Source: a virus
Reading direction: 5' to 3' (one strand)
Virus record (IMG/VR): IMGVR_UViG_3300027976_000006
Location: 62,001-126,000 of that record
Length of the DNA stretch: 64,000 bases
Position 1 is the stretch's first letter. Each line of letters starts with the position of its first letter. A program made the position numbers and the translations under genes. Below are positions 1 through 64,000 of this stretch, in pieces. The notes beneath the pieces were generated by a model. The model worked only from the letters and a program-made list of their open reading frames with translations. It made no database searches and was not told where the DNA came from.

Positions 1-2
1 TG

Positions 3-83
3 GATGACATAGAAGCTTTTGCTGCCGCACTTCAAGAAGTGTTATCTAGGCGAATTGTGTTGCCACCAGCATCGGTTTCTTAG
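3..83 (+). CDS. C-terminal end of an upstream gene (partial)
   Basis: An open frame enters from the left edge and ends at TAG 81-83. The 26 visible residues (DDIEAFAAALQEVLSRRIVL then PPASVS) look like an amphipathic helix followed by a short tail. The gap to the next gene is 35 nt and holds a copy of the recurrent palindrome and a ribosome site. Too little is visible to name the product. Confidence 0.55.
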   Translation, partial: DDIEAFAAALQEVLSRRIVLPPASVS

Positions 84-89
84 TTTATT

Positions 90-107
90 TTAAATTCCAG
101 ATTTTAG
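90..107. promoter_or_regulatory. Recurrent palindromic motif, copy 1
   Basis: TTAAATTCCAGATTTTAG is a near match to the 18-bp palindrome TTAAAATCCGGATTTTAA that recurs in this window. It lies between two genes and ends 11 nt before the ATG at 119. It could be an operator, a phage promoter element or an mRNA hairpin; the sequence does not decide. Confidence 0.45.
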
Positions 108-118
108 AAAGGATTACA

Positions 119-562
119 ATGTCAGAAGAAAATATCGATCAACCAGTTAAAGAAGTTGATCCTGAGTTCGTCAAAGACATAGAACTAGTAGCAGATGTGG
201 CTAATCACTTAGCCAGAAACAATTCTGATTTTAAGCAGGTGATTGCAAGCATGCTTGCGGCTAGACAGCTGTATGGTATGTGTCTGTTTGAGTTAGAGTG
301 GCTTTGCCACCATACTGACTTTTCTAAAATTGGTGAGACCATCCCGATTACAACTGAGTCTATGACCGAGCAGCAACAGATTATGTTTAAAGAAGTACTA
401 ATTAATGCCGCAGCAATGCAGGCACAGCAACCTTTCGACGAAAAGGTATTGTTTGATGGTATGACCAATACTGTTTTCCCTTGGATGCGGGCTGTAGTCA
501 CCAAGCATAGTGCTTGGCAAAATGCAGAGAAAGAAAAACCGAACGAAAAGGAAAATTTATGA
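119..562 (+). CDS. Hypothetical protein, 147 aa
   Basis: Starts at ATG 119 behind AGAAAGGA and ends in an ATGA overlap with the next gene. The protein has a charged N-terminus, a helical middle with a Cys-His pair (LCHH, about residues 63-66) and a Lys/Glu-rich tail. There is no signal peptide or membrane segment. It is the first of a tight group of four unknown genes before the portal, so a packaging or head-assembly role is possible by position only. I do not recognise the family. Confidence 0.75.
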   Translation: MSEENIDQPVKEVDPEFVKDIELVADVANHLARNNSDFKQVIASMLAARQLYGMCLFELEWLCHHTDFSKIGETIPITTESMTEQQQIMFKEVLINAAAMQAQQPFDEKVLFDGMTNTVFPWMRAVVTKHSAWQNAEKEKPNEKENL

Positions 563-1257
563 ACGTATTTGTTAGTTGGGCGACGGTAACACAAGCTGAA
601 GCTGGCTCTGATAATTTTTTTCAACAAGCATTTCCACCAAGTAAGAAGGGTGCTACTACTGTTGCTGCGGATGCTCCTGTACATATTTTGCATAGATCCA
701 AGGTAAAATTATATCTTCCTGAATATTCTGAATATTTAGAAATTAAACAAAAGACGCTTGATGAATTAGATTTAATTAATGCGGATATACTTGCAATTCA
801 ATTTGTTATCCCAGCTTTAGAAAAAGTAGTAACTTACCAGTTGGCTAAGCGAGTACCGGGCGATAATAGATTATCAGTAAGTTTGGCAGCTAGGTCCTTT
901 TTATTAAACACTTTTTCCGGCGAATGGGATAACGAAAACAATTCCAAACGTGTCGTATTTATAGGTTTAGCCGGTTTAAAGGGTTTTATGCAAAAATTTG
1001 CTTATGCCTGTGCTGTGTTGGGTCAAGCTCTCCCTTTAAGTTTATGGCGCAACAATTCGCAAATAATTGAGCTTATAGACCAATTACCGGCAGCGGGTTT
1101 TATTAACGCTTGTGCTAATAATGCAAAACTGACAGATGCTGGCGTAGAATATTACAAATTAGTCGAAGAGTTTGAAACGGTGGGAATAGGGGCTAGTGCG
1201 GCACGAGACAGCTCAATATTACTGGCTATCGCGTTTAAACTAGGATTTGGCGGTTAA
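559..1257 (+). CDS. Hypothetical protein, 232 aa
   Basis: ATG 559 overlaps the stop of the previous gene (ATGA) and follows an AAAAGGAAAA-type ribosome site. An in-frame upstream start at 514 lies inside the preceding gene and is less likely. The product is soluble looking, with a hydrophobic helical stretch around residues 130-155 (VVFIGLAGLKGF) that is too polar overall for a clear membrane span. Translational coupling suggests it works with its neighbours. No family is recognised. Confidence 0.75.
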   Translation: MNVFVSWATVTQAEAGSDNFFQQAFPPSKKGATTVAADAPVHILHRSKVKLYLPEYSEYLEIKQKTLDELDLINADILAIQFVIPALEKVVTYQLAKRVPGDNRLSVSLAARSFLLNTFSGEWDNENNSKRVVFIGLAGLKGFMQKFAYACAVLGQALPLSLWRNNSQIIELIDQLPAAGFINACANNAKLTDAGVEYYKLVEEFETVGIGASAARDSSILLAIAFKLGFGG

Positions 1258-1259
1258 AT

Positions 1260-1961
1260 ATGGATAAGTTTCCCAGGCCAGAAAATGATAAATTTTATGA
1301 ATTTAAGCCATTTCGTGTACCGAAATACCGAGTAGAATTTCAACGAGCAGTCAAGCTCGAAGATGTTCCAGGTTATGTTTGGTACACTCCTGCTGCTTTA
1401 TACCTGTGGGGAAGATACAGTGAAAACAATTTGGCGGATTTAGTACAGCGCCATAGTTTGCAAATATTCTGGTACAAGTTCGATAAACCAATTTTCAATG
1501 GATTTATTGTTAATGCCGACCCCAGCTGGAATCACACACTGTGGGCAGTGCGGGCGGATCAGTGGGATAAGTTCGTAGATGGAATTCTAGAAACGGTTCA
1601 ATTTGATATTCCAAACGCAAAACTTTATCAATATGCTTTGCAGCAATTAACCATATACGATCCTTTGTCCGTAGATGTACAAAGGATCGTATCTAGTGCT
1701 ACAGCTATTGTGAAAATTAATGCTTTTGCCGTGCTAAGTAACGAGCAACAATATGCGTTTGATACTCGTAAAAAAGATGTGCAATTAATCCCCTATATTT
1801 CTAGTTTCAAACCTAACCCTCTACATGTGTCAGCTGCTCGCCAGTTATTTTCTTCTGCCAATATGACGCAAGATAAAGCATTTAGTCGGTATAAAGAAAT
1901 TTTAACAAGTGAGCAGGATTCAGCTTATCAACAAAAAAACTTAAAAGGAAATAAACGATGA
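1260..1961 (+). CDS. Hypothetical protein, 233 aa
   Basis: Begins at ATG 1260, two bases after the previous stop, and ends in an ATGA overlap. It is rich in aromatic residues (Trp/Tyr in the first 120 residues) and has a basic, Gln-rich C-terminus. No catalytic motif, signal peptide or membrane span is visible. Its place in the tight 119-2560 group ahead of the portal suggests a morphogenesis role, by context only. Confidence 0.75.
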   Translation: MDKFPRPENDKFYEFKPFRVPKYRVEFQRAVKLEDVPGYVWYTPAALYLWGRYSENNLADLVQRHSLQIFWYKFDKPIFNGFIVNADPSWNHTLWAVRADQWDKFVDGILETVQFDIPNAKLYQYALQQLTIYDPLSVDVQRIVSSATAIVKINAFAVLSNEQQYAFDTRKKDVQLIPYISSFKPNPLHVSAARQLFSSANMTQDKAFSRYKEILTSEQDSAYQQKNLKGNKR

Positions 1962-2560
1962 GTAAGGACAAGCCCGCAAATAACGAAAAATGGAAAGCGT
2001 ACAGAGCAGCTATCCCGGGGTTGGAGGCCAGGCTAAAGCCTAAGCTTACTGTGCCTTCTGACGGCGATTTAGAATACAATTTATGCGTGGATAAGGTGCC
2101 TTCTGACATACGGGCACAGATGCGAGATATCAAACAAGAAAGCGGGGAACACAAATGGGGGGAAAGTATTCAACATCATTGGTGTTTATGTGACATGCAA
2201 GAAGGTGATTTTCCTAGGGTGTATATGTATCCAAATTTGCAAGGGTTGACGGAAGCAATTGCGAAGAGGGAGGGGAAGGAGACAGCTGTTTGGGCTATGT
2301 ACGGTGTACCGTTGCAGCTGACCAAGCCGATCATTAAATCCAACGGGAATAAACAGCGTTATTTGTTGTTACCTAACCAGATGGCTGTTACTGTAGGCAG
2401 CGAGGAGGACTGTGTTTTATTGGAACAAGCGGCATTACCGGCTATAACTTTAGAGGAAACTGGTTGGTTGGGTAATCCTTTATATCTAGAATCACAGCAA
2501 TTCTATACCCCTGGGTTTGTGGATGATGATCAGTTTGCGGAAGAACAAGACGAAGAGTAG
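1958..2560 (+). CDS. Hypothetical protein, 200 aa
   Basis: ATG 1958 overlaps the previous stop codon, and AAAAGGA upstream serves as the ribosome site. The N-terminus is basic and the last 20 residues are very acidic (DDDQFAEEQDEE). A central Trp-Cys segment (HHWCLCDMQEG) is notable but matches no motif I can name. Last gene of the coupled group 119-2560. Confidence 0.75.
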   Translation: MSKDKPANNEKWKAYRAAIPGLEARLKPKLTVPSDGDLEYNLCVDKVPSDIRAQMRDIKQESGEHKWGESIQHHWCLCDMQEGDFPRVYMYPNLQGLTEAIAKREGKETAVWAMYGVPLQLTKPIIKSNGNKQRYLLLPNQMAVTVGSEEDCVLLEQAALPAITLEETGWLGNPLYLESQQFYTPGFVDDDQFAEEQDEE

Positions 2561-2603
2561 ACACTTATAAACTAATTCTTTTTTTAGCTATTGGAGGGCA
2601 GTT

Positions 2604-3569
2604 ATGGCAGATAGTTCAGTTAGAGCCGATACACCAGACCCAACGCGTTACCACGTCAACCGCTCTGATATGCCTGGAACTATGATACCTCGGGCGGGAG
2701 CGGACGGGCAATCGTTAGGATTTGACCCGAATCGCCCGCAGGCTGTAATAGTAGACCCTGGGGTGGAAGGTGGTGGTTTTGTTTTAGATTTAAAAGCATT
2801 AATTGAGTTGAATCCTAATTTTAATGCGGAAGCCAAGCGTAGCGGTGTGGTTGACGATGTTCATTCCTTCTACAAAGGGCTAAGCCGGCAGACTGTAGTG
2901 GGAAGAAATATAAATGGCACAGAAAAGGAGCAGTTTATGTCTGAACCGAGCGAACCAACCGAACCAACCGAACCAACCGAACCAACCGAACCAGTAAACT
3001 CTAAAATGGGTAAAATGGAGGAGGCGATTAGAGGTTTACTTGATGAGCAATTTCCCAAGTTAGAAAATACAAAAAAGCAGGTTAAAAAGCATAAGTTGGC
3101 AACCGAGGCTGCAGTTGCAGCCATGTCTGCTGCGGATTCACAAAATCGTGCGCAGCAAGACCAACTTTTAAATGCTTTAGTTAATAGAGTAAATCGGCTT
3201 AGCGGTGGCTCGTCGGAACAAAAAGAAATACCAGATTCAGTTCAAAATGCCTTTTCTAAATTACAAATTCCGTTTCTTTCTGGCATTAAACCAGAACGCC
3301 CGCAATATGAAGTCTATTTTGAAATGGCAAAGTTGGGTACAATGTCTGCACGGTATCACGCAGTAATTGCTAGCGATGCCTGCGTCGCATTGATTTACGA
3401 CACTAGATTTGAAGACGGGTTTCAATATTTACCGCCTAATTTGAGGGAGGAGCAGATCGTGGTTTCTGTGCCTAAAACCAAAGAAACTTATACTTGTTCG
3501 TCACTTGGGTTGCATTGGTCGCTTGGTTGTTTGGATGTTGTTATTCTTATTCGTTACAAAGAGGATTAA
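2604..3569 (+). CDS. Hypothetical protein with Glu-Pro-Thr repeat linker, 321 aa
   Basis: Starts at ATG 2604 behind TTGGAGGGCAGTT. Three parts are visible: an N-terminal region (1-110) with Asp/Pro-rich segments, a linker of repeated Glu-Pro-Thr units (about 113-131), and a C-terminal part with a coiled-coil-like helix (about 135-200) and a beta-rich end (about 225-321). An in-frame ATG at 2937 has its own strong ribosome site, so a shorter product starting at Met112 may also be made. It lies just ahead of the portal and may be a structural or connector protein; the family is not recognised. Confidence 0.7.
   Translation: MADSSVRADTPDPTRYHVNRSDMPGTMIPRAGADGQSLGFDPNRPQAVIVDPGVEGGGFVLDLKALIELNPNFNAEAKRSGVVDDVHSFYKGLSRQTVVGRNINGTEKEQFMSEPSEPTEPTEPTEPTEPVNSKMGKMEEAIRGLLDEQFPKLENTKKQVKKHKLATEAAVAAMSAADSQNRAQQDQLLNALVNRVNRLSGGSSEQKEIPDSVQNAFSKLQIPFLSGIKPERPQYEVYFEMAKLGTMSARYHAVIASDACVALIYDTRFEDGFQYLPPNLREEQIVVSVPKTKETYTCSSLGLHWSLGCLDVVILIRYKED
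2924..2939 (+). promoter_or_regulatory. Internal ribosome binding site and in-frame start (Met112)
   Basis: AAAAGGAG followed by CAGTTT and ATG (2937-2939) is a near-ideal Shine-Dalgarno site inside the 2604-3569 gene and in the same frame. Initiation here would give a 210-residue product beginning just before the EPT repeats. Confidence 0.4.
2951..2993 (+). repeat. 9-bp coding repeat (CGAACCAAC)
   Basis: Four tandem copies of CGAACCAAC plus a partial fifth encode repeated Glu-Pro-Thr, a flexible linker in the 2604-3569 product. Confidence 0.85.
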
Positions 3570-3573
3570 TACG

Positions 3574-3801
3574 ATGGAAAAGAATGGGGCTATCACGGCA
3601 AATACACCTAGTTGCGGTAACGGCTGTAATGGCTGTTGTCGTGGGAATTGCAGCTGCAAAGTTAAAAGGGCAAATGCACAAAGTAGTGCGAAGCAGCCTT
3701 TGCTATTTCCAGAAACAAAGGAAGCTGCCGACACCATGGAACAGGATCTAATTAAACGGGCAGTTGAAGTAGTTCAAGAAAGAAGTAAACCTACCCACTA
3801 G
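3574..3801 (+). CDS. Small cysteine-rich protein, 75 aa
   Basis: ATG 3574 follows AAAGAGGATTAATACG, a good ribosome site. A longer reading from 3505 would put a false hydrophobic leader inside the end of the previous gene and is disfavoured. Residues 12-26 hold six cysteines in a short stretch (CGNGCNGCCRGNCSC), suggesting metal binding or a redox-active or disulfide-rich knot. The rest is polar with an acidic, helical C-terminus. It sits directly ahead of the portal. No family recognised. Confidence 0.6.
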   Translation: MEKNGAITANTPSCGNGCNGCCRGNCSCKVKRANAQSSAKQPLLFPETKEAADTMEQDLIKRAVEVVQERSKPTH

Positions 3802-3833
3802 GTGTAGTAGTTTATACTGAGGGAGAACCAGTA

Positions 3834-5756
3834 ATGTCAATGATGTCTGCGGGTAATACTTACTTTAATCAAGGCACCAGCAATACTGGTTTTTCTGACC
3901 CTTTTAACGATATTGCCACCTCGCATATGCCGACTACGATGAAAACGGCGTTGTGGTGGTCTGAATACATCTGGACGATGCAGGGTACTTACCGCATGGC
4001 GATGGAGCGCATTGTCAGTTATTTTATTACAGAAATTGAAATAGGGGGCGAAGCTAACGACGAAGAAAAAGTTAAGTATTCTGATTTTTTAAAAAACCAA
4101 TTGCATGTTTTAGATTTTCTTAACCAAGTTATGCGAGATCGTCTTTGTTATGGCAATTCTTTTGCAAGCGTGGTCGTCCCGTTTCGCCGATTTTTACGAA
4201 ATCCAAAAACTGGTGATATTTATCCGCTTAAATTTGTGTATGAAAATTTTGATTTTAAATTTACAGAAAAGTTTGAATTTGAAGCAACTTGTCCAAAAAC
4301 AAAATGGCGAGGTCCTTGGGTTGTAGAAGACAAAGCGAGAGAAGAGTCTAAACATTTAATTTTAAAACGCTGGAGCCCTCACGAAATCGAAATTTTGCAT
4401 GATCCATATACCGATGAAGTTTCATACTTATGGCGCATACCTGAGTACTATAAAAAAATGGTTAAAGATGGGAATCTTTTTCATTTAGAACGGGCAAGTA
4501 AGCAAGTTCTTGAAACCATAAGAACGGATAAGTTATTTAGGTTTAATCCTGCTGCTATCTTTCACATGAAAGAACAAACTTTAGCTGGAATACGAAACCT
4601 TGGGTGGGGGTTACCCCGAAGTTTAATAAACTATCGTCAAATATGGTATGTGCAAGTTTTGCGCAGATACAACGAAGCTATCGCGTTGGATTATGTGATC
4701 CCCTTCCGTTTGATTACACCCGCAGCACGCAGTGGTGGGTCTAATGCGGGTAACATCGCAACGCAAGACCCTATGTCTATTTATTCAGCTGGTGATTTTA
4801 GATCACAAGTTAGACAAATGATTAACAGAAGAAGGCGGGATCCAGCTGCGTGGCAGCTTCTGCCTTTCCCTGTTAATTACCAGATTCTTGGCGGAGATGC
4901 CAAACAACTGGCACCTACGGAATTGATTCAGCAGGGCACCGAAGAATTGCTGAACGAATGCGGTACCCCTGTTGAATTTTATCAAGGTTCGTTGTCGTTA
5001 CAAGCCGCGCCTGTTGCTCTTCGTCTTTTTGAAAGCACGCATCGTCAATTAGTAACAGATGCAAACTCTTTCTTGCAGTGGATGTGTAATTCTATTAGCC
5101 AAATTATGTCCTGGGAACTTGTGGATTGTAGTTTACAGCGAGTTACTACTGCCGATGATATGCAGAAACAAATGGCTGCATTACAATTAATGATGGGTCA
5201 GCAGTTATCCGGTACAACTGGGCTTCGTGCGATGGGATACAGCTGGGATACGGAACAAAAATTGCTTGCTGCTGAGGCAAGTAAGCAGCAAAAAATGCAA
5301 GCGAGACAAGCGGAAGAAGCCGAACAGTCTGGATTCGCTGCCCAAATTTCTAAAGGTGTTAATCCAAGTGCGGGTGGTGCCCCTCCTGCAGGTGGGCCTG
5401 CAGGTGGTCCTCCTGCCGGTGGCGGTGCCCCACCTGCAGGTGGCGGTGGTGCTCCTCCGTCTGGCGGGGGTGCTACCGCAGGTGGTATCCCAACTCCTGT
5501 TACTAACTATTTGCAGTCAATGGGGCCAAACTCTGCTATTACTCCAAATGATCTACAAGCGGCTGCGGAGCAGTTATCTCAAGAATTACTCGGTATACCT
5601 GAAGCTATTAAAGATTCTGAACTGCGTAAACTTAAAGCAAATAACCCGACACTGCATTCAGTTGTTCGCACCAAGTTAGACGAAGCACGCAGTAAGCTGC
5701 GGCTGCAAGGTGGTGCGATGTTGCAACAACAGATGCAGCAGGGTGGAGGGGGTTAG
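3834..5756 (+). CDS. Portal protein (putative)
   Basis: 640 aa. Portals form the dodecameric ring at the capsid vertex through which DNA is packaged and ejected. Features consistent with a portal are the long helical stem and clip region, a segment typical of the family (RLCYGNSFASVVVPFRRFL, about 104-122), a Leu-Pro-Arg-Ser helix (about 260-265), and a C-terminal barrel-like helical region with Gln-rich helices (about 440-500). The last 140 residues include an Ala/Gly/Pro-rich linker (about 505-550) and a further helical domain. ATG 3834 follows GAGGGAGAACCAGTA. Length is within the large-phage portal range. The assignment rests on pattern recognition. Confidence 0.65.
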   Translation: MSMMSAGNTYFNQGTSNTGFSDPFNDIATSHMPTTMKTALWWSEYIWTMQGTYRMAMERIVSYFITEIEIGGEANDEEKVKYSDFLKNQLHVLDFLNQVMRDRLCYGNSFASVVVPFRRFLRNPKTGDIYPLKFVYENFDFKFTEKFEFEATCPKTKWRGPWVVEDKAREESKHLILKRWSPHEIEILHDPYTDEVSYLWRIPEYYKKMVKDGNLFHLERASKQVLETIRTDKLFRFNPAAIFHMKEQTLAGIRNLGWGLPRSLINYRQIWYVQVLRRYNEAIALDYVIPFRLITPAARSGGSNAGNIATQDPMSIYSAGDFRSQVRQMINRRRRDPAAWQLLPFPVNYQILGGDAKQLAPTELIQQGTEELLNECGTPVEFYQGSLSLQAAPVALRLFESTHRQLVTDANSFLQWMCNSISQIMSWELVDCSLQRVTTADDMQKQMAALQLMMGQQLSGTTGLRAMGYSWDTEQKLLAAEASKQQKMQARQAEEAEQSGFAAQISKGVNPSAGGAPPAGGPAGGPPAGGGAPPAGGGGAPPSGGGATAGGIPTPVTNYLQSMGPNSAITPNDLQAAAEQLSQELLGIPEAIKDSELRKLKANNPTLHSVVRTKLDEARSKLRLQGGAMLQQQMQQGGGG

Positions 5757-5761
5757 TTACA

Positions 5762-6559
5762 ATGCTTAAAATTGGTTTTATCTGCCCTATCTATACTGCA
5801 GAAGTTTTTGCAAATTATACGCAAAAAGCTTTAGAATCTTTTTTTGCCACTACCCCCGGTGGTACAGCCATCATTGTAAATGACGGGTCGACTGGCTGGA
5901 GTAGCGATTACGAACAATCTTTACTCGGTTTAAAAAACAATTACTCTGATGTTTCATTGCATTTGTTAAACTTTCCCCAACTTGGCGGATTAACACGGAG
6001 TTGGAATGCGGGGCTGGCTAAAGCGGAGGAACTTGGTTTGGACTACGCCATTGCGGGTAACAACGACATAATATTTTCGAATAACTGGTATGAAGGTATG
6101 TTACTGGCGTTAGCTAATGGCTACGAGCTGGTGGGTCCAATCTCTAATGCTCCCGGTATAACTGCCGGAGGTAAACAAAATGTTGAGCTATATTCGCCCG
6201 ACTATACCCTTACCGATAATTTAGATGAGGTGAATAAAGTTGCGGAACACGTACATAAAACTTATTTTGGTAAAACAATAGAAAGCAAAGTTAATGGATT
6301 TTTTTTAATGGCGACTTTAAAGTCGTGGATAAAAGGAAAATTTGACGAACATAATTTTTTCAGACCTAAAAATTCGCATTACTCCACGGGATGGCTTAAC
6401 CCGACACCGTTAATGACAGCAAATGAAGACGAGCTACAAGGGCGATGGGCTGAAAAAGATATGAAATCAGGTATCGTTTTAAGCACATTTATATTTCATT
6501 ATCGATCTGTCTCCCGAGGTAATGGCTATAAGCTAGGAAAATGGTATCGGCAAGCATGA
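5762..6559 (+). CDS. Glycosyltransferase family 2-like protein
   Basis: 265 aa. GT-A fold glycosyltransferases move a sugar from a nucleotide-sugar donor to an acceptor. The N-terminus has the expected beta-alpha pattern (MLKIGFICPIYT), an Asn-Asp-Gly-Ser-Thr motif at 40-44 and an Asn-Asn-Asp metal-binding-type motif at 100-102. A substrate-binding region with Asn-Gly-Phe-Phe follows near 180. It begins 5 nt after the portal stop and overlaps the next gene (ATGA). It heads a run of sugar-modifying genes; donor and acceptor are unknown. Confidence 0.75.
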   Translation: MLKIGFICPIYTAEVFANYTQKALESFFATTPGGTAIIVNDGSTGWSSDYEQSLLGLKNNYSDVSLHLLNFPQLGGLTRSWNAGLAKAEELGLDYAIAGNNDIIFSNNWYEGMLLALANGYELVGPISNAPGITAGGKQNVELYSPDYTLTDNLDEVNKVAEHVHKTYFGKTIESKVNGFFLMATLKSWIKGKFDEHNFFRPKNSHYSTGWLNPTPLMTANEDELQGRWAEKDMKSGIVLSTFIFHYRSVSRGNGYKLGKWYRQA

Positions 6560-7281
6560 GCAAAATATTAGTTTACAGCTGTGTCGCTGGAAATTACGAT
6601 GATGTTACGAAGGGATTGTTATCTTCGCTCGCACCGGCAGAGCACGATGTTTCGTATGTCTTATACACAGACCAGCCAATTAAAGATTCAATAAAAATAA
6701 GTCAAGACTGTTTTCATTACCAAGCACCTGGAGGTAATATTACTTGGCAAATACGCCCTTTGGTGTGGGAACATCCTCTGTGTAAGCGGCGTACAGCTCG
6801 TTTCTGCAAAATTAACCCTCACATTTTTTGCGATAATTCGACAACCCACGACATATGGATAGACGGCAATCAAATCATTAAACAAGATGTTAGGCTGGTT
6901 GAAAGTTTGCTCCCTTACTTAAAAAACAATTTTATTGCCACTTTCAAGCATCCTGACCGTATCTGTATTTATCAGGAGTTGCCGCAATGCATACAATGGG
7001 AAAAAGACAATTCTACATTAATGCGGCGACAAGTCGATAATTACCGCAAAGAGGGTTATCCTGCCTATGTTGGATTGGTAGAGACATCTTGTCTTGTGCG
7101 AAAGCAGGGAAAAGAATCAGCTGATTTTAACAAACAGTGGTGGGATGAGATTAGTCGCAATAGCTATCGAGATCAGTTAAGTTTTAACTACGTGGTATGG
7201 AAACAAAAGCAAAAATATGGTTTACTCGTAGGGCACAGAACAAAATCTTCTTTTTTTCATTACGCTCCGCATTATGCCTAA
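6556..7281 (+). CDS. DUF616 (TOD1/MUCI70-type) glycosyltransferase-like protein
   Basis: 241 aa. ATG 6556 overlaps the preceding stop and is preferred over an in-frame ATG at 6541. The N-terminal pattern (ILVYSCVAGNYDDV) and the central Arg-x-x-x-x-Cys-Lys-x-x-Pro-His with a Trp-Ile-Asp-Gly-Asn motif (about 95-115) are characteristic of DUF616 proteins, a glycosyltransferase-like family. The Asp in WIDGN is the likely metal or donor-binding residue. Placement between two other glycosyltransferases supports a joint role in building a glycan. Confidence 0.65.
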   Translation: MSKILVYSCVAGNYDDVTKGLLSSLAPAEHDVSYVLYTDQPIKDSIKISQDCFHYQAPGGNITWQIRPLVWEHPLCKRRTARFCKINPHIFCDNSTTHDIWIDGNQIIKQDVRLVESLLPYLKNNFIATFKHPDRICIYQELPQCIQWEKDNSTLMRRQVDNYRKEGYPAYVGLVETSCLVRKQGKESADFNKQWWDEISRNSYRDQLSFNYVVWKQKQKYGLLVGHRTKSSFFHYAPHYA

Positions 7282-7304
7282 ACGACACTAGCCCTGGAGT
7301 CTTG

Positions 7305-8369
7305 GTGTTAAAAGTTGGAATTTTTGCTCCGTATGTTCGAAACGAAACTACGCTAGCTGCCGTACAAATAGCAGATTGGCTGGTTCGTTGCGGGATTAAA
7401 GTAGAATTTCTTTCAGATGGTAAGGTTTCAAAAGGCATTCATCCCATTTGGGATCACAAAGTTAAGCGTGCAAACGAAGATTCAATTCATCCTTGGGCGT
7501 TTCAAGCTACGCATTTGTGCTGGTTCAGTGCAAATGATTGGGCGTTAGCCGAAGCTAAATTAGTAAATTCGTTCAGCCCTAAATACCGAACTATGCATTA
7601 TTATTTTCCGCACTGGGGGGAATGGAATTCGACTAATTCAAATTTCTTAAATGCGGCAGATCGTATCATTTGTTTAAGCCACGATTTAGCTACTTGGCTG
7701 GATAAACAACAAAGAAGAGTTTTACCTACCCGCACTTGGGCTAATTTAGTAGTGGCGGACAAGCTGTTAATCCCGAAGATTGGCTGGGTGCGCCCTGGCA
7801 TTAAACAATTTTTAGTCATACTGGCAAAGTCAATTGAATTAGATCTAGGCCCAGAATTGTTTGAAATATTTTATCCACTTTTAAACAATTATGATGTTAT
7901 TCGATTTACTTTTTTGTTAGAACATTCTATGCCCAGAGCGTATCGCGTTGGCCTAAAGAAGCTGCAGCAGTGTTATCCTGATAGAGTTTCGATTGTTACT
8001 AGCCCCGCTTATTGCGATTATGCTAACTTAGCCAGGCAGCACGATTGGGTGTATCTGGCTGGTACTCGTTTTACTTATGGTGCAGTTATGGCATGCATTG
8101 TTAGCAGTTCTTCAATCCTGGTTTGCCACGACATTCCTCCGGTGGGTGCCCATGTGGTAGATGATTTAAATGGTAAATTAATCGTATGCGGACTAAGTGA
8201 TAAACCAGCACCTGCGGCTTTAGTGGGCTTAGCGGACGTAGAAACGGTATTATCTGGATTAGCGGAAGCATCTACGAAAACACTGGAAGCCATGCAACGG
8301 GTCTCGGCTGACTATTTGCGTAAAAAACAGAAAGCTTTTGAATGGTTCATCCACAACGAATTTGCGTAA
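7305..8369 (+). CDS. Glycosyltransferase (GT4/GT-B-like), putative
   Basis: 354 aa from GTG 7305, chosen because GGAG at 7296-7299 lies 5 nt upstream and because the N-terminus (LKVGIFAPYVRNET) is a typical Rossmann start. The C-terminal half has a GT-B-like pattern: a Gly-rich turn, a Tyr-Gly-x-x-x motif (RFTYGAVMACIVSSS, about 268-282) and a conserved-looking VGAHVVDDLNG loop (about 293-304). The family's EX7E motif is not clear, so activity is uncertain. Overlaps the next gene by 28 nt. Confidence 0.55.
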   Translation: MLKVGIFAPYVRNETTLAAVQIADWLVRCGIKVEFLSDGKVSKGIHPIWDHKVKRANEDSIHPWAFQATHLCWFSANDWALAEAKLVNSFSPKYRTMHYYFPHWGEWNSTNSNFLNAADRIICLSHDLATWLDKQQRRVLPTRTWANLVVADKLLIPKIGWVRPGIKQFLVILAKSIELDLGPELFEIFYPLLNNYDVIRFTFLLEHSMPRAYRVGLKKLQQCYPDRVSIVTSPAYCDYANLARQHDWVYLAGTRFTYGAVMACIVSSSSILVCHDIPPVGAHVVDDLNGKLIVCGLSDKPAPAALVGLADVETVLSGLAEASTKTLEAMQRVSADYLRKKQKAFEWFIHNEFA

Positions 8370-8941
8370 ATGATCATGTGCTAGTCGCAGGTACTCCTGG
8401 CGCTTTTATTCACCATGTGGCGGCACGCTTGCACAGTTTCGGGTGGGCAGTTCTTTGGCCGAATCAAGACATAGAAACGACTAATGTTCGTTTTTATTTT
8501 GAACACAACTATCAAAACTTTGAAACACAACGCATACACCGATCAATTTACGCACAAAATAGCGACAGCAAACTAGTTAGTAAGCCCCCTGTGTATTATG
8601 ATCCACCTTTTCCAGGACCAGCTGAGTTTATTGCTCAGTTTGACACGCCTGCGGTTATTTCCTGCGTTATGCTTGCTCCTTTCTTAGACTTGTGGGCCAG
8701 TGTAGCCGATGTTGTAATAGACATACAAGCCACAGAAGAAGAAGACGAGGCGACGCTTGCACGCTGGGCAAAGAATTTGTACCCGTTGGATTATGTAAAA
8801 GATGTCTGCAATTGCCAGCGAATGCGGTATAATAAGCACTTGAAATTGTTCGGTAGAATTTGCACAATAACAAACGCCGAGGTCAAAGATAAGAATTTTG
8901 ACAAGCTAGATAAGTTTCTTGCTTCTATCTGTAATTTTTAA
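8342..8941 (+). CDS. Hypothetical protein, 199 aa
   Basis: Overlaps the previous gene by 28 nt; no strong ribosome site precedes ATG 8342, so translation may be coupled. A GTG at 8378 would start at LVAGTPGAFIHHVAARL, which looks like the first strand and helix of a nucleotide-binding or sulfotransferase-like fold. The canonical P-loop Lys-Ser/Thr is missing. Last member of the 5.8-8.9 kb sugar-gene group, but the function is not recognised. Confidence 0.6.
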   Translation: MVHPQRICVNDHVLVAGTPGAFIHHVAARLHSFGWAVLWPNQDIETTNVRFYFEHNYQNFETQRIHRSIYAQNSDSKLVSKPPVYYDPPFPGPAEFIAQFDTPAVISCVMLAPFLDLWASVADVVIDIQATEEEDEATLARWAKNLYPLDYVKDVCNCQRMRYNKHLKLFGRICTITNAEVKDKNFDKLDKFLASICNF

Positions 8942-8955
8942 ACAAGGAAATTCCA

Positions 8956-10218
8956 ATGAGCGATTCTGACAATCCTGTTGAGAGCAAAATGAAAGTTTCG
9001 TTGAATAAGGTTGCGGGTATATCCCCAATCGCTACTCCTTCGATATCCCCGCCTGCCTCAGTTACCGGAGTTGTAAACATAGGCAATATAGCTGCTGCGT
9101 TGCACCCTTCGTCGCACAAGCAGGCAGCAACTCAAGTCATAGTAAATGATGCCTTCAATTACGATGTTGCATTTAATATGGCATTTTTGGGGTCCGGGCA
9201 GGGTGGGGCACGGTTAGCTTCTAGTTTTTGGTCTTTAGGTTACAGGCGTGTATCGTTGTTCAACACTGCCGAGAGTGACTTCCAAGGTTTACCGGATGAG
9301 ATTCAAAGGCACACCTTGCAGTTAGGCGGAGCTGCAAAAGATGCAAGGTTTGCGGAGCAAGCAATAACGGGGCACGAGGAAGAGATTTGGGATTTGTTAC
9401 AGCGTTCGTGGGGTAACGATGTGGATTATGGTTTGATTTGTGTAGGGTTGGGTGGTGGGACTGGGTCTGGTACTAGTGGCAAGCTGGTGCAGATTGCTAG
9501 GGATTATCTGGATTCCAAGGGTAAACCACCTAGGGTTGGTGTAATAGCTTCAATTCCGGCTTTTACCGAAGGCCAGCAAGTATGTCGTAATGCAGTTACA
9601 TCGTTTCAACGGTTACTGGAGTTAAAGGTTAGCCCATTGATTTTAATTGACAACGCACGCATTAATCAGTTATATAGGCCGGGTATGGCTCAGTTGTACA
9701 GTGTGGCCAATAGCACGGTAAGTCAGTTGTTCCATTTGTTTAATCAGTTGGCAGCAGTACACAGCCCGTTAATAACCTTTGACCGCAGCGAGCTGGCCCA
9801 GTTGTTGGATCATGGTATTTGTGTAATGGGAGCTGCTAGCTTGCAAAACATTACAAGTCCTGCGGATATCTCTGCTGCTATTAGGGATCAGCTTACTAAC
9901 AATGTGCTGGCAGAAGTTGATTTAAAGCAGGGCACGAAGGGGGCTTGTTTGTTTGTAGGAGATCAGCATCATTTGGATAATCTTGGTCTAGAGTACTTCG
10001 ATGCGGGTTTTACACAGATGAATCGCACTTTGAAAGGGGGAAATAGCGTTGTGCATAGGGGTGTATACATTGGCTCTTCTCCTGGTTTACAGGCCTATGC
10101 AATGATCAGCGATCTTAAGCCGCCTTTTGCTACATTGGCAAAGCTAGCAAAAGAGGCAAACATTTCTAAAAGTCAGTTGACGAGTGGGTTGGCTCAGTTT
10201 CTAGGTGTGAACGATTAA
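8956..10218 (+). CDS. Tubulin/FtsZ superfamily GTPase
   Basis: 420 aa. This superfamily polymerises into GTP-dependent filaments. The nucleotide-binding loops are clear: T1 (G79-S-G-Q-G-G-A85), a T3-like Asn-Thr-Ala-Glu-Ser-Asp, and the signature loop GGGTGSG at 166-172 in GLGGGTGSGTSGK. In jumbo phages, tubulin homologues such as PhuZ position replicating DNA or a phage nucleus; that role here is inference. The first 60 residues are a polar, Pro/Ser-rich extension before the GTPase core. ATG 8956 follows ACAAGGAAATTCCA. The catalytic T7 loop of the partner-facing side is not obvious to me. Confidence 0.8.
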   Translation: MSDSDNPVESKMKVSLNKVAGISPIATPSISPPASVTGVVNIGNIAAALHPSSHKQAATQVIVNDAFNYDVAFNMAFLGSGQGGARLASSFWSLGYRRVSLFNTAESDFQGLPDEIQRHTLQLGGAAKDARFAEQAITGHEEEIWDLLQRSWGNDVDYGLICVGLGGGTGSGTSGKLVQIARDYLDSKGKPPRVGVIASIPAFTEGQQVCRNAVTSFQRLLELKVSPLILIDNARINQLYRPGMAQLYSVANSTVSQLFHLFNQLAAVHSPLITFDRSELAQLLDHGICVMGAASLQNITSPADISAAIRDQLTNNVLAEVDLKQGTKGACLFVGDQHHLDNLGLEYFDAGFTQMNRTLKGGNSVVHRGVYIGSSPGLQAYAMISDLKPPFATLAKLAKEANISKSQLTSGLAQFLGVND

Positions 10219-10237
10219 ACCAAAGAAAGGGATTAAA

Positions 10238-10537
10238 ATGTCACCAAATCTTATTGCAGGCGAACTTCCAGACCTTTTGGAGTTTTTAAAAACAGCGTAC
10301 AGGGAAAAAATCAAAATTCCCAACGGTGTCTCAGACCCTTCGGATATTTTTATCAGTTGGGCACAAGATTACCTTGCGCAGCATAGACCTAGCGAGGTAT
10401 TTGCTGTGGATAGTAACTATGGCGTGCAGTTGACCAACGGGCAGCGAGTGCAACTTAGTCCTAGTCAAACTGGAGCTAAAGAAGTTGCGGGTCAAATGGC
10501 TAGTCCAGACTCCTCTGTGGCTATCTTTAATAGGTAG
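10238..10537 (+). CDS. Hypothetical protein, 99 aa
   Basis: ATG 10238 is preceded by AAGAAAGG and lies 19 nt after the tubulin-like gene, so the two are probably co-transcribed. The product is a small soluble protein with an N-terminal helical half and a Ser/Gln-rich C-terminal half. In phage and plasmid tubulin loci a small adaptor or DNA-binding partner is common, but no DNA-binding motif can be seen here. Confidence 0.65.
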   Translation: MSPNLIAGELPDLLEFLKTAYREKIKIPNGVSDPSDIFISWAQDYLAQHRPSEVFAVDSNYGVQLTNGQRVQLSPSQTGAKEVAGQMASPDSSVAIFNR

Positions 10538-10644
10538 GTTTGCCTTGTTAATAGTAAAGGTGAAGCTATTCATCCCTTGGTTTTATTAGGGATATCGTTG
10601 CGTAAGCGGTATGAACTACTAACCGGTTTAAGGAGAGCTTGGTT

Positions 10645-11268
10645 ATGAGATTTTGGAAGCCTCGAACGAACATACCTAGTGCAGCCAAGATTGGCATATC
10701 TTTAGTGACATACAATCAAACGGATTGCTTGGCTGCCTTGGTCTACGCACTTAAGGCTCAAACCTTTAGAAACTTCAAGGTATACATAATACACGATGGG
10801 CCTTGGTTGCCAGAGGCACATAGGGTTTGTTTAGTCGCCATAGATGGGGATGATAGATTTTCTATGTCGTGCACAGAGGAGAGGGCTAATGCGTACGGGC
10901 ACAACCTAAGGCAGATAGGATTTGACAAGGCTTATGCAGCTGGGTGTGATTGGATAGGAACGATGAACGGGGACGGCTTGTACGCCCCTGTTTATTTTGA
11001 GTGGATGTTAAGTGAGGCAGAAACTGCGAAGGCCAACTTCGTATGCTGCAATATGATACACAGTCACAAACAGTGGCATGCTCTTGTAACTGGCTTAGTC
11101 AGAGCACGGATAGATGCAGGGAGTTGGCTGGCTCGGTCGAGTATTGCTTCGTTAAGCAAGTGGACCAGCTTAGCGTTCGAGGGGGATTGGGTATACATTC
11201 ACGGGCTTACGCAGGCTCCTGGCTTTGTACCTGCTAAGGTTAATGGTTTTTTGTTTGTGCATAACTAG
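10645..11268 (+). CDS. Glycosyltransferase family 2-like protein
   Basis: 207 aa. ATG 10645 follows AAGGAGA; a TTG at 10639 is less likely. The GT-A pattern is clear: KIGISLVTYNQTDCLAALV at 16-34, an IIHDG segment at 48-52 and Met-Asn-Gly-Asp at 107-110 as the DXD-equivalent metal site. At this length the protein is close to a minimal GT-A domain without extra acceptor domains. It is followed 12 nt later by a methyltransferase, suggesting a sugar-modification pair. Confidence 0.7.
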   Translation: MRFWKPRTNIPSAAKIGISLVTYNQTDCLAALVYALKAQTFRNFKVYIIHDGPWLPEAHRVCLVAIDGDDRFSMSCTEERANAYGHNLRQIGFDKAYAAGCDWIGTMNGDGLYAPVYFEWMLSEAETAKANFVCCNMIHSHKQWHALVTGLVRARIDAGSWLARSSIASLSKWTSLAFEGDWVYIHGLTQAPGFVPAKVNGFLFVHN

Positions 11269-11280
11269 CTTGGAGGTTAT

Positions 11281-11853
11281 ATGAGTGACAAATCGGCTAT
11301 AGTTTCGATGCGGGCGGAAGGAAGAATGGCTGGTGGCCTGCAAGATATGATAGCGCATATCAACAGCATATCCCCAACGAAGGATATGCGTTTAATCGAG
11401 ATAGGTGCATATGCGGGGGAATCAACTGCTATTTTTTGTCAAAACTTTAAAGCTGTAGTTACGATAGACCCGTTTTTAAACGGCTATGACTCCGGGGATT
11501 CGGCTAGCCATGCTGCTCCGTTCTCGCAGGTTTACGCTGTTTTTTGCAAAAGAATGCAGAAGTATGCCAATTACACATTAATACAGAAAACCTCGGATGA
11601 CGCAGTTAAAGAGCTAATGGACCAACCAGTAGTGCATTGTTTTGATGTTGTGTACATAGATGGCATGCATCGGTATGAACAAGTAAAAAAAGACATTTTA
11701 AATTACAGCAAAATTGTAAAAATAGACGGGTTTATTACTGGGCATGATTATGTCAGTGGCTGGGGAGAAGTGGTTAGGGCAGTAAACGAGTTCTGTGTAA
11801 AACCAGATATGGTTTTTCGTGACGGTAGCTGGTTAGTGCGAAAAGTTAGCTGA
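11281..11853 (+). CDS. Class I SAM-dependent methyltransferase (Methyltransf_24-like)
   Basis: 190 aa. Motif I reads IEIGAYAGES at 40-48 (SAM-binding), an acidic strand end follows at TIDPF (61-65), and the family-typical DVVYIDGMHRYE lies at 122-133 with a GHDY at 154-157. These match the Methyltransf_24 type that often methylates sugars or other small substrates in glycan clusters. ATG 11281 follows TTGGAGGTTAT. It sits directly after a glycosyltransferase. Confidence 0.75.
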   Translation: MSDKSAIVSMRAEGRMAGGLQDMIAHINSISPTKDMRLIEIGAYAGESTAIFCQNFKAVVTIDPFLNGYDSGDSASHAAPFSQVYAVFCKRMQKYANYTLIQKTSDDAVKELMDQPVVHCFDVVYIDGMHRYEQVKKDILNYSKIVKIDGFITGHDYVSGWGEVVRAVNEFCVKPDMVFRDGSWLVRKVS

Positions 11854-11955
11854 AATGAATTGTTTTTTGCGTTAAGTAGAAAATAGGCTTAAAACATTGA
11901 TTCTACGCGATAAACAGCAGAATGGGTTTAAATCTCCAACAGAAAAGGTACAACA

Positions 11956-12207
11956 ATGGCTAATTTATACGGCGATTTAGCGGATATAATTGCAGAACAT
12001 TTAGGTGTAGCTTCTGACCGCATTCACAGCAGCGATTCGTTCCACACACTGGGGCTAGACAGCCTTAGCACTATGGAATTGTGGTTTGAAATTGAAACTC
12101 GATGGGGGGTCGACAAGGAGTTGCTAGACAACGGTACGCATCAACCTTTTGGGGAGCTGGCAAAGCAGATAGAGCAGCGAGTAAAAAAACCAGCATTTAT
12201 CGAGTAA
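11956..12207 (+). CDS. Acyl carrier protein
   Basis: 83 aa, the usual ACP size. The GLDSLSTMEL motif at 33-42 places the phosphopantetheine attachment serine at Ser36, and the following helix (ELWFEIETRWGVD) matches ACP helix II/III. ACPs carry acyl or aminoacyl chains on 4'-phosphopantetheine and need a host or phage transferase for activation. No acyltransferase, synthetase or ketosynthase is seen nearby, so its partner is unknown; the adjacent methyltransferase and glycosyltransferase hint at modification of a glycan or lipid. A 102-nt leader precedes it. Confidence 0.85.
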   Translation: MANLYGDLADIIAEHLGVASDRIHSSDSFHTLGLDSLSTMELWFEIETRWGVDKELLDNGTHQPFGELAKQIEQRVKKPAFIE

Positions 12208-12217
12208 GTTACACATT

Positions 12218-12235
12218 TTAAAATCCGGATTTTAA
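12218..12235. promoter_or_regulatory. Recurrent palindromic motif, perfect copy
   Basis: TTAAAATCCGGATTTTAA is a perfect 18-bp palindrome. It lies 10 nt after the acyl carrier protein stop and 17 nt before ATG 12253. It is the best copy of the motif shared by at least seven intergenic sites in this window. Confidence 0.5.
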
Positions 12236-12252
12236 CCGGCAAGGATGCGTGT

Positions 12253-12603
12253 ATGTGGTTTGCACTGTCGGACGGAGGGGAGCTGAACAAAAACGAATTC
12301 TTGCAAGAACTAAGAATCAATCGTGTTTGTCCCCTGCTCGTGTATCATAAAGACGATCAACCAATCGTTCCTATTTTTTCAAGCCACGATCTTGCTGTTC
12401 GGTTTGCTCAGCGCAATACTTTAAAAGCCTGGTCGATTGGCTGTATGGAGGCGGTAGAGGAAGACATCCAAAAGTTGTGCAAAGAAGGATTTATTGTGGA
12501 GCAGCTGCATTGGCCCAGTAAGCGAGATGTTTCGGTACATATGCTTTGGCTAGAAAGAGAGGTAGACCCGATAACAAAAGGTTTTCGTAATAACATTGGA
12601 TAG
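12253..12603 (+). CDS. Hypothetical protein, 116 aa
   Basis: Follows the perfect palindrome and a weak site (GCAAGGATGCGTGT). The protein is compact and alternating beta/alpha, with segments such as CPLLVYHKDDQPIVPIF and VHMLWLEREVD. No membrane span or catalytic motif is visible. It lies between the acyl carrier protein and the haem-motif protein; a shared role cannot be shown. Confidence 0.65.
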   Translation: MWFALSDGGELNKNEFLQELRINRVCPLLVYHKDDQPIVPIFSSHDLAVRFAQRNTLKAWSIGCMEAVEEDIQKLCKEGFIVEQLHWPSKRDVSVHMLWLEREVDPITKGFRNNIG

Positions 12604-12635
12604 TGTTACTTTAAAAGTTTACGAAAGGATTTCAC

Positions 12636-13328
12636 ATGTTTTGTTACTTATTTTTAATTGTGTTACCGTTGCAAGGGGCTGATCCAGTTTCCTTTCCTTA
12701 CGCTGGGCAGTATCAGTATCTGCCGTTAGCAAAGCAACAAGAGATATATAAAATCTGGCCTACGCCACTTGTGCTACCAGACAAATTGCATTTCTATGCC
12801 CGCTCAGGTTACAGCCAAAGGTTAACTATCACCAATGGGCTGGATCACCATATTTGGATGCCAACCTCGCAGGATGATTCTCTTGGGGCTCAAAACCCAA
12901 ATCGCAAGTCTCCATGGGTTGTATCCGGTGGCGCGGATGGTTTAACAGACTTTGTATCGTATGTGGGGGTTGCGTTCCCCAAGGATGCAACAGTAAACAT
13001 CTACAGTGAGAGCGTAGACGCGGGGGCTAGACGGCTATTACCTATGCACAAGTGGAGTTGGCCTAAGGGTTCCATCTTCATAGACATGCTGACGCATAAA
13101 AACCACACCTTTGAGGTGCGACAGCGAGAGAAGGTAGGGGAAGTTGACTGGGTTTCTAGTGTTATCTTCCACGATGCTCAGAAAGCTCCCAAAGAGTTTA
13201 AAGGTGCAGGGCAATCCTGTATATCGTGCCACGGTAAGGTAGGAAGTCAAGATGGCTATGGCATTCGTATACGGGGCGGAGATACAGTGTTTTCTCTGAC
13301 CCCTATTAGTTTACTACCCGGTAGATAA
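12636..13328 (+). CDS. Secreted protein with c-type haem motif (CxxCH)
   Basis: 230 aa. The N-terminus (MFCYLFLIVLPLQGADP) looks like a signal peptide with cleavage near the Gly-Ala. C195-I-S-C198-H199, in GQSCISCHGK, is a covalent c-type haem attachment motif followed by a Gly/Lys turn as in cytochrome c domains. The 170 residues before it are a beta-rich domain I do not recognise. Export to the periplasm is needed for haem attachment by host machinery. ATG 12636 follows ACGAAAGGATTTCAC. A strong terminator follows the gene. Phage proteins of this type are rare in my knowledge; haem binding is inference from the motif. Confidence 0.65.
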   Translation: MFCYLFLIVLPLQGADPVSFPYAGQYQYLPLAKQQEIYKIWPTPLVLPDKLHFYARSGYSQRLTITNGLDHHIWMPTSQDDSLGAQNPNRKSPWVVSGGADGLTDFVSYVGVAFPKDATVNIYSESVDAGARRLLPMHKWSWPKGSIFIDMLTHKNHTFEVRQREKVGEVDWVSSVIFHDAQKAPKEFKGAGQSCISCHGKVGSQDGYGIRIRGGDTVFSLTPISLLPGR

Positions 13329-13356
13329 TAGCGGGTTTTGGGGTGGCATGTAGCGA

Positions 13357-13389
13357 GGGGTGGGGGATTTTCTCCGCCCCTTTTTTTTT
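13357..13389 (+). terminator. Rho-independent terminator
   Basis: A G-rich arm (GGGGTGGGGG) pairs with TCTCCGCCCC with a few G-U pairs around a short AT loop, and nine T residues follow. It closes the accessory block 29 nt after the haem-motif gene. Confidence 0.85.
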
Positions 13390-13467
13390 GTCGGCACAGT
13401 TAAAAAATTAGTTATATTTGCTTAGATGCTGTGTACTTGCAGGGGGTACCATGCTTAAACTTATCTT

Positions 13468-13953
13468 ATGCACATAGATAAGTCGCACAACTACGATCAG
13501 AGGCAACAAAAACCTTTTCGGCACCAGCAAAAAGGTGGCGGGAAAGCGAGTTACGTTATGCCAGCTAAGACTATTCCTAAGATTTCCGTAGATTCGGCGT
13601 TTGCAGGGGCATGGCCCGTGTCCTTGCAAGTAAGCCGGCGTAGGCAGCAGATCATTCTGAGCGATATGAGTTCACACCCGTTGGCTGACCTTTGCTGCGG
13701 GCAATGGGAATGTGTTTTAAATCCGGAATTTAACTCTTTGTTTTTAAGCCCAGCAAAAGGTCAGAACAGGTTCTTACGCTACTGGGCAAAGAAGTTTGGT
13801 ATGCTGGGTCATACTCATTGCTTGGCGGTGCAACTGCCCAAGTCCCAAGTGATACTGTATCGCCCCGTGTGTGTGCAGGCAGATGGTGACCGTATTTGTT
13901 TTCAGTACTTAAACCGAGTTCCTAGTTTAACCAAGGTTGCCAATGCTGGATAA
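13468..13953 (+). CDS. Hypothetical protein, 161 aa
   Basis: The start is uncertain: ATG 13468 lacks a good ribosome site. A tiny ORF at 13451-13477 behind AGGGGG overlaps it and may couple translation; ATG 13558 is another option. The N-terminus is Gln/Lys/His-rich and the rest is a beta-rich domain with two Cys pairs. It overlaps the next gene by 11 nt. A copy of the TTAAATCCGGAATTTAA motif lies inside the coding sequence at 13717-13733. Family unknown. Confidence 0.6.
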   Translation: MHIDKSHNYDQRQQKPFRHQQKGGGKASYVMPAKTIPKISVDSAFAGAWPVSLQVSRRRQQIILSDMSSHPLADLCCGQWECVLNPEFNSLFLSPAKGQNRFLRYWAKKFGMLGHTHCLAVQLPKSQVILYRPVCVQADGDRICFQYLNRVPSLTKVANAG

Positions 13954-15517
13954 TATTGCAAAACTGCGTTTGATGCTGTTAGGGCGAAAAACAGCTTCAG
14001 CAGCCACTGGTTTTGAGCAGATAGATTCCTTGGCCAAATTAGCCGTAGATGCCATAACTCGACAAAAAATTAATAAAATAAACAGCTACGCTTGCCAAAC
14101 TCCACAAACAAAACTTGCTGGGGCTACTTGGCGTACTCCTGAGAATCTTGCGAAGATTCTCAGACAGGCGTGGGGGTCGTCATCACCCGTTGTGGGCGAT
14201 ATGACCCAAGGTTTCAACAGAAACCAAGTTTTACAGGCAATTTCTGACCGTTTTGGGATGGGTAAGACCATAGCAAAAGGCTATCAAGATTTTACGGATA
14301 AGTTGAATTGGAGACCGCTACCTGAAAAGATCCAAAACAGCGTTTTGAAGACAATATTTGATCAGGCTACACCTAAATACATATTCAGAGGTACTACCCC
14401 AGGTAAAAACATAAATAACCCCTTTGCGGTCGACAACGCTGGGCTTGCAGCTAATTTCGTGCACGGTTCGCCTAGCCCTTTTATTTCAGATTACTATGCC
14501 AAACAATTTGGGGGTGGTAGGGCATTTCAAATGTTCAAGCCTACCAGAGCTCAAGGGTATATGCCCGACTTTCGCGCTCAGTACTATATTGATAAGAATA
14601 CTGGAACTTTAAAGGAAGATATAAAAAACCGTACATGGGCCAAGATATCTCCGGATTTTAAAACCAATATGAGCACGGAAGACTTCTTGCACCCAGGTAT
14701 GCTTAACAAGGAGGAATTAGCACATAAGGCTATTGGGCAAACTGTTTACGAAACACCAGTTATGCCGGCTAATAAGGTTTTTGGCACATTCTTGGCTAGA
14801 AGAAAATCGCAACAATATCATCCCGGAGTACAAAACTTTGACTACATGCCGTCTTTTCCGCGAGCTAGGGCATCCGATATACTTAAGTATACTGAGATAG
14901 CTAGCGTTCCAAACCATCTTAATAATAAGTTTGTTCAAATGAGTTTAGAAAAGCAAAGAAAGCTACCTACAGATTCATCAGGGAGGCTGCTCGCATCACC
15001 TATTCCTAAGCCACCTATTGCTGCGCCACCTATTGCCGCACCACCTATTGCCGCACCACCTATTCCTAAGCCACCTAATGCTGCGCCACCTATTGCTGCG
15101 CCACCTATTGCTGCTCATGCCCCAAATACGCTAGGGACTGCAGGGGACTACCCAGTACCACCTACCGGATTTTTAGCTAGTATGCAACAGTATCTACTTA
15201 GCTTCATGGGTGGTGGTGTTAAGCAAGGAAGTACAGCTTGGGTTAGAGCATTCCGAGCTGGAAAACTAAGTCCTGAATCTTTAGGGCGCATAGCGGCAAG
15301 GTTACCCGAAGGTACTAACCGTTTTGTTAGACCTCTTGGCAAAGGTATAAATATGCAGGCTGACCTAATGGTTGGCAACCTTGGCGGACAAGTTGGACAA
15401 GTTGTTCGTAAGCTGCCCATCCACGCAATTCCTCCAAAGGCGCTTGCTGCGGAAGCAGGCAACCTTCAACTGGCTCAGACTATTATTTCAAAGTTGTTGA
15501 AAGGGAGTAACAAATGA
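13943..15517 (+). CDS. Putative virion protein with possible ADP-ribosyltransferase core
   Basis: 524 aa from ATG 13943 (AAGG 7 nt upstream). Residues 145-280 show a pattern resembling ADP-ribosyltransferase cores: Phe-Arg149-Gly-Thr, then HGSPSPFISDYYAKQF (174-189), whose Ser could be the second catalytic motif, and a late Tyr-Glu270-Thr-Pro-Val strand. These enzymes transfer ADP-ribose from NAD to proteins; phage T4 packages one (Alt). The match is by eye and weak. After it come Pro-Ile-Ala-Ala repeats (about 352-392) and a C-terminal Gly/Arg-rich helical tail ending in basic residues. It lies at the start of the 13.4-22.8 kb block of putative virion proteins. Confidence 0.4.
   Translation: MLDNIAKLRLMLLGRKTASAATGFEQIDSLAKLAVDAITRQKINKINSYACQTPQTKLAGATWRTPENLAKILRQAWGSSSPVVGDMTQGFNRNQVLQAISDRFGMGKTIAKGYQDFTDKLNWRPLPEKIQNSVLKTIFDQATPKYIFRGTTPGKNINNPFAVDNAGLAANFVHGSPSPFISDYYAKQFGGGRAFQMFKPTRAQGYMPDFRAQYYIDKNTGTLKEDIKNRTWAKISPDFKTNMSTEDFLHPGMLNKEELAHKAIGQTVYETPVMPANKVFGTFLARRKSQQYHPGVQNFDYMPSFPRARASDILKYTEIASVPNHLNNKFVQMSLEKQRKLPTDSSGRLLASPIPKPPIAAPPIAAPPIAAPPIPKPPNAAPPIAAPPIAAHAPNTLGTAGDYPVPPTGFLASMQQYLLSFMGGGVKQGSTAWVRAFRAGKLSPESLGRIAARLPEGTNRFVRPLGKGINMQADLMVGNLGGQVGQVVRKLPIHAIPPKALAAEAGNLQLAQTIISKLLKGSNK
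14998..15117 (+). repeat. 15-bp coding repeats (Pro-Pro-Ile-Ala-Ala)
   Basis: About eight near-identical 15-bp units of the type CCACCTATTGCTGCG encode a PPIAA/PPIPK linker within the 13943-15517 product. Confidence 0.85.
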
Positions 15518-15696
15518 TAAGACGTGCGACATCTAACAGTATGTCCAACACTTGGGGCACGGGTCTAAGGTATTCCTGTCGCACGCAGTTAAGAATGTGG
15601 TCAAAAGTATTTAGTGACAGCCACTCGGCGTCAAGAGCATCACATTACAGGTACAACTCGCTAAGTTGGAAATCCGATGTAGTTTTGTCAAAGTAA
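15514..15696 (+). CDS. Possible small protein, 60 aa
   Basis: ATG 15514 overlaps the previous stop (ATGA) and lies 6 nt after AAAGGGAG, a good ribosome site. The predicted product is Ser/Arg-rich with no domain and differs from its neighbours in composition. Either a small coupled gene or a chance frame; the start signal is the main support. Confidence 0.35.
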   Translation: MIRRATSNSMSNTWGTGLRYSCRTQLRMWSKVFSDSHSASRASHYRYNSLSWKSDVVLSK

Positions 15697-15769
15697 CGAG
15701 CTACTGTTGTATTAACTGTTCGTAGTATTTAAACTAAGTTTGTTCGAACTTAACCTTAAGGAGTTTATC

Positions 15770-16558
15770 GTGCACAAACAATCAGGCATTCGTTCCGCTT
15801 TAGTTGGTACTGGTATTGGTGGCGTTCTGGGAGGGCTGCTTGGTCGATTTACTGGCTATAATGCTGGCAATAAAGAAGGGTACAGAAGTGGTAGTGAGTC
15901 CGGCTATAATGCTGGCAATAAAGAAGGGTACAGAAGTGGTAGTGAGTCCGGGGGTAGAGATACCTTGTTAAATCTACTTCGGGGTATGACTGATGTTGTA
16001 GATCAAGGGCGTAGAAGCGATGTAGATTTAAAACAATTGCTTATGCCACTAGAAGGGGGCGCTTCTCCGGCTATGTCCTCAGTAGCGGTTAAAACCGCAA
16101 AACTACGAAGAATGTTTGCCCGCATAGAAAAGAAAGCTGAAGAAAAACAATCAGGCATTCGTTCCGCTTTAGTTGGTACTGGTATTGGTGGCGTTCTGGG
16201 AGGGCTGCTTGGTCGATTTACTGGCTATAATGCTGGCAATAAAGAAGGGTACAGAAGTGGTAGTGAGTCCGGCTATAATGCTGGCAATAAAGAAGGGTAC
16301 AGAAGTGGTAGTGAGTCCGGGGGTAGAGATACCTTGTTAAATCTACTTCGGGGTATGACTGATGTTGTAGATCAAGGGCGTAGAAGCGATGTAGATTTAA
16401 AACAATTGCTTATGCCACTAGAAGGGGGCGCTTCTCCGGCTATGTCCTCAGTAGCGGTTAAAACCGCAAAACTACGAAGAATGTTTGCCCGCATAGAAAA
16501 ACAAGCTATTGCTAGTTTAAGCAGAAAGTTATTTGGGCCTGACAGATACGGCGCATAA
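15770..16558 (+). CDS. Putative virion protein made of a perfect internal duplication, 262 aa
   Basis: Starts at GTG 15770, 6 nt after AAGGAG. The protein is two nearly identical 123-residue units in tandem. Each unit has a glycine-zipper hydrophobic segment (ALVGTGIGGVLGGLLGRF) able to insert in or pack against membranes, two copies of a 16-residue Gly/Tyr/Ser repeat, a helical region, and a basic end (RRMFARIEK). The end of unit 1 (EKKAEEKQ) matches the C-terminus of the next large protein, and the final EKQA carries the K-x-A motif common in virion proteins here. Function unknown; a structural or ejection role is possible. Confidence 0.7.
   Translation: MHKQSGIRSALVGTGIGGVLGGLLGRFTGYNAGNKEGYRSGSESGYNAGNKEGYRSGSESGGRDTLLNLLRGMTDVVDQGRRSDVDLKQLLMPLEGGASPAMSSVAVKTAKLRRMFARIEKKAEEKQSGIRSALVGTGIGGVLGGLLGRFTGYNAGNKEGYRSGSESGYNAGNKEGYRSGSESGGRDTLLNLLRGMTDVVDQGRRSDVDLKQLLMPLEGGASPAMSSVAVKTAKLRRMFARIEKQAIASLSRKLFGPDRYGA
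15776..16131 (+). repeat. Direct repeat, copy 1 (356 bp)
   Basis: Identical by eye over 356 bp to 16145-16500, with a 369-bp period (123 codons) that keeps the frame. Each copy contains two tandem 48-bp subrepeats starting GGCTATAATGCTGGCAATAA. Complete identity points to recent duplication or gene conversion. Confidence 0.9.
16145..16500 (+). repeat. Direct repeat, copy 2 (356 bp)
   Basis: Second copy of the 356-bp direct repeat; 13 bp separate the two. The reading frame then runs into a unique 19-codon end. Confidence 0.9.
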
Positions 16559-16659
16559 TTTCATCTTGGCTTACAGAGATGGGGCGACCAAGTGGCAGTT
16601 TAGAACAATATTCAAATAAGTGGAATGAAATTGCACCAAGCACATATCAGCCTTTCCCA

Positions 16660-16680
16660 GCTTCGCCTAGCTGGCGAAGC
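16660..16680 (+). other. Perfect hairpin between virion genes
   Basis: GCTTCGCC, a 5-nt TAGCT loop and GGCGAAGC form an 8-bp perfect stem in the 199-nt gap between genes ending 16558 and starting 16758. No T run follows, so it is not a classical terminator; RNA processing or mRNA stability is possible. The rest of the gap shows nothing clear apart from the ribosome site GGGGAG before 16758. Confidence 0.5.
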
Positions 16681-16757
16681 CCATAACCAGCTGCGATTGC
16701 CAAACAGAGTAAATAAAGTTAGAGTATCAGTTACCTTTATAATTTCTGGGGAGCACT

Positions 16758-19700
16758 ATGTACGAGTACACGGAAAAAGCGGGCGATGCTGCAGCTAAGA
16801 CTGAGAAGACAGCGGCATTAGAAGATACGAAACTCGGCATACCGATTAGTGCTGCAATCGCGGGTGGACTGGGTGGAGGGCTTTACGGAGGGCTTAAAGG
16901 TTTAATATCTCCCGGCGAATATGAAACGACAGACGAGGAAGGGCAGAAGGTTAAAAAAAAGCGTAATAGGCTAATAGCAGCTTTACAAGGTTCTTTGTAC
17001 TCTGGTGCTTTGGGGGCCGGAGCTGGGGCGTTAGGTGGGACGGCGTTTAATGCGGCCACTTCCGCCGACCCACAAAGAACTCCTTACACCGATGCTTACC
17101 GCAGTCTGCTTGTAGGTCAGGGCTTGGCTAACAATTATAAGTCGGCAGAGGCGGGACAAGACAGCAAACCTTCAGCAATGTCTTACATTCCCGGGATTGG
17201 CGGATTCCTTAGCGGAATAGCTAATCCTATGGTTCGCAAAAGTGATATAGGTATAGATTCCCTTGCAGGTATTCTGAAACCCATAGCGGCACCCATAGCG
17301 GCAGTGAATGAAGGCGTGGCTGGATTAATTGGGGGTATGGCAGGCGGCTTAGGTGGTGGCATGATTGGCCGTTTAGGGGGCAAGGCCCTTAAGACGCTTT
17401 TAAGTAAGCTTACAAAAAATTCGCTAAAGCCGACTGTGCTTACGAAGCTTAATCCAGGCGAATTCCGAAGTATACCGAGAGTGCCAACTGGTGCGGCGGA
17501 AGGGGTTCACAAATTAGTTGATAAATTTGACGATAATTCCGGTATCCTTGGGTTCCTTGGTGGAGCTTCTTTGGGTACACATGGCGGTGCCAGTGCTTAC
17601 CGCAGTCTGAAGGACTGGGCTATCAATTACGCGGATAAACTAAAACCTAAACTTGAGGATACGATTACAATGCCTGAGAAAATTGCAGAATGGGCTTCAG
17701 CTCCTAGCTTTTCGGCTAATGTGCCATTACCGCAGAAACTTAATCCGCTGGTTGCCGGTAGAAAATCATCAACAACCAAAGCGGACGCTAATGGAGTTCG
17801 AGAAGCACTTGCCAAGCTTGGTGCGTATGACAGCGCTTCACTTGCTGTTTCGGCAGCCGGGGATAGCAAAGGGTCTAAATATAAACAACAAGATGAAGAT
17901 CACGCAACTGGTGCAGCTGCGTTTGATTCGCTTGATAAGTATCGAAGGATGACTAAGAAAGCAGGCATGACTCAGTTCCAGACTAAATTCTTTGAACGCT
18001 TTATTTTAGAAGGTAAAAGTGCACAACAGCTACAAGCTGTGGTTAAGCAAGCAGGAGAACAGTTTGGATCTAAGATAGGTAAAGAATTAGCACGTGGGTT
18101 TAAAAAGCTTGCTTCTGCGGGGTTAGCCGGTGCCCGCTGGTTTGCTCGGGCTACCGGCAGCCCGACCGGTGCGGCTGCGCAGCGCCCAAGCCAGCAAGGA
18201 CTCCCTTCAGCTGGCGGGTTTGGCTTTTCTCAACTTCCGGCAGCGATGACTAATTTTGGTAAGCGGGTTGGAGAAGCATTCCCCGGATCAAAAGACTACA
18301 TGGGCATGGGGGGTGCTGCGTTTGATGGTGTTAAAGGAGCGTTACCTGGAATGGGCCAACAGCTTCAACAAGCAGCAACCAAAGGAGTAGAAGGCTGGGT
18401 TAAGCAACCCGGTGTCTTTACTAACCCTGCGGAAGTATGGAGGCGTAGAAACCAAGCTCAAGGTGTTCAGAAGACTTTAGGGGATATAACGACTGGCATG
18501 GGTAAGCTTATGGGCAAGCAGTCTAGTGAAAAGCGAGGGGCTAACTGGGCTGCGCTTGGGAAAGGGGCATTAAAATATATGGGAATGGGTGCGGGAAAAC
18601 CCGGGGCAGAAGTAGCAAATACTTTTAGGCATGCTATGGGCACGGCGGGAACGACTGCAGGAGGTGCAGCTTTAAAAGTATTGAAAAATCCTGTTCTGCA
18701 AGGGCGAGCAGGTACTGGGGCTGTGACTGGTGCAATAAACCCTATGACTGGTTTACTTTCCCAAGATGAAAATAGAAGCTGGGGTGACTATCTTACTAGT
18801 GCGGGTCTTAGCGGCTTAGCTGGTGCTGGTGCAGGTGTTTTAGGGGGCAAAGGCACGCAAAAGATGATGGGGCGTATGCAAGCAGGCGGAAACTTAGGTT
18901 TTATGGGTGATATGGCAGCAGATTTAGCTGGGTATGACACAGGTGGTCGGTTAGGGCAAATTGGATTTTTAGGCGGAGCTGCATTGCCCGCAAAGGTGCC
19001 TCAATGGTTAGGGCAAAAGGCGACACAGATGGGAGGTGGCCGTGTCGGCACGAATATTCCCGGAAGGGCAGGAGACACTGCAAAACTTATGAATAGTGTG
19101 GATTATTTAAGCAAGGGGCAGAACTGGGTACTCGGTAAAGGTAGGCAAGGTGCAGGCTTAGGCTATCAAGCAGCTAAAGCTAATCCGTTGATGGCAGCTG
19201 GTCTAGGTACTGCGGGACTTGGCGGTACCTACGGGTTACACCAACTTGGTAGAGCGGCAGACGCAGCTGAGGGCATGCGTGGTGATGCGAATGCACAGAT
19301 GAGTGCTCTTAGGCAGCAAGTTGCTGGCATGGGTGGCATGGGTGGCATGGGTCAGTTCTTTAATGAAAATAAGCATTGGTTAATGCCTGCGTTGTTAGCT
19401 GGTGGGGGTGCTTTGGCCGGGGGTGCAATGGGTGGTGGTGGTGGTGCTGCACTGGGTGGCCTCGGCTTGCCAGCCCTTTATGCGATGCATCAAAGTGGTA
19501 TGTTTGGCGGCGGAGGCGGCGGAGGCGGCGGAGGCGGCGGAGGCGGAGGCGTTGATCTTTATCGACCTGAGTCAAACGGGGGCCGTGACTTAATACAACT
19601 TCAGTTCCAAAATGCACAAGAAGATACAAATAGACAAATTGTCGCTCGGACAAGAGATCCGAGAATAGCTGTACCTAAAACAGCCAGTGCTAATGCAGTA

Positions 19701-19829
19701 CGGCTTATGCATCGAATAGAAAAGAAAGCCGAAGAAAAGCAAGCTATAGCCGCTCTTGTTAAAGCTTTGTCCGTGAGCGGGGCAAAAGCTTTAATGTCAC
19801 GATTAGAAAGTTACGCAGGGCAACGATGA
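16758..19829 (+). CDS. Large glycine-rich putative virion protein, 1023 aa
   Basis: ATG 16758 follows GGGGAGCACT. The protein alternates Gly/Ala-rich hydrophobic segments of glycine-zipper type (about 30-50, 75-100, 185-215, 640-740, 870-915) with polar helical regions, and has a run of 15 glycines near 920. The C-terminus has a basic helix (RLMHRIEKKAEEKQ) nearly identical to the unit end of the preceding protein. Such proteins occur as ejection or internal virion proteins that reach membranes, but no known family is recognised. It contains several K-x-A motifs (for example EKTAALED near 17). Confidence 0.65.
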   Translation: MYEYTEKAGDAAAKTEKTAALEDTKLGIPISAAIAGGLGGGLYGGLKGLISPGEYETTDEEGQKVKKKRNRLIAALQGSLYSGALGAGAGALGGTAFNAATSADPQRTPYTDAYRSLLVGQGLANNYKSAEAGQDSKPSAMSYIPGIGGFLSGIANPMVRKSDIGIDSLAGILKPIAAPIAAVNEGVAGLIGGMAGGLGGGMIGRLGGKALKTLLSKLTKNSLKPTVLTKLNPGEFRSIPRVPTGAAEGVHKLVDKFDDNSGILGFLGGASLGTHGGASAYRSLKDWAINYADKLKPKLEDTITMPEKIAEWASAPSFSANVPLPQKLNPLVAGRKSSTTKADANGVREALAKLGAYDSASLAVSAAGDSKGSKYKQQDEDHATGAAAFDSLDKYRRMTKKAGMTQFQTKFFERFILEGKSAQQLQAVVKQAGEQFGSKIGKELARGFKKLASAGLAGARWFARATGSPTGAAAQRPSQQGLPSAGGFGFSQLPAAMTNFGKRVGEAFPGSKDYMGMGGAAFDGVKGALPGMGQQLQQAATKGVEGWVKQPGVFTNPAEVWRRRNQAQGVQKTLGDITTGMGKLMGKQSSEKRGANWAALGKGALKYMGMGAGKPGAEVANTFRHAMGTAGTTAGGAALKVLKNPVLQGRAGTGAVTGAINPMTGLLSQDENRSWGDYLTSAGLSGLAGAGAGVLGGKGTQKMMGRMQAGGNLGFMGDMAADLAGYDTGGRLGQIGFLGGAALPAKVPQWLGQKATQMGGGRVGTNIPGRAGDTAKLMNSVDYLSKGQNWVLGKGRQGAGLGYQAAKANPLMAAGLGTAGLGGTYGLHQLGRAADAAEGMRGDANAQMSALRQQVAGMGGMGGMGQFFNENKHWLMPALLAGGGALAGGAMGGGGGAALGGLGLPALYAMHQSGMFGGGGGGGGGGGGGGGVDLYRPESNGGRDLIQLQFQNAQEDTNRQIVARTRDPRIAVPKTASANAVRLMHRIEKKAEEKQAIAALVKALSVSGAKALMSRLESYAGQR
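19506..19550 (+). repeat. Polyglycine-coding run
   Basis: Repeats of GGCGGCGGA encode 15 consecutive glycines in the 16758-19829 product. Such simple repeats are prone to length change. Confidence 0.9.
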
Positions 19830-20159
19830 CCTCTACAGAGCACGATCTGGGGGAATACCAAGCTGTGTGTTGAGTAAGTAGCTGTGTAGGTCGCAAGGCG
19901 GATTGGAAAGATCCGACTCATGCCTAACAGCTAGGTGCATTTATGCTAAAGAATAAATGTACAGAACGCTGCTGGGACAAACCCTTGCGGACAGTGTTTC
20001 GGGCAGTTGGAATGGTGGCAGTTTTTCGAGGGTCCTCGGCTCCCAGGCTTCCTTTCACCCTCCCACCGTACAACTTGAGACCGCTGGCACCGCGCAGAGT
20101 GTCACGTTTCTACGAGGAAAGGCGGAAACGCTAGACCGGGTGCGACTGCCTAGCTCGAC
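19830..20159 (+). ncRNA. Structured, GC-richer intergenic region (possible ncRNA)
   Basis: A 330-nt gap without a convincing gene, richer in GC than its neighbours. A clear stem pairs TAGCTGT (19879-19885) with ACAGCTA (19927-19933), with AGG/CCT just inside, and holds an inner hairpin CGGAT-TGGAAAG-ATCCG (19899-19915) with GGA in the loop. Further pairings (CGTTTC/GAAACG, GCTAG/CTAGC, GGTGG/CCACC) lie between 20000 and 20160. Two short overlapping frames (19943-20134, 19957-20163) have weak starts and codon use unlike neighbours. A structured RNA or long leader is possible; no known RNA class is matched. Confidence 0.35.
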
Positions 20160-20177
20160 TTAAATTCTGGATTTTAA
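20160..20177. promoter_or_regulatory. Recurrent palindromic motif, copy 3
   Basis: TTAAATTCTGGATTTTAA, two changes from the perfect palindrome, ends 13 nt before ATG 20191 and directly abuts the ribosome site AAAAGGTGG. Confidence 0.45.
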
Positions 20178-20190
20178 AAGGTGGTTAAGA

Positions 20191-20730
20191 ATGAGACACG
20201 CAAGTTTACCTTACCACCTTTATCTGAATGTGGACAATAGCTATCTTGGTCCTGATATGCCAAAAGGCATGACACTTTGTATATGGCACGCTTCTTACGG
20301 CAGGCTTGGGCAAATGTTGATGTGCCATGTTTTATTAGAATCTGGGGCACACTGGAGTGGGTTACCGCTGCATGCACTATCCAACACTACTAATTTTTCT
20401 CTTTTACCTGAACAAGTAATGCCTTGGGCAGCTATGGGGGAATCCCTAGAGATTGAACTCTTCCCGCTGTTGGAAGGTTTGCAAACAAAGATTATGCAGC
20501 CGTTTAGCGGAGAGGGAAGACATACTGGTATGATCTTCGACTGGAAAGACGGTTACAGCCGTTATCCCCAAGAGCATAAGCCCCTCAACCTAATACAGAC
20601 CGACGATGGGCAACTAGCTTTGTTGCCAAACAATTTTATACTCTTAAGTGATAAGCATTTTGTGTCAGAAGACGCAAAGCTAAACCTTAAAAATTATAAA
20701 CGCGGGGCTATAACGCATTGGGGGACTTGA
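20191..20730 (+). CDS. Hypothetical protein, 179 aa
   Basis: ATG 20191 follows AAAAGGTGGTTAAGA and a palindrome copy. The protein is soluble looking, rich in Leu, His and Met, with a mixed alpha/beta pattern (for example TLCIWHASYGRLGQMLMCHVLLE). It lacks the glycine-rich style of the flanking virion proteins, so it may be non-structural. No family is recognised. Confidence 0.65.
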   Translation: MRHASLPYHLYLNVDNSYLGPDMPKGMTLCIWHASYGRLGQMLMCHVLLESGAHWSGLPLHALSNTTNFSLLPEQVMPWAAMGESLEIELFPLLEGLQTKIMQPFSGEGRHTGMIFDWKDGYSRYPQEHKPLNLIQTDDGQLALLPNNFILLSDKHFVSEDAKLNLKNYKRGAITHWGT

Positions 20731-20836
20731 TAAAATAACGCCTTGCTACTATGGTGCGGTTGGCTATAGAAGGTATAATGCCTTTTGCTGCTAAGTTGGT
20801 GCAGCTATTCTCTCTTCACGGATGAAGGAGGTCGGC

Positions 20837-20863
20837 ATGAATACTTTTGTGAAAGGTAGGTGA
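20837..20863 (+). promoter_or_regulatory. Possible leader peptide (8 codons) before a hairpin
   Basis: AAGGAGG (20825-20831) lies 5 nt before ATG 20837, which opens an 8-codon frame (MNTFVKGR) ending at TGA 20861-20863. The strength of the ribosome site in an otherwise gene-free gap is striking. The hairpin beginning 3 nt after the stop gives the arrangement expected of a ribosome-controlled leader, but no alternative terminator pairing could be worked out. Confidence 0.3.
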
Positions 20864-20865
20864 TC

Positions 20866-20897
20866 CGTATCTCGGTCGGGCTTGTCCCGGAGATACG
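20866..20897 (+). other. Long stable hairpin
   Basis: CGTATCTC (20866-20873) pairs with GAGATACG (20890-20897); inside, CGGG (20877-20880) pairs with CCCG (20886-20889) around CTTGT, with a GGT bulge. No T tract follows. It lies in the 279-nt gap 20731-21009, just after the putative leader peptide. Confidence 0.6.
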
Positions 20898-20939
20898 AAT
20901 TTCTGGGATGGGCTCGATTTGTTTAACAGCACGGGTCTG

Positions 20940-20969
20940 TTGACATAAAGTAATAAGGTTAGTTATTAT
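20940..20969 (+). promoter_or_regulatory. Sigma70-type promoter
   Basis: TTGACA (20940-20945) and TATTAT (20964-20969, 18-bp spacer) or TTATTA (17-bp spacer) form a near-consensus host-type promoter about 40 nt before ATG 21010. It is one of the few strong sigma70-like sites seen and would start transcription of 21010 and 22183. Confidence 0.55.
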
Positions 20970-21009
20970 TAATGTTTGATCATACAAGACAATAACAAGG
21001 AGTAGTGGT

Positions 21010-22140
21010 ATGTCATTAGCAAAAGTAGCCAGTTATTACAGAATTAAAGTGGCTCGTCATTTGATTAATATCGTTTCGTTGCGGCAAGAGCTGGGTACTT
21101 ACAATGTAAACGGGCTGTTAAAAGCTGCGTCTGCGGGGCAGAGCAAAGAAGCTTGTTTGCGCTATGCGGGATTACACACGGCTATACTTTTTGAGCAGCG
21201 AGAGCTGGAGAAGCTCGGAGCAGTGGGCGGGTATAACTCGCAAATGCGAAAAGTGGCCGTTGGCAACTATGGCAGCATACCACCTGGAGGATTCAAAGAT
21301 TACCCGAAGCCAGCAACTCCAGCCCCTGATGCGATAAGAGCACAGGCAAGTAAGCCCGTCTCTAGTTATACACCGGATGCGATAAGAGCACAGGCAAGTA
21401 AGCCCGCACCTAGTTACACGCCTGGGCAAATTGACGATGGTGGTAGGGGTTTTGAGATGGACCGCCTAAATAAGACGGATACAGGCAATCGGCAACAAGC
21501 AGTACTTGACGCAAATCGGGCTGGTCGCCAAAACTTGCCCTCTGGTATGCTAGATCTTAATGCTAATATGCTGGGGAATCACAGCAAACTTCCAGACGCC
21601 CCAACCAGAGGTCAGCTTGCTGATGATGTCGCAGGGACAAGCACAGCAGCTCGGAGGGCAGCAATGGCACAAGCCGGTACAAATGTCGGGGGTGGCTTCC
21701 CTGTAGGCACAAATGGTAGAGTGGCGGGCACAAATGTCGGGGGCGGGCCGGCGGAAGGATTTGCAGCGGCGCAAGCGGCACAAGCGGTGGCAGCTGCCCC
21801 AGCTACATCCGTTCCTGCATCTGTGATTCCTAAGCCGGAGCAGGGCACTGCAAATGCAACGAGTGGATTAGGCTATGATCCGACAGGGTCCGGCAGCGCA
21901 GGAAGGTATTCCGAAACAGCAGACCCCGTAGAGGAGGCTTACACTAGGAGTCTAGGGGCATCGGGTTATGCGGGGCATGTCAGCGACACTGAAACACAAC
22001 CCGAAGCACAACCCGAAGCACAACCCGTGTCACAAGTGCAACAGGGGCGTGGTAGGCGCGGTGGGCGTGGTGGTCCAATACGCAATATGATAGGTAATGT
22101 GCAGCAAGGCCAAGGGCTATTTGGTAGGCGAGGCCGGTAA
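21010..22140 (+). CDS. Putative virion protein, 376 aa, with N-terminal module shared with next gene
   Basis: ATG 21010 follows ACAAGGAGTAGTGGT. Residues 1-70 form a helical module with Leu-x-x-Glu, Tyr-Asn, LLKxAS and Cys-x-x-Tyr positions that align with the start of the next gene's product, so the two are likely paralogous there. The rest is a long low-complexity region rich in Ala, Gly, Pro and Gln, with a repeated PDAIRAQASKP segment (near 100-125) and AGTNVGGG segments (near 222-248), ending in a basic Arg/Gly tail. Probably a structural or internal protein; function unknown. Confidence 0.6.
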   Translation: MSLAKVASYYRIKVARHLINIVSLRQELGTYNVNGLLKAASAGQSKEACLRYAGLHTAILFEQRELEKLGAVGGYNSQMRKVAVGNYGSIPPGGFKDYPKPATPAPDAIRAQASKPVSSYTPDAIRAQASKPAPSYTPGQIDDGGRGFEMDRLNKTDTGNRQQAVLDANRAGRQNLPSGMLDLNANMLGNHSKLPDAPTRGQLADDVAGTSTAARRAAMAQAGTNVGGGFPVGTNGRVAGTNVGGGPAEGFAAAQAAQAVAAAPATSVPASVIPKPEQGTANATSGLGYDPTGSGSAGRYSETADPVEEAYTRSLGASGYAGHVSDTETQPEAQPEAQPVSQVQQGRGRRGGRGGPIRNMIGNVQQGQGLFGRRGR

Positions 22141-22182
22141 TTAAAATTGAACTTAGCTGATATTTTTATGTTGAGGTGAATT

Positions 22183-22845
22183 ATGTCGAAGTATGCAATG
22201 GAAAAACAAGCTTTTCACGCTAACCGCTTGTCTAGCTTAAACGCAGAAATAGCCCGTTACAACCCAGCCAGTTTGTTGAAGCAAGCGTCAACTTACCCAA
22301 CTACACATAACAAGCAGTTGTGTACTTATTACCTTGCATTAACTAAGCAGGCAGCCTTTGAGAAGAAAGCATTTCTAAAGGCAATTTTAAAAGCTTTGAT
22401 GAAACCAAAGATTAGTCTACTTCCTGCCGCTGGTCTACTGGGGGCATATAGCTACGGGCCAAGTGCAATCAAGGCGACTGGTAGTGCAATTGGTGGTGCT
22501 GCAGATGCTGCTGTGGAAGGAACACAAAATCTTCTACACAGAGCTGGAAGAGGATGGCAAGGGCTGTGGTCAGATCCGACGAGTGATATGTCAAGCAAAG
22601 GTATAAATAAAAAAGTAGAAGAAAGTCTTAAGCCTGTGACTAAACCTACCGGGATACAGCTAGCGCCAAAAACCCGTTGGGTGCAGGTAGACGATGACTC
22701 ATTAAGTCCGGAGCAGAGACGCAGATATTATACTGAGGGTGCCAACACTGGATTTGAAGATTATCAAATTAGCCCAGCAACACGTGGGCAAGTGCCTTAT
22801 AGAAGGCCTCCTACTTATCCTGGGTATTATAGTGGTAATCATTAG
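22183..22845 (+). CDS. Putative virion protein, 220 aa
   Basis: ATG 22183 follows TTGAGGTGAATT. Residues 1-70 resemble the N-terminal module of the preceding product and are dense in K-x-A motifs (SKYAMEKQA, LLKQAS, LTKQAAFEKKA). Residues 80-110 form a moderately hydrophobic Ala/Gly segment, and the C-terminal half is polar with an Arg/Pro/Tyr-rich end. It is probably co-transcribed with 21010. Function unknown. Confidence 0.65.
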   Translation: MSKYAMEKQAFHANRLSSLNAEIARYNPASLLKQASTYPTTHNKQLCTYYLALTKQAAFEKKAFLKAILKALMKPKISLLPAAGLLGAYSYGPSAIKATGSAIGGAADAAVEGTQNLLHRAGRGWQGLWSDPTSDMSSKGINKKVEESLKPVTKPTGIQLAPKTRWVQVDDDSLSPEQRRRYYTEGANTGFEDYQISPATRGQVPYRRPPTYPGYYSGNH

Positions 22846-22852
22846 TTTTTTG

Positions 22853-23026
22853 TTAAAAATGTTGACAATTATTTAGCTTAACCAAATCACATCTTGCTTC
22901 ATTTGTGCGATTGTTATAGGCTCGTTTAAAGTCAAATAAGCTCTGTTTGCTAACTTTCACCAGCGTCGCACCGTCATGGAGGATTTGCGTATGTCGGTTA
23001 AGCTTAAGCAGAATATCCACATCCAA
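22853..23026 (-). CDS. Possible minus-strand small protein, 57 aa
   Basis: This frame fills a 234-nt gap without a + strand gene. A TTG start (23024-23026) lies 6 nt after AAGGGGG on the minus strand, and the predicted product is balanced in composition (DILLKLNRHTQILHDGATLV is its hydrophilic core). There is no domain match, and the longer frame from GTG 23059 lacks a ribosome site. Low confidence; the gap could be non-coding. Confidence 0.3.
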   Translation of the reverse strand: MDVDILLKLNRHTQILHDGATLVKVSKQSLFDFKRAYNNRTNEARCDLVKLNNCQHF

Positions 23027-23079
23027 GTCATACCCCCTTGTTCCGTGCTTGGGTGACACCTAGCGTTTTGAGGTGTCTA

Positions 23080-23496
23080 ATGAAACTTTTTTGGGCTGGT
23101 TTATTCTTGTTCGCTGGCCTAGTCGTGTGGGGAATTTTTCCCGACCCATCCTCAAATGTATTTATACCCCCTGAGCCACCTTCGCAAATTGCGGAAATGG
23201 TATCACATCACCACGCAATATTTGAAGGGCCTCGCTCGGGCAAGTGGCCAACGGTTAGGCAGCGGTTTATTGCAGTGCACTCTCGTTGTGCGGCGTGTGG
23301 TAGCCCCCTTAACTTAAATGTCCATCATTTGATTAGTTTTCACGAACAACCAGAGTTGGAGTTAGATCCAGATAACTTAATTACTTTATGCCGCTTGCAC
23401 CATTTTTTGCTGGGGCATTCCAGTAACTGGTCAGACACTAACGAAAACTGCAAGGAAGCAGTTAAAGTTTATCGTCGTTTGCATCCGTGGAAATAG
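23080..23496 (+). CDS. Membrane-anchored HNH endonuclease
   Basis: 138 aa from ATG 23080 (GAGGTG upstream). Residues 3-20 (LFWAGLFLFAGLVVWGIF) form one hydrophobic segment, a signal anchor or uncleaved signal. The C-terminal HNH domain has a zinc pair C70/C73, the catalytic VHH (82-83), Asn99 in DPDNLITLC, C104 and H107, and H113. HNH nucleases cut DNA; an anchored form would act at or outside the inner membrane, which is unusual. It lies in the metabolic block with no intron or intein nearby, so it does not look like a homing element. Confidence 0.8.
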   Translation: MKLFWAGLFLFAGLVVWGIFPDPSSNVFIPPEPPSQIAEMVSHHHAIFEGPRSGKWPTVRQRFIAVHSRCAACGSPLNLNVHHLISFHEQPELELDPDNLITLCRLHHFLLGHSSNWSDTNENCKEAVKVYRRLHPWK

Positions 23497-23521
23497 GCTG
23501 TTAATTACCAAGGAGGGTGAT

Positions 23522-23872
23522 ATGGCTAATAGAATAGATAAACGAAATACAAAGTTTCATGATGTTTTGCGAATGCTACGCAAAGAGTGTAAAGTAGCTA
23601 GACCTATAAAGGTAGTAAGTAAGGATTTAAACAAGGAAAAGTTATGTGGCTGCTGCATAGCCTATTTAGACAAGTATGGCGGGGTAAGTCGTTTCGTCAT
23701 TGAAGTTGATAACAATCTTGCTCCGGTTACCGCGATCGACACGCTTTTACACGAATGGGCGCATGCGTTAAACCAAGTGGCTAATGGAGTCACAGGTGAA
23801 CCACACAGTGGCAGCTGGGGTAAATGTTACGCACGTGTGTGGCGTTCTTATGTCACAAAAATAATTGATTAA
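23522..23872 (+). CDS. SprT-like zinc metalloprotease-fold protein
   Basis: 116 aa. The HEWAH motif (77-81) gives the zinc-binding HExxH, and His95 in EPHSGSWG is the likely third ligand as in SprT/Spartan domains. Related proteins cut proteins crosslinked to DNA, but many phage members are uncharacterised. A Cys-Gly-Cys-Cys at 42-45 is an extra feature. ATG 23522 follows CAAGGAGGGTGAT, one of the strongest ribosome sites in the window. Confidence 0.75.
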   Translation: MANRIDKRNTKFHDVLRMLRKECKVARPIKVVSKDLNKEKLCGCCIAYLDKYGGVSRFVIEVDNNLAPVTAIDTLLHEWAHALNQVANGVTGEPHSGSWGKCYARVWRSYVTKIID

Positions 23873-23950
23873 TTTATTTGACTATGCCCTTTTAAATAGG
23901 TACAAATTATCTGCTTTAGGCTGCCTATGTACTAAATCCAAGGAGGGTAT

Positions 23951-24724
23951 ATGGCTTGGTACAATCGAGAAGACAAAGAAATTATTAATTTTATGGTTCT
24001 TGGAAATCAACACTCTGGGTATGGTTTATTACAATCTTCCTTAGCCGCGCATCCTGATATAGTATGCCACGGTGATTTACTTCACGACGACGAAAAGATT
24101 AGAAAAATTGAGCATTCCATGTACTTTGGAACGGCGGATAAGGTCACTGATCACTTTGATCCATCACATCTTAGTGTAGAACAATACTTTAATAACAAAA
24201 TTTTTGATAACATTTTTCACGGCGAAAAAGCCGTAGGTGTAAAGGTAAGCTACGATCATTTACGCCGCTACGATTTGTGGGAGTACATTGATCAGCGATG
24301 CCGCCAAGGTGATTTCTGTCTGGTGCATGTTGTCCGTAACCCGATTTCTTGCTATGTGGCCTGGAAACAGCAACACGTACTTAGCCGAGTTGAAAGCGGC
24401 AGCCGAGAACGATTGCCGGCTATTTGGGTGGACGCAGCAGAATTGACACAATTTGTACGGGAGCATGCGGCCACCGCAGCAAAAATAAATCGACTTTGTC
24501 CTGATCGCGCAATTATTCCTTACCACGAATTGATTTTAGATTTTCGCGGCGTGTTGGAAAAGTTGCTAGAATTCTTAGAATTGAAGTTTAGCTCAGTGTG
24601 TTTGCCTAACCAAAAGCGGGCACAGTGTAAGGATATACGCAGCCGGGTGACGAATTGGACAGATTTAAAAAATACAGTTCCTCGTGATGTTCTTGAATAT
24701 GCGGATAGCCCGACTTTATTTTAA
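23951..24724 (+). CDS. Sulfotransferase-like protein
   Basis: 257 aa. Sulfotransferases move sulfate from PAPS to hydroxyl or amino groups. The 5'-phosphosulfate-binding loop is represented by FMVLGNQHSGYGLLQSSLAA (14-33), with His-Ser-Gly replacing the more common Arg-Ser-Gly-Thr. The 3'-phosphate-binding motif reads VVRNPISCYVAW (127-138), with Arg129 and Ser133. The C-terminal third is shorter on conserved features. It lies 79 nt after the SprT-like gene behind CAAGGAGGGTAT, and 11 nt before a glycosyltransferase, suggesting sulfation of a sugar. Confidence 0.7.
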   Translation: MAWYNREDKEIINFMVLGNQHSGYGLLQSSLAAHPDIVCHGDLLHDDEKIRKIEHSMYFGTADKVTDHFDPSHLSVEQYFNNKIFDNIFHGEKAVGVKVSYDHLRRYDLWEYIDQRCRQGDFCLVHVVRNPISCYVAWKQQHVLSRVESGSRERLPAIWVDAAELTQFVREHAATAAKINRLCPDRAIIPYHELILDFRGVLEKLLEFLELKFSSVCLPNQKRAQCKDIRSRVTNWTDLKNTVPRDVLEYADSPTLF

Positions 24725-24735
24725 AAGGAGTAAGT

Positions 24736-25497
24736 GTGGCCGAGAACAATAAAGCAGAAAAACAAAGGGTGTGCATTGTTTGTATTGCCAAGGACGAGGA
24801 CAGAACCATACAAGAATGGGTGGATTACCACCTCAAATTAGGCTTTGATAAAATTTTTATTTACCAAAACGACTGGACTTGCCCCATTGAATGTGCCCAG
24901 CTTGTGAAACTGCGCGCGGATGGAAATGAGCGGCAGATGCCGGCGTACAATCATTGGCTTTCATCCGGATACCGAAACGATTTTGATTGGGTAGCAATTA
25001 TCGACTGTGACGAGTTTATTGTGTTGCACAAACACAAAACCATATCGGAATTTATTTCTGAATTTGATGTAACCAGTACGGCTGGCGTGTCCGCAAATTG
25101 GGTTATGTTCGGTAGCGGGGGCCAACAATTACCAACCCCAAACCCAGAAAGTCTTATTAAAAGATTTACATTCAGACAAAAAGACCCATATGCGGTTGTA
25201 AAGCCGATACTTAATTTAAAAATGAAATTCAGCATACCTAATCCACATTATCCAAGCCTACCCACCATTGATACTAATCACAGAAAATTTGTAGGGGCAT
25301 ACAACCCAGATGGTCCAATTGATATCATTCAGATAAATCATTACCAACATAAATCCAGACAAGAATGGATTGAAAGGATTCAGCGTGGGTCGGCTGACGG
25401 GCGTCCCAAGCAAATGGATAATTGGGACAAAGAAAGCCATAGTTATCACGATGTCGAAGATTTAAAAGCATTAAATTTCCTTTATGGGGGGCATTAA
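24736..25497 (+). CDS. Glycosyltransferase, GT92/GT2 (Glyco_tranf_2_4-like)
   Basis: 253 aa from GTG 24736 behind AAAAGGAG. The family pattern is clear: KDEDRTIQEWVDYHLKLGFD (19-38), the metal-binding Asp-Cys-Asp-Glu at 90-93 in DWVAIIDCDEF, and ANWVMFGSGG near 120-130, with a late HYQHKS motif. Such enzymes build surface glycans. It directly follows the sulfotransferase and overlaps neither neighbour; the acceptor is unknown. Confidence 0.8.
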   Translation: MAENNKAEKQRVCIVCIAKDEDRTIQEWVDYHLKLGFDKIFIYQNDWTCPIECAQLVKLRADGNERQMPAYNHWLSSGYRNDFDWVAIIDCDEFIVLHKHKTISEFISEFDVTSTAGVSANWVMFGSGGQQLPTPNPESLIKRFTFRQKDPYAVVKPILNLKMKFSIPNPHYPSLPTIDTNHRKFVGAYNPDGPIDIIQINHYQHKSRQEWIERIQRGSADGRPKQMDNWDKESHSYHDVEDLKALNFLYGGH

Positions 25498-25499
25498 GC

Positions 25500-26153
25500 A
25501 TGATCAAGTTAGACCGAGCAACTATCTTGTACGGCGAAAAACAATGGAAGCAATATCAAAAGGATATGCTCCTTGTGTTAATGGAAGCTAATGCGGGTCA
25601 GAATATTACACTGCAGGTTCCCGTTCCAGAGTCATATCCATGCCTAGTTTATTTGCCGCATACGCCAACAGCTATTTCAGACACATTAACCATTAATTGC
25701 TGTTACATTTACACCGAGGAGCCAGAAAAACTGCTAGAGAAGTTAAAAACGGAGGGCACACTCGATCTTACCTCGCTTGCCCGTAAACTTAGATGTTACG
25801 GTTACGTAGCGCCTCAAGCTAGTTTAGATGCGTCCGACGAAGCCGACGAAGTTGTTTTTGATGATGACAATTATCAGCCAACTGAAGATTCTTTTGAAAG
25901 TGACGCTGCCGAGCTTCAAGATGAATTCAGGGATAAGCCGGCTGTCGCAAAATCTTATGTCCCCACATCGGCGGCTGTGCTACTGTTGTCCTTAGTTGTC
26001 GAGTTACGCAGCATAGGTGCTTTACGCCTAGACCACATGCTAGACACAGTAAAAGAAATAGAACAATGGATGACAGCCAATCAAGAAGAAAACTCGCAGC
26101 TTAATGCACTGGAATTATTAAAAAGGCTATGGGACGAACAGACTGATCGATAA
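25500..26153 (+). CDS. Hypothetical protein, 217 aa
   Basis: ATG 25500 lies 2 nt after the glycosyltransferase stop. The N-terminal half is a beta/alpha domain; a very acidic linker (about 114-150, many Asp/Glu) follows; the C-terminal third is helical (VPTSAAVLLLSLVVELRSIG then an amphipathic helix). The hydrophobic stretch near 158-170 is too short for a certain membrane span. Not recognised. Confidence 0.65.
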   Translation: MIKLDRATILYGEKQWKQYQKDMLLVLMEANAGQNITLQVPVPESYPCLVYLPHTPTAISDTLTINCCYIYTEEPEKLLEKLKTEGTLDLTSLARKLRCYGYVAPQASLDASDEADEVVFDDDNYQPTEDSFESDAAELQDEFRDKPAVAKSYVPTSAAVLLLSLVVELRSIGALRLDHMLDTVKEIEQWMTANQEENSQLNALELLKRLWDEQTDR

Positions 26154-26206
26154 GATTATTGCTCAGCGCGGTATTCTACTGTATTTCCTACTCTTGTCGT
26201 TGCGAC

Positions 26207-26407
26207 ACCTATCCCGGTATAATCAGCTTAAGTGGCTTTATCGCAGGTGCCGATAGGTTAGGAGATGCAACACAGCTAGGATAGACGTGATTTGCATCGG
26301 GATAGCTGGGCGAGTGAAAAACAGCCAGCTGGTGGAGTTTCAGTCGCACCTTATGACTGTTACAGGCGGAACGCTTCCGCACCGGGCTTGAGGGAGGGGA
26401 TCTCAAG
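26207..26407 (+). ncRNA. Structured GGA-rich intergenic RNA candidate
   Basis: The 293-nt gap before ATG 26447 holds six successive hairpins: ACCTATC/GATAGGT (26207-26258), GATGCAA/TTGCATC (26264-26298), AGCTGG/CCAGCT (26304-26330), CAGTC/GACTG (26341-26359), GCGGAA/TTCCGC with a 3-nt loop (26366-26380) and CTTGAG/CTCAAG (26387-26407). GGA triplets occur in the loop of the second (CTAGGATAG) and sixth (GGAGGGGA) hairpins and between stems. This resembles the layout of CsrA-binding RNAs, and csrA lies about 1 kb downstream. It could equally be a leader for 26447. No known RNA family recognised. Confidence 0.4.
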
Positions 26408-26446
26408 GGGTCACTTCACTATTTTTATGTAAGGATGCCGCTAAGC

Positions 26447-26788
26447 ATGACAAGTACGCAATATCAAGTTTTAACTAATGTACAAGAACGGCTAATGCAG
26501 CAGACAGCCTCAATTGATACTACCCTGGGGCATATGAGCCAAGATATTAATATTTTGTGTAAGTTGGTGCGCGACGGGAACGGACAGCCTTCCATTTTGC
26601 AGCGATTAACTCAAGCCGAAATAGTCCTTGCGGGGCAGATTAAATCACTGGAAGAAATTGGCCGGCATGCTAATTCTATAACGGCATCTCGCATGCTGAC
26701 ACACACCCAGTTAATAGTAGGATTATCAGGTATGATTCTTACTGTGCTGCTCTCCTCATTTTCGGTTTATGCCGCATTTATAAAATAA
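26447..26788 (+). CDS. Small tail-anchored membrane protein, 113 aa
   Basis: Starts at ATG 26447 (or 26435, which directly abuts AAGGA). The first 80 residues are polar helix with coiled-coil character; residues about 88-110 (LIVGLSGMILTVLLSSFSVY) form one C-terminal membrane span. This shape is seen in some phage holin-like or hemolysin XhlA-like proteins, but there is no sequence signature and no lysin beside it. It follows the structured intergenic region. Confidence 0.65.
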   Translation: MTSTQYQVLTNVQERLMQQTASIDTTLGHMSQDINILCKLVRDGNGQPSILQRLTQAEIVLAGQIKSLEEIGRHANSITASRMLTHTQLIVGLSGMILTVLLSSFSVYAAFIK

Positions 26789-26801
26789 GTTAGGAGTTTT
26801 T

Positions 26802-27371
26802 ATGAGTTTGCTTTTTACAGTGGACATTCCAGATTATAGACATTTGCTGTTGTACGATGTCGTAAGTTGTCCCGAGAAGCGAGCTGAAGTAAAAATGACT
26901 GGGTTGTTACAGGTTACTAGTTCTGGTTATCTAATTATTGGTGTGCCTACTGCCTTAGTTCGTGGAATTTTTGATGCTATGCACGAGCCTGGTATTTCTT
27001 TGCCCAATGCGGTAGACGAAGGAGCTTTGCGTGCCGGGATCGTGGTGATGACCCCTGCCGAGCTTGAGCAGGCAGGCGGTTCTGATTACATTAGCGAAAG
27101 AGGCAAGAACTTTACTTACTATCTTGGCGGGCTTAAAGAGACACAAGCCATAGGTTGGCCCGGTGTCTCCACTTGTTGGCACATGAAAATAAAGTCGCCA
27201 GATTTAGGTAAATTACGCCGAAGCTACGGGCTGCCCACTAAAGTCGAAGGAGACTCCGACTTTTCTATTGTGGTGGCGGTACGAAAAACCGGTGTACTGG
27301 CTGGCAATGCTGCGAGTAAAGTTATGAAGCAGAAGGATTCGCAGAAGCTTCCAAGTTGGACGCTGCCTTAA
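26802..27371 (+). CDS. Hypothetical protein, 189 aa
   Basis: ATG 26802 follows TTAGGAGTTTTT. The product is a compact alpha/beta protein with no signal peptide or membrane span; LLQVTSSGYLIIGVPTALV and the C-terminal SDFSIVVAVRK look like core strands. Its 3' end overlaps the 3' end of csrA on the other strand by 50 nt, so the two transcripts could pair. Not recognised. Confidence 0.65.
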   Translation: MSLLFTVDIPDYRHLLLYDVVSCPEKRAEVKMTGLLQVTSSGYLIIGVPTALVRGIFDAMHEPGISLPNAVDEGALRAGIVVMTPAELEQAGGSDYISERGKNFTYYLGGLKETQAIGWPGVSTCWHMKIKSPDLGKLRRSYGLPTKVEGDSDFSIVVAVRKTGVLAGNAASKVMKQKDSQKLPSWTLP

Positions 27372-27534
27372 GCTTATCTTGGATTAACTTGGCTATCTCG
27401 TGGCGGTGTACTACAATTTCTCGTGGAGCTTTTATCCCAATTTGAATTTTGTCCCCACGGATGCCGACAATGGTAATGGAGATGTTATCACTAATTTGAA
27501 TACTTTCGCCTTTTTTTCTACTTAACACTAGCAT
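27322..27534 (-). CDS. csrA: CsrA/RsmA RNA-binding translational regulator
   Basis: 70 aa, standard CsrA length plus a short Ala/Ser tail. The family sequence is clear: MLVLSRKKGESIQI, IRGDKIQIGIKAPREI and VHRHEI, with RNA-binding residues Leu4, Arg6 and Arg44 in place. CsrA dimers bind GGA motifs in mRNA leaders and change translation or stability. It is the only well-supported minus-strand gene in the window. It has its own sigma70-like promoter and a ribosome site (AAGGAAGGA) and overlaps the end of 26802-27371. Likely targets are host mRNAs or phage leaders; this is inference. Confidence 0.93.
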   Translation of the reverse strand: MLVLSRKKGESIQISDNISITIVGIRGDKIQIGIKAPREIVVHRHEIAKLIQDKLKAASNLEASANPSAS

Positions 27535-27577
27535 TTGAGGTATCCTTCCTTAGAACGGGAATGCCGAGAATTTTACT

Positions 27578-27606
27578 ACATTACTTATTTAGCAAGAAGA
27601 AGTCAA
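27578..27606 (-). promoter_or_regulatory. Sigma70-type promoter for csrA
   Basis: On the minus strand TTGACT (27601-27606), a 17-bp spacer and TAATGT (27578-27583) form a good host-type promoter, with TAAAAT just downstream as an alternative -10. It lies 44 nt before the csrA start and would allow transcription by the host polymerase. Confidence 0.6.
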
Positions 27607-27619
27607 GTAAGGAGTTGCC

Positions 27620-28057
27620 ATGGAAGCTTTTCTTCAGAGGTTGCGTACTGATGCAAACTTAGCTTACAAAGCGGCGGCTAGCCACAATGGTTGGTATATC
27701 GGCGACTCGCATATAAAAGGTAAAGGTATTTTTGCCTCCAAGGATTTTAATGAAGGTGCTCAGATTGGGCAAGGCGGTGCGGCGGGCGGTGAAGATGAAT
27801 TTGGGTCTAAAATCTGGAATTTAACGGAGTTGGCCCGTTATTGTAACCATCAGTGGAAATCGAACGTTGACATAAAGAAAAATAATGATCAGCTTGATTT
27901 AATCGCTAATAAAAAAATTAATAAAGATGAGGAAATTGTGGCGGATTATTCACAAATTTCTCGGGCGCTCGGAGCTAGATCCCGCATGCTGTGGCAGGGT
28001 AAAGATGTTCCTACTACAGATTTTTCGGACTATACTGAGAAAGACGCGCGTAATTAA
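27620..28057 (+). CDS. SET-domain protein (putative lysine methyltransferase)
   Basis: 145 aa, close to a minimal SET domain. The motifs are in order: GKGIFASKDFNEG (34-46), RYCNHQWKSN (73-82, the NHxxxxN-type SAM site) and KDEEIVADY (102-110). SET enzymes transfer methyl from SAM to lysine side chains, or to other targets in some bacteria. ATG 27620 follows AAGGAGTTGCC. It lies divergent to csrA and 47 nt before the RNR gene. The substrate is unknown. Confidence 0.75.
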   Translation: MEAFLQRLRTDANLAYKAAASHNGWYIGDSHIKGKGIFASKDFNEGAQIGQGGAAGGEDEFGSKIWNLTELARYCNHQWKSNVDIKKNNDQLDLIANKKINKDEEIVADYSQISRALGARSRMLWQGKDVPTTDFSDYTEKDARN

Positions 28058-28104
28058 TAAGTAAACCTGTCTCGACAATAACAACATTTAACTAGGAGAT
28101 ATCC

Positions 28105-30384
28105 GTGCAAATCGCTTCATTTAAAAAGGATTCTACTTCACAAAAGCGTAATGGTCTAACAGTCAAAAAGCGAAACGGCAAAGTGGTAAATTTTGATCAA
28201 GCTCGCATTTATACCGCATTACATCGATGTTTAGTAAGTGAGTTAAAGTATGATGAGGCTGAGGCGGTGCGCATTAGCAAAATGGTTGGTGAGCAGGTAT
28301 ACAATATCGTGGGTAGCGACAATAAGATAGTTGGTGTCGAAGAGATACAAAATTTAGTTGAAACTCAATTGATGGCTAATGGGCTGTACCTTGTGGCCAA
28401 ACAATATATTCTCTTTAGAGAAGTAAAGAGACAGCAACGAGAAAACGCACCATTACCCGAGGCAGTTGTTGCCGCATTTCAAGAGAATGACACTTATTTT
28501 AGTAATGAATTACAGAAGTTTCAAGCTTTGGACAAGTTTGCACGCTTTGTGCCAGAGCTAGGGCGGAGGGAGACTTGGCCTGAAACAGTAGACCGAGTTA
28601 ATCAATTTTTTCAAGCACATTGTAAGCGTGAAAATTATACTGTAACTGACGAAGAGTGGGAAAACCTTAAACAAGGTCTTTTGCGTCTAGAGTCTGCACC
28701 TTCCATGCGCTGCGTGCAGATGGCTGGACCTGCGCTAGAGAGATGCCATGTCGGTGTGTATAATTGCTCGTTCCAAATATTACAAGATACAACGGACATG
28801 GCTGAAGAACTGTATGTCTTAATGCAGGGCACAGGTGTTGGTTTTTCAGTGGAAGAAGAATTTAGCGTAGAAAAGTTTCCGCGCGTTAAGCGACAAAAGA
28901 AGCACAGTGAGCTTCTTACCTATGTGATCGAGGACAGCACTGAAGGTTGGTGTGATGCCTACAAGGCAGGGCTAGATGCGTGGTGGGCCGGTGAAGATAT
29001 TCATTTTGATTACAGCCGGATACGGGCGAAAGGCACGCCACTTAAGATTAAGGGGGGGAGGGCGTCGGGTCCTGGGCCATTAAAGGATTTACTGGAGTTT
29101 GCCAAGGCAAGAATTACGGCAAGGCAGGGGCGTTATCTCTCTAGTCTAGACCTACATGACATTAATTGTTTTGCCCATAGGATTGTGCGGATGGGAGGGG
29201 TGCGCAGAGCGAGTGGCATCTCGTTGTCAGATTTACAAGACCGAGAAATGCGTGATTGCAAGCAGCAAGGTTTTTGGACCACCAACGAGCAGCGCAATCA
29301 GGCTAACAATTCAGCCGTATATAACGAAAAACCGGATCAGCTGGTGTGGATGGAGGAGTGGTTATCTATAGCTAACTCGGGGACAGGAGAACGGGGTATT
29401 TTCAATAGGGGCGGGTTAAAGAATCAATTCCCTAAACGGCGTAAGCATCAGGGCCATTTTTTCGGGACCAACCCCTGCGGAGAGATTATTTTAAGGCACA
29501 AACAATTTTGTAACTTGTCTATTGCCGTTATTCGCACTACGGATTCGTACGAAGACATCGCACGAAAAGTAGAATTAGCTACAATTTGGGGGACATTGCA
29601 AGCCACTATGACTCGCTTTAATTACATAGGTGAAGAATGGAAAAAGAATAGCGAGGAAGAACGATTACTAGGAGTAGATTTGCTTGGTTTTCTTGATCAT
29701 CCGCTATTTCAGGATAACGCAAAAGCTGGTGTAATCCTGGCTAAATTGTTATGTTTAGTCAATGAAGTTAACGCCAAATGGTCGGCTCGTTTGGGTATTA
29801 ACATCTCTGCTGCTACTACATGTATTAAGCCGTCAGGGGATAGTAGCGTGTTCTTTAACACAGCAGCCGGGTTTAAAGGGCATCACGGAAAGTGGTACGT
29901 TAGACGCGTTAGAGCAAACACCACTAACCCTGTGGCACAGATGCTAAAAGATGAAGGCGTACCTTGCCTCGACGATTACGATGGCAGCGGTTTGGTATTG
30001 GAGTTTCCTATGCAGGCACCCGAAGGTGGTGTGTTGTTAGAAACGCAAACAGTTTTGAGCCAGCTAGAGAAATGGAAAACGTTTAAGCTGCATTGGACCG
30101 AGCACAATCCTAGTGTCACGATATATATTCGTCCTTCCGAGTGGCTGGACGCGGGCAAATGGGTTTACGATAACTGGGATATTGTTGGAGGTTTAAGCTT
30201 CCTGCCTTACGACGGGGGTATATACCATTTAGCCCCGTATGAAGCAATTTCGGAGGAGGAGTACGATCGCAGGGTTGCGGCTATGCCTACGATCAACTGG
30301 GCTAAGCTGATTCGTTACGAGAAATCAGATATGACTGATTTGCACCAGCAGACGGCCTGCACGGGTGGGGCTTGCGCTGTTTAA
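28105..30384 (+). CDS. Adenosylcobalamin-dependent (class II) ribonucleotide reductase
   Basis: 759 aa from GTG 28105 behind TAGGAGATATCC. It makes deoxynucleotides from ribonucleotides using a B12-derived radical. An ATP-cone-like regulatory domain covers about 16-105 (VKKRNGKVVNFDQARIYTAL). Active-site residues match the monomeric class: C221 in VYNCSF, and C458, E460 and C469 in NPCGEI...FCN with the usual spacing. The C-terminal pair C752/C757 (CTGGAC) would pass reducing power. KPSGDSS and the PYDGGIYHLAPYE segment also fit. It needs cobalamin from the host and works without oxygen constraint. Supports phage DNA synthesis. Confidence 0.93.
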   Translation: MQIASFKKDSTSQKRNGLTVKKRNGKVVNFDQARIYTALHRCLVSELKYDEAEAVRISKMVGEQVYNIVGSDNKIVGVEEIQNLVETQLMANGLYLVAKQYILFREVKRQQRENAPLPEAVVAAFQENDTYFSNELQKFQALDKFARFVPELGRRETWPETVDRVNQFFQAHCKRENYTVTDEEWENLKQGLLRLESAPSMRCVQMAGPALERCHVGVYNCSFQILQDTTDMAEELYVLMQGTGVGFSVEEEFSVEKFPRVKRQKKHSELLTYVIEDSTEGWCDAYKAGLDAWWAGEDIHFDYSRIRAKGTPLKIKGGRASGPGPLKDLLEFAKARITARQGRYLSSLDLHDINCFAHRIVRMGGVRRASGISLSDLQDREMRDCKQQGFWTTNEQRNQANNSAVYNEKPDQLVWMEEWLSIANSGTGERGIFNRGGLKNQFPKRRKHQGHFFGTNPCGEIILRHKQFCNLSIAVIRTTDSYEDIARKVELATIWGTLQATMTRFNYIGEEWKKNSEEERLLGVDLLGFLDHPLFQDNAKAGVILAKLLCLVNEVNAKWSARLGINISAATTCIKPSGDSSVFFNTAAGFKGHHGKWYVRRVRANTTNPVAQMLKDEGVPCLDDYDGSGLVLEFPMQAPEGGVLLETQTVLSQLEKWKTFKLHWTEHNPSVTIYIRPSEWLDAGKWVYDNWDIVGGLSFLPYDGGIYHLAPYEAISEEEYDRRVAAMPTINWAKLIRYEKSDMTDLHQQTACTGGACAV

Positions 30385-30474
30385 GCTCAGCTTAGTCTAG
30401 CTATGCGTGGCATAAATCAAGTAAGATAGTCAGGTGTATGCCGTTTTGGAATATGACTTTGCACCCGTAACTTA

Positions 30475-31590
30475 ATGGATGAGACTGTGGTACACGCTAG
30501 CGAGCTACCTAACTTAAATGTCGAACAAACTCTAGACTTAGGGCTGTACGCTGATTTTCCGGGCACTATTGACTATCTGGCAGAAAAATGTGCATCGCCC
30601 GCTAGGTACATTCGACGGATAATCTCGCCGCTGTATACAAAAACGGATATAGGTATTTATTGGAATCCCGCAGTTGAAAAAGCCGGAATGTATGTTCGAC
30701 CGGTATTTAATCAAGAAGAGTTTGGCTGGTGTTTGCAACTTTTGACGGAAAAGCTTGGGGCGGAGCATGTGCAAACGGAGCCACTTACCCCTTATGCCTT
30801 GCAAGATTGGTGGGTAAAGGTGGCTTATTCTCCGACGCTTAGACGTTTGGGTGAATTAGCTCAATTTTTTCCCAGTAAAGATATTCCTGGTTTTGGTGGT
30901 CGTCCTATTGCAACTATGGTTGCTAGCGGTCTTTTGGGAGCAGGGCTTGGATATGGAGCTGGTTATTTAGGTGAGAAGATATTACCAAATAGTTTGCAAA
31001 CAAAAGGTACATTGCGTAAACGGCTGGCTTTGATGGGCGGGGCAGGTGGTGCTTTAATGGGGACAATACCGGGTTTAGTCAATTGGCACGATGGCCGAGA
31101 TTTTAATGACCCTGCGCTTTGGCAAGGTGGGCCAGAAGATGGGTTTGAATCTGATATCCCTACTTCTGCCAAATATAAAGAAGCCGTTGCACATTTTATT
31201 GAAAAACAAGCTGAAGCGGAGTTCGGCACTATAGGTGGTCCGTCTTTTACTGAAATGCCACTAATACGAACAAATGAGTTGGGCCAAGTGCTGTGGGGAA
31301 CAAATGCTAGTCCTCAAACTACCGCCATGACTATGGGAGCGGTTTACGGGGCGGGGCAAATGTCTGATCCTAATGCGAGCCCAGGTATAGTAACACCACA
31401 CCAAGTTGGATTGTTTGGGATGGCGATGGGGGCGGCAGGTGGCGGGATTAAAGGCTATATTACAGGGCGTACAATCGGGTATGGTCTAGGTCTATTGACT
31501 GGAATGCCCGCAGGAACACAGAATACATTAGGGCAAACCGGGGCAACCCTAGGTGTGATTAACAGTTTAGTGCCTCGACTTTTTAACTAA
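30475..31590 (+). CDS. Putative virion or membrane-interacting protein, 371 aa
   Basis: ATG 30475 has no good ribosome site; GTG 30487 behind GGATGAG is an alternative. The N-terminal 140 residues are a mixed alpha/beta domain. Residues about 144-210 and 280-365 contain Gly/Ala-rich hydrophobic segments (MVASGLLGAGLGYGAGYLG and LFGMAMGAAGGGIKGYITG), as in other virion proteins here. An IEKQAEAEF segment near 240 carries the K-x-A motif. Likely structural or involved in DNA ejection; family unknown. Confidence 0.6.
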   Translation: MDETVVHASELPNLNVEQTLDLGLYADFPGTIDYLAEKCASPARYIRRIISPLYTKTDIGIYWNPAVEKAGMYVRPVFNQEEFGWCLQLLTEKLGAEHVQTEPLTPYALQDWWVKVAYSPTLRRLGELAQFFPSKDIPGFGGRPIATMVASGLLGAGLGYGAGYLGEKILPNSLQTKGTLRKRLALMGGAGGALMGTIPGLVNWHDGRDFNDPALWQGGPEDGFESDIPTSAKYKEAVAHFIEKQAEAEFGTIGGPSFTEMPLIRTNELGQVLWGTNASPQTTAMTMGAVYGAGQMSDPNASPGIVTPHQVGLFGMAMGAAGGGIKGYITGRTIGYGLGLLTGMPAGTQNTLGQTGATLGVINSLVPRLFN

Positions 31591-31602
31591 GGAGATAGTA
31601 TT

Positions 31603-32031
31603 ATGTCCGTACAAGATCAACTAGACCAAGCTGTGCTTGCACTAACGACGCATTACAAGGAATACACAGCAGATGGAAAATTAACTTACAAAGAAGTGCT
31701 TTCGTTGCTATGCAACGGGGCTGCTACCCTTATTCGAGTAGTGGAGATATTTGGGGGAGGTAGCCGTGAAGACAACAAAAAGTTAGTGTTAGGCGGGCTT
31801 AGCACATTTTACGATAATGTAATTGCCCCAATAGACATTGTTGGCATCCCGAATATCATTGAGCCTGCGGTAGACGCGTCCATAAAATCGCTATTACTTG
31901 TTACGGTGGAGGGGGCTGCTGATTCATTATTCAATGTATTTGAAAAGATGGGTTGGTTGCACGCAGCTACACCACAAGCTCTGCGGTTAATGGGCGCAAC
32001 CGCTAAAGCGCAACCTGTTATGCTTTTTTAA
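31603..32031 (+). CDS. Hypothetical protein, 142 aa
   Basis: ATG 31603 follows AAGGAGATAGTATT. The protein is helical. It contains a half EF-hand-like segment (YTADGKLTYKEVLSLL, about 21-36) lacking the first calcium-binding Asp, and a distinctive FYDNVIAPIDIVGIPNIIEP segment (about 66-86). I have a sense that the latter recurs in uncharacterised bacterial and phage proteins but cannot name the family. Its stop codon is part of a palindrome copy. Confidence 0.7.
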   Translation: MSVQDQLDQAVLALTTHYKEYTADGKLTYKEVLSLLCNGAATLIRVVEIFGGGSREDNKKLVLGGLSTFYDNVIAPIDIVGIPNIIEPAVDASIKSLLLVTVEGAADSLFNVFEKMGWLHAATPQALRLMGATAKAQPVMLF

Positions 32032-32045
32032 ATTCTAGATTTTAA
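32028..32045. promoter_or_regulatory. Recurrent palindromic motif, copy 4
   Basis: TTAAATTCTAGATTTTAA overlaps the stop codon of 31603-32031 and ends 8 nt before ATG 32054, leaving only GGTTTGCT as leader. The tight spacing argues for a role in the mRNA or for an operator rather than a promoter with a normal leader. Confidence 0.45.
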
Positions 32046-32053
32046 GGTTTGCT

Positions 32054-32452
32054 ATGACTATATTACTTGGGATGGATCATGGAGTTGTTTTTTTTGGCCC
32101 ACGGGCTAACCCAAAAGCGGTACGCTGGTGGGCAGAACGTGGACAACTGCATTGGGAGGATTCCCGCGACAATGCTTATGGCACGGTTGCGTTGCGGGAA
32201 TTCCTTCTGCGTTTACAAGGTATCAATGATATGGTATCTAATGGGCGTACTAAAGAAAATGAAGGGTTTATGCACGCAGACGAATTGGAACGTCATATGA
32301 GATTTATTGAACAAGCATTAGGATTAGTGCACAAGGCAAAAGAACAAGGTGCACCGGATGACCCTGTGGCACAGAGGCATAAGGCGATGAGTCTGCCAGT
32401 TACAGTGGCTATGCCATCGTGTTTGACTAACGATAAAAAGGCTGAACTCTAG
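32054..32452 (+). CDS. Hypothetical protein, 132 aa
   Basis: ATG 32054 follows the palindrome and a weak AAGG site. The N-terminus (TILLGMDHGVVFFGPRANPK) looks like a strand-turn-strand; a long amphipathic helical region follows (about 60-100) and a polar tail. No membrane span or known motif. Next to genes of the 30.5-34 kb virion-like group. Confidence 0.65.
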   Translation: MTILLGMDHGVVFFGPRANPKAVRWWAERGQLHWEDSRDNAYGTVALREFLLRLQGINDMVSNGRTKENEGFMHADELERHMRFIEQALGLVHKAKEQGAPDDPVAQRHKAMSLPVTVAMPSCLTNDKKAEL

Positions 32453-32463
32453 GAGGTTATACA

Positions 32464-32874
32464 ATGCAGGTACAGGAAGCATTTAAAATTGGTTTCTTGT
32501 CTAGATGTGTCGAAGAAGGTTTAAGCTCAGAGAACACACACAAGCTGGCTAAGATGGCTGCGACCTTATTTGAAAAGGAAGCGCTTATTAACGTTAGTCC
32601 GACGGGAGAGGCGCGTAACGCTGTTGGGATACTGAGAGATGTCGCCCCTTACCTGCTGGCTGGTTTGGCTGTCCCTCCTGCGCTCGGCGGGGCTGCGGCC
32701 TATCTGTCTAACACGGCGATGGAAACCGGTGGTGGGGCTGCCCACGGTGTTGAAAATGTTAAACGGGAAGAGTTGCAGACAACTTACGACAGGCTTACAG
32801 CTCAGCTGCAAAGACAGAAAGAATTACGAGATTACAAGTCAAAGCGTAAAAGCACTGGACGAGTTTTTCTATAG
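32464..32874 (+). CDS. Putative small virion or membrane protein, 136 aa
   Basis: ATG 32464 follows CTAGGAGGTTATACA. The N-terminal 45 residues are helical with K-x-A motifs (LAKMAATLFEKEA). Residues about 58-78 (VAPYLLAGLAVPPALGGAAAYL) form one hydrophobic Ala/Gly/Pro-rich segment, and the C-terminal third is a charged coiled-coil-like helix with a basic end. Function unknown. Confidence 0.65.
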   Translation: MQVQEAFKIGFLSRCVEEGLSSENTHKLAKMAATLFEKEALINVSPTGEARNAVGILRDVAPYLLAGLAVPPALGGAAAYLSNTAMETGGGAAHGVENVKREELQTTYDRLTAQLQRQKELRDYKSKRKSTGRVFL

Positions 32875-32889
32875 GGTGAAGGAATAAAA

Positions 32890-33264
32890 ATGGCTACTAG
32901 TTTAATAAAGTTCGCAAGTCAAAAAGAAGGAAACGAGCGTGGTCGCTTGTTTTGGGACCGGGCAGACGTCGATGGTTTGCCTTTTCGAGGGCACCAAGCC
33001 CCGGCATACCGTAACGAGGAATATGAAGATAGACTTGTACGCATAGCCGATCCAAAAAATGCGACTTTCTACACAGGGGATCCTGTACAAAATCAAGCGT
33101 ATTTAAAAGTTATGGATGGCGTGTCAAACTCGTGGTACCAGCTCTCCTTTATCGAGCGTTGGCGTGAAGTTAAAGATATACATCATTACATCTACGTAGA
33201 ATGGCTCGAATACTTTTTAGAAGACGGTAATCCTTGTTTAATTCCTTCTCCATCTGCTCTATAG
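32890..33264 (+). CDS. Hypothetical protein, 124 aa
   Basis: ATG 32890 lies 15 nt after the previous gene behind GAAGGAATAAAA. The product is soluble, rich in aromatic and charged residues (Trp, Tyr, Arg, Asp), with segments such as SWYQLSFIERWREVKDIHHY. It carries a LIKFASQKEG segment at the N-terminus matching the K-x-A pattern. No family recognised. Confidence 0.65.
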   Translation: MATSLIKFASQKEGNERGRLFWDRADVDGLPFRGHQAPAYRNEEYEDRLVRIADPKNATFYTGDPVQNQAYLKVMDGVSNSWYQLSFIERWREVKDIHHYIYVEWLEYFLEDGNPCLIPSPSAL

Positions 33265-33274
33265 GGATACTCAC

Positions 33275-34075
33275 ATGAATAAGACAAATGCACAAAAATT
33301 ATTAAAACGAATTCGAGCCGAAAAATCTGCTGAGTTAGGTGATTCACTTGGTGACACACTTAGGCAGCAGGTCAATCAGCAAATGCAAAATGATGCAATT
33401 AAAACCATTCTTAAAACAGTAGCATTGTCTGCCGGAGCGGGTGCTGCATTCCGCGGAGCTATGGGATTTTCCGACTTCTCACAAGTTAGTAAAAAAGGGC
33501 CACGAGTAGTTGAAATGCCGGTAATATACCCTAAAGAAAAAGACAAAACCTTGCCGAAACCAGAGAAAACCGCAATAGATTCTAACGCTAGAGCAACTGC
33601 TCCGCATGGTTTGGACTATTATTTGCCTAGTTTACTTGTGGGGGCGCCGCTAGCCGCTTACGGTGGGTGGAAAGGCGTAGACTTTATTTTAAGTAACGCA
33701 CGAGAGCAAGAAAGTAAAGCAAAGCTTGAAGCTTCTAAAAAGAAATACGAAGAAGCACTGCTTGGTTCGTACAAAACAGCAACTGACGGTTATTTAGATC
33801 GTGCGTTTGTTGGATATGCTCAAAAAGTTGCGTTTGACCCAATTGGGGCTACATCTGCTGCATTCAATTCTACTTTTCCAAACGCTTCTGGGCTTGGTAA
33901 AGGTTTGGCTTTAACTTATCTGCTAGCGAGTGTTCCTGCTGGGTATTTTCTAGTAAATAAGGCTATGAAGAAAAATAGCAGGAATAAAATACTGGAAGAG
34001 GCTGTTGCGGAAAGAGCGCGACGACAAGCGATAGCACAACCTCCTGAACTTTACGCTGTGCCGCACAGCATATAA
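33275..34075 (+). CDS. Putative virion membrane-interacting protein, 266 aa
   Basis: ATG 33275 lies 10 nt after the preceding stop with weak GGGA upstream. The protein has three hydrophobic Ala/Gly/Leu segments: about 46-62 (TVALSAGAGAAFRGAM), 115-135 (YLPSLLVGAPLAAYGGW) and 205-225 (LALTYLLASVPAGYFLV). Basic helices separate them, and K-x-A motifs occur (EKTAIDS, YKTATDG, QKVAFDP). It is just upstream of the polymerase gene. It could be an internal or ejection protein; not recognised. Confidence 0.6.
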   Translation: MNKTNAQKLLKRIRAEKSAELGDSLGDTLRQQVNQQMQNDAIKTILKTVALSAGAGAAFRGAMGFSDFSQVSKKGPRVVEMPVIYPKEKDKTLPKPEKTAIDSNARATAPHGLDYYLPSLLVGAPLAAYGGWKGVDFILSNAREQESKAKLEASKKKYEEALLGSYKTATDGYLDRAFVGYAQKVAFDPIGATSAAFNSTFPNASGLGKGLALTYLLASVPAGYFLVNKAMKKNSRNKILEEAVAERARRQAIAQPPELYAVPHSI

Positions 34076-34095
34076 TTTTGGCTGGAGTTTTACAA

Positions 34096-37000
34096 ATGCT
34101 TCCGTTTTCTTCTAATTTGTTTAATCCCGACGCTATGTCCTTGTTGAGTAACGTGCCACAACCGTTGCCAGAAGCTCCCGTGGTTCCATCGTTTCCAGCG
34201 GTTCCGTCGTTTCACGAATTTCATGATACTAATAAAGTTAGATCGCTCATTTACGACAAAGTGCTGAATGCGGCGCAGCAGGTGCAGCCTATCTCCAACG
34301 ATCGGCACACGCTGAGGTTATCTGATATAAATTATCGAGATGGTGACAAGTTTAGTAAGCAAGATCAAAAATCTTCCATTCTCAATGGGAGGACTCAAGG
34401 GCGTAGGCTAGAAGGAACTTGGGAGCTCTTGGATAATGCGACACAGCAAGTAATAGACTCCAAGAAGTCAGTGCTGGCGACTGTTCCGCACTTGACTGAT
34501 CGTGGCACGTTTATAAATAACGGTACCGAGTATATTTTACGAAATCAACAGCGGTTATTGCCAGGAGTTTATACCCGGGCAAGGAACAATGGCGAGATTG
34601 AATCGCATGTTAATGTTATGGCAGGAAAAGGCGTTTCACACCGTTATTTTTTAGACCCAGAAAAAGGTAGATTTAAACTCAAGGTAGGCCAAGCATCGGT
34701 AGGATTAACTCCTTTGTTGAAAGCTATGGGGGTTACCTCCGAGCAAGCCAAAGAAGCGTGGGGCACGGATCTATTTGCTGCCAACTATAACTCAGATGAC
34801 GCTTCCGACTATACACGGCTTAAAGGTATGTTTCTTTCGTCCAAAGAATTACAAGGGCCGGAAGATCAACAGAGACAAGCTTTGCTTGCTAAATTTTCTA
34901 AAATGGAAATGGACCCCGAAGTAACACGGCGCACGCTGGGAAAGCCTTATGCAAATATGTCATTGGACGCTGTGCTAGACATCACGAAGAAATTAATAAG
35001 TGTTAACAAAAATGAATCAGACCCTGATGACAGGGACGCGCTTCATTTTCAGCAGTTTGTCGGGCCAGAGGATTTGTTTTCAGAGCGAATCGCACGAGAT
35101 AAAGGGCAGGTACGCCGTAATTTACTATGGAAAATGTCAGGAAAAGGTAATTTAAGCTCAATGCCTTCGTCCGCATTAGACAAGCAGTTGAAAAGTGCAT
35201 TGCTTAGTAGTGGGTTAGGGCAGGCAATTGAAGAAATCAACCCGACAGACCTTTACGAAAAAACAATGTCGGTTACCCGCGTGGGCGAGGGCGGTATTTC
35301 TTCCATGGATTCTATCCCCAAAGAATCTCGAAATGTGCAATCAAGTATGCTGGGCTATATAGACCCTGTCCGTACTCCGGAATCTGGGCGTGTGGGTGTA
35401 GACACTTATTTGGCAAGAGGTTCTCGAAAAGGAAGCGATGGAAAGCTATACGCGCAGTTTCGAGATTTACGAACTGGTGAAATGGTGTATAAAACTCCAC
35501 AAGATGTGGCAAACTTAACTGTTGGATTTCCAGGAAGTCTAGAAGGGCCAGATAAGCGGGTGCCGGCAATGCGAGACGGCAAAATGCTTCATGTTCCTAA
35601 GGATAGTATTGATCTAGAATTACCTAATATGGAAGAGGCATTCAACCCTCTTTCTAATGTTATTCCGATGAAAAGCCAGGTAAAAGGGCAAAGATTAGTA
35701 ATGGCTTCTCGTATGACTACGCAAGCTTTACCTTTAGTATCGCCCGAAGCTCCTTTAGTACAGTCGGCAGTTCCCGGTACAAACGGGAAGCAAAGCTATG
35801 AAGAGTTGTATTCGCCAGGGATGGGAGCTTTGCGGGCGACACAAGCCGGTAAAGTTATGGCGGTTACTGACGAAGGGATTAAAGTGCGTAATGCGGACGG
35901 TACCGAGGAAACGCATGAGCTTTATAATAACTTCCCTTTTAATCGAAAAACTTTCTTTCAGCAGACTTCGGTAGTTAAGCCAGGCGACACTATCCAGCCA
36001 AATCAATTGTTGGCCAGTTCTAATTACACAGACAAGGTAGGAACGATGGCTTTAGGGGTAAACGCACGTACTGCTTATATCCCGTGGCAGGGCAAGAATT
36101 TTGAAGACGCGATTGTTATTTCAGATAGTTTTGCAAAGAGAACGGCTTCGTCGCATATGTACCAGCACGAGCTGGAGATTGACGACAAAACACAATTAGG
36201 TAAAAGGCAATTTATCCAAGCATTCCCGGCGACATTTAAAAAAGAAACATTAGCGACTATAGATGATCAAGGAATGGTTAAGCCAGGTACGGTAGTTAAT
36301 TTTGGTGATCCTTTGGTTCTTGGTATTACGCAAAAAGAAAATGCATATAACAAGGTGCACAAACAAGGGCAAAAGGGATTTAATAACGCAGCCGTACTTT
36401 GGGAACATCACGATAGTGGCGTTGTCACTGATGTGGTTATGGGTAAAAAAGGTCCGGTTGTTGTTGTTAAAGCTGAATCTCCAACGCAAGTCGGCGATAA
36501 ACTGTCCGGTCGCTACGGGGACAAAGGCGTCATTGCTGATATCATTCACGATAATGAAATGCCACAAGGGGCGGACGGTCAACCTTTTGAAGTGTTGCTT
36601 AATCCTCTTGGGATAATTAGTCGAACTAATCCTGCGCAAATGTCTGAATTGTTTTTAGGAAAAATAGCGGCTAAGCGGGGAACGCCGATTAAAGTAGATG
36701 ATTTTGATACTAAAAAAGACATGAGCCAATGGGTGTTGCAGGAATTAGCCAAAGAAGGTTTGTCTGACTTAGAAGATATTGTAGACCCATCTAAAGATCA
36801 AAAAATTAACAATGTGGCAACGGGTAGTCGTTTTTTTATGAAATTGCACCACACTGCTGAATCTAAAGGGCAGGGTAGAAGTGGCGGAGCTTACACTACG
36901 GAAGATGCCCCAGCTAAAGGCGGTACGGAAGGTTCTAAGCGCATAGGTTTGATGGATGCCAACGCATTGCTTTCTCACGGGGCTACGGACACGTTACAAG

Positions 37001-38562
37001 ACATTTTCACAATACGCAGGCAAAAAAATGACCAGTATTGGATGCAATTTATGGCTGGTTACGATCCAAAAATCACTACAGTTCCTTTTGCATATCAAAA
37101 ATTTGTGAATCAGCTGCGCTCGGCTGGCGTTAATGTGGTCAAGCAGGGAACGCAGACTCAGATTATGGCGATGACGGATAAGGACATTGACAGTTTAGCT
37201 GGAGACCGTGAGTTGACTAACGCAGATGGCGTAGAGTGGGGTAACCAACTAAAAGAGATCAACGGCGGACTATTCGACAAGGCTAAGACTGGAGGGCATG
37301 GCGGGACACGCTGGTCATTCATCAAACTTCATGAACCTTTGCCCAATCCTGTGATGGAAGAACCTATTAGGTCCATGCTTGGACTGACAAAGAAAAAGTT
37401 TGAAGGTGTAATAGCGGGTACAGAATCTTTAGACAAATACGGCAGCGGTACGGCAGCGCTGCAAAAAGCATTAGAAAATTTTAATGTAGATGCGGAAATT
37501 TCTAAAGCACGCGCAGTTATTTCCGCAGGTAGAGGCTCGCAGCGAGATGAAGCAATCCGTAAACTTAGTTATGCTAAAGCGGTGCAGAAGCTTGGGTTAC
37601 AGCCTAAGGACTATATGCTGACCAAGGTACCGGTTCTTCCTCCAATGTTTCGTCCTGTTAGTCTGATGAGTAATGGTATGCCTTTGGTTAACGATGCCAA
37701 CCACCTGTACAAAGAGTTGTTTGAGGCTAACCAGAATTTCAAGAGAATGCAGCAAGAAGTCGGAGAAGATGCTTCTGGGACAGAACGCCTCTCTACCTAC
37801 CAAGCGTTTAAAGCGGTGACTGGGCTGGGGGATCCTATTAGTGCAAAAAGCCAAGAAAAGAATGTTCGTGGTGCATTAAAAAATGTATTTGGAGAAAGCC
37901 CTAAGTTCGGGGTGGTGCAGCGTAAGTTGATTTCTTCCACCGTTGACAATGTAGGGCGTGCTGTTATTACCCCAAACCCATCTTTGGATATGGACTCTGT
38001 TGGTTTACCGGAGGATAAAGCATTTAAGGTTTACGAAAAGTTCGTCACCAGAAGATTGGTGCGACAAGGTATGTCGATGCTGCAGGCTCGTACCCAACTA
38101 GAAGACAAGACGCCAGTAGCCCGTAAGTTACTGGTTGAAGAAATGGAGCATAGGCCAGTGTATATTAGTCGTGCCCCTGTGTTGCATAAATTTGGGATTA
38201 TGGCAATGAAGCCAAGATTGACTAAAGGAAATACATTGCAGGTAAGCCCATTAATTGTAAAAGGGTTTGGAGCTGACTTTGACGGGGACACTATGAATTA
38301 TCATGTGCCCAGCACAGAAAAAGCTAGAAAAGAGGCTTTAGATCGTTTACTTCCCAGCCGTAACCTTTTTAGTATAGCTGACATGAAGTCGGTAATGCAC
38401 GCTCCTGCTAACGAATACATTGGCGGGTTGTTTATGGGGACAGACCCATCACGTAAATCCACGCGGCCTGTCCGGATTTTTCAAAACATACAGGATGCGA
38501 AGCGAGCACACGAAAGTGGAACTATTTCGGTCAATGACCCTGTCCGAATTTTAAATGGTTAG
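34096..38562 (+). CDS. RNA polymerase: beta subunit fused to N-terminal half of beta-prime
   Basis: 1488 aa from ATG 34096 (GGAG 8 nt upstream; a TTG at 34078 is less likely). Beta features come in order: RGTFINNGTEYI (from 136), RTPESGRVGV (about 424-433), GKNFEDAIVIS (666-676), GDKLSGRYGDKG (800-811) and LLNPLGIISRTNP (about 830). From about 1066 the sequence becomes beta-prime (GGHGGTRWSFIKLHEPLPNP), with KVPVLPPMFRP, VDNVGRAVI and the catalytic GADFDGDTMNYH; Asp1394, Asp1396 and Asp1398 hold the active-site magnesium. It ends about 90 residues later. The polymerase is completed by 40245-43865. No alpha, omega or sigma was seen. Placement among virion genes suggests a packaged enzyme. Confidence 0.9.
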   Translation: MLPFSSNLFNPDAMSLLSNVPQPLPEAPVVPSFPAVPSFHEFHDTNKVRSLIYDKVLNAAQQVQPISNDRHTLRLSDINYRDGDKFSKQDQKSSILNGRTQGRRLEGTWELLDNATQQVIDSKKSVLATVPHLTDRGTFINNGTEYILRNQQRLLPGVYTRARNNGEIESHVNVMAGKGVSHRYFLDPEKGRFKLKVGQASVGLTPLLKAMGVTSEQAKEAWGTDLFAANYNSDDASDYTRLKGMFLSSKELQGPEDQQRQALLAKFSKMEMDPEVTRRTLGKPYANMSLDAVLDITKKLISVNKNESDPDDRDALHFQQFVGPEDLFSERIARDKGQVRRNLLWKMSGKGNLSSMPSSALDKQLKSALLSSGLGQAIEEINPTDLYEKTMSVTRVGEGGISSMDSIPKESRNVQSSMLGYIDPVRTPESGRVGVDTYLARGSRKGSDGKLYAQFRDLRTGEMVYKTPQDVANLTVGFPGSLEGPDKRVPAMRDGKMLHVPKDSIDLELPNMEEAFNPLSNVIPMKSQVKGQRLVMASRMTTQALPLVSPEAPLVQSAVPGTNGKQSYEELYSPGMGALRATQAGKVMAVTDEGIKVRNADGTEETHELYNNFPFNRKTFFQQTSVVKPGDTIQPNQLLASSNYTDKVGTMALGVNARTAYIPWQGKNFEDAIVISDSFAKRTASSHMYQHELEIDDKTQLGKRQFIQAFPATFKKETLATIDDQGMVKPGTVVNFGDPLVLGITQKENAYNKVHKQGQKGFNNAAVLWEHHDSGVVTDVVMGKKGPVVVVKAESPTQVGDKLSGRYGDKGVIADIIHDNEMPQGADGQPFEVLLNPLGIISRTNPAQMSELFLGKIAAKRGTPIKVDDFDTKKDMSQWVLQELAKEGLSDLEDIVDPSKDQKINNVATGSRFFMKLHHTAESKGQGRSGGAYTTEDAPAKGGTEGSKRIGLMDANALLSHGATDTLQDIFTIRRQKNDQYWMQFMAGYDPKITTVPFAYQKFVNQLRSAGVNVVKQGTQTQIMAMTDKDIDSLAGDRELTNADGVEWGNQLKEINGGLFDKAKTGGHGGTRWSFIKLHEPLPNPVMEEPIRSMLGLTKKKFEGVIAGTESLDKYGSGTAALQKALENFNVDAEISKARAVISAGRGSQRDEAIRKLSYAKAVQKLGLQPKDYMLTKVPVLPPMFRPVSLMSNGMPLVNDANHLYKELFEANQNFKRMQQEVGEDASGTERLSTYQAFKAVTGLGDPISAKSQEKNVRGALKNVFGESPKFGVVQRKLISSTVDNVGRAVITPNPSLDMDSVGLPEDKAFKVYEKFVTRRLVRQGMSMLQARTQLEDKTPVARKLLVEEMEHRPVYISRAPVLHKFGIMAMKPRLTKGNTLQVSPLIVKGFGADFDGDTMNYHVPSTEKARKEALDRLLPSRNLFSIADMKSVMHAPANEYIGGLFMGTDPSRKSTRPVRIFQNIQDAKRAHESGTISVNDPVRILNG

Positions 38563-38642
38563 GAAACTAAGTAATATATCTCTATCGTAGATTTTAATTA
38601 GGGTTTAGAATCACAAGGTGAGATGACACAAGGAGTATGATT

Positions 38643-39389
38643 ATGGCAGTTAATTTTGAATTGTTACGAATGGCACGACAAAGCATAGGAAAAAAACACT
38701 TATCTAAATATGCATTCGTTGCAGCGGGTGACCCGGCTATGGGTGCTCCCCCGATGGACCCTTCTATGGGCGGTGGCGGTGCTCCCCCGATGGACCCTTA
38801 TATGGGCGGTGGTGGTGCTCCCCCGATGGACCCTTCTATGGGCGGTGGCGGTGCTCCCCCGATGGACCCTTATATGGGCGGTGGCGGTGCTCCCCCGATG
38901 GACCCTTATATGGGTGGTGGCGGTGCTCCGCCCCCAGCCGACCCGATGGCTGCAATAATGCCGATGATTCAGCAAGCGGTACAGCAGGCAATGTCCGCCA
39001 ACGGCGGAGGACAAGCACAAGCAACGCCGTCTGGGCTCAGACCTAAAATCGATATCAATGTCGAAATTGTACAAATTAAGAAAATGCTTGCCAAAATTAT
39101 TGACTCACTTGGTATTCACGTGCCTGTGTCTGATATGGTGGTAACACCTGAAGATTTAAATCAAATTGCGCAAGGTGGCCCTGGCTATGCGGCGGCAACG
39201 CCCGACCAGCCGGCGGGCGGGGGTGGGCTTGGGCAGATTCAGCCTGTTTCTCCCATGAAAGCGGCAGAGGCCTGGGAAAGTGGTGCAGCTTTCAGTTTAC
39301 CTTCTGATTATTACCCAGCGCAAACAGCGCATAAAAGTAAAAGTGTAGCGGAGTTGGCTACTGCTCTTTTAATGCGAAAATCTATGTAA
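38643..39389 (+). CDS. Putative virion protein with Pro/Met/Gly repeats, 248 aa
   Basis: ATG 38643 lies 7 nt after AAGGAG; an ATG at 38637 is too close to that site. After a short basic N-terminus with an LSKYAFVAAG segment (K-x-A), five tandem 12-residue units of the type GAPPMDPSMGGG follow (about 34-93). A helical domain of about 70 residues (KIDINVEIVQIKKMLAKIID) and a C-terminal Pro/Gly-rich tail complete it. It lies between the two polymerase genes. Function unknown. Confidence 0.6.
   Translation: MAVNFELLRMARQSIGKKHLSKYAFVAAGDPAMGAPPMDPSMGGGGAPPMDPYMGGGGAPPMDPSMGGGGAPPMDPYMGGGGAPPMDPYMGGGGAPPPADPMAAIMPMIQQAVQQAMSANGGGQAQATPSGLRPKIDINVEIVQIKKMLAKIIDSLGIHVPVSDMVVTPEDLNQIAQGGPGYAAATPDQPAGGGGLGQIQPVSPMKAAEAWESGAAFSLPSDYYPAQTAHKSKSVAELATALLMRKSM
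38742..38921 (+). repeat. Five tandem 36-bp coding repeats
   Basis: Units of 36 bp beginning GGTGCTCCCCCGATGGACCC encode GAPPMDP(S/Y)MGGG. The copies differ by only one to three bases, indicating recent expansion or conversion. A partial sixth unit follows. Confidence 0.9.
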
Positions 39390-39401
39390 GGAGTTTATGT
39401 T

Positions 39402-39626
39402 ATGTTCATTGTGGAGGTTCTTACTACCGTAGGGAAACCTCCACTTAGGCTTCCTGCTTCTCAAGTTGTAGTGCGTATGCCGGATGGCACTCCAATTAGC
39501 GTGGCGGCTTTGTTCGGCGGGGTTACTAGCGTTTTGGTATCGCATTGTGAAGACTCTAGCTTCAATGACAATTTACGTAAGTTAGGCATTAACGAAACCG
39601 TTATTTCTACAAAGGTACAAGTGTAA
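39402..39626 (+). CDS. Hypothetical protein, 74 aa
   Basis: ATG 39402 follows AAGGAGTTTATGTT. A small beta-rich protein (MFIVEVLTTVG, then ASQVVVRMPDGTPISVAALF) with a single Cys. It is 2 nt from the next gene, so co-translation is likely. Sits between the polymerase halves; not recognised. Confidence 0.65.
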   Translation: MFIVEVLTTVGKPPLRLPASQVVVRMPDGTPISVAALFGGVTSVLVSHCEDSSFNDNLRKLGINETVISTKVQV

Positions 39627-39627
39627 T

Positions 39628-40203
39628 ATGGACAATTCTTTGCGCTCTTCCGACATATATTACAGAGATAGGCAACCAATAGTTGTGCCTAAGCCTGTGC
39701 CGATGCCGACTTATCGGCAATCTTCTAACGAAAGTTTTTCCAATAATAAATATTATGCGGAGATGTCAACACCGGCTGGCACAGACGACATAGTTAAAAT
39801 GCAACTGCGACCAAAAAAAGAATCGGAATTGGAGTTAGCGGATAACTGGGACGGTATAGCAACTTTTCAGAATGAATTTAAAGAAGGTGCCACTTCTATC
39901 GTGGTAAAATCAACTGAAGCTGTAATCCTGCAGTTACAAGTTGCTGTGGATATGGCAGTCGGGCGTAACGAGTTGACGAGAGAGCAGGTAGACTCTATAA
40001 CTTTTGTAGCAACAGCTCGTGCCCCGATTTTTGCGGTACCAAAAGTGCCTCCGATTAAAGAAACAACTGTTTCTCCCAAGAGCACACCCGAGGCAGCCGA
40101 TATCCTAAACGCCCCGACTAAACCGGGCAATAAAAAGGCAAAGCGGGGCATTACCCTGAAAGACATTGCAGCTGTGTTTGATGTCGACGATAGCGACGCT
40201 TAA
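39628..40203 (+). CDS. Hypothetical protein, 191 aa
   Basis: ATG 39628 follows the previous stop by 1 nt. The N-terminal 70 residues are Pro/Ser/Asn-rich and disordered looking. The middle (about 72-132) is a small alpha/beta domain with an acidic-to-hydrophobic alternation. The end has a Pro-rich linker, a basic stretch (GNKKAKRGITLK) and an acidic tail (FDVDDSDA). It lies between the polymerase genes; an accessory role is possible but unsupported. Confidence 0.65.
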   Translation: MDNSLRSSDIYYRDRQPIVVPKPVPMPTYRQSSNESFSNNKYYAEMSTPAGTDDIVKMQLRPKKESELELADNWDGIATFQNEFKEGATSIVVKSTEAVILQLQVAVDMAVGRNELTREQVDSITFVATARAPIFAVPKVPPIKETTVSPKSTPEAADILNAPTKPGNKKAKRGITLKDIAAVFDVDDSDA

Positions 40204-40217
40204 AATCCAGATTTTAA
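40200..40217. promoter_or_regulatory. Recurrent palindromic motif, copy 5
   Basis: TTAAAATCCAGATTTTAA, one base off the perfect palindrome, includes the stop codon of 39628-40203 and ends 27 nt before the start of the second polymerase gene. Confidence 0.45.
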
Positions 40218-40244
40218 ATAATTTGTTCAGGGCAAAACTATTTT

Positions 40245-43200
40245 ATGTTGAACACAACCGTTGGGCAATTGTTGATTAATGATGTACTCCCCGAAGAGAT
40301 GAGAGACTCGCACCGTGTGTTAGATAAGAAGGGGTTGCAATCTTTATTACAACAAGTGGCGCAACAATACCCAGAACGCTATCGAGATATTTCTTTTCAG
40401 CTAAGCCAGCTAGGTCAAAGCATGGCGCAGCAGCAGGGTGGTATGTCGTTTGGTCTGCGACATCTGCAAGTAAGTAAAGCGGCTATGGCATCTCGGCAGA
40501 AAGTTAAAGTTTCACTTGCTAATATACTAGCGGACGACACATTGACGGACCGCCAACGAAATGACCAGATTATTCTTGCTGTTGGCAAGGAAAGTCCCGA
40601 GCAACAAAAGCAAGTTCTGGCAGAAGCATTAAAAGACAAAAACCCGCTTGGGCTGCAGGTGATGTCGGGAACCCGCGGTAAGTCGATGAACCTAACTAGT
40701 CTGCTGGGTTCGGATATGTTGTATTCTGACCAGCGTGACGAAGTGATTCCGATTCCTGTATTGCACAGTTATAGCGAGGGGTTGTCACCTGCGGAATATT
40801 GGGCTGGAACTTACGGGGCGCGCAAAGGGATTATGGCAACTAAGTTTGCCACACAAGAAGCTGGTTTTTTTAACAAGCAGCTAAACCAAACTAGTCATCG
40901 TCTTGTGGTTACGGGAGAGGATGCCGAGGAGGACAAAGACGCACCTATTCGTGGCTTGGTGGTAGACACCGAAGATGCGGATAACGAAGGTGCTTTATTG
41001 GCCCGTGACGCAGGTCCTTACGCACGCAATACCCCACTTACCCCGAAAATACTAAACCATTTACAACGGCTAGGGCACCCTAGAATTTTGGTACGCTCCC
41101 CGCTAGTTGGTGGTTCTCCCGAGGGTGGTGTTTATTCTAGAGATGTAGGTATTAGGGAAACAGGAAGGTTGCCGGGTATTGGGGAGCAAGTTGGGTTGCA
41201 GGCTGCACACGCTCTAAGTGAACCGATCAGCCAAGGGCAACTATCTGCAAAGCATTCTGGTGGGGTTGCGGGGCAAGAAAAAGCTGTAAGCGGGTTTCAA
41301 TATTTAAACCAATTAGTGCAGGTTCCTAAGAAAATGCAAGGCGGGGCAGCCCATTCCCTTACAGATGGCACGGTGCAGCGGATTGAGGCAGCTCCAGCGG
41401 GTGGTAGCTATGTGACCATCGGGGATAAAAGACATTATGTAGGAGTAGGGTATGAGCTTAAAGTTAAAAAAGGAGACGAAGTAGAAGCTGGTGATGTAAT
41501 TAGTACGGGGATTCCTAACCCCGCAACTATTACAGAGCATAAAGGAATTGGGGAAGGTCGGCGATATTTCGTTAACGAATTTCGTAAGGCTATGGGTGAC
41601 AGCGGAATGTTCGGACATCGGCGTAATGTTGAAGTGTTGGCAAGGGGGCTTATCAACCACGTAAGGTTGACGGAAGAAACTGACGATAACGTTCCTGATG
41701 ATATTGTACCTTATTCAACGCTTGAGCACACTTATAAGCCGCGGGCAGACTATCAGCGATTAACGCCCAAGCGTGCGTTAGGTCAATATCTTGAACGACC
41801 TGTGCTGCATTACACCATAGGCACCAAGATTCAACCCTCGATGCTTAAGAATTTTGAAGAATTTAAAGTTAATGAAATTCCAGTGCACAAGAACCCTCCT
41901 CCATTTGTGCCACAGATGGTACGTGGGTTGTATCAAATGCAGCACGACCCCGATTGGATGACACAAATGTATGGGTCTGGGCTGAAGAAAAGTTTTTTAG
42001 ACTCGGTTACGCATGGTGCAGTTAGCGAAGAGCGAGGTACAAGCTTTGTGCCGAGTTTGGCCTTGGGGCTTAATTTTGGTGAAGGCAGTGATCGTGCCGT
42101 AATAAAGCCGAAGTCTGGGGCAACTCCTCCTTTTTTTGGTGGCAGTTTTACTCCGGGTCAAACTAAATTTGCAGCAGATACTCCGAATGTCTCTGCCCCG
42201 CCTTCTGCTTCTAAACCGCCTGCTGTTTCTACCCCACCTAGAACTTTAGCTCCGGGCACAAACATTATGCCGACAGCACCGACACCTGTAAAAGCACCTA
42301 CACCTGCTCCGACATACTCGAACTCTAACGCAAATCAATTTAGTAATTTAATGCATAGTAATTCTCCCTTTGCTCAACAAACCGGGCAGGCGTTGAATCA
42401 AATGAATCCATTACACGCAATGATGATGTTGGGGGGGATGGCTAATAATAATAATAATAATAATATGTCTAGTAATATAATGAATGGGTTTGGCGGGCAA
42501 AATAATGGTGGAATGTTTAATATGTTTAATGGGGGGCAAAATAATAACGGGCAAAATAGCGGAGGAATGTTCAATAATATGTTTAATATGCCCAGCTCGT
42601 ACGATTCGGAATCTAACATGCCTGCTGAGCCTGTAACTGAAAGCCCATATGTCTCGGCTCAAGGTCCAGTAAGTAATACTGCCTCTGGTGCTGCGTATGA
42701 CACCGCAGCAAAGGGGGTAGGTGCGGGATATTCAGCAGTAGCAAATAAATTTTCAAGTCCTCCTATCTCATCTAATATTATGCCTCCGCCGTTGCCTAGA
42801 ACACCTCCTCCGATACCCGCTAAGCTTCCTCCGATACCCGGAATGACTCCTCCTCCGATACCAGGAATGACTCCTCTTCCGCTGCCTGGGGTTAAACCTC
42901 TGGCTGGTATGCTCAGTAAAGCCACTTCAATAGGTGGTACAGGTTTAAAGTTAGTAAGTAAAGCGGCACTGCCACTATCTGTGGCTCTGGACACAATAAA
43001 CGTCGGGCAAGACATATACAACAAAGGTTGGGATAATACAACTAACGACGCAGCACAAAAATGGCGAGATATACTTTCGGCCAAGGATGGGCTACATACC
43101 TTGTATCAAGCTCCATTACAAGTTCTAAACCCTGTGGCTAATGCACAATTAATTGCTGGCGGGGCAACACAGACTGCCCAGATGGTAGGAGAAAAAGCAC

Positions 43201-43865
43201 AAGAAGGGCTAACCCATGCGTATGACAAAGTAACGGGTACGGATACTCGTTCTCGTAATTTTGCAGAGGACAAGACACAAGTTAAAAACATGGAGTTAGA
43301 AAATCAAAGAGATTTAGAAGGACAAAGAGCACTAAATAAGCCGAATCCAAATCTACCCCCAGATAGGTTAGCTTTAAATACGCAAGAAAATGCCCGTCTT
43401 GATGCTAAAATACAAGATTCTAAAACGAGGCAAGGAAATACGGCGGATGAAACTGCAAACTGGAGGCTAGGCCAGCAAAATTGGTTTGGCAGTGGTGGCC
43501 ACAAATTTAGGGATGCTATGCAAAATTCGATTACTAATTCAGCTGCCGAATTGCAGGGTTTAAATAACGGAGGCACACTAGATGCAGGGCAGCAGGCTAG
43601 GAAAGAACAGTTAGAAAACGGACAAGCACAGCGTAAACAAATGATCGGTACTTACGATCGGGAGGGCGGGGCATCTGGTAAAGGTTTGTTTAGTACAGAT
43701 ATGCGCAACCGGGTTAGCAGTCTTAAGGAAAATATTGTGCAGGTCGGTTCACAACTTAGAGACCCCAACCTTCCTCCGGACCAAAAAGCAAAATTAGAGG
43801 CACAATTAAAAAATAATAATGAAATGTTAGAAGAATATCGAGGATGGGCAGAAAGTTCTAAATAA
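40245..43865 (+). CDS. RNA polymerase: C-terminal half of beta-prime with long extension
   Basis: 1206 aa. Residues 179-208 are the bridge helix and trigger-loop start (GLSPAEYWAGTYGARKG). Residues 313-340 match the conserved beta-prime C-terminal helix region (GEQVGLQAAHALSEPISQGQ), and clamp-type sequence follows to about 600. It completes the active centre begun in 34096-38562. Beyond about 630 there is no polymerase similarity: a Ser/Pro-rich part starting just after a TKFAADT segment (K641), an Asn/Gly/Met-rich stretch with seven Asn, Pro-rich repeats, a hydrophobic segment and a charged coiled-coil-like end. The extension resembles the virion proteins of this genome and may be cleaved or serve packaging. 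Confidence 0.88.
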   Translation: MLNTTVGQLLINDVLPEEMRDSHRVLDKKGLQSLLQQVAQQYPERYRDISFQLSQLGQSMAQQQGGMSFGLRHLQVSKAAMASRQKVKVSLANILADDTLTDRQRNDQIILAVGKESPEQQKQVLAEALKDKNPLGLQVMSGTRGKSMNLTSLLGSDMLYSDQRDEVIPIPVLHSYSEGLSPAEYWAGTYGARKGIMATKFATQEAGFFNKQLNQTSHRLVVTGEDAEEDKDAPIRGLVVDTEDADNEGALLARDAGPYARNTPLTPKILNHLQRLGHPRILVRSPLVGGSPEGGVYSRDVGIRETGRLPGIGEQVGLQAAHALSEPISQGQLSAKHSGGVAGQEKAVSGFQYLNQLVQVPKKMQGGAAHSLTDGTVQRIEAAPAGGSYVTIGDKRHYVGVGYELKVKKGDEVEAGDVISTGIPNPATITEHKGIGEGRRYFVNEFRKAMGDSGMFGHRRNVEVLARGLINHVRLTEETDDNVPDDIVPYSTLEHTYKPRADYQRLTPKRALGQYLERPVLHYTIGTKIQPSMLKNFEEFKVNEIPVHKNPPPFVPQMVRGLYQMQHDPDWMTQMYGSGLKKSFLDSVTHGAVSEERGTSFVPSLALGLNFGEGSDRAVIKPKSGATPPFFGGSFTPGQTKFAADTPNVSAPPSASKPPAVSTPPRTLAPGTNIMPTAPTPVKAPTPAPTYSNSNANQFSNLMHSNSPFAQQTGQALNQMNPLHAMMMLGGMANNNNNNNMSSNIMNGFGGQNNGGMFNMFNGGQNNNGQNSGGMFNNMFNMPSSYDSESNMPAEPVTESPYVSAQGPVSNTASGAAYDTAAKGVGAGYSAVANKFSSPPISSNIMPPPLPRTPPPIPAKLPPIPGMTPPPIPGMTPLPLPGVKPLAGMLSKATSIGGTGLKLVSKAALPLSVALDTINVGQDIYNKGWDNTTNDAAQKWRDILSAKDGLHTLYQAPLQVLNPVANAQLIAGGATQTAQMVGEKAQEGLTHAYDKVTGTDTRSRNFAEDKTQVKNMELENQRDLEGQRALNKPNPNLPPDRLALNTQENARLDAKIQDSKTRQGNTADETANWRLGQQNWFGSGGHKFRDAMQNSITNSAAELQGLNNGGTLDAGQQARKEQLENGQAQRKQMIGTYDREGGASGKGLFSTDMRNRVSSLKENIVQVGSQLRDPNLPPDQKAKLEAQLKNNNEMLEEYRGWAESSK
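42445..42465 (+). repeat. AAT trinucleotide repeat (7 units)
   Basis: Seven tandem AAT codons encode seven asparagines in the beta-prime extension, followed by more Asn/Gly/Met-rich sequence. Confidence 0.9.
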
Positions 43866-43955
43866 TATTAATAAGGTGTTTGTATTGCGGTATAAGCCAC
43901 TATATGGCTAAACTACTTTAATAACTTTAAGCTTCAGATAACTTAGGAGGACTCT

Positions 43956-44225
43956 ATGGGGAATAAACCGCTGCTTGGCGGGCTTGACATAAAGTATGCT
44001 GCCGCATATCTGCTGCCCCCATCTACCTCGGAGTTCGGTGAAGATAAAAAGAAAAAGAAAAAGAAAATACAAGCAGAGGACGAGGGTGCTGCTGTGGAGA
44101 AAATGGCAGCCACCTACGGGGATGCCATTGTTGGCGCACGCTTATCCTTGGTTAGACAGCAGATGCGTTCTGGCGATCTAGGCGGCGGGTGGCATCCAGA
44201 TAATCAAATTAATCCGATTAAGTAG
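43956..44225 (+). CDS. Hypothetical small basic protein, 89 aa
   Basis: ATG 43956 follows TTAGGAGGACTCT. The N-terminus has an IKYAAAYLLPP segment (K-x-A motif), a run of seven lysines (about 32-38) follows, and the rest is a helical domain (VEKMAATYGDAIVGARL). The leader region 43866-43955 has a small AGCCA/TGGCT hairpin. Possibly a minor virion protein. Confidence 0.6.
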   Translation: MGNKPLLGGLDIKYAAAYLLPPSTSEFGEDKKKKKKKIQAEDEGAAVEKMAATYGDAIVGARLSLVRQQMRSGDLGGGWHPDNQINPIK

Positions 44226-44245
44226 CACAATCAAGGAATGTCCTT

Positions 44246-46720
44246 ATGGAAATGCCTAAGCAGAGTAATTCAATAAAGAACGCCAGCATAGGCGGTAAAG
44301 GCGGGGAGACGGAATTTGCCCAGGCTTTTTCCAGCTTAGCCTATGCATACCTAAAAGACAAGGCACCACGACTTCTTGACTATATGTTGGGTTTTCAGCT
44401 AATTGATCGCAATGAAGATAATACTAAAGCAGTTGGTGTTTTTGGTTTCCAGCTCGACAAACAGTGGCTTTATGCCCCTGTATTTTTTTTAAACGGCGAT
44501 TTAAAAGGGCATGAGTTGCTATACGTAAAAAACAATGATTCATTTGTTCCGATGAAAGAAAACTGGATTAACTATCTGATGAGTCGAAAGCCTCATATTT
44601 TAGGCGAACCTTCAGTAAACAAATTGCAAGAGCTTGGTGGGATTGCTCCTGACATTAATTCGTTGTCCTTGTCACCTACCGGCAACAAGAACGCAAGTGA
44701 CATATATTGGCTTCGTCCAGTGCTACCCATGCTGGCAGCTTTTAAAGTAAAACTTGCTAACTCCTTGTATCGAGGAGCGGGCAATCGGCAGCTTGATCAA
44801 AAGGCGATTGTTCGATCGCCATTTACGGCTGCATTAGCCAAGACTGCTTCAAATCTGGATTTTAACCAAGTTCTGCCTAAAAGTCTCTTACTGCTTGAAG
44901 CTGCCTATGACTTAGCCGAGCGGTACCCTGCCATCAAAAAAGCTACTTGTGATTTTTACGGAGCTAACTGTTTTTCACGCTGGGGGAAAGAATTTAGAAG
45001 CAATACGATCAAGCAAGCTAGCAGCATTCTTTATTCACCTACCACGGTCACACTTACATCTACTAATTTGTTAAGCGGGGCAGCACAATCGAGGCCTACC
45101 ATCGATCACATTAAAGAAGGCAAGCTACAAGTCGTTACTTCCGTAACTTCGGATCAAGGCGGGCTGGATACTAAAGACCAAGAGAACTTATTGCAGGGCA
45201 AGATAGTTATTAAGGATAGGCGAGAAGATGCAGAAGTAAGTAAAGTCTATGCAACAGAAAACGAGATTAGACTTTTCAATCCTTCTGAAACCGAACTGTA
45301 CTCTGTACTGGAGAAGTCTGGAGAATTTAGCAAAATGCTGGTGGTGTTAAACGGGATTAGCAGCCGCGGCGCTGAATATATGACCACAGTAATACGCATA
45401 GACGATAAGGATAGTCAGAACAAAAGTTGGTTAAACGCAGACAATACGGCAGTTTTTGCTACGCAAGTTTCCATGGACAAAAATGATTGGAAAGATTGGT
45501 TCGATGGTTTATCCTCCGAGACTGACTTAGCCGAGGAGGCTGAATATATTGCGATAAACGCCACCCATTCCGCCACTGCTCCTTTTCATGTACTCACCGA
45601 TATGGGAGATGGGCAATATAAAGTAGATTTTCGCATAAGTAAAGATTATCTATCTTCTCGTGACTCGCTGCTGCCACAGGTACAATCGCGCTACGCTAGC
45701 GGGGGCGACAACCGCACTCGCGGTGTGACTCTAATTGTGGGTAAACAGGATAAACCAGGGCTTAGACTTCGACCCCTGTCCAGCGAACTGTGCGTGCCTG
45801 CATCTTTTAAATTTATTAAACTGTCTGATGGTTCTTCCTCTGGCTTTTTTGGTAGTTGCGGTTGTTCTCCTTTGGACGAAGATTCAAACCCAATTAAGTT
45901 AGGTAGCTTAAGCGACATTCAACGATTGCTGGTTGAAAAAACAGCCAGGCTTAAAGTGTTCAATAACGGAACTGACGTCTACCTGGATTCGGTTATTGGC
46001 TCTGTGCAGTTAAGTAAAAAGGCAGCATTATGCCAGCTGGTCGCCACACATGGCCTACGCGAAAAAGCAGCCATGGACATGCTGAAAAAAGCGGAGCAGA
46101 AAGGACATGCTGTTTATCGTGTTCGATATGCCCCAGGTTATGGGGCCGAAAAGCAAGCTGCTCCAAATACCAGTGTGCTAGCTGGTGGCCCTACTTTCCC
46201 GCTTGATACTGAATCAAATAACGATGGTAGTGAGACTTATGGCCCTAGCACTTCTGTCCGAACCCAGACTAGTACGGAAAAAACTTCGCCCATACCTTCA
46301 TTAAGCGGGCGTAACACAAATAGGTCCAAGTGGGACAACTGGCAAAACTTCGAGGCTAAGGATTTTAAGCAAAATCTGCAGGCGGCACAAGTCGCGGGCA
46401 AGGAAGGGCAGAAAGAAGTGTTTGATGTTTCGATGATGGCTGGTATGTTAAAAACAGTGCGACAAGATTCAATTGTAGACCGCCACTTAGGTGATTTAAT
46501 GTCGGCGTTAGATTCGCTAGGTCGTTTGATAATGAATTTCTACTGGCACCAGGAAGAATTTGAAGATCGGTATGGCAAAAGTGATCTTCCGGAGTTGGAA
46601 GATAGTTTGCGTAACGCTTTTGAATCTCTTGGGGATATCACACTTTTCTTAAAAGAAAAAACCATAGAATCGTCGGCGGATAAAGGTGATATTAACTTAG
46701 ATGAAGTTTCAAGGAACTAA
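44246..46720 (+). CDS. Putative virion structural protein, 824 aa
   Basis: ATG 44246 lies after CAAGGAATGTCCTT. The first 130 residues form a soluble domain with many aromatic and Asp/Asn residues (FQLIDRNEDNTKAVGVFGFQ). The middle contains beta-rich and mixed segments. Near 640-660 an AEKQAAPNTS segment carries the K-x-A motif, followed by a Ser/Thr/Pro linker (about 655-700) and a helical C-terminus that ends acidic. It starts the 44-56 kb structural block. I recall similar domains in other large phages but cannot name the family. Confidence 0.6.
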   Translation: MEMPKQSNSIKNASIGGKGGETEFAQAFSSLAYAYLKDKAPRLLDYMLGFQLIDRNEDNTKAVGVFGFQLDKQWLYAPVFFLNGDLKGHELLYVKNNDSFVPMKENWINYLMSRKPHILGEPSVNKLQELGGIAPDINSLSLSPTGNKNASDIYWLRPVLPMLAAFKVKLANSLYRGAGNRQLDQKAIVRSPFTAALAKTASNLDFNQVLPKSLLLLEAAYDLAERYPAIKKATCDFYGANCFSRWGKEFRSNTIKQASSILYSPTTVTLTSTNLLSGAAQSRPTIDHIKEGKLQVVTSVTSDQGGLDTKDQENLLQGKIVIKDRREDAEVSKVYATENEIRLFNPSETELYSVLEKSGEFSKMLVVLNGISSRGAEYMTTVIRIDDKDSQNKSWLNADNTAVFATQVSMDKNDWKDWFDGLSSETDLAEEAEYIAINATHSATAPFHVLTDMGDGQYKVDFRISKDYLSSRDSLLPQVQSRYASGGDNRTRGVTLIVGKQDKPGLRLRPLSSELCVPASFKFIKLSDGSSSGFFGSCGCSPLDEDSNPIKLGSLSDIQRLLVEKTARLKVFNNGTDVYLDSVIGSVQLSKKAALCQLVATHGLREKAAMDMLKKAEQKGHAVYRVRYAPGYGAEKQAAPNTSVLAGGPTFPLDTESNNDGSETYGPSTSVRTQTSTEKTSPIPSLSGRNTNRSKWDNWQNFEAKDFKQNLQAAQVAGKEGQKEVFDVSMMAGMLKTVRQDSIVDRHLGDLMSALDSLGRLIMNFYWHQEEFEDRYGKSDLPELEDSLRNAFESLGDITLFLKEKTIESSADKGDINLDEVSRN

Positions 46721-46723
46721 ACT

Positions 46724-47407
46724 ATGTCTTCAGAATATTCTCGTGTTGTTGCGTTTTACGGTAGCTCCGCTGCCGTTACAAGCCTAGAACTTCCTGCTTT
46801 TACGAATGGATCGCTGGAGCGTGTTATTATTATTCAAACTAATCCTTCGGTGGCGGTTGGATCTGGTTCTTTTAAAATCTATGACCGCAAAGCTGCTTGT
46901 ATAGGCTTGACTGATCTAAATGTAAAAGCTTCGGGGACTGTTTCGAGTGTATCGACTAGCTCTACCGGTGTAATCACTTTAGTGTCTAACATTTCGCATA
47001 ATTTAGGCATAGCTGATACATTTTTTATTAAGGATTGTGCAGATCCCGCATACAACCTTGACTATCAAGTTACGGCTATAAACTCCAACACTTCAGTGAC
47101 GATTTCTCCTGTAGGGGGGACACCAGCTAATTCTTCGACAGCTAGTAGCGGAGTTTGGCAAACATACCCGTTCGATGCCCGAACTTCTCCGGCTACTAAC
47201 TTAATTTATTCTGGAACGATAACCGCTGGAGTTACTTTTCAACAGTTCAGCTTAGGGCGAGCTTATGAAAATAAAGATAACCAAGACATTAACCTACGGT
47301 GTCGGCACACGGGTCTTTGGTTGGAATTCACGCCCGCGACTCTATCGCCCGTAGCCACATTAAACTGGGAAATCGCTTACACCTGCAAAAAAAATAATGT
47401 CGATTAG
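46724..47407 (+). CDS. Putative beta-rich structural protein, 227 aa
   Basis: ATG 46724 lies 3 nt after the previous stop, so translation is probably coupled. The sequence is rich in Ser, Thr, Val and Gly with many predicted beta strands and few charged residues, as in capsid decoration or fibre proteins. There is no signal peptide. The C-terminus (ATLNWEIAYTCKKNNVD) closes in a strand. Function by context only. Confidence 0.6.
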   Translation: MSSEYSRVVAFYGSSAAVTSLELPAFTNGSLERVIIIQTNPSVAVGSGSFKIYDRKAACIGLTDLNVKASGTVSSVSTSSTGVITLVSNISHNLGIADTFFIKDCADPAYNLDYQVTAINSNTSVTISPVGGTPANSSTASSGVWQTYPFDARTSPATNLIYSGTITAGVTFQQFSLGRAYENKDNQDINLRCRHTGLWLEFTPATLSPVATLNWEIAYTCKKNNVD

Positions 47408-47416
47408 GAGTCATTG

Positions 47417-48436
47417 TTGAAAAGTTACAAGGATGTGCGTCTAGCTGACCCGTTTCTTCGCCCTTACTGGAGGCACGAGCGTGTACTTCGCATGCTTCGC
47501 AGCGTTCCACCGGAGCGTTGTAAACGATTTGATGATCGCTGGATTCAAGAATATAAAAAGTTTTTGTTTTTTTGGAATAAAGGCGAAGCCCAGCGGGAAC
47601 GACTTCTCTATGAAAATCCAGGCTTGTACTTCGCCTATAATTTATACGACAGGCTGGCGATTGAACCCGAGCTGACCTTGATGATTGAAGCCAGGCTGTT
47701 AGCTGGGTCTTCTGTCCAAAGCATTGCTAATGACTGCAAGACCATACCAGAAACCATTGAATGGTACGAACGACTATTTTTTAATGTGTCTGATTTCTTG
47801 ACTCACCACGATTGGATCGTAAAAAATGTATTGTTGCCCGCGTCTGACCGTTTTGTAGAACAACTACCTCCGGACAGTGCTGGGTCAACGCAGCCGGCTA
47901 TGTCTTCTGGGCTAATGCGCACACAATTAGATTTACCTTTGAAATTCTTTGCGTATTTTGGTGGTCCTTTAGTTTGCGATGTCATGATTAGCGGGTTTCG
48001 ACGCAACAATCATGTATTAACCTCAGATAATTTGTCTGAATTTTTTAACAATCAATTTGCACTTCAAGTGCAGCGGCGCAGTGCGCAAGCCGCAGGACAG
48101 TTTGAGGTCAACAAGTATAATGTATTGGAACTTCTTAACACGCATATCAGGTTGATGGAATTGCATAAATCCGGCAAGAGTCAAGAAGTGCGACATAACG
48201 AATTTGAAAAAAATGTAAGTGCAATGATGCTGGAAATTCCTTGGAGTGTAGGTAAAAACGGAGAACAGCTATATCAAGGAACCGCTGTTGGTAGGTACGA
48301 TAAAGGGCCAGTTGAGTTGAATTCAGAAGAAGCTATTTTAATCGCCGCTGGAACTAACTTACCCGTACTGGAACATGACGAAGGTATCGATGTTTACAAA
48401 CGGGGGGAGACGGATACACATGCAACCATTGAATAA
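47417..48436 (+). CDS. Hypothetical protein with helix-turn-helix-like segment, 339 aa
   Basis: TTG 47417 is chosen because AGGAG lies 6 nt upstream; TTG 47414 is also possible. The N-terminal third is charged and helical. Residues about 92-122 (GSSVQSIANDCKTIPETIEW) resemble a helix-turn-helix, followed by a long helical region and a polar tail. The position in the head gene block makes a packaging or assembly protein as likely as a regulator. Overlaps the next gene by 17 nt. Confidence 0.55.
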   Translation: MKSYKDVRLADPFLRPYWRHERVLRMLRSVPPERCKRFDDRWIQEYKKFLFFWNKGEAQRERLLYENPGLYFAYNLYDRLAIEPELTLMIEARLLAGSSVQSIANDCKTIPETIEWYERLFFNVSDFLTHHDWIVKNVLLPASDRFVEQLPPDSAGSTQPAMSSGLMRTQLDLPLKFFAYFGGPLVCDVMISGFRRNNHVLTSDNLSEFFNNQFALQVQRRSAQAAGQFEVNKYNVLELLNTHIRLMELHKSGKSQEVRHNEFEKNVSAMMLEIPWSVGKNGEQLYQGTAVGRYDKGPVELNSEEAILIAAGTNLPVLEHDEGIDVYKRGETDTHATIE

Positions 48437-49799
48437 GGCAGATGAACAGCAGCTACTAGCTGGCGTAAAAAAGGCTGTGGACTTGGTTGATAACCAAAAC
48501 ATAGATCCTACCGATGCCATGTATCAAGTAGCAAAATCTATGCAGTTTTCTCCCGGATTTTTAAAAGCAGCTTGCAACGCTTTTAACACAGGGAGACAGC
48601 TCGCCCAGTGGAACGCTAATGATTCTGCGCTGGATAAGCTGGCTAGTTTTACTTTGGCAGATTACTCGACAGTACACGACAGAATCTGGGGACAAAAAGT
48701 AGAAAAAGTTGCTTCAGTATCTAATTTTTTACCTGTCTTTGATTCTTACGAAGAACAAGCAAGACAGCAGTTTCTCCGCGCGGATTTAACTACGCTGGAA
48801 AAATCGGCAGCTGAAGTGCAACAGCACCCGTTAGCGCTGGAAGAGTACGCTGGAAACAAAGTCACAAAAAACTACTCAAACTACGACTATTGCCGGCGTA
48901 TGGCCGAAGAAGCTAGGCGAGAAAAATCAGCAAACGAAGACAGATTAAACCTTAAGCTACATCTGCTGGAAAATTATTTCCGTAAGTTTGCCCAGGATCG
49001 GGTGCCGTTGGCACAAGTAGAACATGCTGTTTCAGTTTGTCGTGGCGCGGTGGGTAAGACACTTATGGACCACGTGGCGGGGAAATTTCAAAAAGAAAAA
49101 AGAGCAGCAGATCACAAAGCTAGCTGGGTAGGTTTTCAGCAAGAAGTCGACTGGAAAAAAGAACCTTACACATTAATCGATGCCACAATAAAACAAGCTA
49201 GAGATTACTACAAGTCTGCGCTGGCACTGCAAAATCTAGAGATTAAAGCGGCAGAAGCTAAAGAAATTACTACTTCTTTTTATCGCCCTTATGTACCCAG
49301 CTATCCGGATAGCCGGCCTCCTTCTGTTAATCTTATGGAAGAAAAACGAGGGGCGGCACTTGCAAGCGGATTAGGGGGAGGACTAGGATTAGGATTAGCA
49401 AGCAGCATCGCTGGTTTGGCACGGGATTCCCACGACAAACTAGTAGACAAACAAATAAGGGAGTTAGATGCCCCTGACCATTTAAACGAGTTGCGAAAAA
49501 TCAGGGCACAGACGGTACTCACTCAACTAATGAGTGATCCTGAAAATCCTTTAAGCCAATACGATCCAGAGGAAGTACTGGGTAAATACAATGAAATGGT
49601 GCAATTATCCCCAAGACTTGCAGATCAATCTGCAAGCATTGGACCTTTGTTAAACAAACGAATGCTTGGTAATACGGAACCTTTTGAAATTTCTGAGCTG
49701 TTGAAAATGGAAGAAAGTGCCAAGAAAACTCAGACTTCACCTTCTCGTGACGATAACCAAATAGGAAACGCGCAAAATGGCAGCATTATCGCTAAGTAG
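48420..49799 (+). CDS. Putative virion protein, helical, 459 aa
   Basis: ATG 48420 is preferred over an in-frame start at 48375 because it follows a GGGGGGAG site and reduces the overlap. The protein is largely helical and charged and unusually dense in K-x-A motifs (DKLASF, VEKVAS, LEKSAA, REKSAN, RKFAQD). A Gly/Leu hydrophobic segment (LASGLGGGLGLGLASSIAGL) lies near 315-335. Overlaps the next gene by 23 nt. An internal head protein processed on maturation is possible; no family recognised. Confidence 0.6.
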   Translation: MQPLNKADEQQLLAGVKKAVDLVDNQNIDPTDAMYQVAKSMQFSPGFLKAACNAFNTGRQLAQWNANDSALDKLASFTLADYSTVHDRIWGQKVEKVASVSNFLPVFDSYEEQARQQFLRADLTTLEKSAAEVQQHPLALEEYAGNKVTKNYSNYDYCRRMAEEARREKSANEDRLNLKLHLLENYFRKFAQDRVPLAQVEHAVSVCRGAVGKTLMDHVAGKFQKEKRAADHKASWVGFQQEVDWKKEPYTLIDATIKQARDYYKSALALQNLEIKAAEAKEITTSFYRPYVPSYPDSRPPSVNLMEEKRGAALASGLGGGLGLGLASSIAGLARDSHDKLVDKQIRELDAPDHLNELRKIRAQTVLTQLMSDPENPLSQYDPEEVLGKYNEMVQLSPRLADQSASIGPLLNKRMLGNTEPFEISELLKMEESAKKTQTSPSRDDNQIGNAQNGSIIAK

Positions 49800-50898
49800 T
49801 ATTACTTATGAGCAAGGGTTGCAGTTACTGGCGGCTCGAAAGCAGGCTTTTGACTCGGGGCGTATCCGTCGTATGTCTAAAGAGGCAATGGCTACTTCCT
49901 TTTATTTGCGCGACATCGGTACAGATTTTTTAGGGAAGGTAGCAGAATCTGGTTTGCTCGATTCTTTAAAATCCGGATTTGGAAGTTTAGGATCTATGGA
50001 TGCTTCTACGCGTAATGTGCTGTTATCGGGGTTAGCCGGTGCTGGCGTTGGGGCAGGCACAAATGCGGCATCCTCCCTACTGAAAGGCGAAGAAGGGGTA
50101 GGCTGGAAAGCGTTAACTGGTGGGTTGGCCGGTGGGGCTGTTGGGGGCGGGATTGGTTTGGCGCTTAACCCGGATATACTAAGCAAATTTGTTGACAAAA
50201 ATCAAAACGGGCCACCCGATTCTACCCCTCCAAATAGAAATTCGCAAGTAGCTGCGGCTATAAAAAGCAGATCCCCAGCAGAACAGTTAGCGGAAATAGA
50301 CAAGTTACAAGGTGTGGCAGACAGCAGTATGCCAGAAATTAAAAGCTACGCGGCACATGGGGCAAACGTGGCGGCGGGTGGCGCTGCTGGTGCCTATGTG
50401 GCAACTAGAGCTACATATAATCCTGATGACATTGCACATAAGCTACGCACCGAGCTACACATGGCAGACCCTAGCAACACTCACACCTACGAGCGGTTTC
50501 ATCGTGGAATGACAGCCCCAGACCTCGGCGTAATTGACGACGTAGCCCGCGCCAAACTTAGAGATGACATGCTTAAAATGACTCGCGATCAGTTTAGAGA
50601 TGCATATGTGCCTAAATCTCGGTTTGGGCGTATTCCTTCTACTTTTGCGAGTAATTTACATACAGCTGCCCCTAACATGGCTGATGCGATTCTTAAAAAC
50701 AATACTGTAACTGGCGGTATGTTTACTGGTGCGGGCAAAATACGATCGGGCAAGGCAGGTATACTGGCGGCACTAGCCGGACTCGTTGCGGCAGGGGCTG
50801 GGACTATACGCCACAACTACAATCAAAATAATGCAGAACGCAGCAATGCACAAGAAACATTAAAATCGTTAGCTGGTCTTACTAAGCAACAGCAGTAA
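49777..50898 (+). CDS. Putative virion protein with Gly/Ala hydrophobic segments, 373 aa
   Basis: ATG 49777 overlaps the previous gene and follows AGGAAACGCGCAAA. Residues about 75-130 contain two glycine-rich hydrophobic stretches (VLLSGLAGAGVGAGTNAASS, GGLAGGAVGGGIGLAL), with a third near 330-350 (GILAALAGLVAAGAGTI). The remainder is polar and helical. An LGKVAESG near 49 carries the K-x-A motif. It is directly upstream of the prohead-protease-like gene. Confidence 0.6.
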   Translation: MAALSLSSITYEQGLQLLAARKQAFDSGRIRRMSKEAMATSFYLRDIGTDFLGKVAESGLLDSLKSGFGSLGSMDASTRNVLLSGLAGAGVGAGTNAASSLLKGEEGVGWKALTGGLAGGAVGGGIGLALNPDILSKFVDKNQNGPPDSTPPNRNSQVAAAIKSRSPAEQLAEIDKLQGVADSSMPEIKSYAAHGANVAAGGAAGAYVATRATYNPDDIAHKLRTELHMADPSNTHTYERFHRGMTAPDLGVIDDVARAKLRDDMLKMTRDQFRDAYVPKSRFGRIPSTFASNLHTAAPNMADAILKNNTVTGGMFTGAGKIRSGKAGILAALAGLVAAGAGTIRHNYNQNNAERSNAQETLKSLAGLTKQQQ

Positions 50899-50910
50899 AG
50901 GAGCAAAGCC

Positions 50911-52389
50911 ATGGCGTTAATTAAACTTGTTTCTCCTGCTGGTTGGGACTTTGATCAGCAAATTGTTTCTCCGATTAAAGTGAGTAGCCGTGGATTGATT
51001 GGTAACGATCGTCAAGAGTTTTTAAAACGGGCTAGTCATTCTTTTTTGGACCAGTTAGATAATGTTAAATTTGCCTCAGACGAAGTTCCTGTGCATTTAA
51101 TCGCATTAGGTGCAAGTGAAGCTTATGGCCCCAATAGAAACGGTGATGGGTTTAAAGAAGCCACTTGTCGCGAGCATCATGACACCTTTGTTAAATTTGC
51201 CAAATTTTTTCGCAATCATAAAAACAAGGCCGAGCGAGGCGATCCTTTCTATGGTGTGGTTAAAGCTTCTGCTTATAACGAAGATATGCGACGGGTAGAA
51301 TTGCTTTGTGCTTTAAACGCAAGCAAAGCAGCCGCGGATCGGAATGGTGGTTTTATTGCAGATACCGAGTTAGAAAAGATTGCGAAAGGCGAAGACATAG
51401 GCGTAAGCATGGCGTGCCGTGTTTCCCATGACGTTTGTTCTTTTTGCAAGCACGCAGCTAAAACACGAGACGAATACTGTACAAGAGAAAAGTGTGCAGC
51501 GGGTGGGTGCAAGGAAAATCTCACTAAGCTAGTAAAAGTCGGTAATGATGTGCATCATTTGCATGTCGACAATCCCAACCCAGTTTGGTTTGACATCAGC
51601 CGAGTTTTTCGCCCCGCGGATCGTATTGCTTATGGCACCCGTGCAGATTACCTAACCAAAGCAGCCGCAGATTCCGGCATATTCGAACTGCAGGATTACA
51701 TCAAATTAGCTTCGGCTTCTACTGCTCCTCTGGCTGTCATTTTGTACCAAGCGGGGCACCACGGTTTATGGTCGGAAAAAAATACTGCCCAAGTTAAATT
51801 AGGATATGGGCTTGCTGCTCTTGAAAAATTTGCAGAAATGCTGGATGCTAATACTTACCGAGCCGTAGTAACCTCTGCTTTTCCTATAGAAAGGCTGGCA
51901 AAATTAGGTTCGGCACACTGTGATAAGCAGTTAGCCGCGTTGGCAGATAATAAAATATTTTTAACATTGTATGATTATGCACGATTGGCAGGACAAGAAA
52001 AGTACATGAAAGCTGCAGCCGCGATACTCCCCGAAATATATACGCTAATGGCCGAGGATGAATCCTTGCCTTTAGCAATTGAGCGCGGGGTCGGCTCAAT
52101 TGGCGATAAAACAGCTAATGAAAGTGCTAGGGCGTTTGCTGCCACGTTGACGGCGAGTCATTCGTTTCACCGAGTGGCAGCGGAAGACCGAAACCTTTTG
52201 AGCTGTATACGTGGGCAGGCTGCTCCTACGATCTGGCAAAAGGCAGCTGCATATAATTTGGAAGGCGAAAGCCTAGCCAAGGAGTATGCAATGTATAAGC
52301 TAGCAGGGTTATGGCGATTGGCTGCACTAGACAACGACTTTACTTCAACAGTCAAGTTAAGTCTTAAGCAGAATAGAATATTTAACTAG
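50911..52389 (+). CDS. Prohead (capsid maturation) protease-like protein
   Basis: 492 aa. Caudovirus prohead proteases cleave scaffold and capsid proteins during head maturation. The N-terminal 170 residues fit the U35-type pattern: LGASEAYGPNRNGDGF (66-81), Phe-Arg-Asn-His with His103, YGVVKASAY (114-122) and Val-Ser166-Met in GVSMACRV. His103 and Ser166 are the likely catalytic pair. A Cys-rich insert follows (C176, C179, C190, C195, C200), perhaps zinc-binding, and then a long helical C-terminal part. Order protease, scaffold-like, decoration, capsid supports the call. ATG 50911 follows AAAGGAGCAAAGCC. Confidence 0.65.
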   Translation: MALIKLVSPAGWDFDQQIVSPIKVSSRGLIGNDRQEFLKRASHSFLDQLDNVKFASDEVPVHLIALGASEAYGPNRNGDGFKEATCREHHDTFVKFAKFFRNHKNKAERGDPFYGVVKASAYNEDMRRVELLCALNASKAAADRNGGFIADTELEKIAKGEDIGVSMACRVSHDVCSFCKHAAKTRDEYCTREKCAAGGCKENLTKLVKVGNDVHHLHVDNPNPVWFDISRVFRPADRIAYGTRADYLTKAAADSGIFELQDYIKLASASTAPLAVILYQAGHHGLWSEKNTAQVKLGYGLAALEKFAEMLDANTYRAVVTSAFPIERLAKLGSAHCDKQLAALADNKIFLTLYDYARLAGQEKYMKAAAAILPEIYTLMAEDESLPLAIERGVGSIGDKTANESARAFAATLTASHSFHRVAAEDRNLLSCIRGQAAPTIWQKAAAYNLEGESLAKEYAMYKLAGLWRLAALDNDFTSTVKLSLKQNRIFN

Positions 52390-52429
52390 GTCATCGGAAC
52401 TCGGTGCCGTTTTCAAGGAGTACATCTAA

Positions 52430-53683
52430 ATGGCGACAACAGTTAAGACTCAAATAGACTCTATTGATCGATTTCTAAAAGCCGTAGGCTATTCTGAAAA
52501 GAATGCCGAGGCGAACACAGAGGCAGGTTCAATTGGTGGAGACACCACCCATCCTATTAAAGATGTGGATGATTCCACAGAAGACGCAACAGAAGGTTTC
52601 CGTTCTACCGAAAACACAGCAGATGTTAAGGCCGACCAAGGTCCTGCTTCTGTTGAAAATGCTAAAAAGGCTGCAGCTAGAAAACGTGCTTCGGTGCGTA
52701 AACGAGCCGATGAACACGATCCTAACGGGTCGGCCTCGGATGATCAAATACAGATTGGTACTAACAAAAAACCAACAGGGGAAGATCCTTCAGTGGAAAC
52801 TTCCTCAGTAAAATCAGAAAAAGAAGATACCGACACGGCACATCCGGCTAGCACTGACAATAGTGAATTAGACGGCAACAAGTATGCCTCTATGTCAACG
52901 GCACAGCTTTACAAGATTTCAAATGATCTTGGGAATCGTGTTCTTGTTGCGCTGACAAAATTTGCCGACAAGGCCGATTTTATGGATGATGACGACTCTG
53001 ACCGCAACGACTCTGAATCTGAATCTGACTCTGAAGTCACAGAAGAAAAAGATGCAGTAGACCTTGCTGGGCAAGCTGGTTGGGAACTTGCAGGTTTGTT
53101 AAGCGGTAAGTTTGACAAACGTGCTGCCGACTCGCTTGTATATTCAACTTTAAGCGAAATTATCAAGACTGCTAACGACGATGCAGATAAAGCTGCAGTT
53201 TACTTGCAGAGCTATCACACTGAATTGCGTAAGCAAGCTGAGGGAGAGGAAGAAGCCGCTTTAGCCGCCATGGGCGGTGGTGGCGGTGACGAGGCTGCTT
53301 TAGCACAAGCTATGATGGATGGTGGCGGTATGGGCGATGGCGGTATGGGCGATGTCGGTATGGGCGATGGTGGTGGTGCTGGCGGTATGGGTGACGGCGG
53401 CGGCGACGGTGCTGACGGTGGTGGTGATGTAGAACAATTAGCCGCTATCTTAGATCAACTTGGCATTTCTCCTGAAGAGTTAGAGGCTGCTATGTCTGAG
53501 CATGGCTCCGAAGGTGCTGGTGCTGGGCAGCCAGACGCAATGGCTTCTGCCCCGCCTTCTCCTGATGAAGAACCTAAAATGGAGGTTGAAGCGGCACATA
53601 AACAAGCAGTAGCTAAAAAGGGGGCGGCGTCTAAAAATGTGCGGGATTACATTCAGGAAGTTCTGGAGCGTTCCCGCCGTTAA
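52430..53683 (+). CDS. Scaffold-like acidic head protein, 417 aa
   Basis: ATG 52430 follows CAAGGAGTACATCTAA. The protein is highly acidic, with Glu/Asp/Ser-rich stretches (about 185-206) and a Gly/Met/Asp repeat region (about 285-330), and it ends in a basic helix (VRDYIQEVLERSRR). Scaffold proteins of tailed phages are acidic and helical and sit between protease and major capsid genes, as here. Several K-x-A sites are visible (LRKQAEG, FDKRAAD, AHKQAVA). The role is by context. Confidence 0.55.
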   Translation: MATTVKTQIDSIDRFLKAVGYSEKNAEANTEAGSIGGDTTHPIKDVDDSTEDATEGFRSTENTADVKADQGPASVENAKKAAARKRASVRKRADEHDPNGSASDDQIQIGTNKKPTGEDPSVETSSVKSEKEDTDTAHPASTDNSELDGNKYASMSTAQLYKISNDLGNRVLVALTKFADKADFMDDDDSDRNDSESESDSEVTEEKDAVDLAGQAGWELAGLLSGKFDKRAADSLVYSTLSEIIKTANDDADKAAVYLQSYHTELRKQAEGEEEAALAAMGGGGGDEAALAQAMMDGGGMGDGGMGDVGMGDGGGAGGMGDGGGDGADGGGDVEQLAAILDQLGISPEELEAAMSEHGSEGAGAGQPDAMASAPPSPDEEPKMEVEAAHKQAVAKKGAASKNVRDYIQEVLERSRR

Positions 53684-53725
53684 TTTTTTTTTTTGTTTGA
53701 ATCTTATTTTTGGAGGATTTGCACA

Positions 53726-54166
53726 GTGAACACAAAAACCGCGGCCATGCTTGTCGAATACATTGCCTCTGCCTCGACATTAACCGAACGTTTGTTAAAA
53801 CAAGCACACATACAATATGAACACAACAAGCAGGCTGCCTCCAGGCGGAGTGCTGTTCTTGCTCGACTAGAGCAGACTGGGTGTATTGCCCCGCATCAAA
53901 AACAGGCAGCTGCTGCGATGCTGGATAATCATGCCCATAGTTTAGACTTATTAAGCAATGCCATTGATAAGGTGCAGCAACTTAAAACTGCTGTAGAAAA
54001 AACCGGCACTGACCTCGGACAAGCTGTTTCGGACAGAGAAGCAGGCATTAAGCCCGCTAACAAAGGCCGTAACAGTTTAAATGACCCATATGTGGGCCGA
54101 CGTACTTCTGAAAAGAAGGCATCGGATATAGCGATTTGGGCGGTTATGGACGCCCCTGGTTATTAA
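53726..54166 (+). CDS. Small helical head protein, 146 aa
   Basis: GTG 53726 is chosen because GGAGGA lies 8 nt upstream; a TTG at 53693 is too early. The product is alpha-helical and contains six K-x-A motifs in 146 residues (NTKTAAM, LLKQAH, NKQAAS, HQKQAAA, LKTAVE, EKKASD). A Cys-Ile-Ala-Pro-His stretch sits near 58. It lies between the scaffold-like and decoration-like genes, a head-core or scaffold accessory by position. Confidence 0.6.
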   Translation: MNTKTAAMLVEYIASASTLTERLLKQAHIQYEHNKQAASRRSAVLARLEQTGCIAPHQKQAAAAMLDNHAHSLDLLSNAIDKVQQLKTAVEKTGTDLGQAVSDREAGIKPANKGRNSLNDPYVGRRTSEKKASDIAIWAVMDAPGY

Positions 54167-54177
54167 TTTTAACACTA

Positions 54178-54195
54178 AAGACTCGTTTGAGTCTT
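54178..54195 (+). other. Hairpin upstream of decoration-like gene
   Basis: AAGACTC, loop GTTT and GAGTCTT make a 7-bp stem in the 54-nt gap. It has no T tract and lies 25 nt before ATG 54221, so it may protect the mRNA or act as an RNA processing site rather than end transcription. Confidence 0.45.
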
Positions 54196-54220
54196 AAACA
54201 CAAGTCTTAGGAGGACGATT

Positions 54221-54751
54221 ATGGCTGCTCCACGGCAAATGACTGCCAACACCCTTAACGCGTTAAAGGGTTGGCCCCAGATGAACGCAGTAGACTACGC
54301 AACATCAATTGATGCGTCTGTAACTACTGTTGTCCCAGCTGGTTCGGTGGTTTCGTTAAATTCATCTGGTAAATTCATTCTTGGTGTAGGCAATCTTAAA
54401 GTAATGCCTATGTTTCTTTTTGCCAATTCGGATGATCCAGATATTACCAATGACGGTGGAGATGCCTCCACTGTTAAAGGCGTATTTATTCCGATAGGCC
54501 CAACTGGACAAGCTTTGGCTCTGGTAGCAACTGGGGCATACGAGTTGGTAAGTACCACTTATGTCTCTGGTTCTTACGCTCCAAACGCTGCCTTAACTTC
54601 TGCGACGACTGGTGCAAATGCCGGTAAACTTGCAGCAGGCACGATGTATACCAATATGATTGTTGGTATAGTTTCCCGCGGTGTTGTAGACAATGGTTAC
54701 GGCAAGAATGCTTTAGCATTTTGGCCTTGCCCCGTGTTCCCTACTGCTTAA
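54221..54751 (+). CDS. Putative capsid decoration/stabilisation protein, 176 aa
   Basis: ATG 54221 follows CTTAGGAGGACGATT. The protein is Gly/Ala/Ser/Thr-rich and beta-strand-rich, with TVVPAGSVVSLNSSGKFILG and IVGIVSRGVVDNGYGKNALA segments, and few charges. The size, composition and position directly before the major capsid gene fit a head decoration protein. The assignment rests on context and a general resemblance. Confidence 0.6.
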   Translation: MAAPRQMTANTLNALKGWPQMNAVDYATSIDASVTTVVPAGSVVSLNSSGKFILGVGNLKVMPMFLFANSDDPDITNDGGDASTVKGVFIPIGPTGQALALVATGAYELVSTTYVSGSYAPNAALTSATTGANAGKLAAGTMYTNMIVGIVSRGVVDNGYGKNALAFWPCPVFPTA

Positions 54752-54813
54752 TTTTTAAATATTAACTCAATCTAACCACAAGTTTGATTGATACCACAAG
54801 GAGGTTTTTACGC

Positions 54814-55761
54814 ATGTCTAATTCCAATACTATGACTCAAGAAGAAAGCAAACTTCTTAGTCAGACAATTTTTGAAAAGTTGGCTTCTAGGGACTCTGGT
54901 CTTGAAAAGCAAGCCGTTGACGCCGTTAACGACTTTACTAGAACTAAGATGCGCGAAGATGGATTTTATCGTAGGATTATGCCGCCGATTCCATTAAGCA
55001 ACGATGATCTTGATCGCCAAGTCGATACGGACAAACCTGTAAAGATTGTGGACAAGGAACCTGATAGTCCAGCGGCTATCTCAATTCCTTTTGCCACGCT
55101 TCCCACTAACCTGTACATTCGTGGTGACAGGTACAAAGTTACTTTTGACCGCATCGTGACCCCTAAATTCACGAAAGATGTGGACGAACTTCGTACTTGG
55201 CACATGGACATCCGCCAAATTTTGTCGGACAATGCCATTAAGGATATGCTAGCGGAAGAAGATGGAAAATTTATTTCTGCGGTCAACACCGCTCTAGTTG
55301 GTGCAGAAACAATTGTTCCTACCTCTGGCGTAATCCAGTACAAGCAGCTTGGTGGTGGCGTCACCCGTGGCAACTTGTGGGATAGCTTCAAGATTATGCC
55401 AAGCACGCCTTCTAATCTGGAAGTTCACTCTGTCCTGCTTAATAACATCACGATTAAAGAAGTTGCAAAACTTAATCGTACTGAGATGGGCGGCGACCTT
55501 AGCGAAGAGATTATGCGTAATGGTTGGACTTACAGTGAATTCATGGGAGTTCAGTGGATCATCACAATTAAGAAGGGACTTGTCCCGACTAACACGATGT
55601 ATCATTTCGCAGACCCTAAATTTATTGGCAAGAGCTATATGATAGAAGACACTACGATGTATATCCGTCGTGAAGCGTATTTTATCGAATTTTTTGCCTA
55701 TGAAACTTTGGGTGGCACCATTGGGCATACCTCCGGTCTTGCTCGGGTTGACTTTACCTAA
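54814..55761 (+). CDS. Major capsid protein (HK97-type)
   Basis: 315 aa from ATG 54814, behind AAGGAGG. The N-terminal part is helical with two K-x-A motifs (FEKLAS, LEKQAV, about 21-35), a likely delta-like segment removed during maturation. A beta-rich core with an E-loop-like region and a long spine-helix region follow (ELRTWHMDIRQILSDNAIKD, about 128-147). The C-terminus is strand-rich (YIRREAYFIEFFAYETLGG). It lies after scaffold- and decoration-like genes, has a strong ribosome site, and is closed by a 12-bp-stem terminator, as expected for a highly expressed capsid gene. Confidence 0.75.
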   Translation: MSNSNTMTQEESKLLSQTIFEKLASRDSGLEKQAVDAVNDFTRTKMREDGFYRRIMPPIPLSNDDLDRQVDTDKPVKIVDKEPDSPAAISIPFATLPTNLYIRGDRYKVTFDRIVTPKFTKDVDELRTWHMDIRQILSDNAIKDMLAEEDGKFISAVNTALVGAETIVPTSGVIQYKQLGGGVTRGNLWDSFKIMPSTPSNLEVHSVLLNNITIKEVAKLNRTEMGGDLSEEIMRNGWTYSEFMGVQWIITIKKGLVPTNTMYHFADPKFIGKSYMIEDTTMYIRREAYFIEFFAYETLGGTIGHTSGLARVDFT

Positions 55762-55769
55762 TCACAAGT

Positions 55770-55807
55770 CTAAGTTAGCCCTGGACTGCTGGGGCTAACT
55801 TAGTTTT
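55770..55807 (+). terminator. Strong rho-independent terminator after the capsid gene
   Basis: CTAAGTTAGCCC (55770-55781) pairs perfectly with GGGCTAACTTAG (55792-55803), followed by TTTT. A 12-bp stem with a T tract 8 nt after the capsid stop should limit read-through. Confidence 0.85.
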
Positions 55808-55820
55808 AAAATCCAGAATT
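55806..55820. promoter_or_regulatory. Recurrent motif, partial copy 6
   Basis: TTAAAATCCAGAATT keeps the left half and the centre of the palindrome directly after the capsid terminator and ends 13 nt before ATG 55834. The right half is lost (GAATTGGAG serves as the ribosome site). Confidence 0.35.
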
Positions 55821-55833
55821 GGAGTAATGAATT

Positions 55834-56217
55834 ATGTCTAAGCTTCCTAATCCTACTGACGCTTACAACTATTTGTTTAACAAGGTGCATGCTCAAGTAT
55901 TTTTGAACAAATTAGCCAGTTACGGTATTACCCCTAGTACCGAACAGGAAGTTTCAGATTTATTTGAACTTGCCGGACAACTGCGACATATCGAAAGCCC
56001 CGAAAAGCAAGCTGCAGAGGGTAGCCGTTTTGGCTCCGCCGTAGCTGGACTTAACGAGGCTATAAATGCGACCCCTCAAGGTCAATGGCAGCAAGCAGTA
56101 TATGAAGATTCCGCAGTAAAGCAGGCAACTTATGATTTAGCAAATGACCCTGCTATCTATGCTTCCATCCTTTCGTTGAAAGCGCACGAAGCCGCTGTTT
56201 TGGCTGGTAACAGCTAA
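55834..56217 (+). CDS. Small helical head-region protein, 127 aa
   Basis: ATG 55834 follows TTGGAGTAATGAATT. The protein is helical and charged with two K-x-A motifs (FLNKLASYG near 27, SPEKQAAEG near 53). It lies between two terminators, so it may be expressed at a level different from the capsid gene. Probably a minor head protein. Confidence 0.6.
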   Translation: MSKLPNPTDAYNYLFNKVHAQVFLNKLASYGITPSTEQEVSDLFELAGQLRHIESPEKQAAEGSRFGSAVAGLNEAINATPQGQWQQAVYEDSAVKQATYDLANDPAIYASILSLKAHEAAVLAGNS

Positions 56218-56260
56218 GCCAGTTACTTCAAAAAACTTTCTATAAAAGTATGCAATTTAA

Positions 56261-56296
56261 GATCGACTGGTTACAATAAACCGGTCGATTTTTTAT
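56261..56296 (+). terminator. Rho-independent terminator
   Basis: GATCGACTGGTT (56261-56272) pairs with AACCGGTCGATT (56279-56290), with one G-U pair, and TTTTATTTT follows. It separates the head genes from the glycosyltransferase and neck/tail genes. Confidence 0.8.
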
Positions 56297-56313
56297 TTTA
56301 GAAAGTAGTGCTT

Positions 56314-57534
56314 ATGAAATTAAGTCTGTTCACTCCTACGCATAAACCCACTTACCTAGTTAAAGCGTATGACTCGTTGAAAGCACAGACGCTTACTGAT
56401 TGGGAATGGGTTATTCTACCCAACGGCCCAGATGCTAAAATCCCCGAAATTATACAGAATGATGTAAGGGTAAAGATAATAACTACTGGCGATAATTCAC
56501 ACAACATAGGGGCGCTAAAGCGGGCTGTGTGTGATGCGGCAACAGGCGATGCGTTTATTGAGTTTGACCACGATGATTTGCTAGTGCCGGGAGAAAGTCT
56601 GCAAAAAATCCATGACAAATTCGAGGAGGGTGCCGGTTTTGTTTATTCAGATGCCGCCGTATTTAAGCACAAAGGTAATTCGGAATTTAATCCATTTACT
56701 TATTCTGCCCAATACGGCTGGCAAGATTACGAAATTAATGCGTATGGGCATAACCTGCGGGCTAGCCGTTGCTTTCCTGTGTCTCCTCGTTCTTTAGCTG
56801 AGATTTATTATTGTCCAGACCATGTGCGATGTTGGTCCCGTGCTGCTTATTACAAGGCTGGCGGGCATAACCCTGATTTGTCTGTTTGTGACGATCACGA
56901 GTTGATGATTAAAACCTACATAAGCGGGGCTAACTTTGAACACACCGGCGGATGTCATTACTTGTACCGAATGTTTGAGCATAATACAGTGTGGGCTAGG
57001 AACAACTTAATTCAAGAAACCACGTTAAAATTACGACAGCAATATGTACAGCAGTTAATTCAGTCTTGGTTAACCCGGAATAACTTGCCTTCACTGGACA
57101 TCACGCAGCTACGCACTGAAGGGTGGAAAGCAGATACGCAATTGTTACAAGGGTTTGGTCATAATATGTATGGGCACATAGTAGCTGACACCGAGTTACA
57201 GTGGTGGGCAGGCCGACAAGTAAGGGAATTCATGAACGTGGCTTATGCTGCTTTAATCCCAGGTGGCTATCTAACGATTACAGTACCAGAGGTAAAGTCT
57301 GGAATGGGTTATGGCGACGTGGAGTGGCAATCGTATTTCAGCAACACAAGTATGTGCCCATACACGCGCAGTAACTTTGCGAAAAGTAATGGGAATATCA
57401 CTTGCAGATTTCAGCAAATTAATTGTTTGGAAGTTTTTCCTTCAGATTGGCACAAAGAGAATAAGTTTAAATTTTTACGCTTCGAGCTTGTGGCTTTAAA
57501 AGGGCAAAGACACCCGGGATTACAACATATTTAA
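56314..57534 (+). CDS. Glycosyltransferase family 2 with methyltransferase-like C-terminal domain
   Basis: 406 aa from ATG 56314 (GAAAG upstream; GTG 56308 possible). The N-terminal GT-A domain reads MKLSLFTPTHKPTYLVKAYD at 1-20 with a Asp-His-Asp-Asp metal motif at 85-88. The C-terminal part (about 270-400) resembles the second half of a SAM methyltransferase (TELQWWAGRQVREFMNVAYA, then PGGYLTITVPEV) but lacks a clear glycine-rich SAM-binding loop. It lies between head and tail genes and may act on virion proteins; unproven. Confidence 0.7.
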   Translation: MKLSLFTPTHKPTYLVKAYDSLKAQTLTDWEWVILPNGPDAKIPEIIQNDVRVKIITTGDNSHNIGALKRAVCDAATGDAFIEFDHDDLLVPGESLQKIHDKFEEGAGFVYSDAAVFKHKGNSEFNPFTYSAQYGWQDYEINAYGHNLRASRCFPVSPRSLAEIYYCPDHVRCWSRAAYYKAGGHNPDLSVCDDHELMIKTYISGANFEHTGGCHYLYRMFEHNTVWARNNLIQETTLKLRQQYVQQLIQSWLTRNNLPSLDITQLRTEGWKADTQLLQGFGHNMYGHIVADTELQWWAGRQVREFMNVAYAALIPGGYLTITVPEVKSGMGYGDVEWQSYFSNTSMCPYTRSNFAKSNGNITCRFQQINCLEVFPSDWHKENKFKFLRFELVALKGQRHPGLQHI

Positions 57535-57595
57535 GCTACTACTATTTAGATTTCTTGTTTAACCGCTTACAATATTTTAAAAGGAGTATGCGAAT

Positions 57596-58546
57596 ATGCC
57601 AAATGAAAGCACTAATCAAAACAGCCTTACGCCAAAACAAACTTTGGTAGACGGTTGTCCTGTGCTGGCCAAAATCCAGTGTCACGAAATCCAAATGGGT
57701 CAATACGCTCGTTTGTTGTGGAATTTAAAAACTCCGCAGGGAACTCTTGTCGATTTAGCTGGGGTTGCTGGCTGCTCAGATAGCTTAGCAATTAGCCAAG
57801 CTGGTGTTTCTTTCGATGCCGTCGGTAACCCTCCTTGTGGAGTTACGCTGCGTATGCGGGAGTTGACCGGAATTGATCCGGTTAACGATTTGATTTATTC
57901 CATAGATACCACCATTATCAATCCCGCTACCGGATTGGTTCGAGCTGCGCCGCTACCTGATGCCATTGTTCGAAATCCTGGAGTTTATCTGGAAGAGTGG
58001 GCAGTATTTGATTTTAACGGCAACATGCTGTTTAGTAACCAAAGCTGTGCCTTCGTACGCCGTGGATTATTCGGTGTCGATGCAGATATGACAAAGCGAA
58101 TTCTCGGGCCCCCTACGATTGAAGAAATAAGATTGTCTATGCGGGACAACGGGCCAGCGGATAACTCACTGTTAGACGATGTGGAGTTTGATGCGGCTGA
58201 AATCACGCAAGCTGTTTTGCGCCCAATTATGTACTGGAATGAAACACCACCTCCTATCCAGCCTTTGCTTACCACTAAAACATTTCCTTTTCGAGAGATG
58301 TGGATGGTAGGTATTCAATCTTATCTGTTTGATATGGTGTCTAGCCATTATCGCCGTAATCAACTTGCTTATAACGCAGGCGGTCTATCTATTGACGACA
58401 AAAATAAAGAGCAGCAATATAGAGCAGCCAGCAACCAACTCACTCAGCAGTTTCGCGAAATGTTACGAGCCAAGAAAATGGAAATTAATATTGGATTGTT
58501 TTCTGGGTCATTAAATTCAAGTTATTCTGGTGTGTTTTATTCTTAG
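57596..58546 (+). CDS. Putative neck/head-completion protein, 316 aa
   Basis: ATG 57596 follows AAAAGGAGTATGCGAAT. The first half is beta-rich (LLWNLKTPQGTLVDLAG; LRMRELTGID); the C-terminal half has the segment RRNQLAYNAGGLSIDDKNKE (about 258-277), typical of proteins that join head and tail in large myoviruses. It is the first of four small neck-region genes before the sheath gene. Assigned by order and the C-terminal pattern. Confidence 0.55.
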   Translation: MPNESTNQNSLTPKQTLVDGCPVLAKIQCHEIQMGQYARLLWNLKTPQGTLVDLAGVAGCSDSLAISQAGVSFDAVGNPPCGVTLRMRELTGIDPVNDLIYSIDTTIINPATGLVRAAPLPDAIVRNPGVYLEEWAVFDFNGNMLFSNQSCAFVRRGLFGVDADMTKRILGPPTIEEIRLSMRDNGPADNSLLDDVEFDAAEITQAVLRPIMYWNETPPPIQPLLTTKTFPFREMWMVGIQSYLFDMVSSHYRRNQLAYNAGGLSIDDKNKEQQYRAASNQLTQQFREMLRAKKMEINIGLFSGSLNSSYSGVFYS

Positions 58547-58562
58547 CATAGGGGCACCCAAT

Positions 58563-59432
58563 ATGCGTGATAACTGCGAAACAAATCAATGTCCTCCGTC
58601 AGATTGCTACAATGTTTTTGATATGGTACATGTCTCGTATTTGATACGAGGTGGTAGCCGTGTCATGTGGACATTGGTTGATACTTTTACAGATCCGACT
58701 CCTTGGGTATTTCAATTACAAGTCGGGCACGGTGGAACACAAACCGCCGACGACTGGGAAAATGTTGGTCTTCCTATTACAAATTCTGTCTACGCCGTTG
58801 ACCCAGGACAGGAAAATTACAGTACCGTATCATTACCCTTTTATTACCGTGTTAAGCTGACTACCTCTGTGGGGGTTTACTATTCTGACCCGACTATAAA
58901 AACTGGTATTCTTTCCGTTAAAGATTGGCGAATAGCAAAGGAAATTGTGCGGAAAGAAAAGTTACGCTTTAAGCATACTTCACAAGATGGTTATCTGTTG
59001 AAACGACGAGCAATGGGAGCAGATTGCCCTATATGCCTAGATTTTCAAACACTGGAAACTACCAACCCCTATTGCCCGCAATGCTGGGGCACCGGCAAAG
59101 AGTGTGGTTATTTTTATCCAGTTGGCTGCATCTGGGCGGATCTTTCTCCGCAATCGCAGAATATGAACATAGATAACCAAGGCATGCGGGGTACGGTGCA
59201 AGATATTAAAATAACAGCACGGATGTTAATGCTGCCTTTAATCGGAGAGCAAGATGTTTGGGTCAGTCGCAAGACAGACGATCGCTATTATATTCACGCC
59301 ATACAGCATACTACCGAAATCAGAGGCGTGCCTTTGGTGGCTACTGTAGAGTTACGCCCTGCCCCGTTTTCAGATGTGGTTTACAGAATTGCGATACCGC
59401 AGCAAGACGAATGGCTGCAATCTTTAGTCTAG
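58563..59432 (+). CDS. Putative neck/connector protein with zinc-ribbon motif, 289 aa
   Basis: ATG 58563 follows TAGGGGCACCCAAT. An in-frame upstream ATG at 58530 lies inside the previous gene. Cys155-Pro-Ile-Cys158 and Cys171-Pro-Gln-Cys174, followed by Trp-Gly-Thr-Gly, form a four-cysteine zinc-binding pattern in the middle. Beta-rich ends flank it, including VPLVATVELRPAPFSDVVYR at the C-terminus. Its place between other neck genes suggests a connector role. Confidence 0.55.
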   Translation: MRDNCETNQCPPSDCYNVFDMVHVSYLIRGGSRVMWTLVDTFTDPTPWVFQLQVGHGGTQTADDWENVGLPITNSVYAVDPGQENYSTVSLPFYYRVKLTTSVGVYYSDPTIKTGILSVKDWRIAKEIVRKEKLRFKHTSQDGYLLKRRAMGADCPICLDFQTLETTNPYCPQCWGTGKECGYFYPVGCIWADLSPQSQNMNIDNQGMRGTVQDIKITARMLMLPLIGEQDVWVSRKTDDRYYIHAIQHTTEIRGVPLVATVELRPAPFSDVVYRIAIPQQDEWLQSLV

Positions 59433-59439
59433 GACACTT

Positions 59440-59703
59440 ATGCCATATATTCCAAGATCGCCAGCTGCCGCCCTTCCTAACTTAGAAAGCGTGCCTCGTG
59501 CCCCTTCTCGTGCAACTTCAGGAAAGCCTTCAGTCCCTTATGCTGAAACTTCTAACACGAATAAAGCTAATCCTTTAGTAGGTCGGTTAAGTATGTTAAA
59601 ATTCGATGTGCCGGCTCTTAGCATTTTAAATCACATAACAGGTAAGGAGTTTAAAGTCGATGGATACAACAGACTGGTGCCCCCCGAGCGTACCTCCTCC
59701 TGA
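59440..59703 (+). CDS. Hypothetical small protein, 87 aa
   Basis: ATG 59440 starts 7 nt after the previous gene and overlaps the next by 44 nt. The N-terminal half is Pro/Ala/Ser-rich and disordered looking; the C-terminal half has LSMLKFDVPALSILNHITGK, a short helical or strand module. Probably a minor structural component; the overlap makes it less certain. Confidence 0.5.
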   Translation: MPYIPRSPAAALPNLESVPRAPSRATSGKPSVPYAETSNTNKANPLVGRLSMLKFDVPALSILNHITGKEFKVDGYNRLVPPERTSS

Positions 59704-60391
59704 ACGAGATGCACCAAAAGTACAAAGTACGATTGATATCAGTTACTTGTGCGACAACGGGTGGCAACCTCTTCTTATTACTGGATTTATTCGGGATTTG
59801 CTTATCAGACAGTGGGCTAACCCACATAATATTATTAGTCCGGAAATGAAACAATATGGCTGGCAGGAACAAGTAAGCTCTGGTATACTTATCGAAAGTG
59901 TGTATCGTTATAGATCTGATCTTGTTGAAAAACGACCAGCTATAATGATAAAAAGAAATGCTTTTAAAGATATGCCACTTGGCTTAGGCGGTGGTTTTAT
60001 CTTTGGAGGCGGTCTTGACGCATACGAAACCGAAAAGGGTGCAATTAGTCGGCACGCAACTGTATTTGTCGGTTCGCACACTCTTTTCTGCATCCATAAA
60101 ACGGGTGCTTCAACGGAGATTCTTGCTGCGGAGGTCCTAGGGCATCTGGTTGCCTGCATGTGGCCGATTCGCCAGAATCTTGGATTGAGAAATTTCTCAG
60201 TCACCGATGTAGGGGCTATTCAAGAACTTGAAGAGTCCACCGAGAATTATGTGATTCCTATAACTGTTGGGTGGGCTTACGAGCACACTTGGGAGCTTAA
60301 ACAAGAATCACTGCCCGTGCAAGGTTTTTCGTTTACTGGTGTACTGGATGGAGACGACATTAGTTTGAACTCTCCATATCAAGGCCCATAA
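59660..60391 (+). CDS. Putative tail-completion/neck protein, 243 aa
   Basis: ATG 59660 follows GTAAGGAGTTTAAAGTCG. The product is a soluble alpha/beta protein; IESVYRYRSDLVEKRPAIMI and YVIPITVGWAYEHTWELKQE look like core strands. It lies directly before the sheath gene, where tail-terminator-type proteins are usual. The call is positional. Confidence 0.55.
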   Translation: MDTTDWCPPSVPPPERDAPKVQSTIDISYLCDNGWQPLLITGFIRDLLIRQWANPHNIISPEMKQYGWQEQVSSGILIESVYRYRSDLVEKRPAIMIKRNAFKDMPLGLGGGFIFGGGLDAYETEKGAISRHATVFVGSHTLFCIHKTGASTEILAAEVLGHLVACMWPIRQNLGLRNFSVTDVGAIQELEESTENYVIPITVGWAYEHTWELKQESLPVQGFSFTGVLDGDDISLNSPYQGP

Positions 60392-60422
60392 CTCTTATAC
60401 ATTCTTAGGCAGGAGGCCACCA

Positions 60423-63230
60423 ATGGCAACTTATGTTCTTCCGCAAGTTCTTGTTTTCCAGGATTTTACCATACAGCCATCCGTGGCTGCTAACCCTTTG
60501 TCCGCACACATATCGGGCGGGCATGCCAAGCTTGTTCGTTGGAGCGAGGAATCCGAACGAGAATTTGGTAATTTAGGTTTTTATGACAATGGTACTTCGT
60601 TAGTTTCGGCTTGGCCACATCGACCAGCTGGTGCGGTAATGGATACCAGCTACACTAAACTGTTTATAAAAGACGCATTGTTGAAGTATTTTACCGAGGC
60701 AACCAGCGGTGGTTCTAATATTAGTGTGGTTTCTAGCTACCGCAATAGAATTACATCTGATTCGGTAAACTTCACTTCTAGTGGTGCGTATGTGCGTGCC
60801 TCCGCTTTAGGTAACCGAGATGCAAAAATTGGTGATGTTATCCGCATACGCGGTGTTGCTGAAGGAACTAATGCCACGGCTGATGTCCTCACTTTATGGA
60901 CTTACATTCGTGGATTTATCGCGGAGACAGTTGCTTCTTCCGTCGCTGCCCCGCTATCAGCTTCTAGCAATAAAGTAACTCAAGCCGCAGCTTCAGTTGC
61001 AACTCGGACTAGCGGGGTGGCTAACTCCATCACCATCACACCTGCGGGCACCTACAATGGGTTGCCTTCCGGCATAATTACTGAAGTTTACACTCTTACC
61101 GTGGTGGACGGGTCAATCAATGGTGATTTGACTACCGCTCGTTTGCGTGTTACTTCAGCAAGCGGAACGGATAATGTGGCTGCCTTGTTTCCTGCTGCAG
61201 GCGTCGCCGTAGGTGCACGCGGGTTGCTCGTGACTTTTGGTAGCACTCCTACCTCAGATACTGCGGCTACTTCTACGGATGCTGGTGTTAGCGATGTAGA
61301 TTTGTTAGTTGGGCAAGTGTTTACTATGACCGTTTCCCAGACATTTGACGCACCTGTCAAAGCAACAAGCGGAACATACACAAACACTGCTGACACTAAC
61401 TATATTGTTACAGTCACTAAAGGCGGGGCATGGTCAGCTCACCCTGAGATTTCTGTTTCTACGGCAGACGGGATTGATCAAAGCGGCCCCACCATTATAA
61501 ATACGACTGTCGCTACTTCTATTGGTAACTATGGCGTTTTAATCGAGCTAACCAGTACAGCTGGCTTGTGCAAAGGCGATCGCTTTTACATTCAGGCTAC
61601 TGGCATCGGTGAAGGTGCAGTCCGAACCCTCGTGCTTGGACATAACTTAGACCAAACTTTTGGGGGTGGCGAGAATATCGGAATTGACCTTTACATCCGC
61701 AAGCCACTTCTTGAAGTGACTCAGAATCGTACAGGTATGGCTCCGTTGACTAACTGGGATCAGTCTTCCCTTGAGTTTACGGTAAATTCTGGCATTGTTG
61801 CTTACGACGCTGAGGTAGGTATCGCAACTGCGTTGGATGTTTATTCTTCTGCCGCCCTTGGCTACGGTGAGTTATATGCTGAGTATCGTGCGTGGTTACC
61901 TGATTTGGCGGGCAAAGTTAACAGCATTATCGATGTTGGCAACATTGACGATATCTCGGGTTCATTAACTCCTGACAATCCGCTTAAATGGGGCGTATTT
62001 AAAGCGTTATCCAACAACAACGGCACTCCCGTGCTGTACACTGCGGTTAACGATCCCAATGATATCAATTACTGGGATGAAGTGATAGAAGTGTTGTTAG
62101 GGAGAGATGACGCTTATAATTTGGTACCCTTGACCTACGACGCGACAGTGATTGGGCTGTTTCAAGCTCACATCAATAGTGCGTCATCCGCATCTGAAGG
62201 AGCTTGGTGTGTGCTTTGGGCGAACTTGCAAGGCGTGCCTGAAATTCCTCTTGTTGCGGCTGCGTCTACTATTGCCAATCACATGGAAGCCACCAGCACA
62301 AATGGAGAAATTGTTTTGGCGAATTTTGAAGAAAATTCTGCCACAGATGCAACAGATTACACAATTTGTTATGTTCCCTCCGGCAACGCTGGGTTTGAGC
62401 ACAACGGTGTAAGGCCCGGGGACATTGTTCGGGCACTGTACACTGGAGATGGTTTTGGCAACTTTACCTACAGCGAATTTGTTGTAGACGAAGTGCTGTC
62501 CGAAGACCAGCTCCGTGTCAAGACGGGACCTTCCATAGCACAGCTAGTTCCTTCCAAAATAGAAGTTTGGAGGACATTATCCGCCAGTGAAGAAGCTGTT
62601 GAAATTGGTAAAAATGCAGCTGCTTATGGGAATCGGCGCGTTAGAGCCACTTGGCCCGACCGCATTGAATCCTCCGGTACAATTCAACTAGGTTACTTTT
62701 TGAACTGTGCTCTCGCTGGTTTAGCCTCGGCAGTACTTCCTCAGCAAGGTTTGACCAATGTAGAGGTTGTCGGATTTTCTAGTACACAACGCACAAACGA
62801 TAAGTTTAATAAGCCACAACTAAATATTATGGCTACTGCTGGTGTGTGGGTTGTACAGCAGTCTGCTACTGGAAACATACATACCAGACATTCGGTAACA
62901 ACTGGCGATTATATTGATATTAACCAGCGAGAAGAAATGCTGACGCGTAATGTAGACAGCATCAGCTACCGGTTTAAGGATTACTTTGCTCCGTTTATTG
63001 GCGTTACTAACGTAACTCCAACAATGAACGACATCATTCTTGGGGGTATTGAAAAGCTAATTCGCACTTTGCGAGTAGAGCGGGCTACCCCTCAACTTGG
63101 CGGACAGCTGATTGGTGCAACTGTTGAACGTTTCGATGTGTCAGAAGTGTTTAAAGATCGCTATGTTGCTTTCATTAGTTTGCAAGTACCATATGCACTT
63201 AACAACATTGAATTACACCTTGTAGTTTAA
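60423..63230 (+). CDS. Contractile tail sheath protein
   Basis: 935 aa, long for a sheath. ATG 60423 follows GGCAGGAGGCCACC. The conserved C-terminal sheath domain (about 750-935) is visible: NVDSISYRFKDYFAPFIGV, then the subunit-linking segment and YVAFISLQVPYALNNIELHL. An N-terminal domain starts with VLPQVLVFQDFTIQPS. Between about 180 and 395 lies a Ser/Thr/Gly-rich beta domain (SGVANSITITPAGTYNGLPS) that is probably a surface insertion. Sheath subunits surround the tail tube and contract on infection. The tube gene follows, confirming a myovirus. Confidence 0.9.
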   Translation: MATYVLPQVLVFQDFTIQPSVAANPLSAHISGGHAKLVRWSEESEREFGNLGFYDNGTSLVSAWPHRPAGAVMDTSYTKLFIKDALLKYFTEATSGGSNISVVSSYRNRITSDSVNFTSSGAYVRASALGNRDAKIGDVIRIRGVAEGTNATADVLTLWTYIRGFIAETVASSVAAPLSASSNKVTQAAASVATRTSGVANSITITPAGTYNGLPSGIITEVYTLTVVDGSINGDLTTARLRVTSASGTDNVAALFPAAGVAVGARGLLVTFGSTPTSDTAATSTDAGVSDVDLLVGQVFTMTVSQTFDAPVKATSGTYTNTADTNYIVTVTKGGAWSAHPEISVSTADGIDQSGPTIINTTVATSIGNYGVLIELTSTAGLCKGDRFYIQATGIGEGAVRTLVLGHNLDQTFGGGENIGIDLYIRKPLLEVTQNRTGMAPLTNWDQSSLEFTVNSGIVAYDAEVGIATALDVYSSAALGYGELYAEYRAWLPDLAGKVNSIIDVGNIDDISGSLTPDNPLKWGVFKALSNNNGTPVLYTAVNDPNDINYWDEVIEVLLGRDDAYNLVPLTYDATVIGLFQAHINSASSASEGAWCVLWANLQGVPEIPLVAAASTIANHMEATSTNGEIVLANFEENSATDATDYTICYVPSGNAGFEHNGVRPGDIVRALYTGDGFGNFTYSEFVVDEVLSEDQLRVKTGPSIAQLVPSKIEVWRTLSASEEAVEIGKNAAAYGNRRVRATWPDRIESSGTIQLGYFLNCALAGLASAVLPQQGLTNVEVVGFSSTQRTNDKFNKPQLNIMATAGVWVVQQSATGNIHTRHSVTTGDYIDINQREEMLTRNVDSISYRFKDYFAPFIGVTNVTPTMNDIILGGIEKLIRTLRVERATPQLGGQLIGATVERFDVSEVFKDRYVAFISLQVPYALNNIELHLVV

Positions 63231-63243
63231 TGTAGCCTTTCTA

Positions 63244-63270
63244 GGGGGCTAGCCAGCCCCTTGGATTTTT
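63244..63270 (+). terminator. Rho-independent terminator after sheath gene
   Basis: GGGGCT and AGCCCC (63245-63260) form a stem around AGCC, extended by A-T pairs at the base, and TTGGATTTTT follows. It lies 14 nt after the sheath stop. Confidence 0.7.
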
Positions 63271-63328
63271 CTTAGTGACTAACCGCCGTAGTGGCAGCAC
63301 GGCTTTATAACTTCAAGGAGTAATTAAC

Positions 63329-63889
63329 ATGGCAGACATCTATTCACGACAAAAAACGCAATTTGCCGGAGCTTTTGCTTCGGATGTTGCGGCTTTAACG
63401 CTTGCGGGGGCTACTACTGGTCTTGGTATAGTACAGAATGTTCAAGTGACATATGCGCAGCAAGTTGCTCGCATTTATGATGTTTCAAATGGCGGTCTTG
63501 GCGGAGGTGCCGCAGCCGGTATCGTTCCTGTATTCTACGTGGGCGGGCGTACTCAAGGGCAAGGAACGATTGCACGAGTTCTTGGACCAAAATCTGGAGC
63601 TCTTTGCGACTTCTATAACAGCATGGGTAATGTTTGTTCCCCTCAAGATCTAACATTTACATTTGGCGGAGGTTGCGGGGTATCGGGTGCCTCAGGCAAA
63701 AATCCATCTAAAGTCGCAGCAATAACAAATAATGCGGGTAGCAACACTTTTAATAAAGTGGCGTACACACTAACAGGTGCACTAATGACCAACATTGGTG
63801 TTACCGTGGGCTCGCAAGATATGCTTGTAAATGAGAGTATTACACTCATGTTTGCAAACATGGAGTGCAGCGACGCTTCTGGTAAATAA
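63329..63889 (+). CDS. Tail tube protein (putative)
   Basis: 186 aa, normal for a myovirus tube. ATG 63329 follows TTCAAGGAGTAATTAAC. The protein is beta-rich and Gly/Ala-rich (VAALTLAGATTGLGIVQNVQ, then a long strand region) with a C-terminal beta segment (ESITLMFANMECSD). It directly follows the sheath gene, the standard order. Confidence 0.75.
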   Translation: MADIYSRQKTQFAGAFASDVAALTLAGATTGLGIVQNVQVTYAQQVARIYDVSNGGLGGGAAAGIVPVFYVGGRTQGQGTIARVLGPKSGALCDFYNSMGNVCSPQDLTFTFGGGCGVSGASGKNPSKVAAITNNAGSNTFNKVAYTLTGALMTNIGVTVGSQDMLVNESITLMFANMECSDASGK

Positions 63890-63890
63890 G

Positions 63891-63908
63891 TTAAATTCCG
63901 TATTTTAA
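63891..63908. promoter_or_regulatory. Recurrent palindromic motif, copy 7
   Basis: TTAAATTCCGTATTTTAA lies 1 nt after the tube gene stop and just before a terminator hairpin. Unlike the other copies it is 74 nt from the next start codon. Confidence 0.4.
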
Positions 63909-63912
63909 ACTC

Positions 63913-63949
63913 GCTGGCTCGACTTAGGTTGAGCCAGCATTTTGAGTTT
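63913..63949 (+). terminator. Rho-independent terminator after tube gene
   Basis: GCTGGCTC (63913-63920) pairs with GAGCCAGC (63931-63938) around GACTTAGGTT; outer AAACTC and GAGTTT add pairs, with ATTTTGAGTTTT downstream. Confidence 0.7.
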
Positions 63950-63982
63950 TAAACTCCAAACGCACCATGAGGTGAGACACAT

Positions 63983-64000
63983 ATGACATACAGTTCGGGA
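63983..64000 (+). CDS. Start of next gene (partial)
   Basis: ATG 63983 follows TGAGGTGAGACACAT and opens a frame (MTYSSG) that runs off the right edge. Only six codons are visible. Confidence 0.45.

Follow-up and report, generated by a model that had tools for sequence, protein, structure and literature searches.

A phage RNA polymerase in two chains: beta fused to the first part of beta-prime, with the rest of beta-prime separate

Cellular multisubunit RNA polymerases are assembled on alpha. What keeps the multisubunit polymerases of phages together in its absence is still an open question (PMC7598289). The window, that is, the whole stretch of 64,000 nucleotides analyzed here, raises this question through two polymerase frames on one strand, the first of which joins beta to part of beta-prime: do the two products make one enzyme, and how did it come to be joined and divided in this way? 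The explanation that we favor, and consider probable as a whole, is a two-chain phage enzyme produced by an ancestral fusion and then one clean break.

Distribution of the polymerase parts over two chains

Chain A (Table 1) lies in an open frame (34078-38562) with an in-frame TTG at 34078, and the ATG at 34096, which has GGAG ahead of it, is its probable start. This single protein matched the Pfam families for Rpb2 domain 6 (Rpb2_6, 7e-50), Rpb2 domain 3 (2e-5) and Rpb1 domain 2 (Rpb1_2, 1e-23), and its PDB profile matches were to both beta and beta-prime chains. The beta moiety ends as E. coli beta does (PESFNVLLKEIRSLGINIE in chain A, VPFAYQKFVNQLRSAGVNVVK in E. coli) and keeps the equivalents of R678, D814, K1065, K1073 and R1106. 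The beta-prime-N moiety is missing the zinc-finger 1 region; the equivalents of D460/D462/D464 in its catalytic loop are invariant in all phage relatives covering those positions. A preliminary description had read this chain as the beta motifs followed by beta-prime to just past DFDGD, and this is what we found, with D1394, D1396 and D1398 exact when counted from the ATG at 34096.

Chain B starts at about residue 571 of E. coli beta-prime ('TTVGRAIL' in E. coli, 'TTVGQLLI' here). The best Foldseek match of its core was the Thermus thermophilus beta-prime chain 5x21_D (E 1.9e-27, TMq 0.75). The equivalents of R780 and T790 are kept, the AlphaFold trigger helices span residues 316-338 and 346-359, and the equivalents of E925, Q929 and H936 are conserved in the trigger loop region, while the R933 equivalent is S in most split forms. 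The chain had been described as starting before a bridge helix at 179-208 and running to the beta-prime C-terminal helices. The start was correct, with the helix at 182-217, but the end was not, since about 590 residues beyond the core end near residue 620 had been overlooked. This extension is limited to the clade of the window (L008, L009, L011, L012, L047, L076 and L077; 305-730 residues); the post-core length is 42 residues in L010 and has a median of 12 over all split forms.

Table 1 Features of the polymerase locus (positions in the window, except for the prefixed entry)
Feature	Position	Strand	Basis or remark
Portal protein	3834..5756	+	phmmer 8.5e-52 to Arash portal
266-aa protein directly upstream of chain A	33275..34075	+	Homologue in 37/41 two-chain representatives
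Chain A, RNA polymerase beta + beta-prime-N fusion	34096..38562	+	1,488 aa, from ATG 34096
Beta moiety, full length to E. coli beta C-terminus	34096..37143	+	Alignment with E. coli RpoB, Arash, D69
Beta/beta-prime linker, ~40 residues	37144..37263	+	E. coli alignment; one frame in every distinct relative showing both parts
Beta-prime-N moiety, 'DGLF' motif to E. coli beta-prime ~550	37264..38559	+	E. coli alignment
Catalytic loop GADFDGD, Mg-binding aspartates	38269..38289	+	Alignment of phage relatives
P/M/G-rich 250-aa protein between chains	38637..39389	+	Homologue in 36/41 two-chain representatives outside Arash group
74-aa protein between chains	39402..39626	+	Homologue in 33/41 two-chain representatives
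191-aa protein between chains	39628..40203	+	Homologue in 3/41, close relatives only; no Pfam match
Chain B, beta-prime-C + C-terminal extension	40245..43865	+	1,206 aa; Pfam Rpb1_5 1e-18; PDB profile matches to beta-prime chains 1.5e-68
Chain B polymerase core, aa 1-620	40245..42104	+	AlphaFold, Foldseek
Bridge helix, aa 182-217	40788..40895	+	One unbroken helix in AlphaFold model
G-loop + trigger loop, aa ~313-360	41181..41324	+	Conserved residues; AlphaFold
Chain B C-terminal extension, P/N/Q-rich, coiled-coil-like	42105..43862	+	Comparison across split forms
824-aa protein downstream of chain B, Arash gp218 'structural protein' homologue	44246..46720	+	phmmer 1.3e-5
Major capsid protein	54784..55761	+	phmmer 9e-36 to Arash major capsid protein gp226
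Sigma-like gene	G000:138760-139569

The break falls at E. coli beta-prime 550-571, between the catalytic loop and the bridge helix, as had been proposed. Where the one-chain relative L175 reads '...DDVVTVKGAKGATTVGRLM', chain A of the window ends '...NDPVRILNG' before its stop codon and chain B begins 'MLNTTVGQLL'. It is very unlikely that trans-splicing or a split intein joins the chains into a single-chain working enzyme. Mobile elements do enter polymerase genes in these phages (an intein with LAGLIDADG in the beta-prime-N of L072; a homing-endonuclease gene interrupting beta in Vibrio phage D181 and, from the match summary, in D148), but both chain termini at the break lie directly at a fold boundary, with so few additional residues that intein halves would not fit. 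Splicing halves of an intron or intein were not found between the chains, where the genes encode conserved small proteins and not splicing elements. A homing-endonuclease origin of the main split was not generally supported either, such an element being seen for a further break only (D181); in the ~335-residue insert in the beta of L064, Pfam recognized no intein.

Both folds were predicted with confidence (pLDDT 82 for chain A residues 296-1494, in the numbering of the 1,494-aa frame; pLDDT 87 and pTM 0.77 for chain B residues 1-635), and each chain matches solved bacterial polymerase chains. The Mg-binding aspartates, the lobes of beta and both double-psi barrels come from chain A, and the bridge helix, the trigger loop and the remainder of beta-prime from chain B; judged by sequence, the residues of these parts are those expected of a catalytically competent two-barrel RNA polymerase. 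The statement in the preliminary description that one active site requires both chains is a strongly supported prediction: the Mg-binding loop is in chain A only, the bridge helix and trigger loop are in chain B only, the key residues are all conserved, and in sister phages a single polypeptide contains these same parts. The two chains of this phage-encoded, bacterial-type polymerase would then pair in a physical complex.

One, two and three chains among the relatives

The arrangement is not peculiar to this phage, being common to its whole clade. Beta and beta-prime-N share one reading frame in all 121 distinct viral relatives showing both parts, and isolates such as Salmonella phage Arash and Vibrio phage D69 have the fusion too. 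The two-frame layout of the window recurs in five close relatives (chain A identity 70-87%). In 26 of 103 distinct relatives, beta, beta-prime-N and beta-prime-C form a single chain of ~2,050-2,160 residues, and one sub-group has three polymerase chains. An assembly or annotation artefact, or decay of the polymerase genes, has a negligible probability: the record is metagenome-derived and one relative (L073) has broken frames, but the recurrence of the fusion in the 121 relatives and the two chains of Arash and D69 rule out artefact, frameshift or chance, and the catalytic residues are invariant. The GTDB genomes searched for a hint of the host gave matches at 24-32% identity; 72 of the 80 loci were ordinary separate rpoB and rpoC, and the fusion was absent from all 80. 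Thus in none of these 72 bacterial contigs, where both subunits were intact, did beta share a frame with beta-prime.

The split forms make up one clade (support 100/100; 98 in an 80-row tree; 100 when 14 bacteria and two separate-subunit phages were added). In the bacteria-rooted tree, the one-chain forms, most with a portal gene upstream, lie at the base of this clade; the root is set by bacteria only, and the phage branches are long. Residue comparison showed that the one-chain forms retain more bacterial features than the split forms, with the zinc-site cysteines kept in 23 of 28 and R or K at the R933 equivalent in 19 of 28. The separate-subunit beta-prime of Yersinia/Cobetia yielded no relatives when IMG/VR was searched.

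The opposite order, in which the beta-prime that fused to beta was by then split at a site of the cyanobacterial type and one-chain phages arose later by re-joining of the halves, appears improbable to us. A single group of one-chain forms appears in 20% of bootstrap trees; these forms are hence not firmly paraphyletic, and the order of fusion and then break relies partly on parsimony. The break is also near that between cyanobacterial rpoC1 and rpoC2, and a cyanobacterial source of the phiKZ-like break has been raised as one possibility (PMC7598289). However, the window's break lies about 20 residues upstream of the RpoC2 start, the one-chain forms are basal to a single nested clade of split forms (in trees without cyanobacteria), the one-chain forms look more bacterial, and re-joining needs one step more than fusion followed by a break.

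In the favored order, beta and beta-prime would have been fused through a short linker in an ancestral phage, giving one chain of ~2,060 residues. A single gene break in the loop at E. coli beta-prime 550-571 would then have occurred in one descendant clade, with the conserved sequence kept, and accessory genes would have settled between the two halves.

Genomic neighborhood and possible packaging

A portal gene lies near upstream of the polymerase in 18 of 24 one-chain and 10 of 10 Arash-like representatives (flank comparison), and directly upstream in Arash; in the window, portal and polymerase are ~28 kb apart. The 824-aa protein is conserved in 31 of 41 two-chain and 7 of 10 Arash-like representatives. 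This location by the portal gene and among the head genes of the clade points to probable late production of the enzyme and to its possible packaging, and we give an even chance to its being carried in the virion to serve early transcription in the cell infected next.

A non-virion enzyme active in the infected cell only, like the phiKZ-type non-virion polymerase, would rival the packaging step only, and is a real possibility if somewhat short of an even one. The phage encodes a sigma-like protein of its own, and the Arash record never labels the polymerase genes 'structural', though that label is widely used there. The conserved place of the polymerase near the portal, among head genes of the clade, speaks against this alternative, as does the one polymerase set found in the record, since early transcription would then lean on the host. 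That count comes from a single location matching Rpb1_1 in the 157-kb record; a second set could lie outside this possibly incomplete record or, if very divergent, escape the search.

No match to alpha and none over the cut-off to omega was found in this 157-kb linear record; because the record is possibly incomplete, their absence is weak evidence. The beta/beta-prime-N fusion plausibly stands in for part of the alpha/omega assembly scaffold, and the sigma-like protein of the phage probably sets promoter specificity. We lean neither for nor against the broader proposal of a widespread, partly cultured tailed-phage clade descended from a single-chain, near-bacterial ancestor (no alpha or omega, own sigma, portal-adjacent) that later came to have two and then three chains.

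If this reading is true, these phages preserve successive natural stages in the fusion and renewed division of a universal transcription enzyme, possibly with a new virion polymerase architecture, and suggest how such enzymes come together and come apart during evolution. Because one near-bacterial enzyme exists in one-, two- and three-chain versions, and the two-chain one in cultured phages, the role of chain joining in assembly can be tested directly.

Comparison with known polymerases

No published description of a fused-then-split architecture was found in open-access text. The proteins of Arash (gp206/gp216) and of Vibrio phages D69, D148 and D181 carry no annotation beyond 'RNA polymerase subunit beta' or 'hypothetical'. 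All four phages fall in the window's clade: the two chains of Arash and D69 are as in the window, and so are those of D148 and D181, except that beta is further interrupted there. Unlike the window, Arash and the Vibrio relatives keep the second zinc site and are missing the chain B extension.

Cellular RpoBC fusions (NF007172 and NF011417 models), as in Helicobacter and Wolbachia, also join beta and beta-prime in one frame but are full length and unsplit. NF007172 was the top NCBIfam match of chain A and of the single-chain form L130, though the phage scores fall far short of the curated RpoBC cut-offs (338 bits against 5372 for the window).

Cyanobacterial RpoC1 and RpoC2 likewise divide beta-prime after the catalytic loop and before the bridge helix. 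The two breaks are near but not identical: the RpoC2 start corresponds to roughly residue 20 of chain B, and RpoC1 extends ~68 residues past the end of chain A. Moreover, cyanobacterial beta is separate, and RpoC2 exceeds 1,200 residues. The phage series indicates that breaks close to the rpoC1/rpoC2 position can have independent origins.

The polymerases of the phiKZ/AR9 type are also multisubunit phage enzymes without alpha, with beta-prime broken after the catalytic double-psi barrel, the same barrel domain as in cyanobacteria (PMC7598289). The break position itself is therefore not new, being that described for phiKZ-like enzymes (PMC7598289). In these, however, beta too is divided and two sets occur, virion and non-virion, whereas the window has beta whole and fused and one set found.

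Multi-subunit-RNAP-encoding Caudovirales (mReC), tailed phages found in IMG/VR (Weinheimer and Aylward 2020, PMC7481178), encode bacterial-like beta and beta-prime that are recognizable by sequence and branch outside bacteria. The window is alike: its beta and beta-prime are recognized by cellular profiles, and its clade stood apart from cellular polymerases with support 100 against 14 bacterial rows (archaea and eukaryotes left out). The main text of that paper treats beta and beta-prime as subunits, with fusion brought up for crAssphage only. One fused protein could pass the filters given there (at least 800 aa; NADxDGD), and the set of 97 contigs may thus include the present clade unnoticed. 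The window itself is missing the NADxDGD motif (GADFDGD), and NADFDGD occurs in 22 of 77 relatives scored. The PF07068 major capsid protein and PF03237 TerL are reported for the minority of mReC contigs in which these genes were found; neither had a match at E<=10 in our record, whose major capsid protein and TerL were recognized through Arash only. Phage beta/beta-prime markers in deep trees may derive from one fused protein.

Finally, crAss-like phi14:2 gp66, YonO and P23-45 gp96/gp64 are single-chain two-barrel enzymes described as highly divergent from cellular ones (PMC10770324, PMC7481178). Both barrels lie in one chain there, as in the single-chain sisters described here, whereas the window's form is split. 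The claim that its arrangement differs both from phiKZ, having beta whole, and from the crAss/YonO single chains, having two chains, is borne out; and unlike the crAss, YonO and P23-45 enzymes, the window's clade keeps a near-bacterial sequence throughout.

Two chains carry one complete catalytic centre

The window spans positions 62001-126000 of its source record, a linear virus sequence of 156,975 bases in which the polymerase is encoded as chain A, where beta is fused to the N-terminal part of beta-prime (beta-prime-N), and chain B, which holds beta-prime-C and a C-terminal tail. The fusion proposed in the preliminary description was borne out: Rpb2 and Rpb1 domains lie in one frame (Pfam), chain A matches solved beta chains in a profile search while a separate stretch of it matches beta-prime/gamma chains, and the E. 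coli alignment spans both subunits, running through beta to its C-terminus, a linker of ~40 residues and beta-prime from 'DGLF' to residue 550. The DFDGD aspartates are found at residues 1394, 1396 and 1398, exactly as first numbered, counting from ATG 34096. Chain B does contain a bridge helix, but the AlphaFold model places it at residues 182-217 rather than 179-208. As anticipated, chains A and B jointly carry one complete catalytic centre and either alone is incomplete; the same parts form one chain in sister phages.

Equivalents of beta R678, D814, K1065, K1073 and R1106, of beta-prime D460, D462, D464 and R425, and of R780, Q929 and H936 in beta-prime-C are invariant in all phage rows covering those positions. 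The trigger-loop R933 position is serine in most split forms. Residue comparison with E. coli revealed no first zinc site in beta-prime; the second site has disappeared from the window's clade but is retained in 23/28 single-chain loci and 18 loci of the split set. Top Foldseek matches were bacterial beta-prime 5x21_D (E 1.9e-27) for the chain B model (aa 1-635; pLDDT 87, pTM 0.77) and bacterial beta 5zx2_C (E 1.1e-51) for the chain A model (aa 296-1494; pLDDT 82, pTM 0.71). The two chains would pair physically.

Features of the polymerase region and its surroundings (window positions unless marked G000, the whole record)
Feature	Position	Strand	Description
Portal protein	3834-5756		Homology with Arash
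Tubulin/FtsZ-family GTPase	8956-10218	+	420 aa; Pfam 1.4e-10; motif GGGTGSG
Ribonucleotide reductase	28105-30384		PHROG 367, 8e-134
Chain A	34096-38562		1,488 residues; start preceded by GGAG
P/M/G-rich repeat protein	38637-39389		Conserved between chains A and B
Chain B	40245-43865		Begins at E. coli beta-prime ~571; contains bridge helix and trigger loop
Chain B tail	42105-43862		~590 residues; low-complexity, coiled-coil-like; confined to the window's close clade
Capsid protein	54784-55761		Homology with Arash
Sigma-like protein	G000:138760-139569		Outside window; Arash gp10 homologue; Sigma70 region 3 (1.9e-5), weak region 4

Chain number and the order of fusion and break

The best 80 of 142 and the best 80 of 379 relatives from IMG/VR scans were kept, giving 123 distinct phage sequences once duplicate rows were removed. 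Among these, every one of the 121 that show both beta and beta-prime-N has them in a single frame, and beta-prime-N and beta-prime-C are likewise in one frame in 26/103; the single chains measure ~2,020-2,160 residues, or more where inserts are present. A third, Arash-related set (L113-L128) has an extra break inside beta-prime-N, at profile positions ~100-110, and hence three chains. Cultured clade members are Salmonella phage Arash (gp206/gp216) and Vibrio phages D69 and D181, the last with beta interrupted by a homing-endonuclease gene. A search of 50,697 phage records turned up no single-chain member in culture, and none of 80 bacterial loci had beta and beta-prime fused.

In the main tree (1,957 columns, LG+C20 PMSF), the split forms are a single clade with 100/100 support and the single-chain forms, monophyletic in just 20% of bootstrap trees, lie outside it. 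This clade was also recovered by an 80-row tree and by a 37-row tree including 14 bacteria and two separate-subunit phages. Single chains read continuously through the junction ('VTV-KGAKGA-TTVGR'; shorter in the deep single-chain forms L172 and L139), and split chains end in 'VRILNG' and restart at 'MLNTTVGQ', with no conserved sequence missing in the alignment of both forms. We conclude that the fusion probably preceded one later break. The reverse order, break before fusion, is less likely and costs one extra step.

Other interruptions were observed. The fused chain has an additional break near beta profile position 942 in L076 and L077, and inserts of ~150-500 residues interrupt its beta match in L059, L062, L064-L068, L071, L079-L082 and L087; Pfam recognised no intein in those of L064 or L079. 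An intein with a LAGLIDADG endonuclease lies in beta-prime-N of the fused chain at L072:9860-15661.

Gene surroundings

Several structural proteins, and TerL outside the window, were also named through Arash homology. A portal homologue occurs within the upstream flank of the polymerase in 18/24 single-chain and 10/10 Arash-like representatives. The sigma-like gene stands among structural genes in the record and Arash alike, and its product may direct promoter choice. No match to alpha and only a sub-threshold match to omega were found in the record; the beta/beta-prime-N fusion might assume part of alpha's assembly role. Gene position suggests that the polymerase would be expressed late and possibly packaged. 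The P/M/G-rich protein and a 74-aa protein between the chains recur in most two-chain relatives, and the chain B tail perhaps serves packaging or tethering. The GTPase, with a homologue only in L171 among the relative loci compared, is possibly a PhuZ/TubZ-like phage cytoskeleton protein.

Comparison with known polymerases

Three phage-labelled records with bacterial-type rpoB and rpoC (OR846602, OR844998 and CAKLQH020000005, the last with adjacent ribosomal protein genes) are apparently host contigs. Unlike the fused clade, Yersinia phage GN1 and Cobetia phage Carin-5 have a separate beta and a whole beta-prime; beta-prime is also whole in phages Rhizobium Y65, Vibrio Va2 and Vibrio 1.031.O, and in two parts in phage IME392, but without fusion to beta. 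In phiKZ-like enzymes both subunits are split, the beta-prime break being placed after the barrel as in cyanobacteria (PMC7598289), and single-chain two-barrel enzymes have been reviewed (PMC10770324). The main text on mReC phages (PMC7481178) describes beta and beta-prime without mention of fusion; under the filters as given there, one fused protein would pass as both. Open-access text yielded no description of the fused-then-split combination or of the one-two-three chain series.
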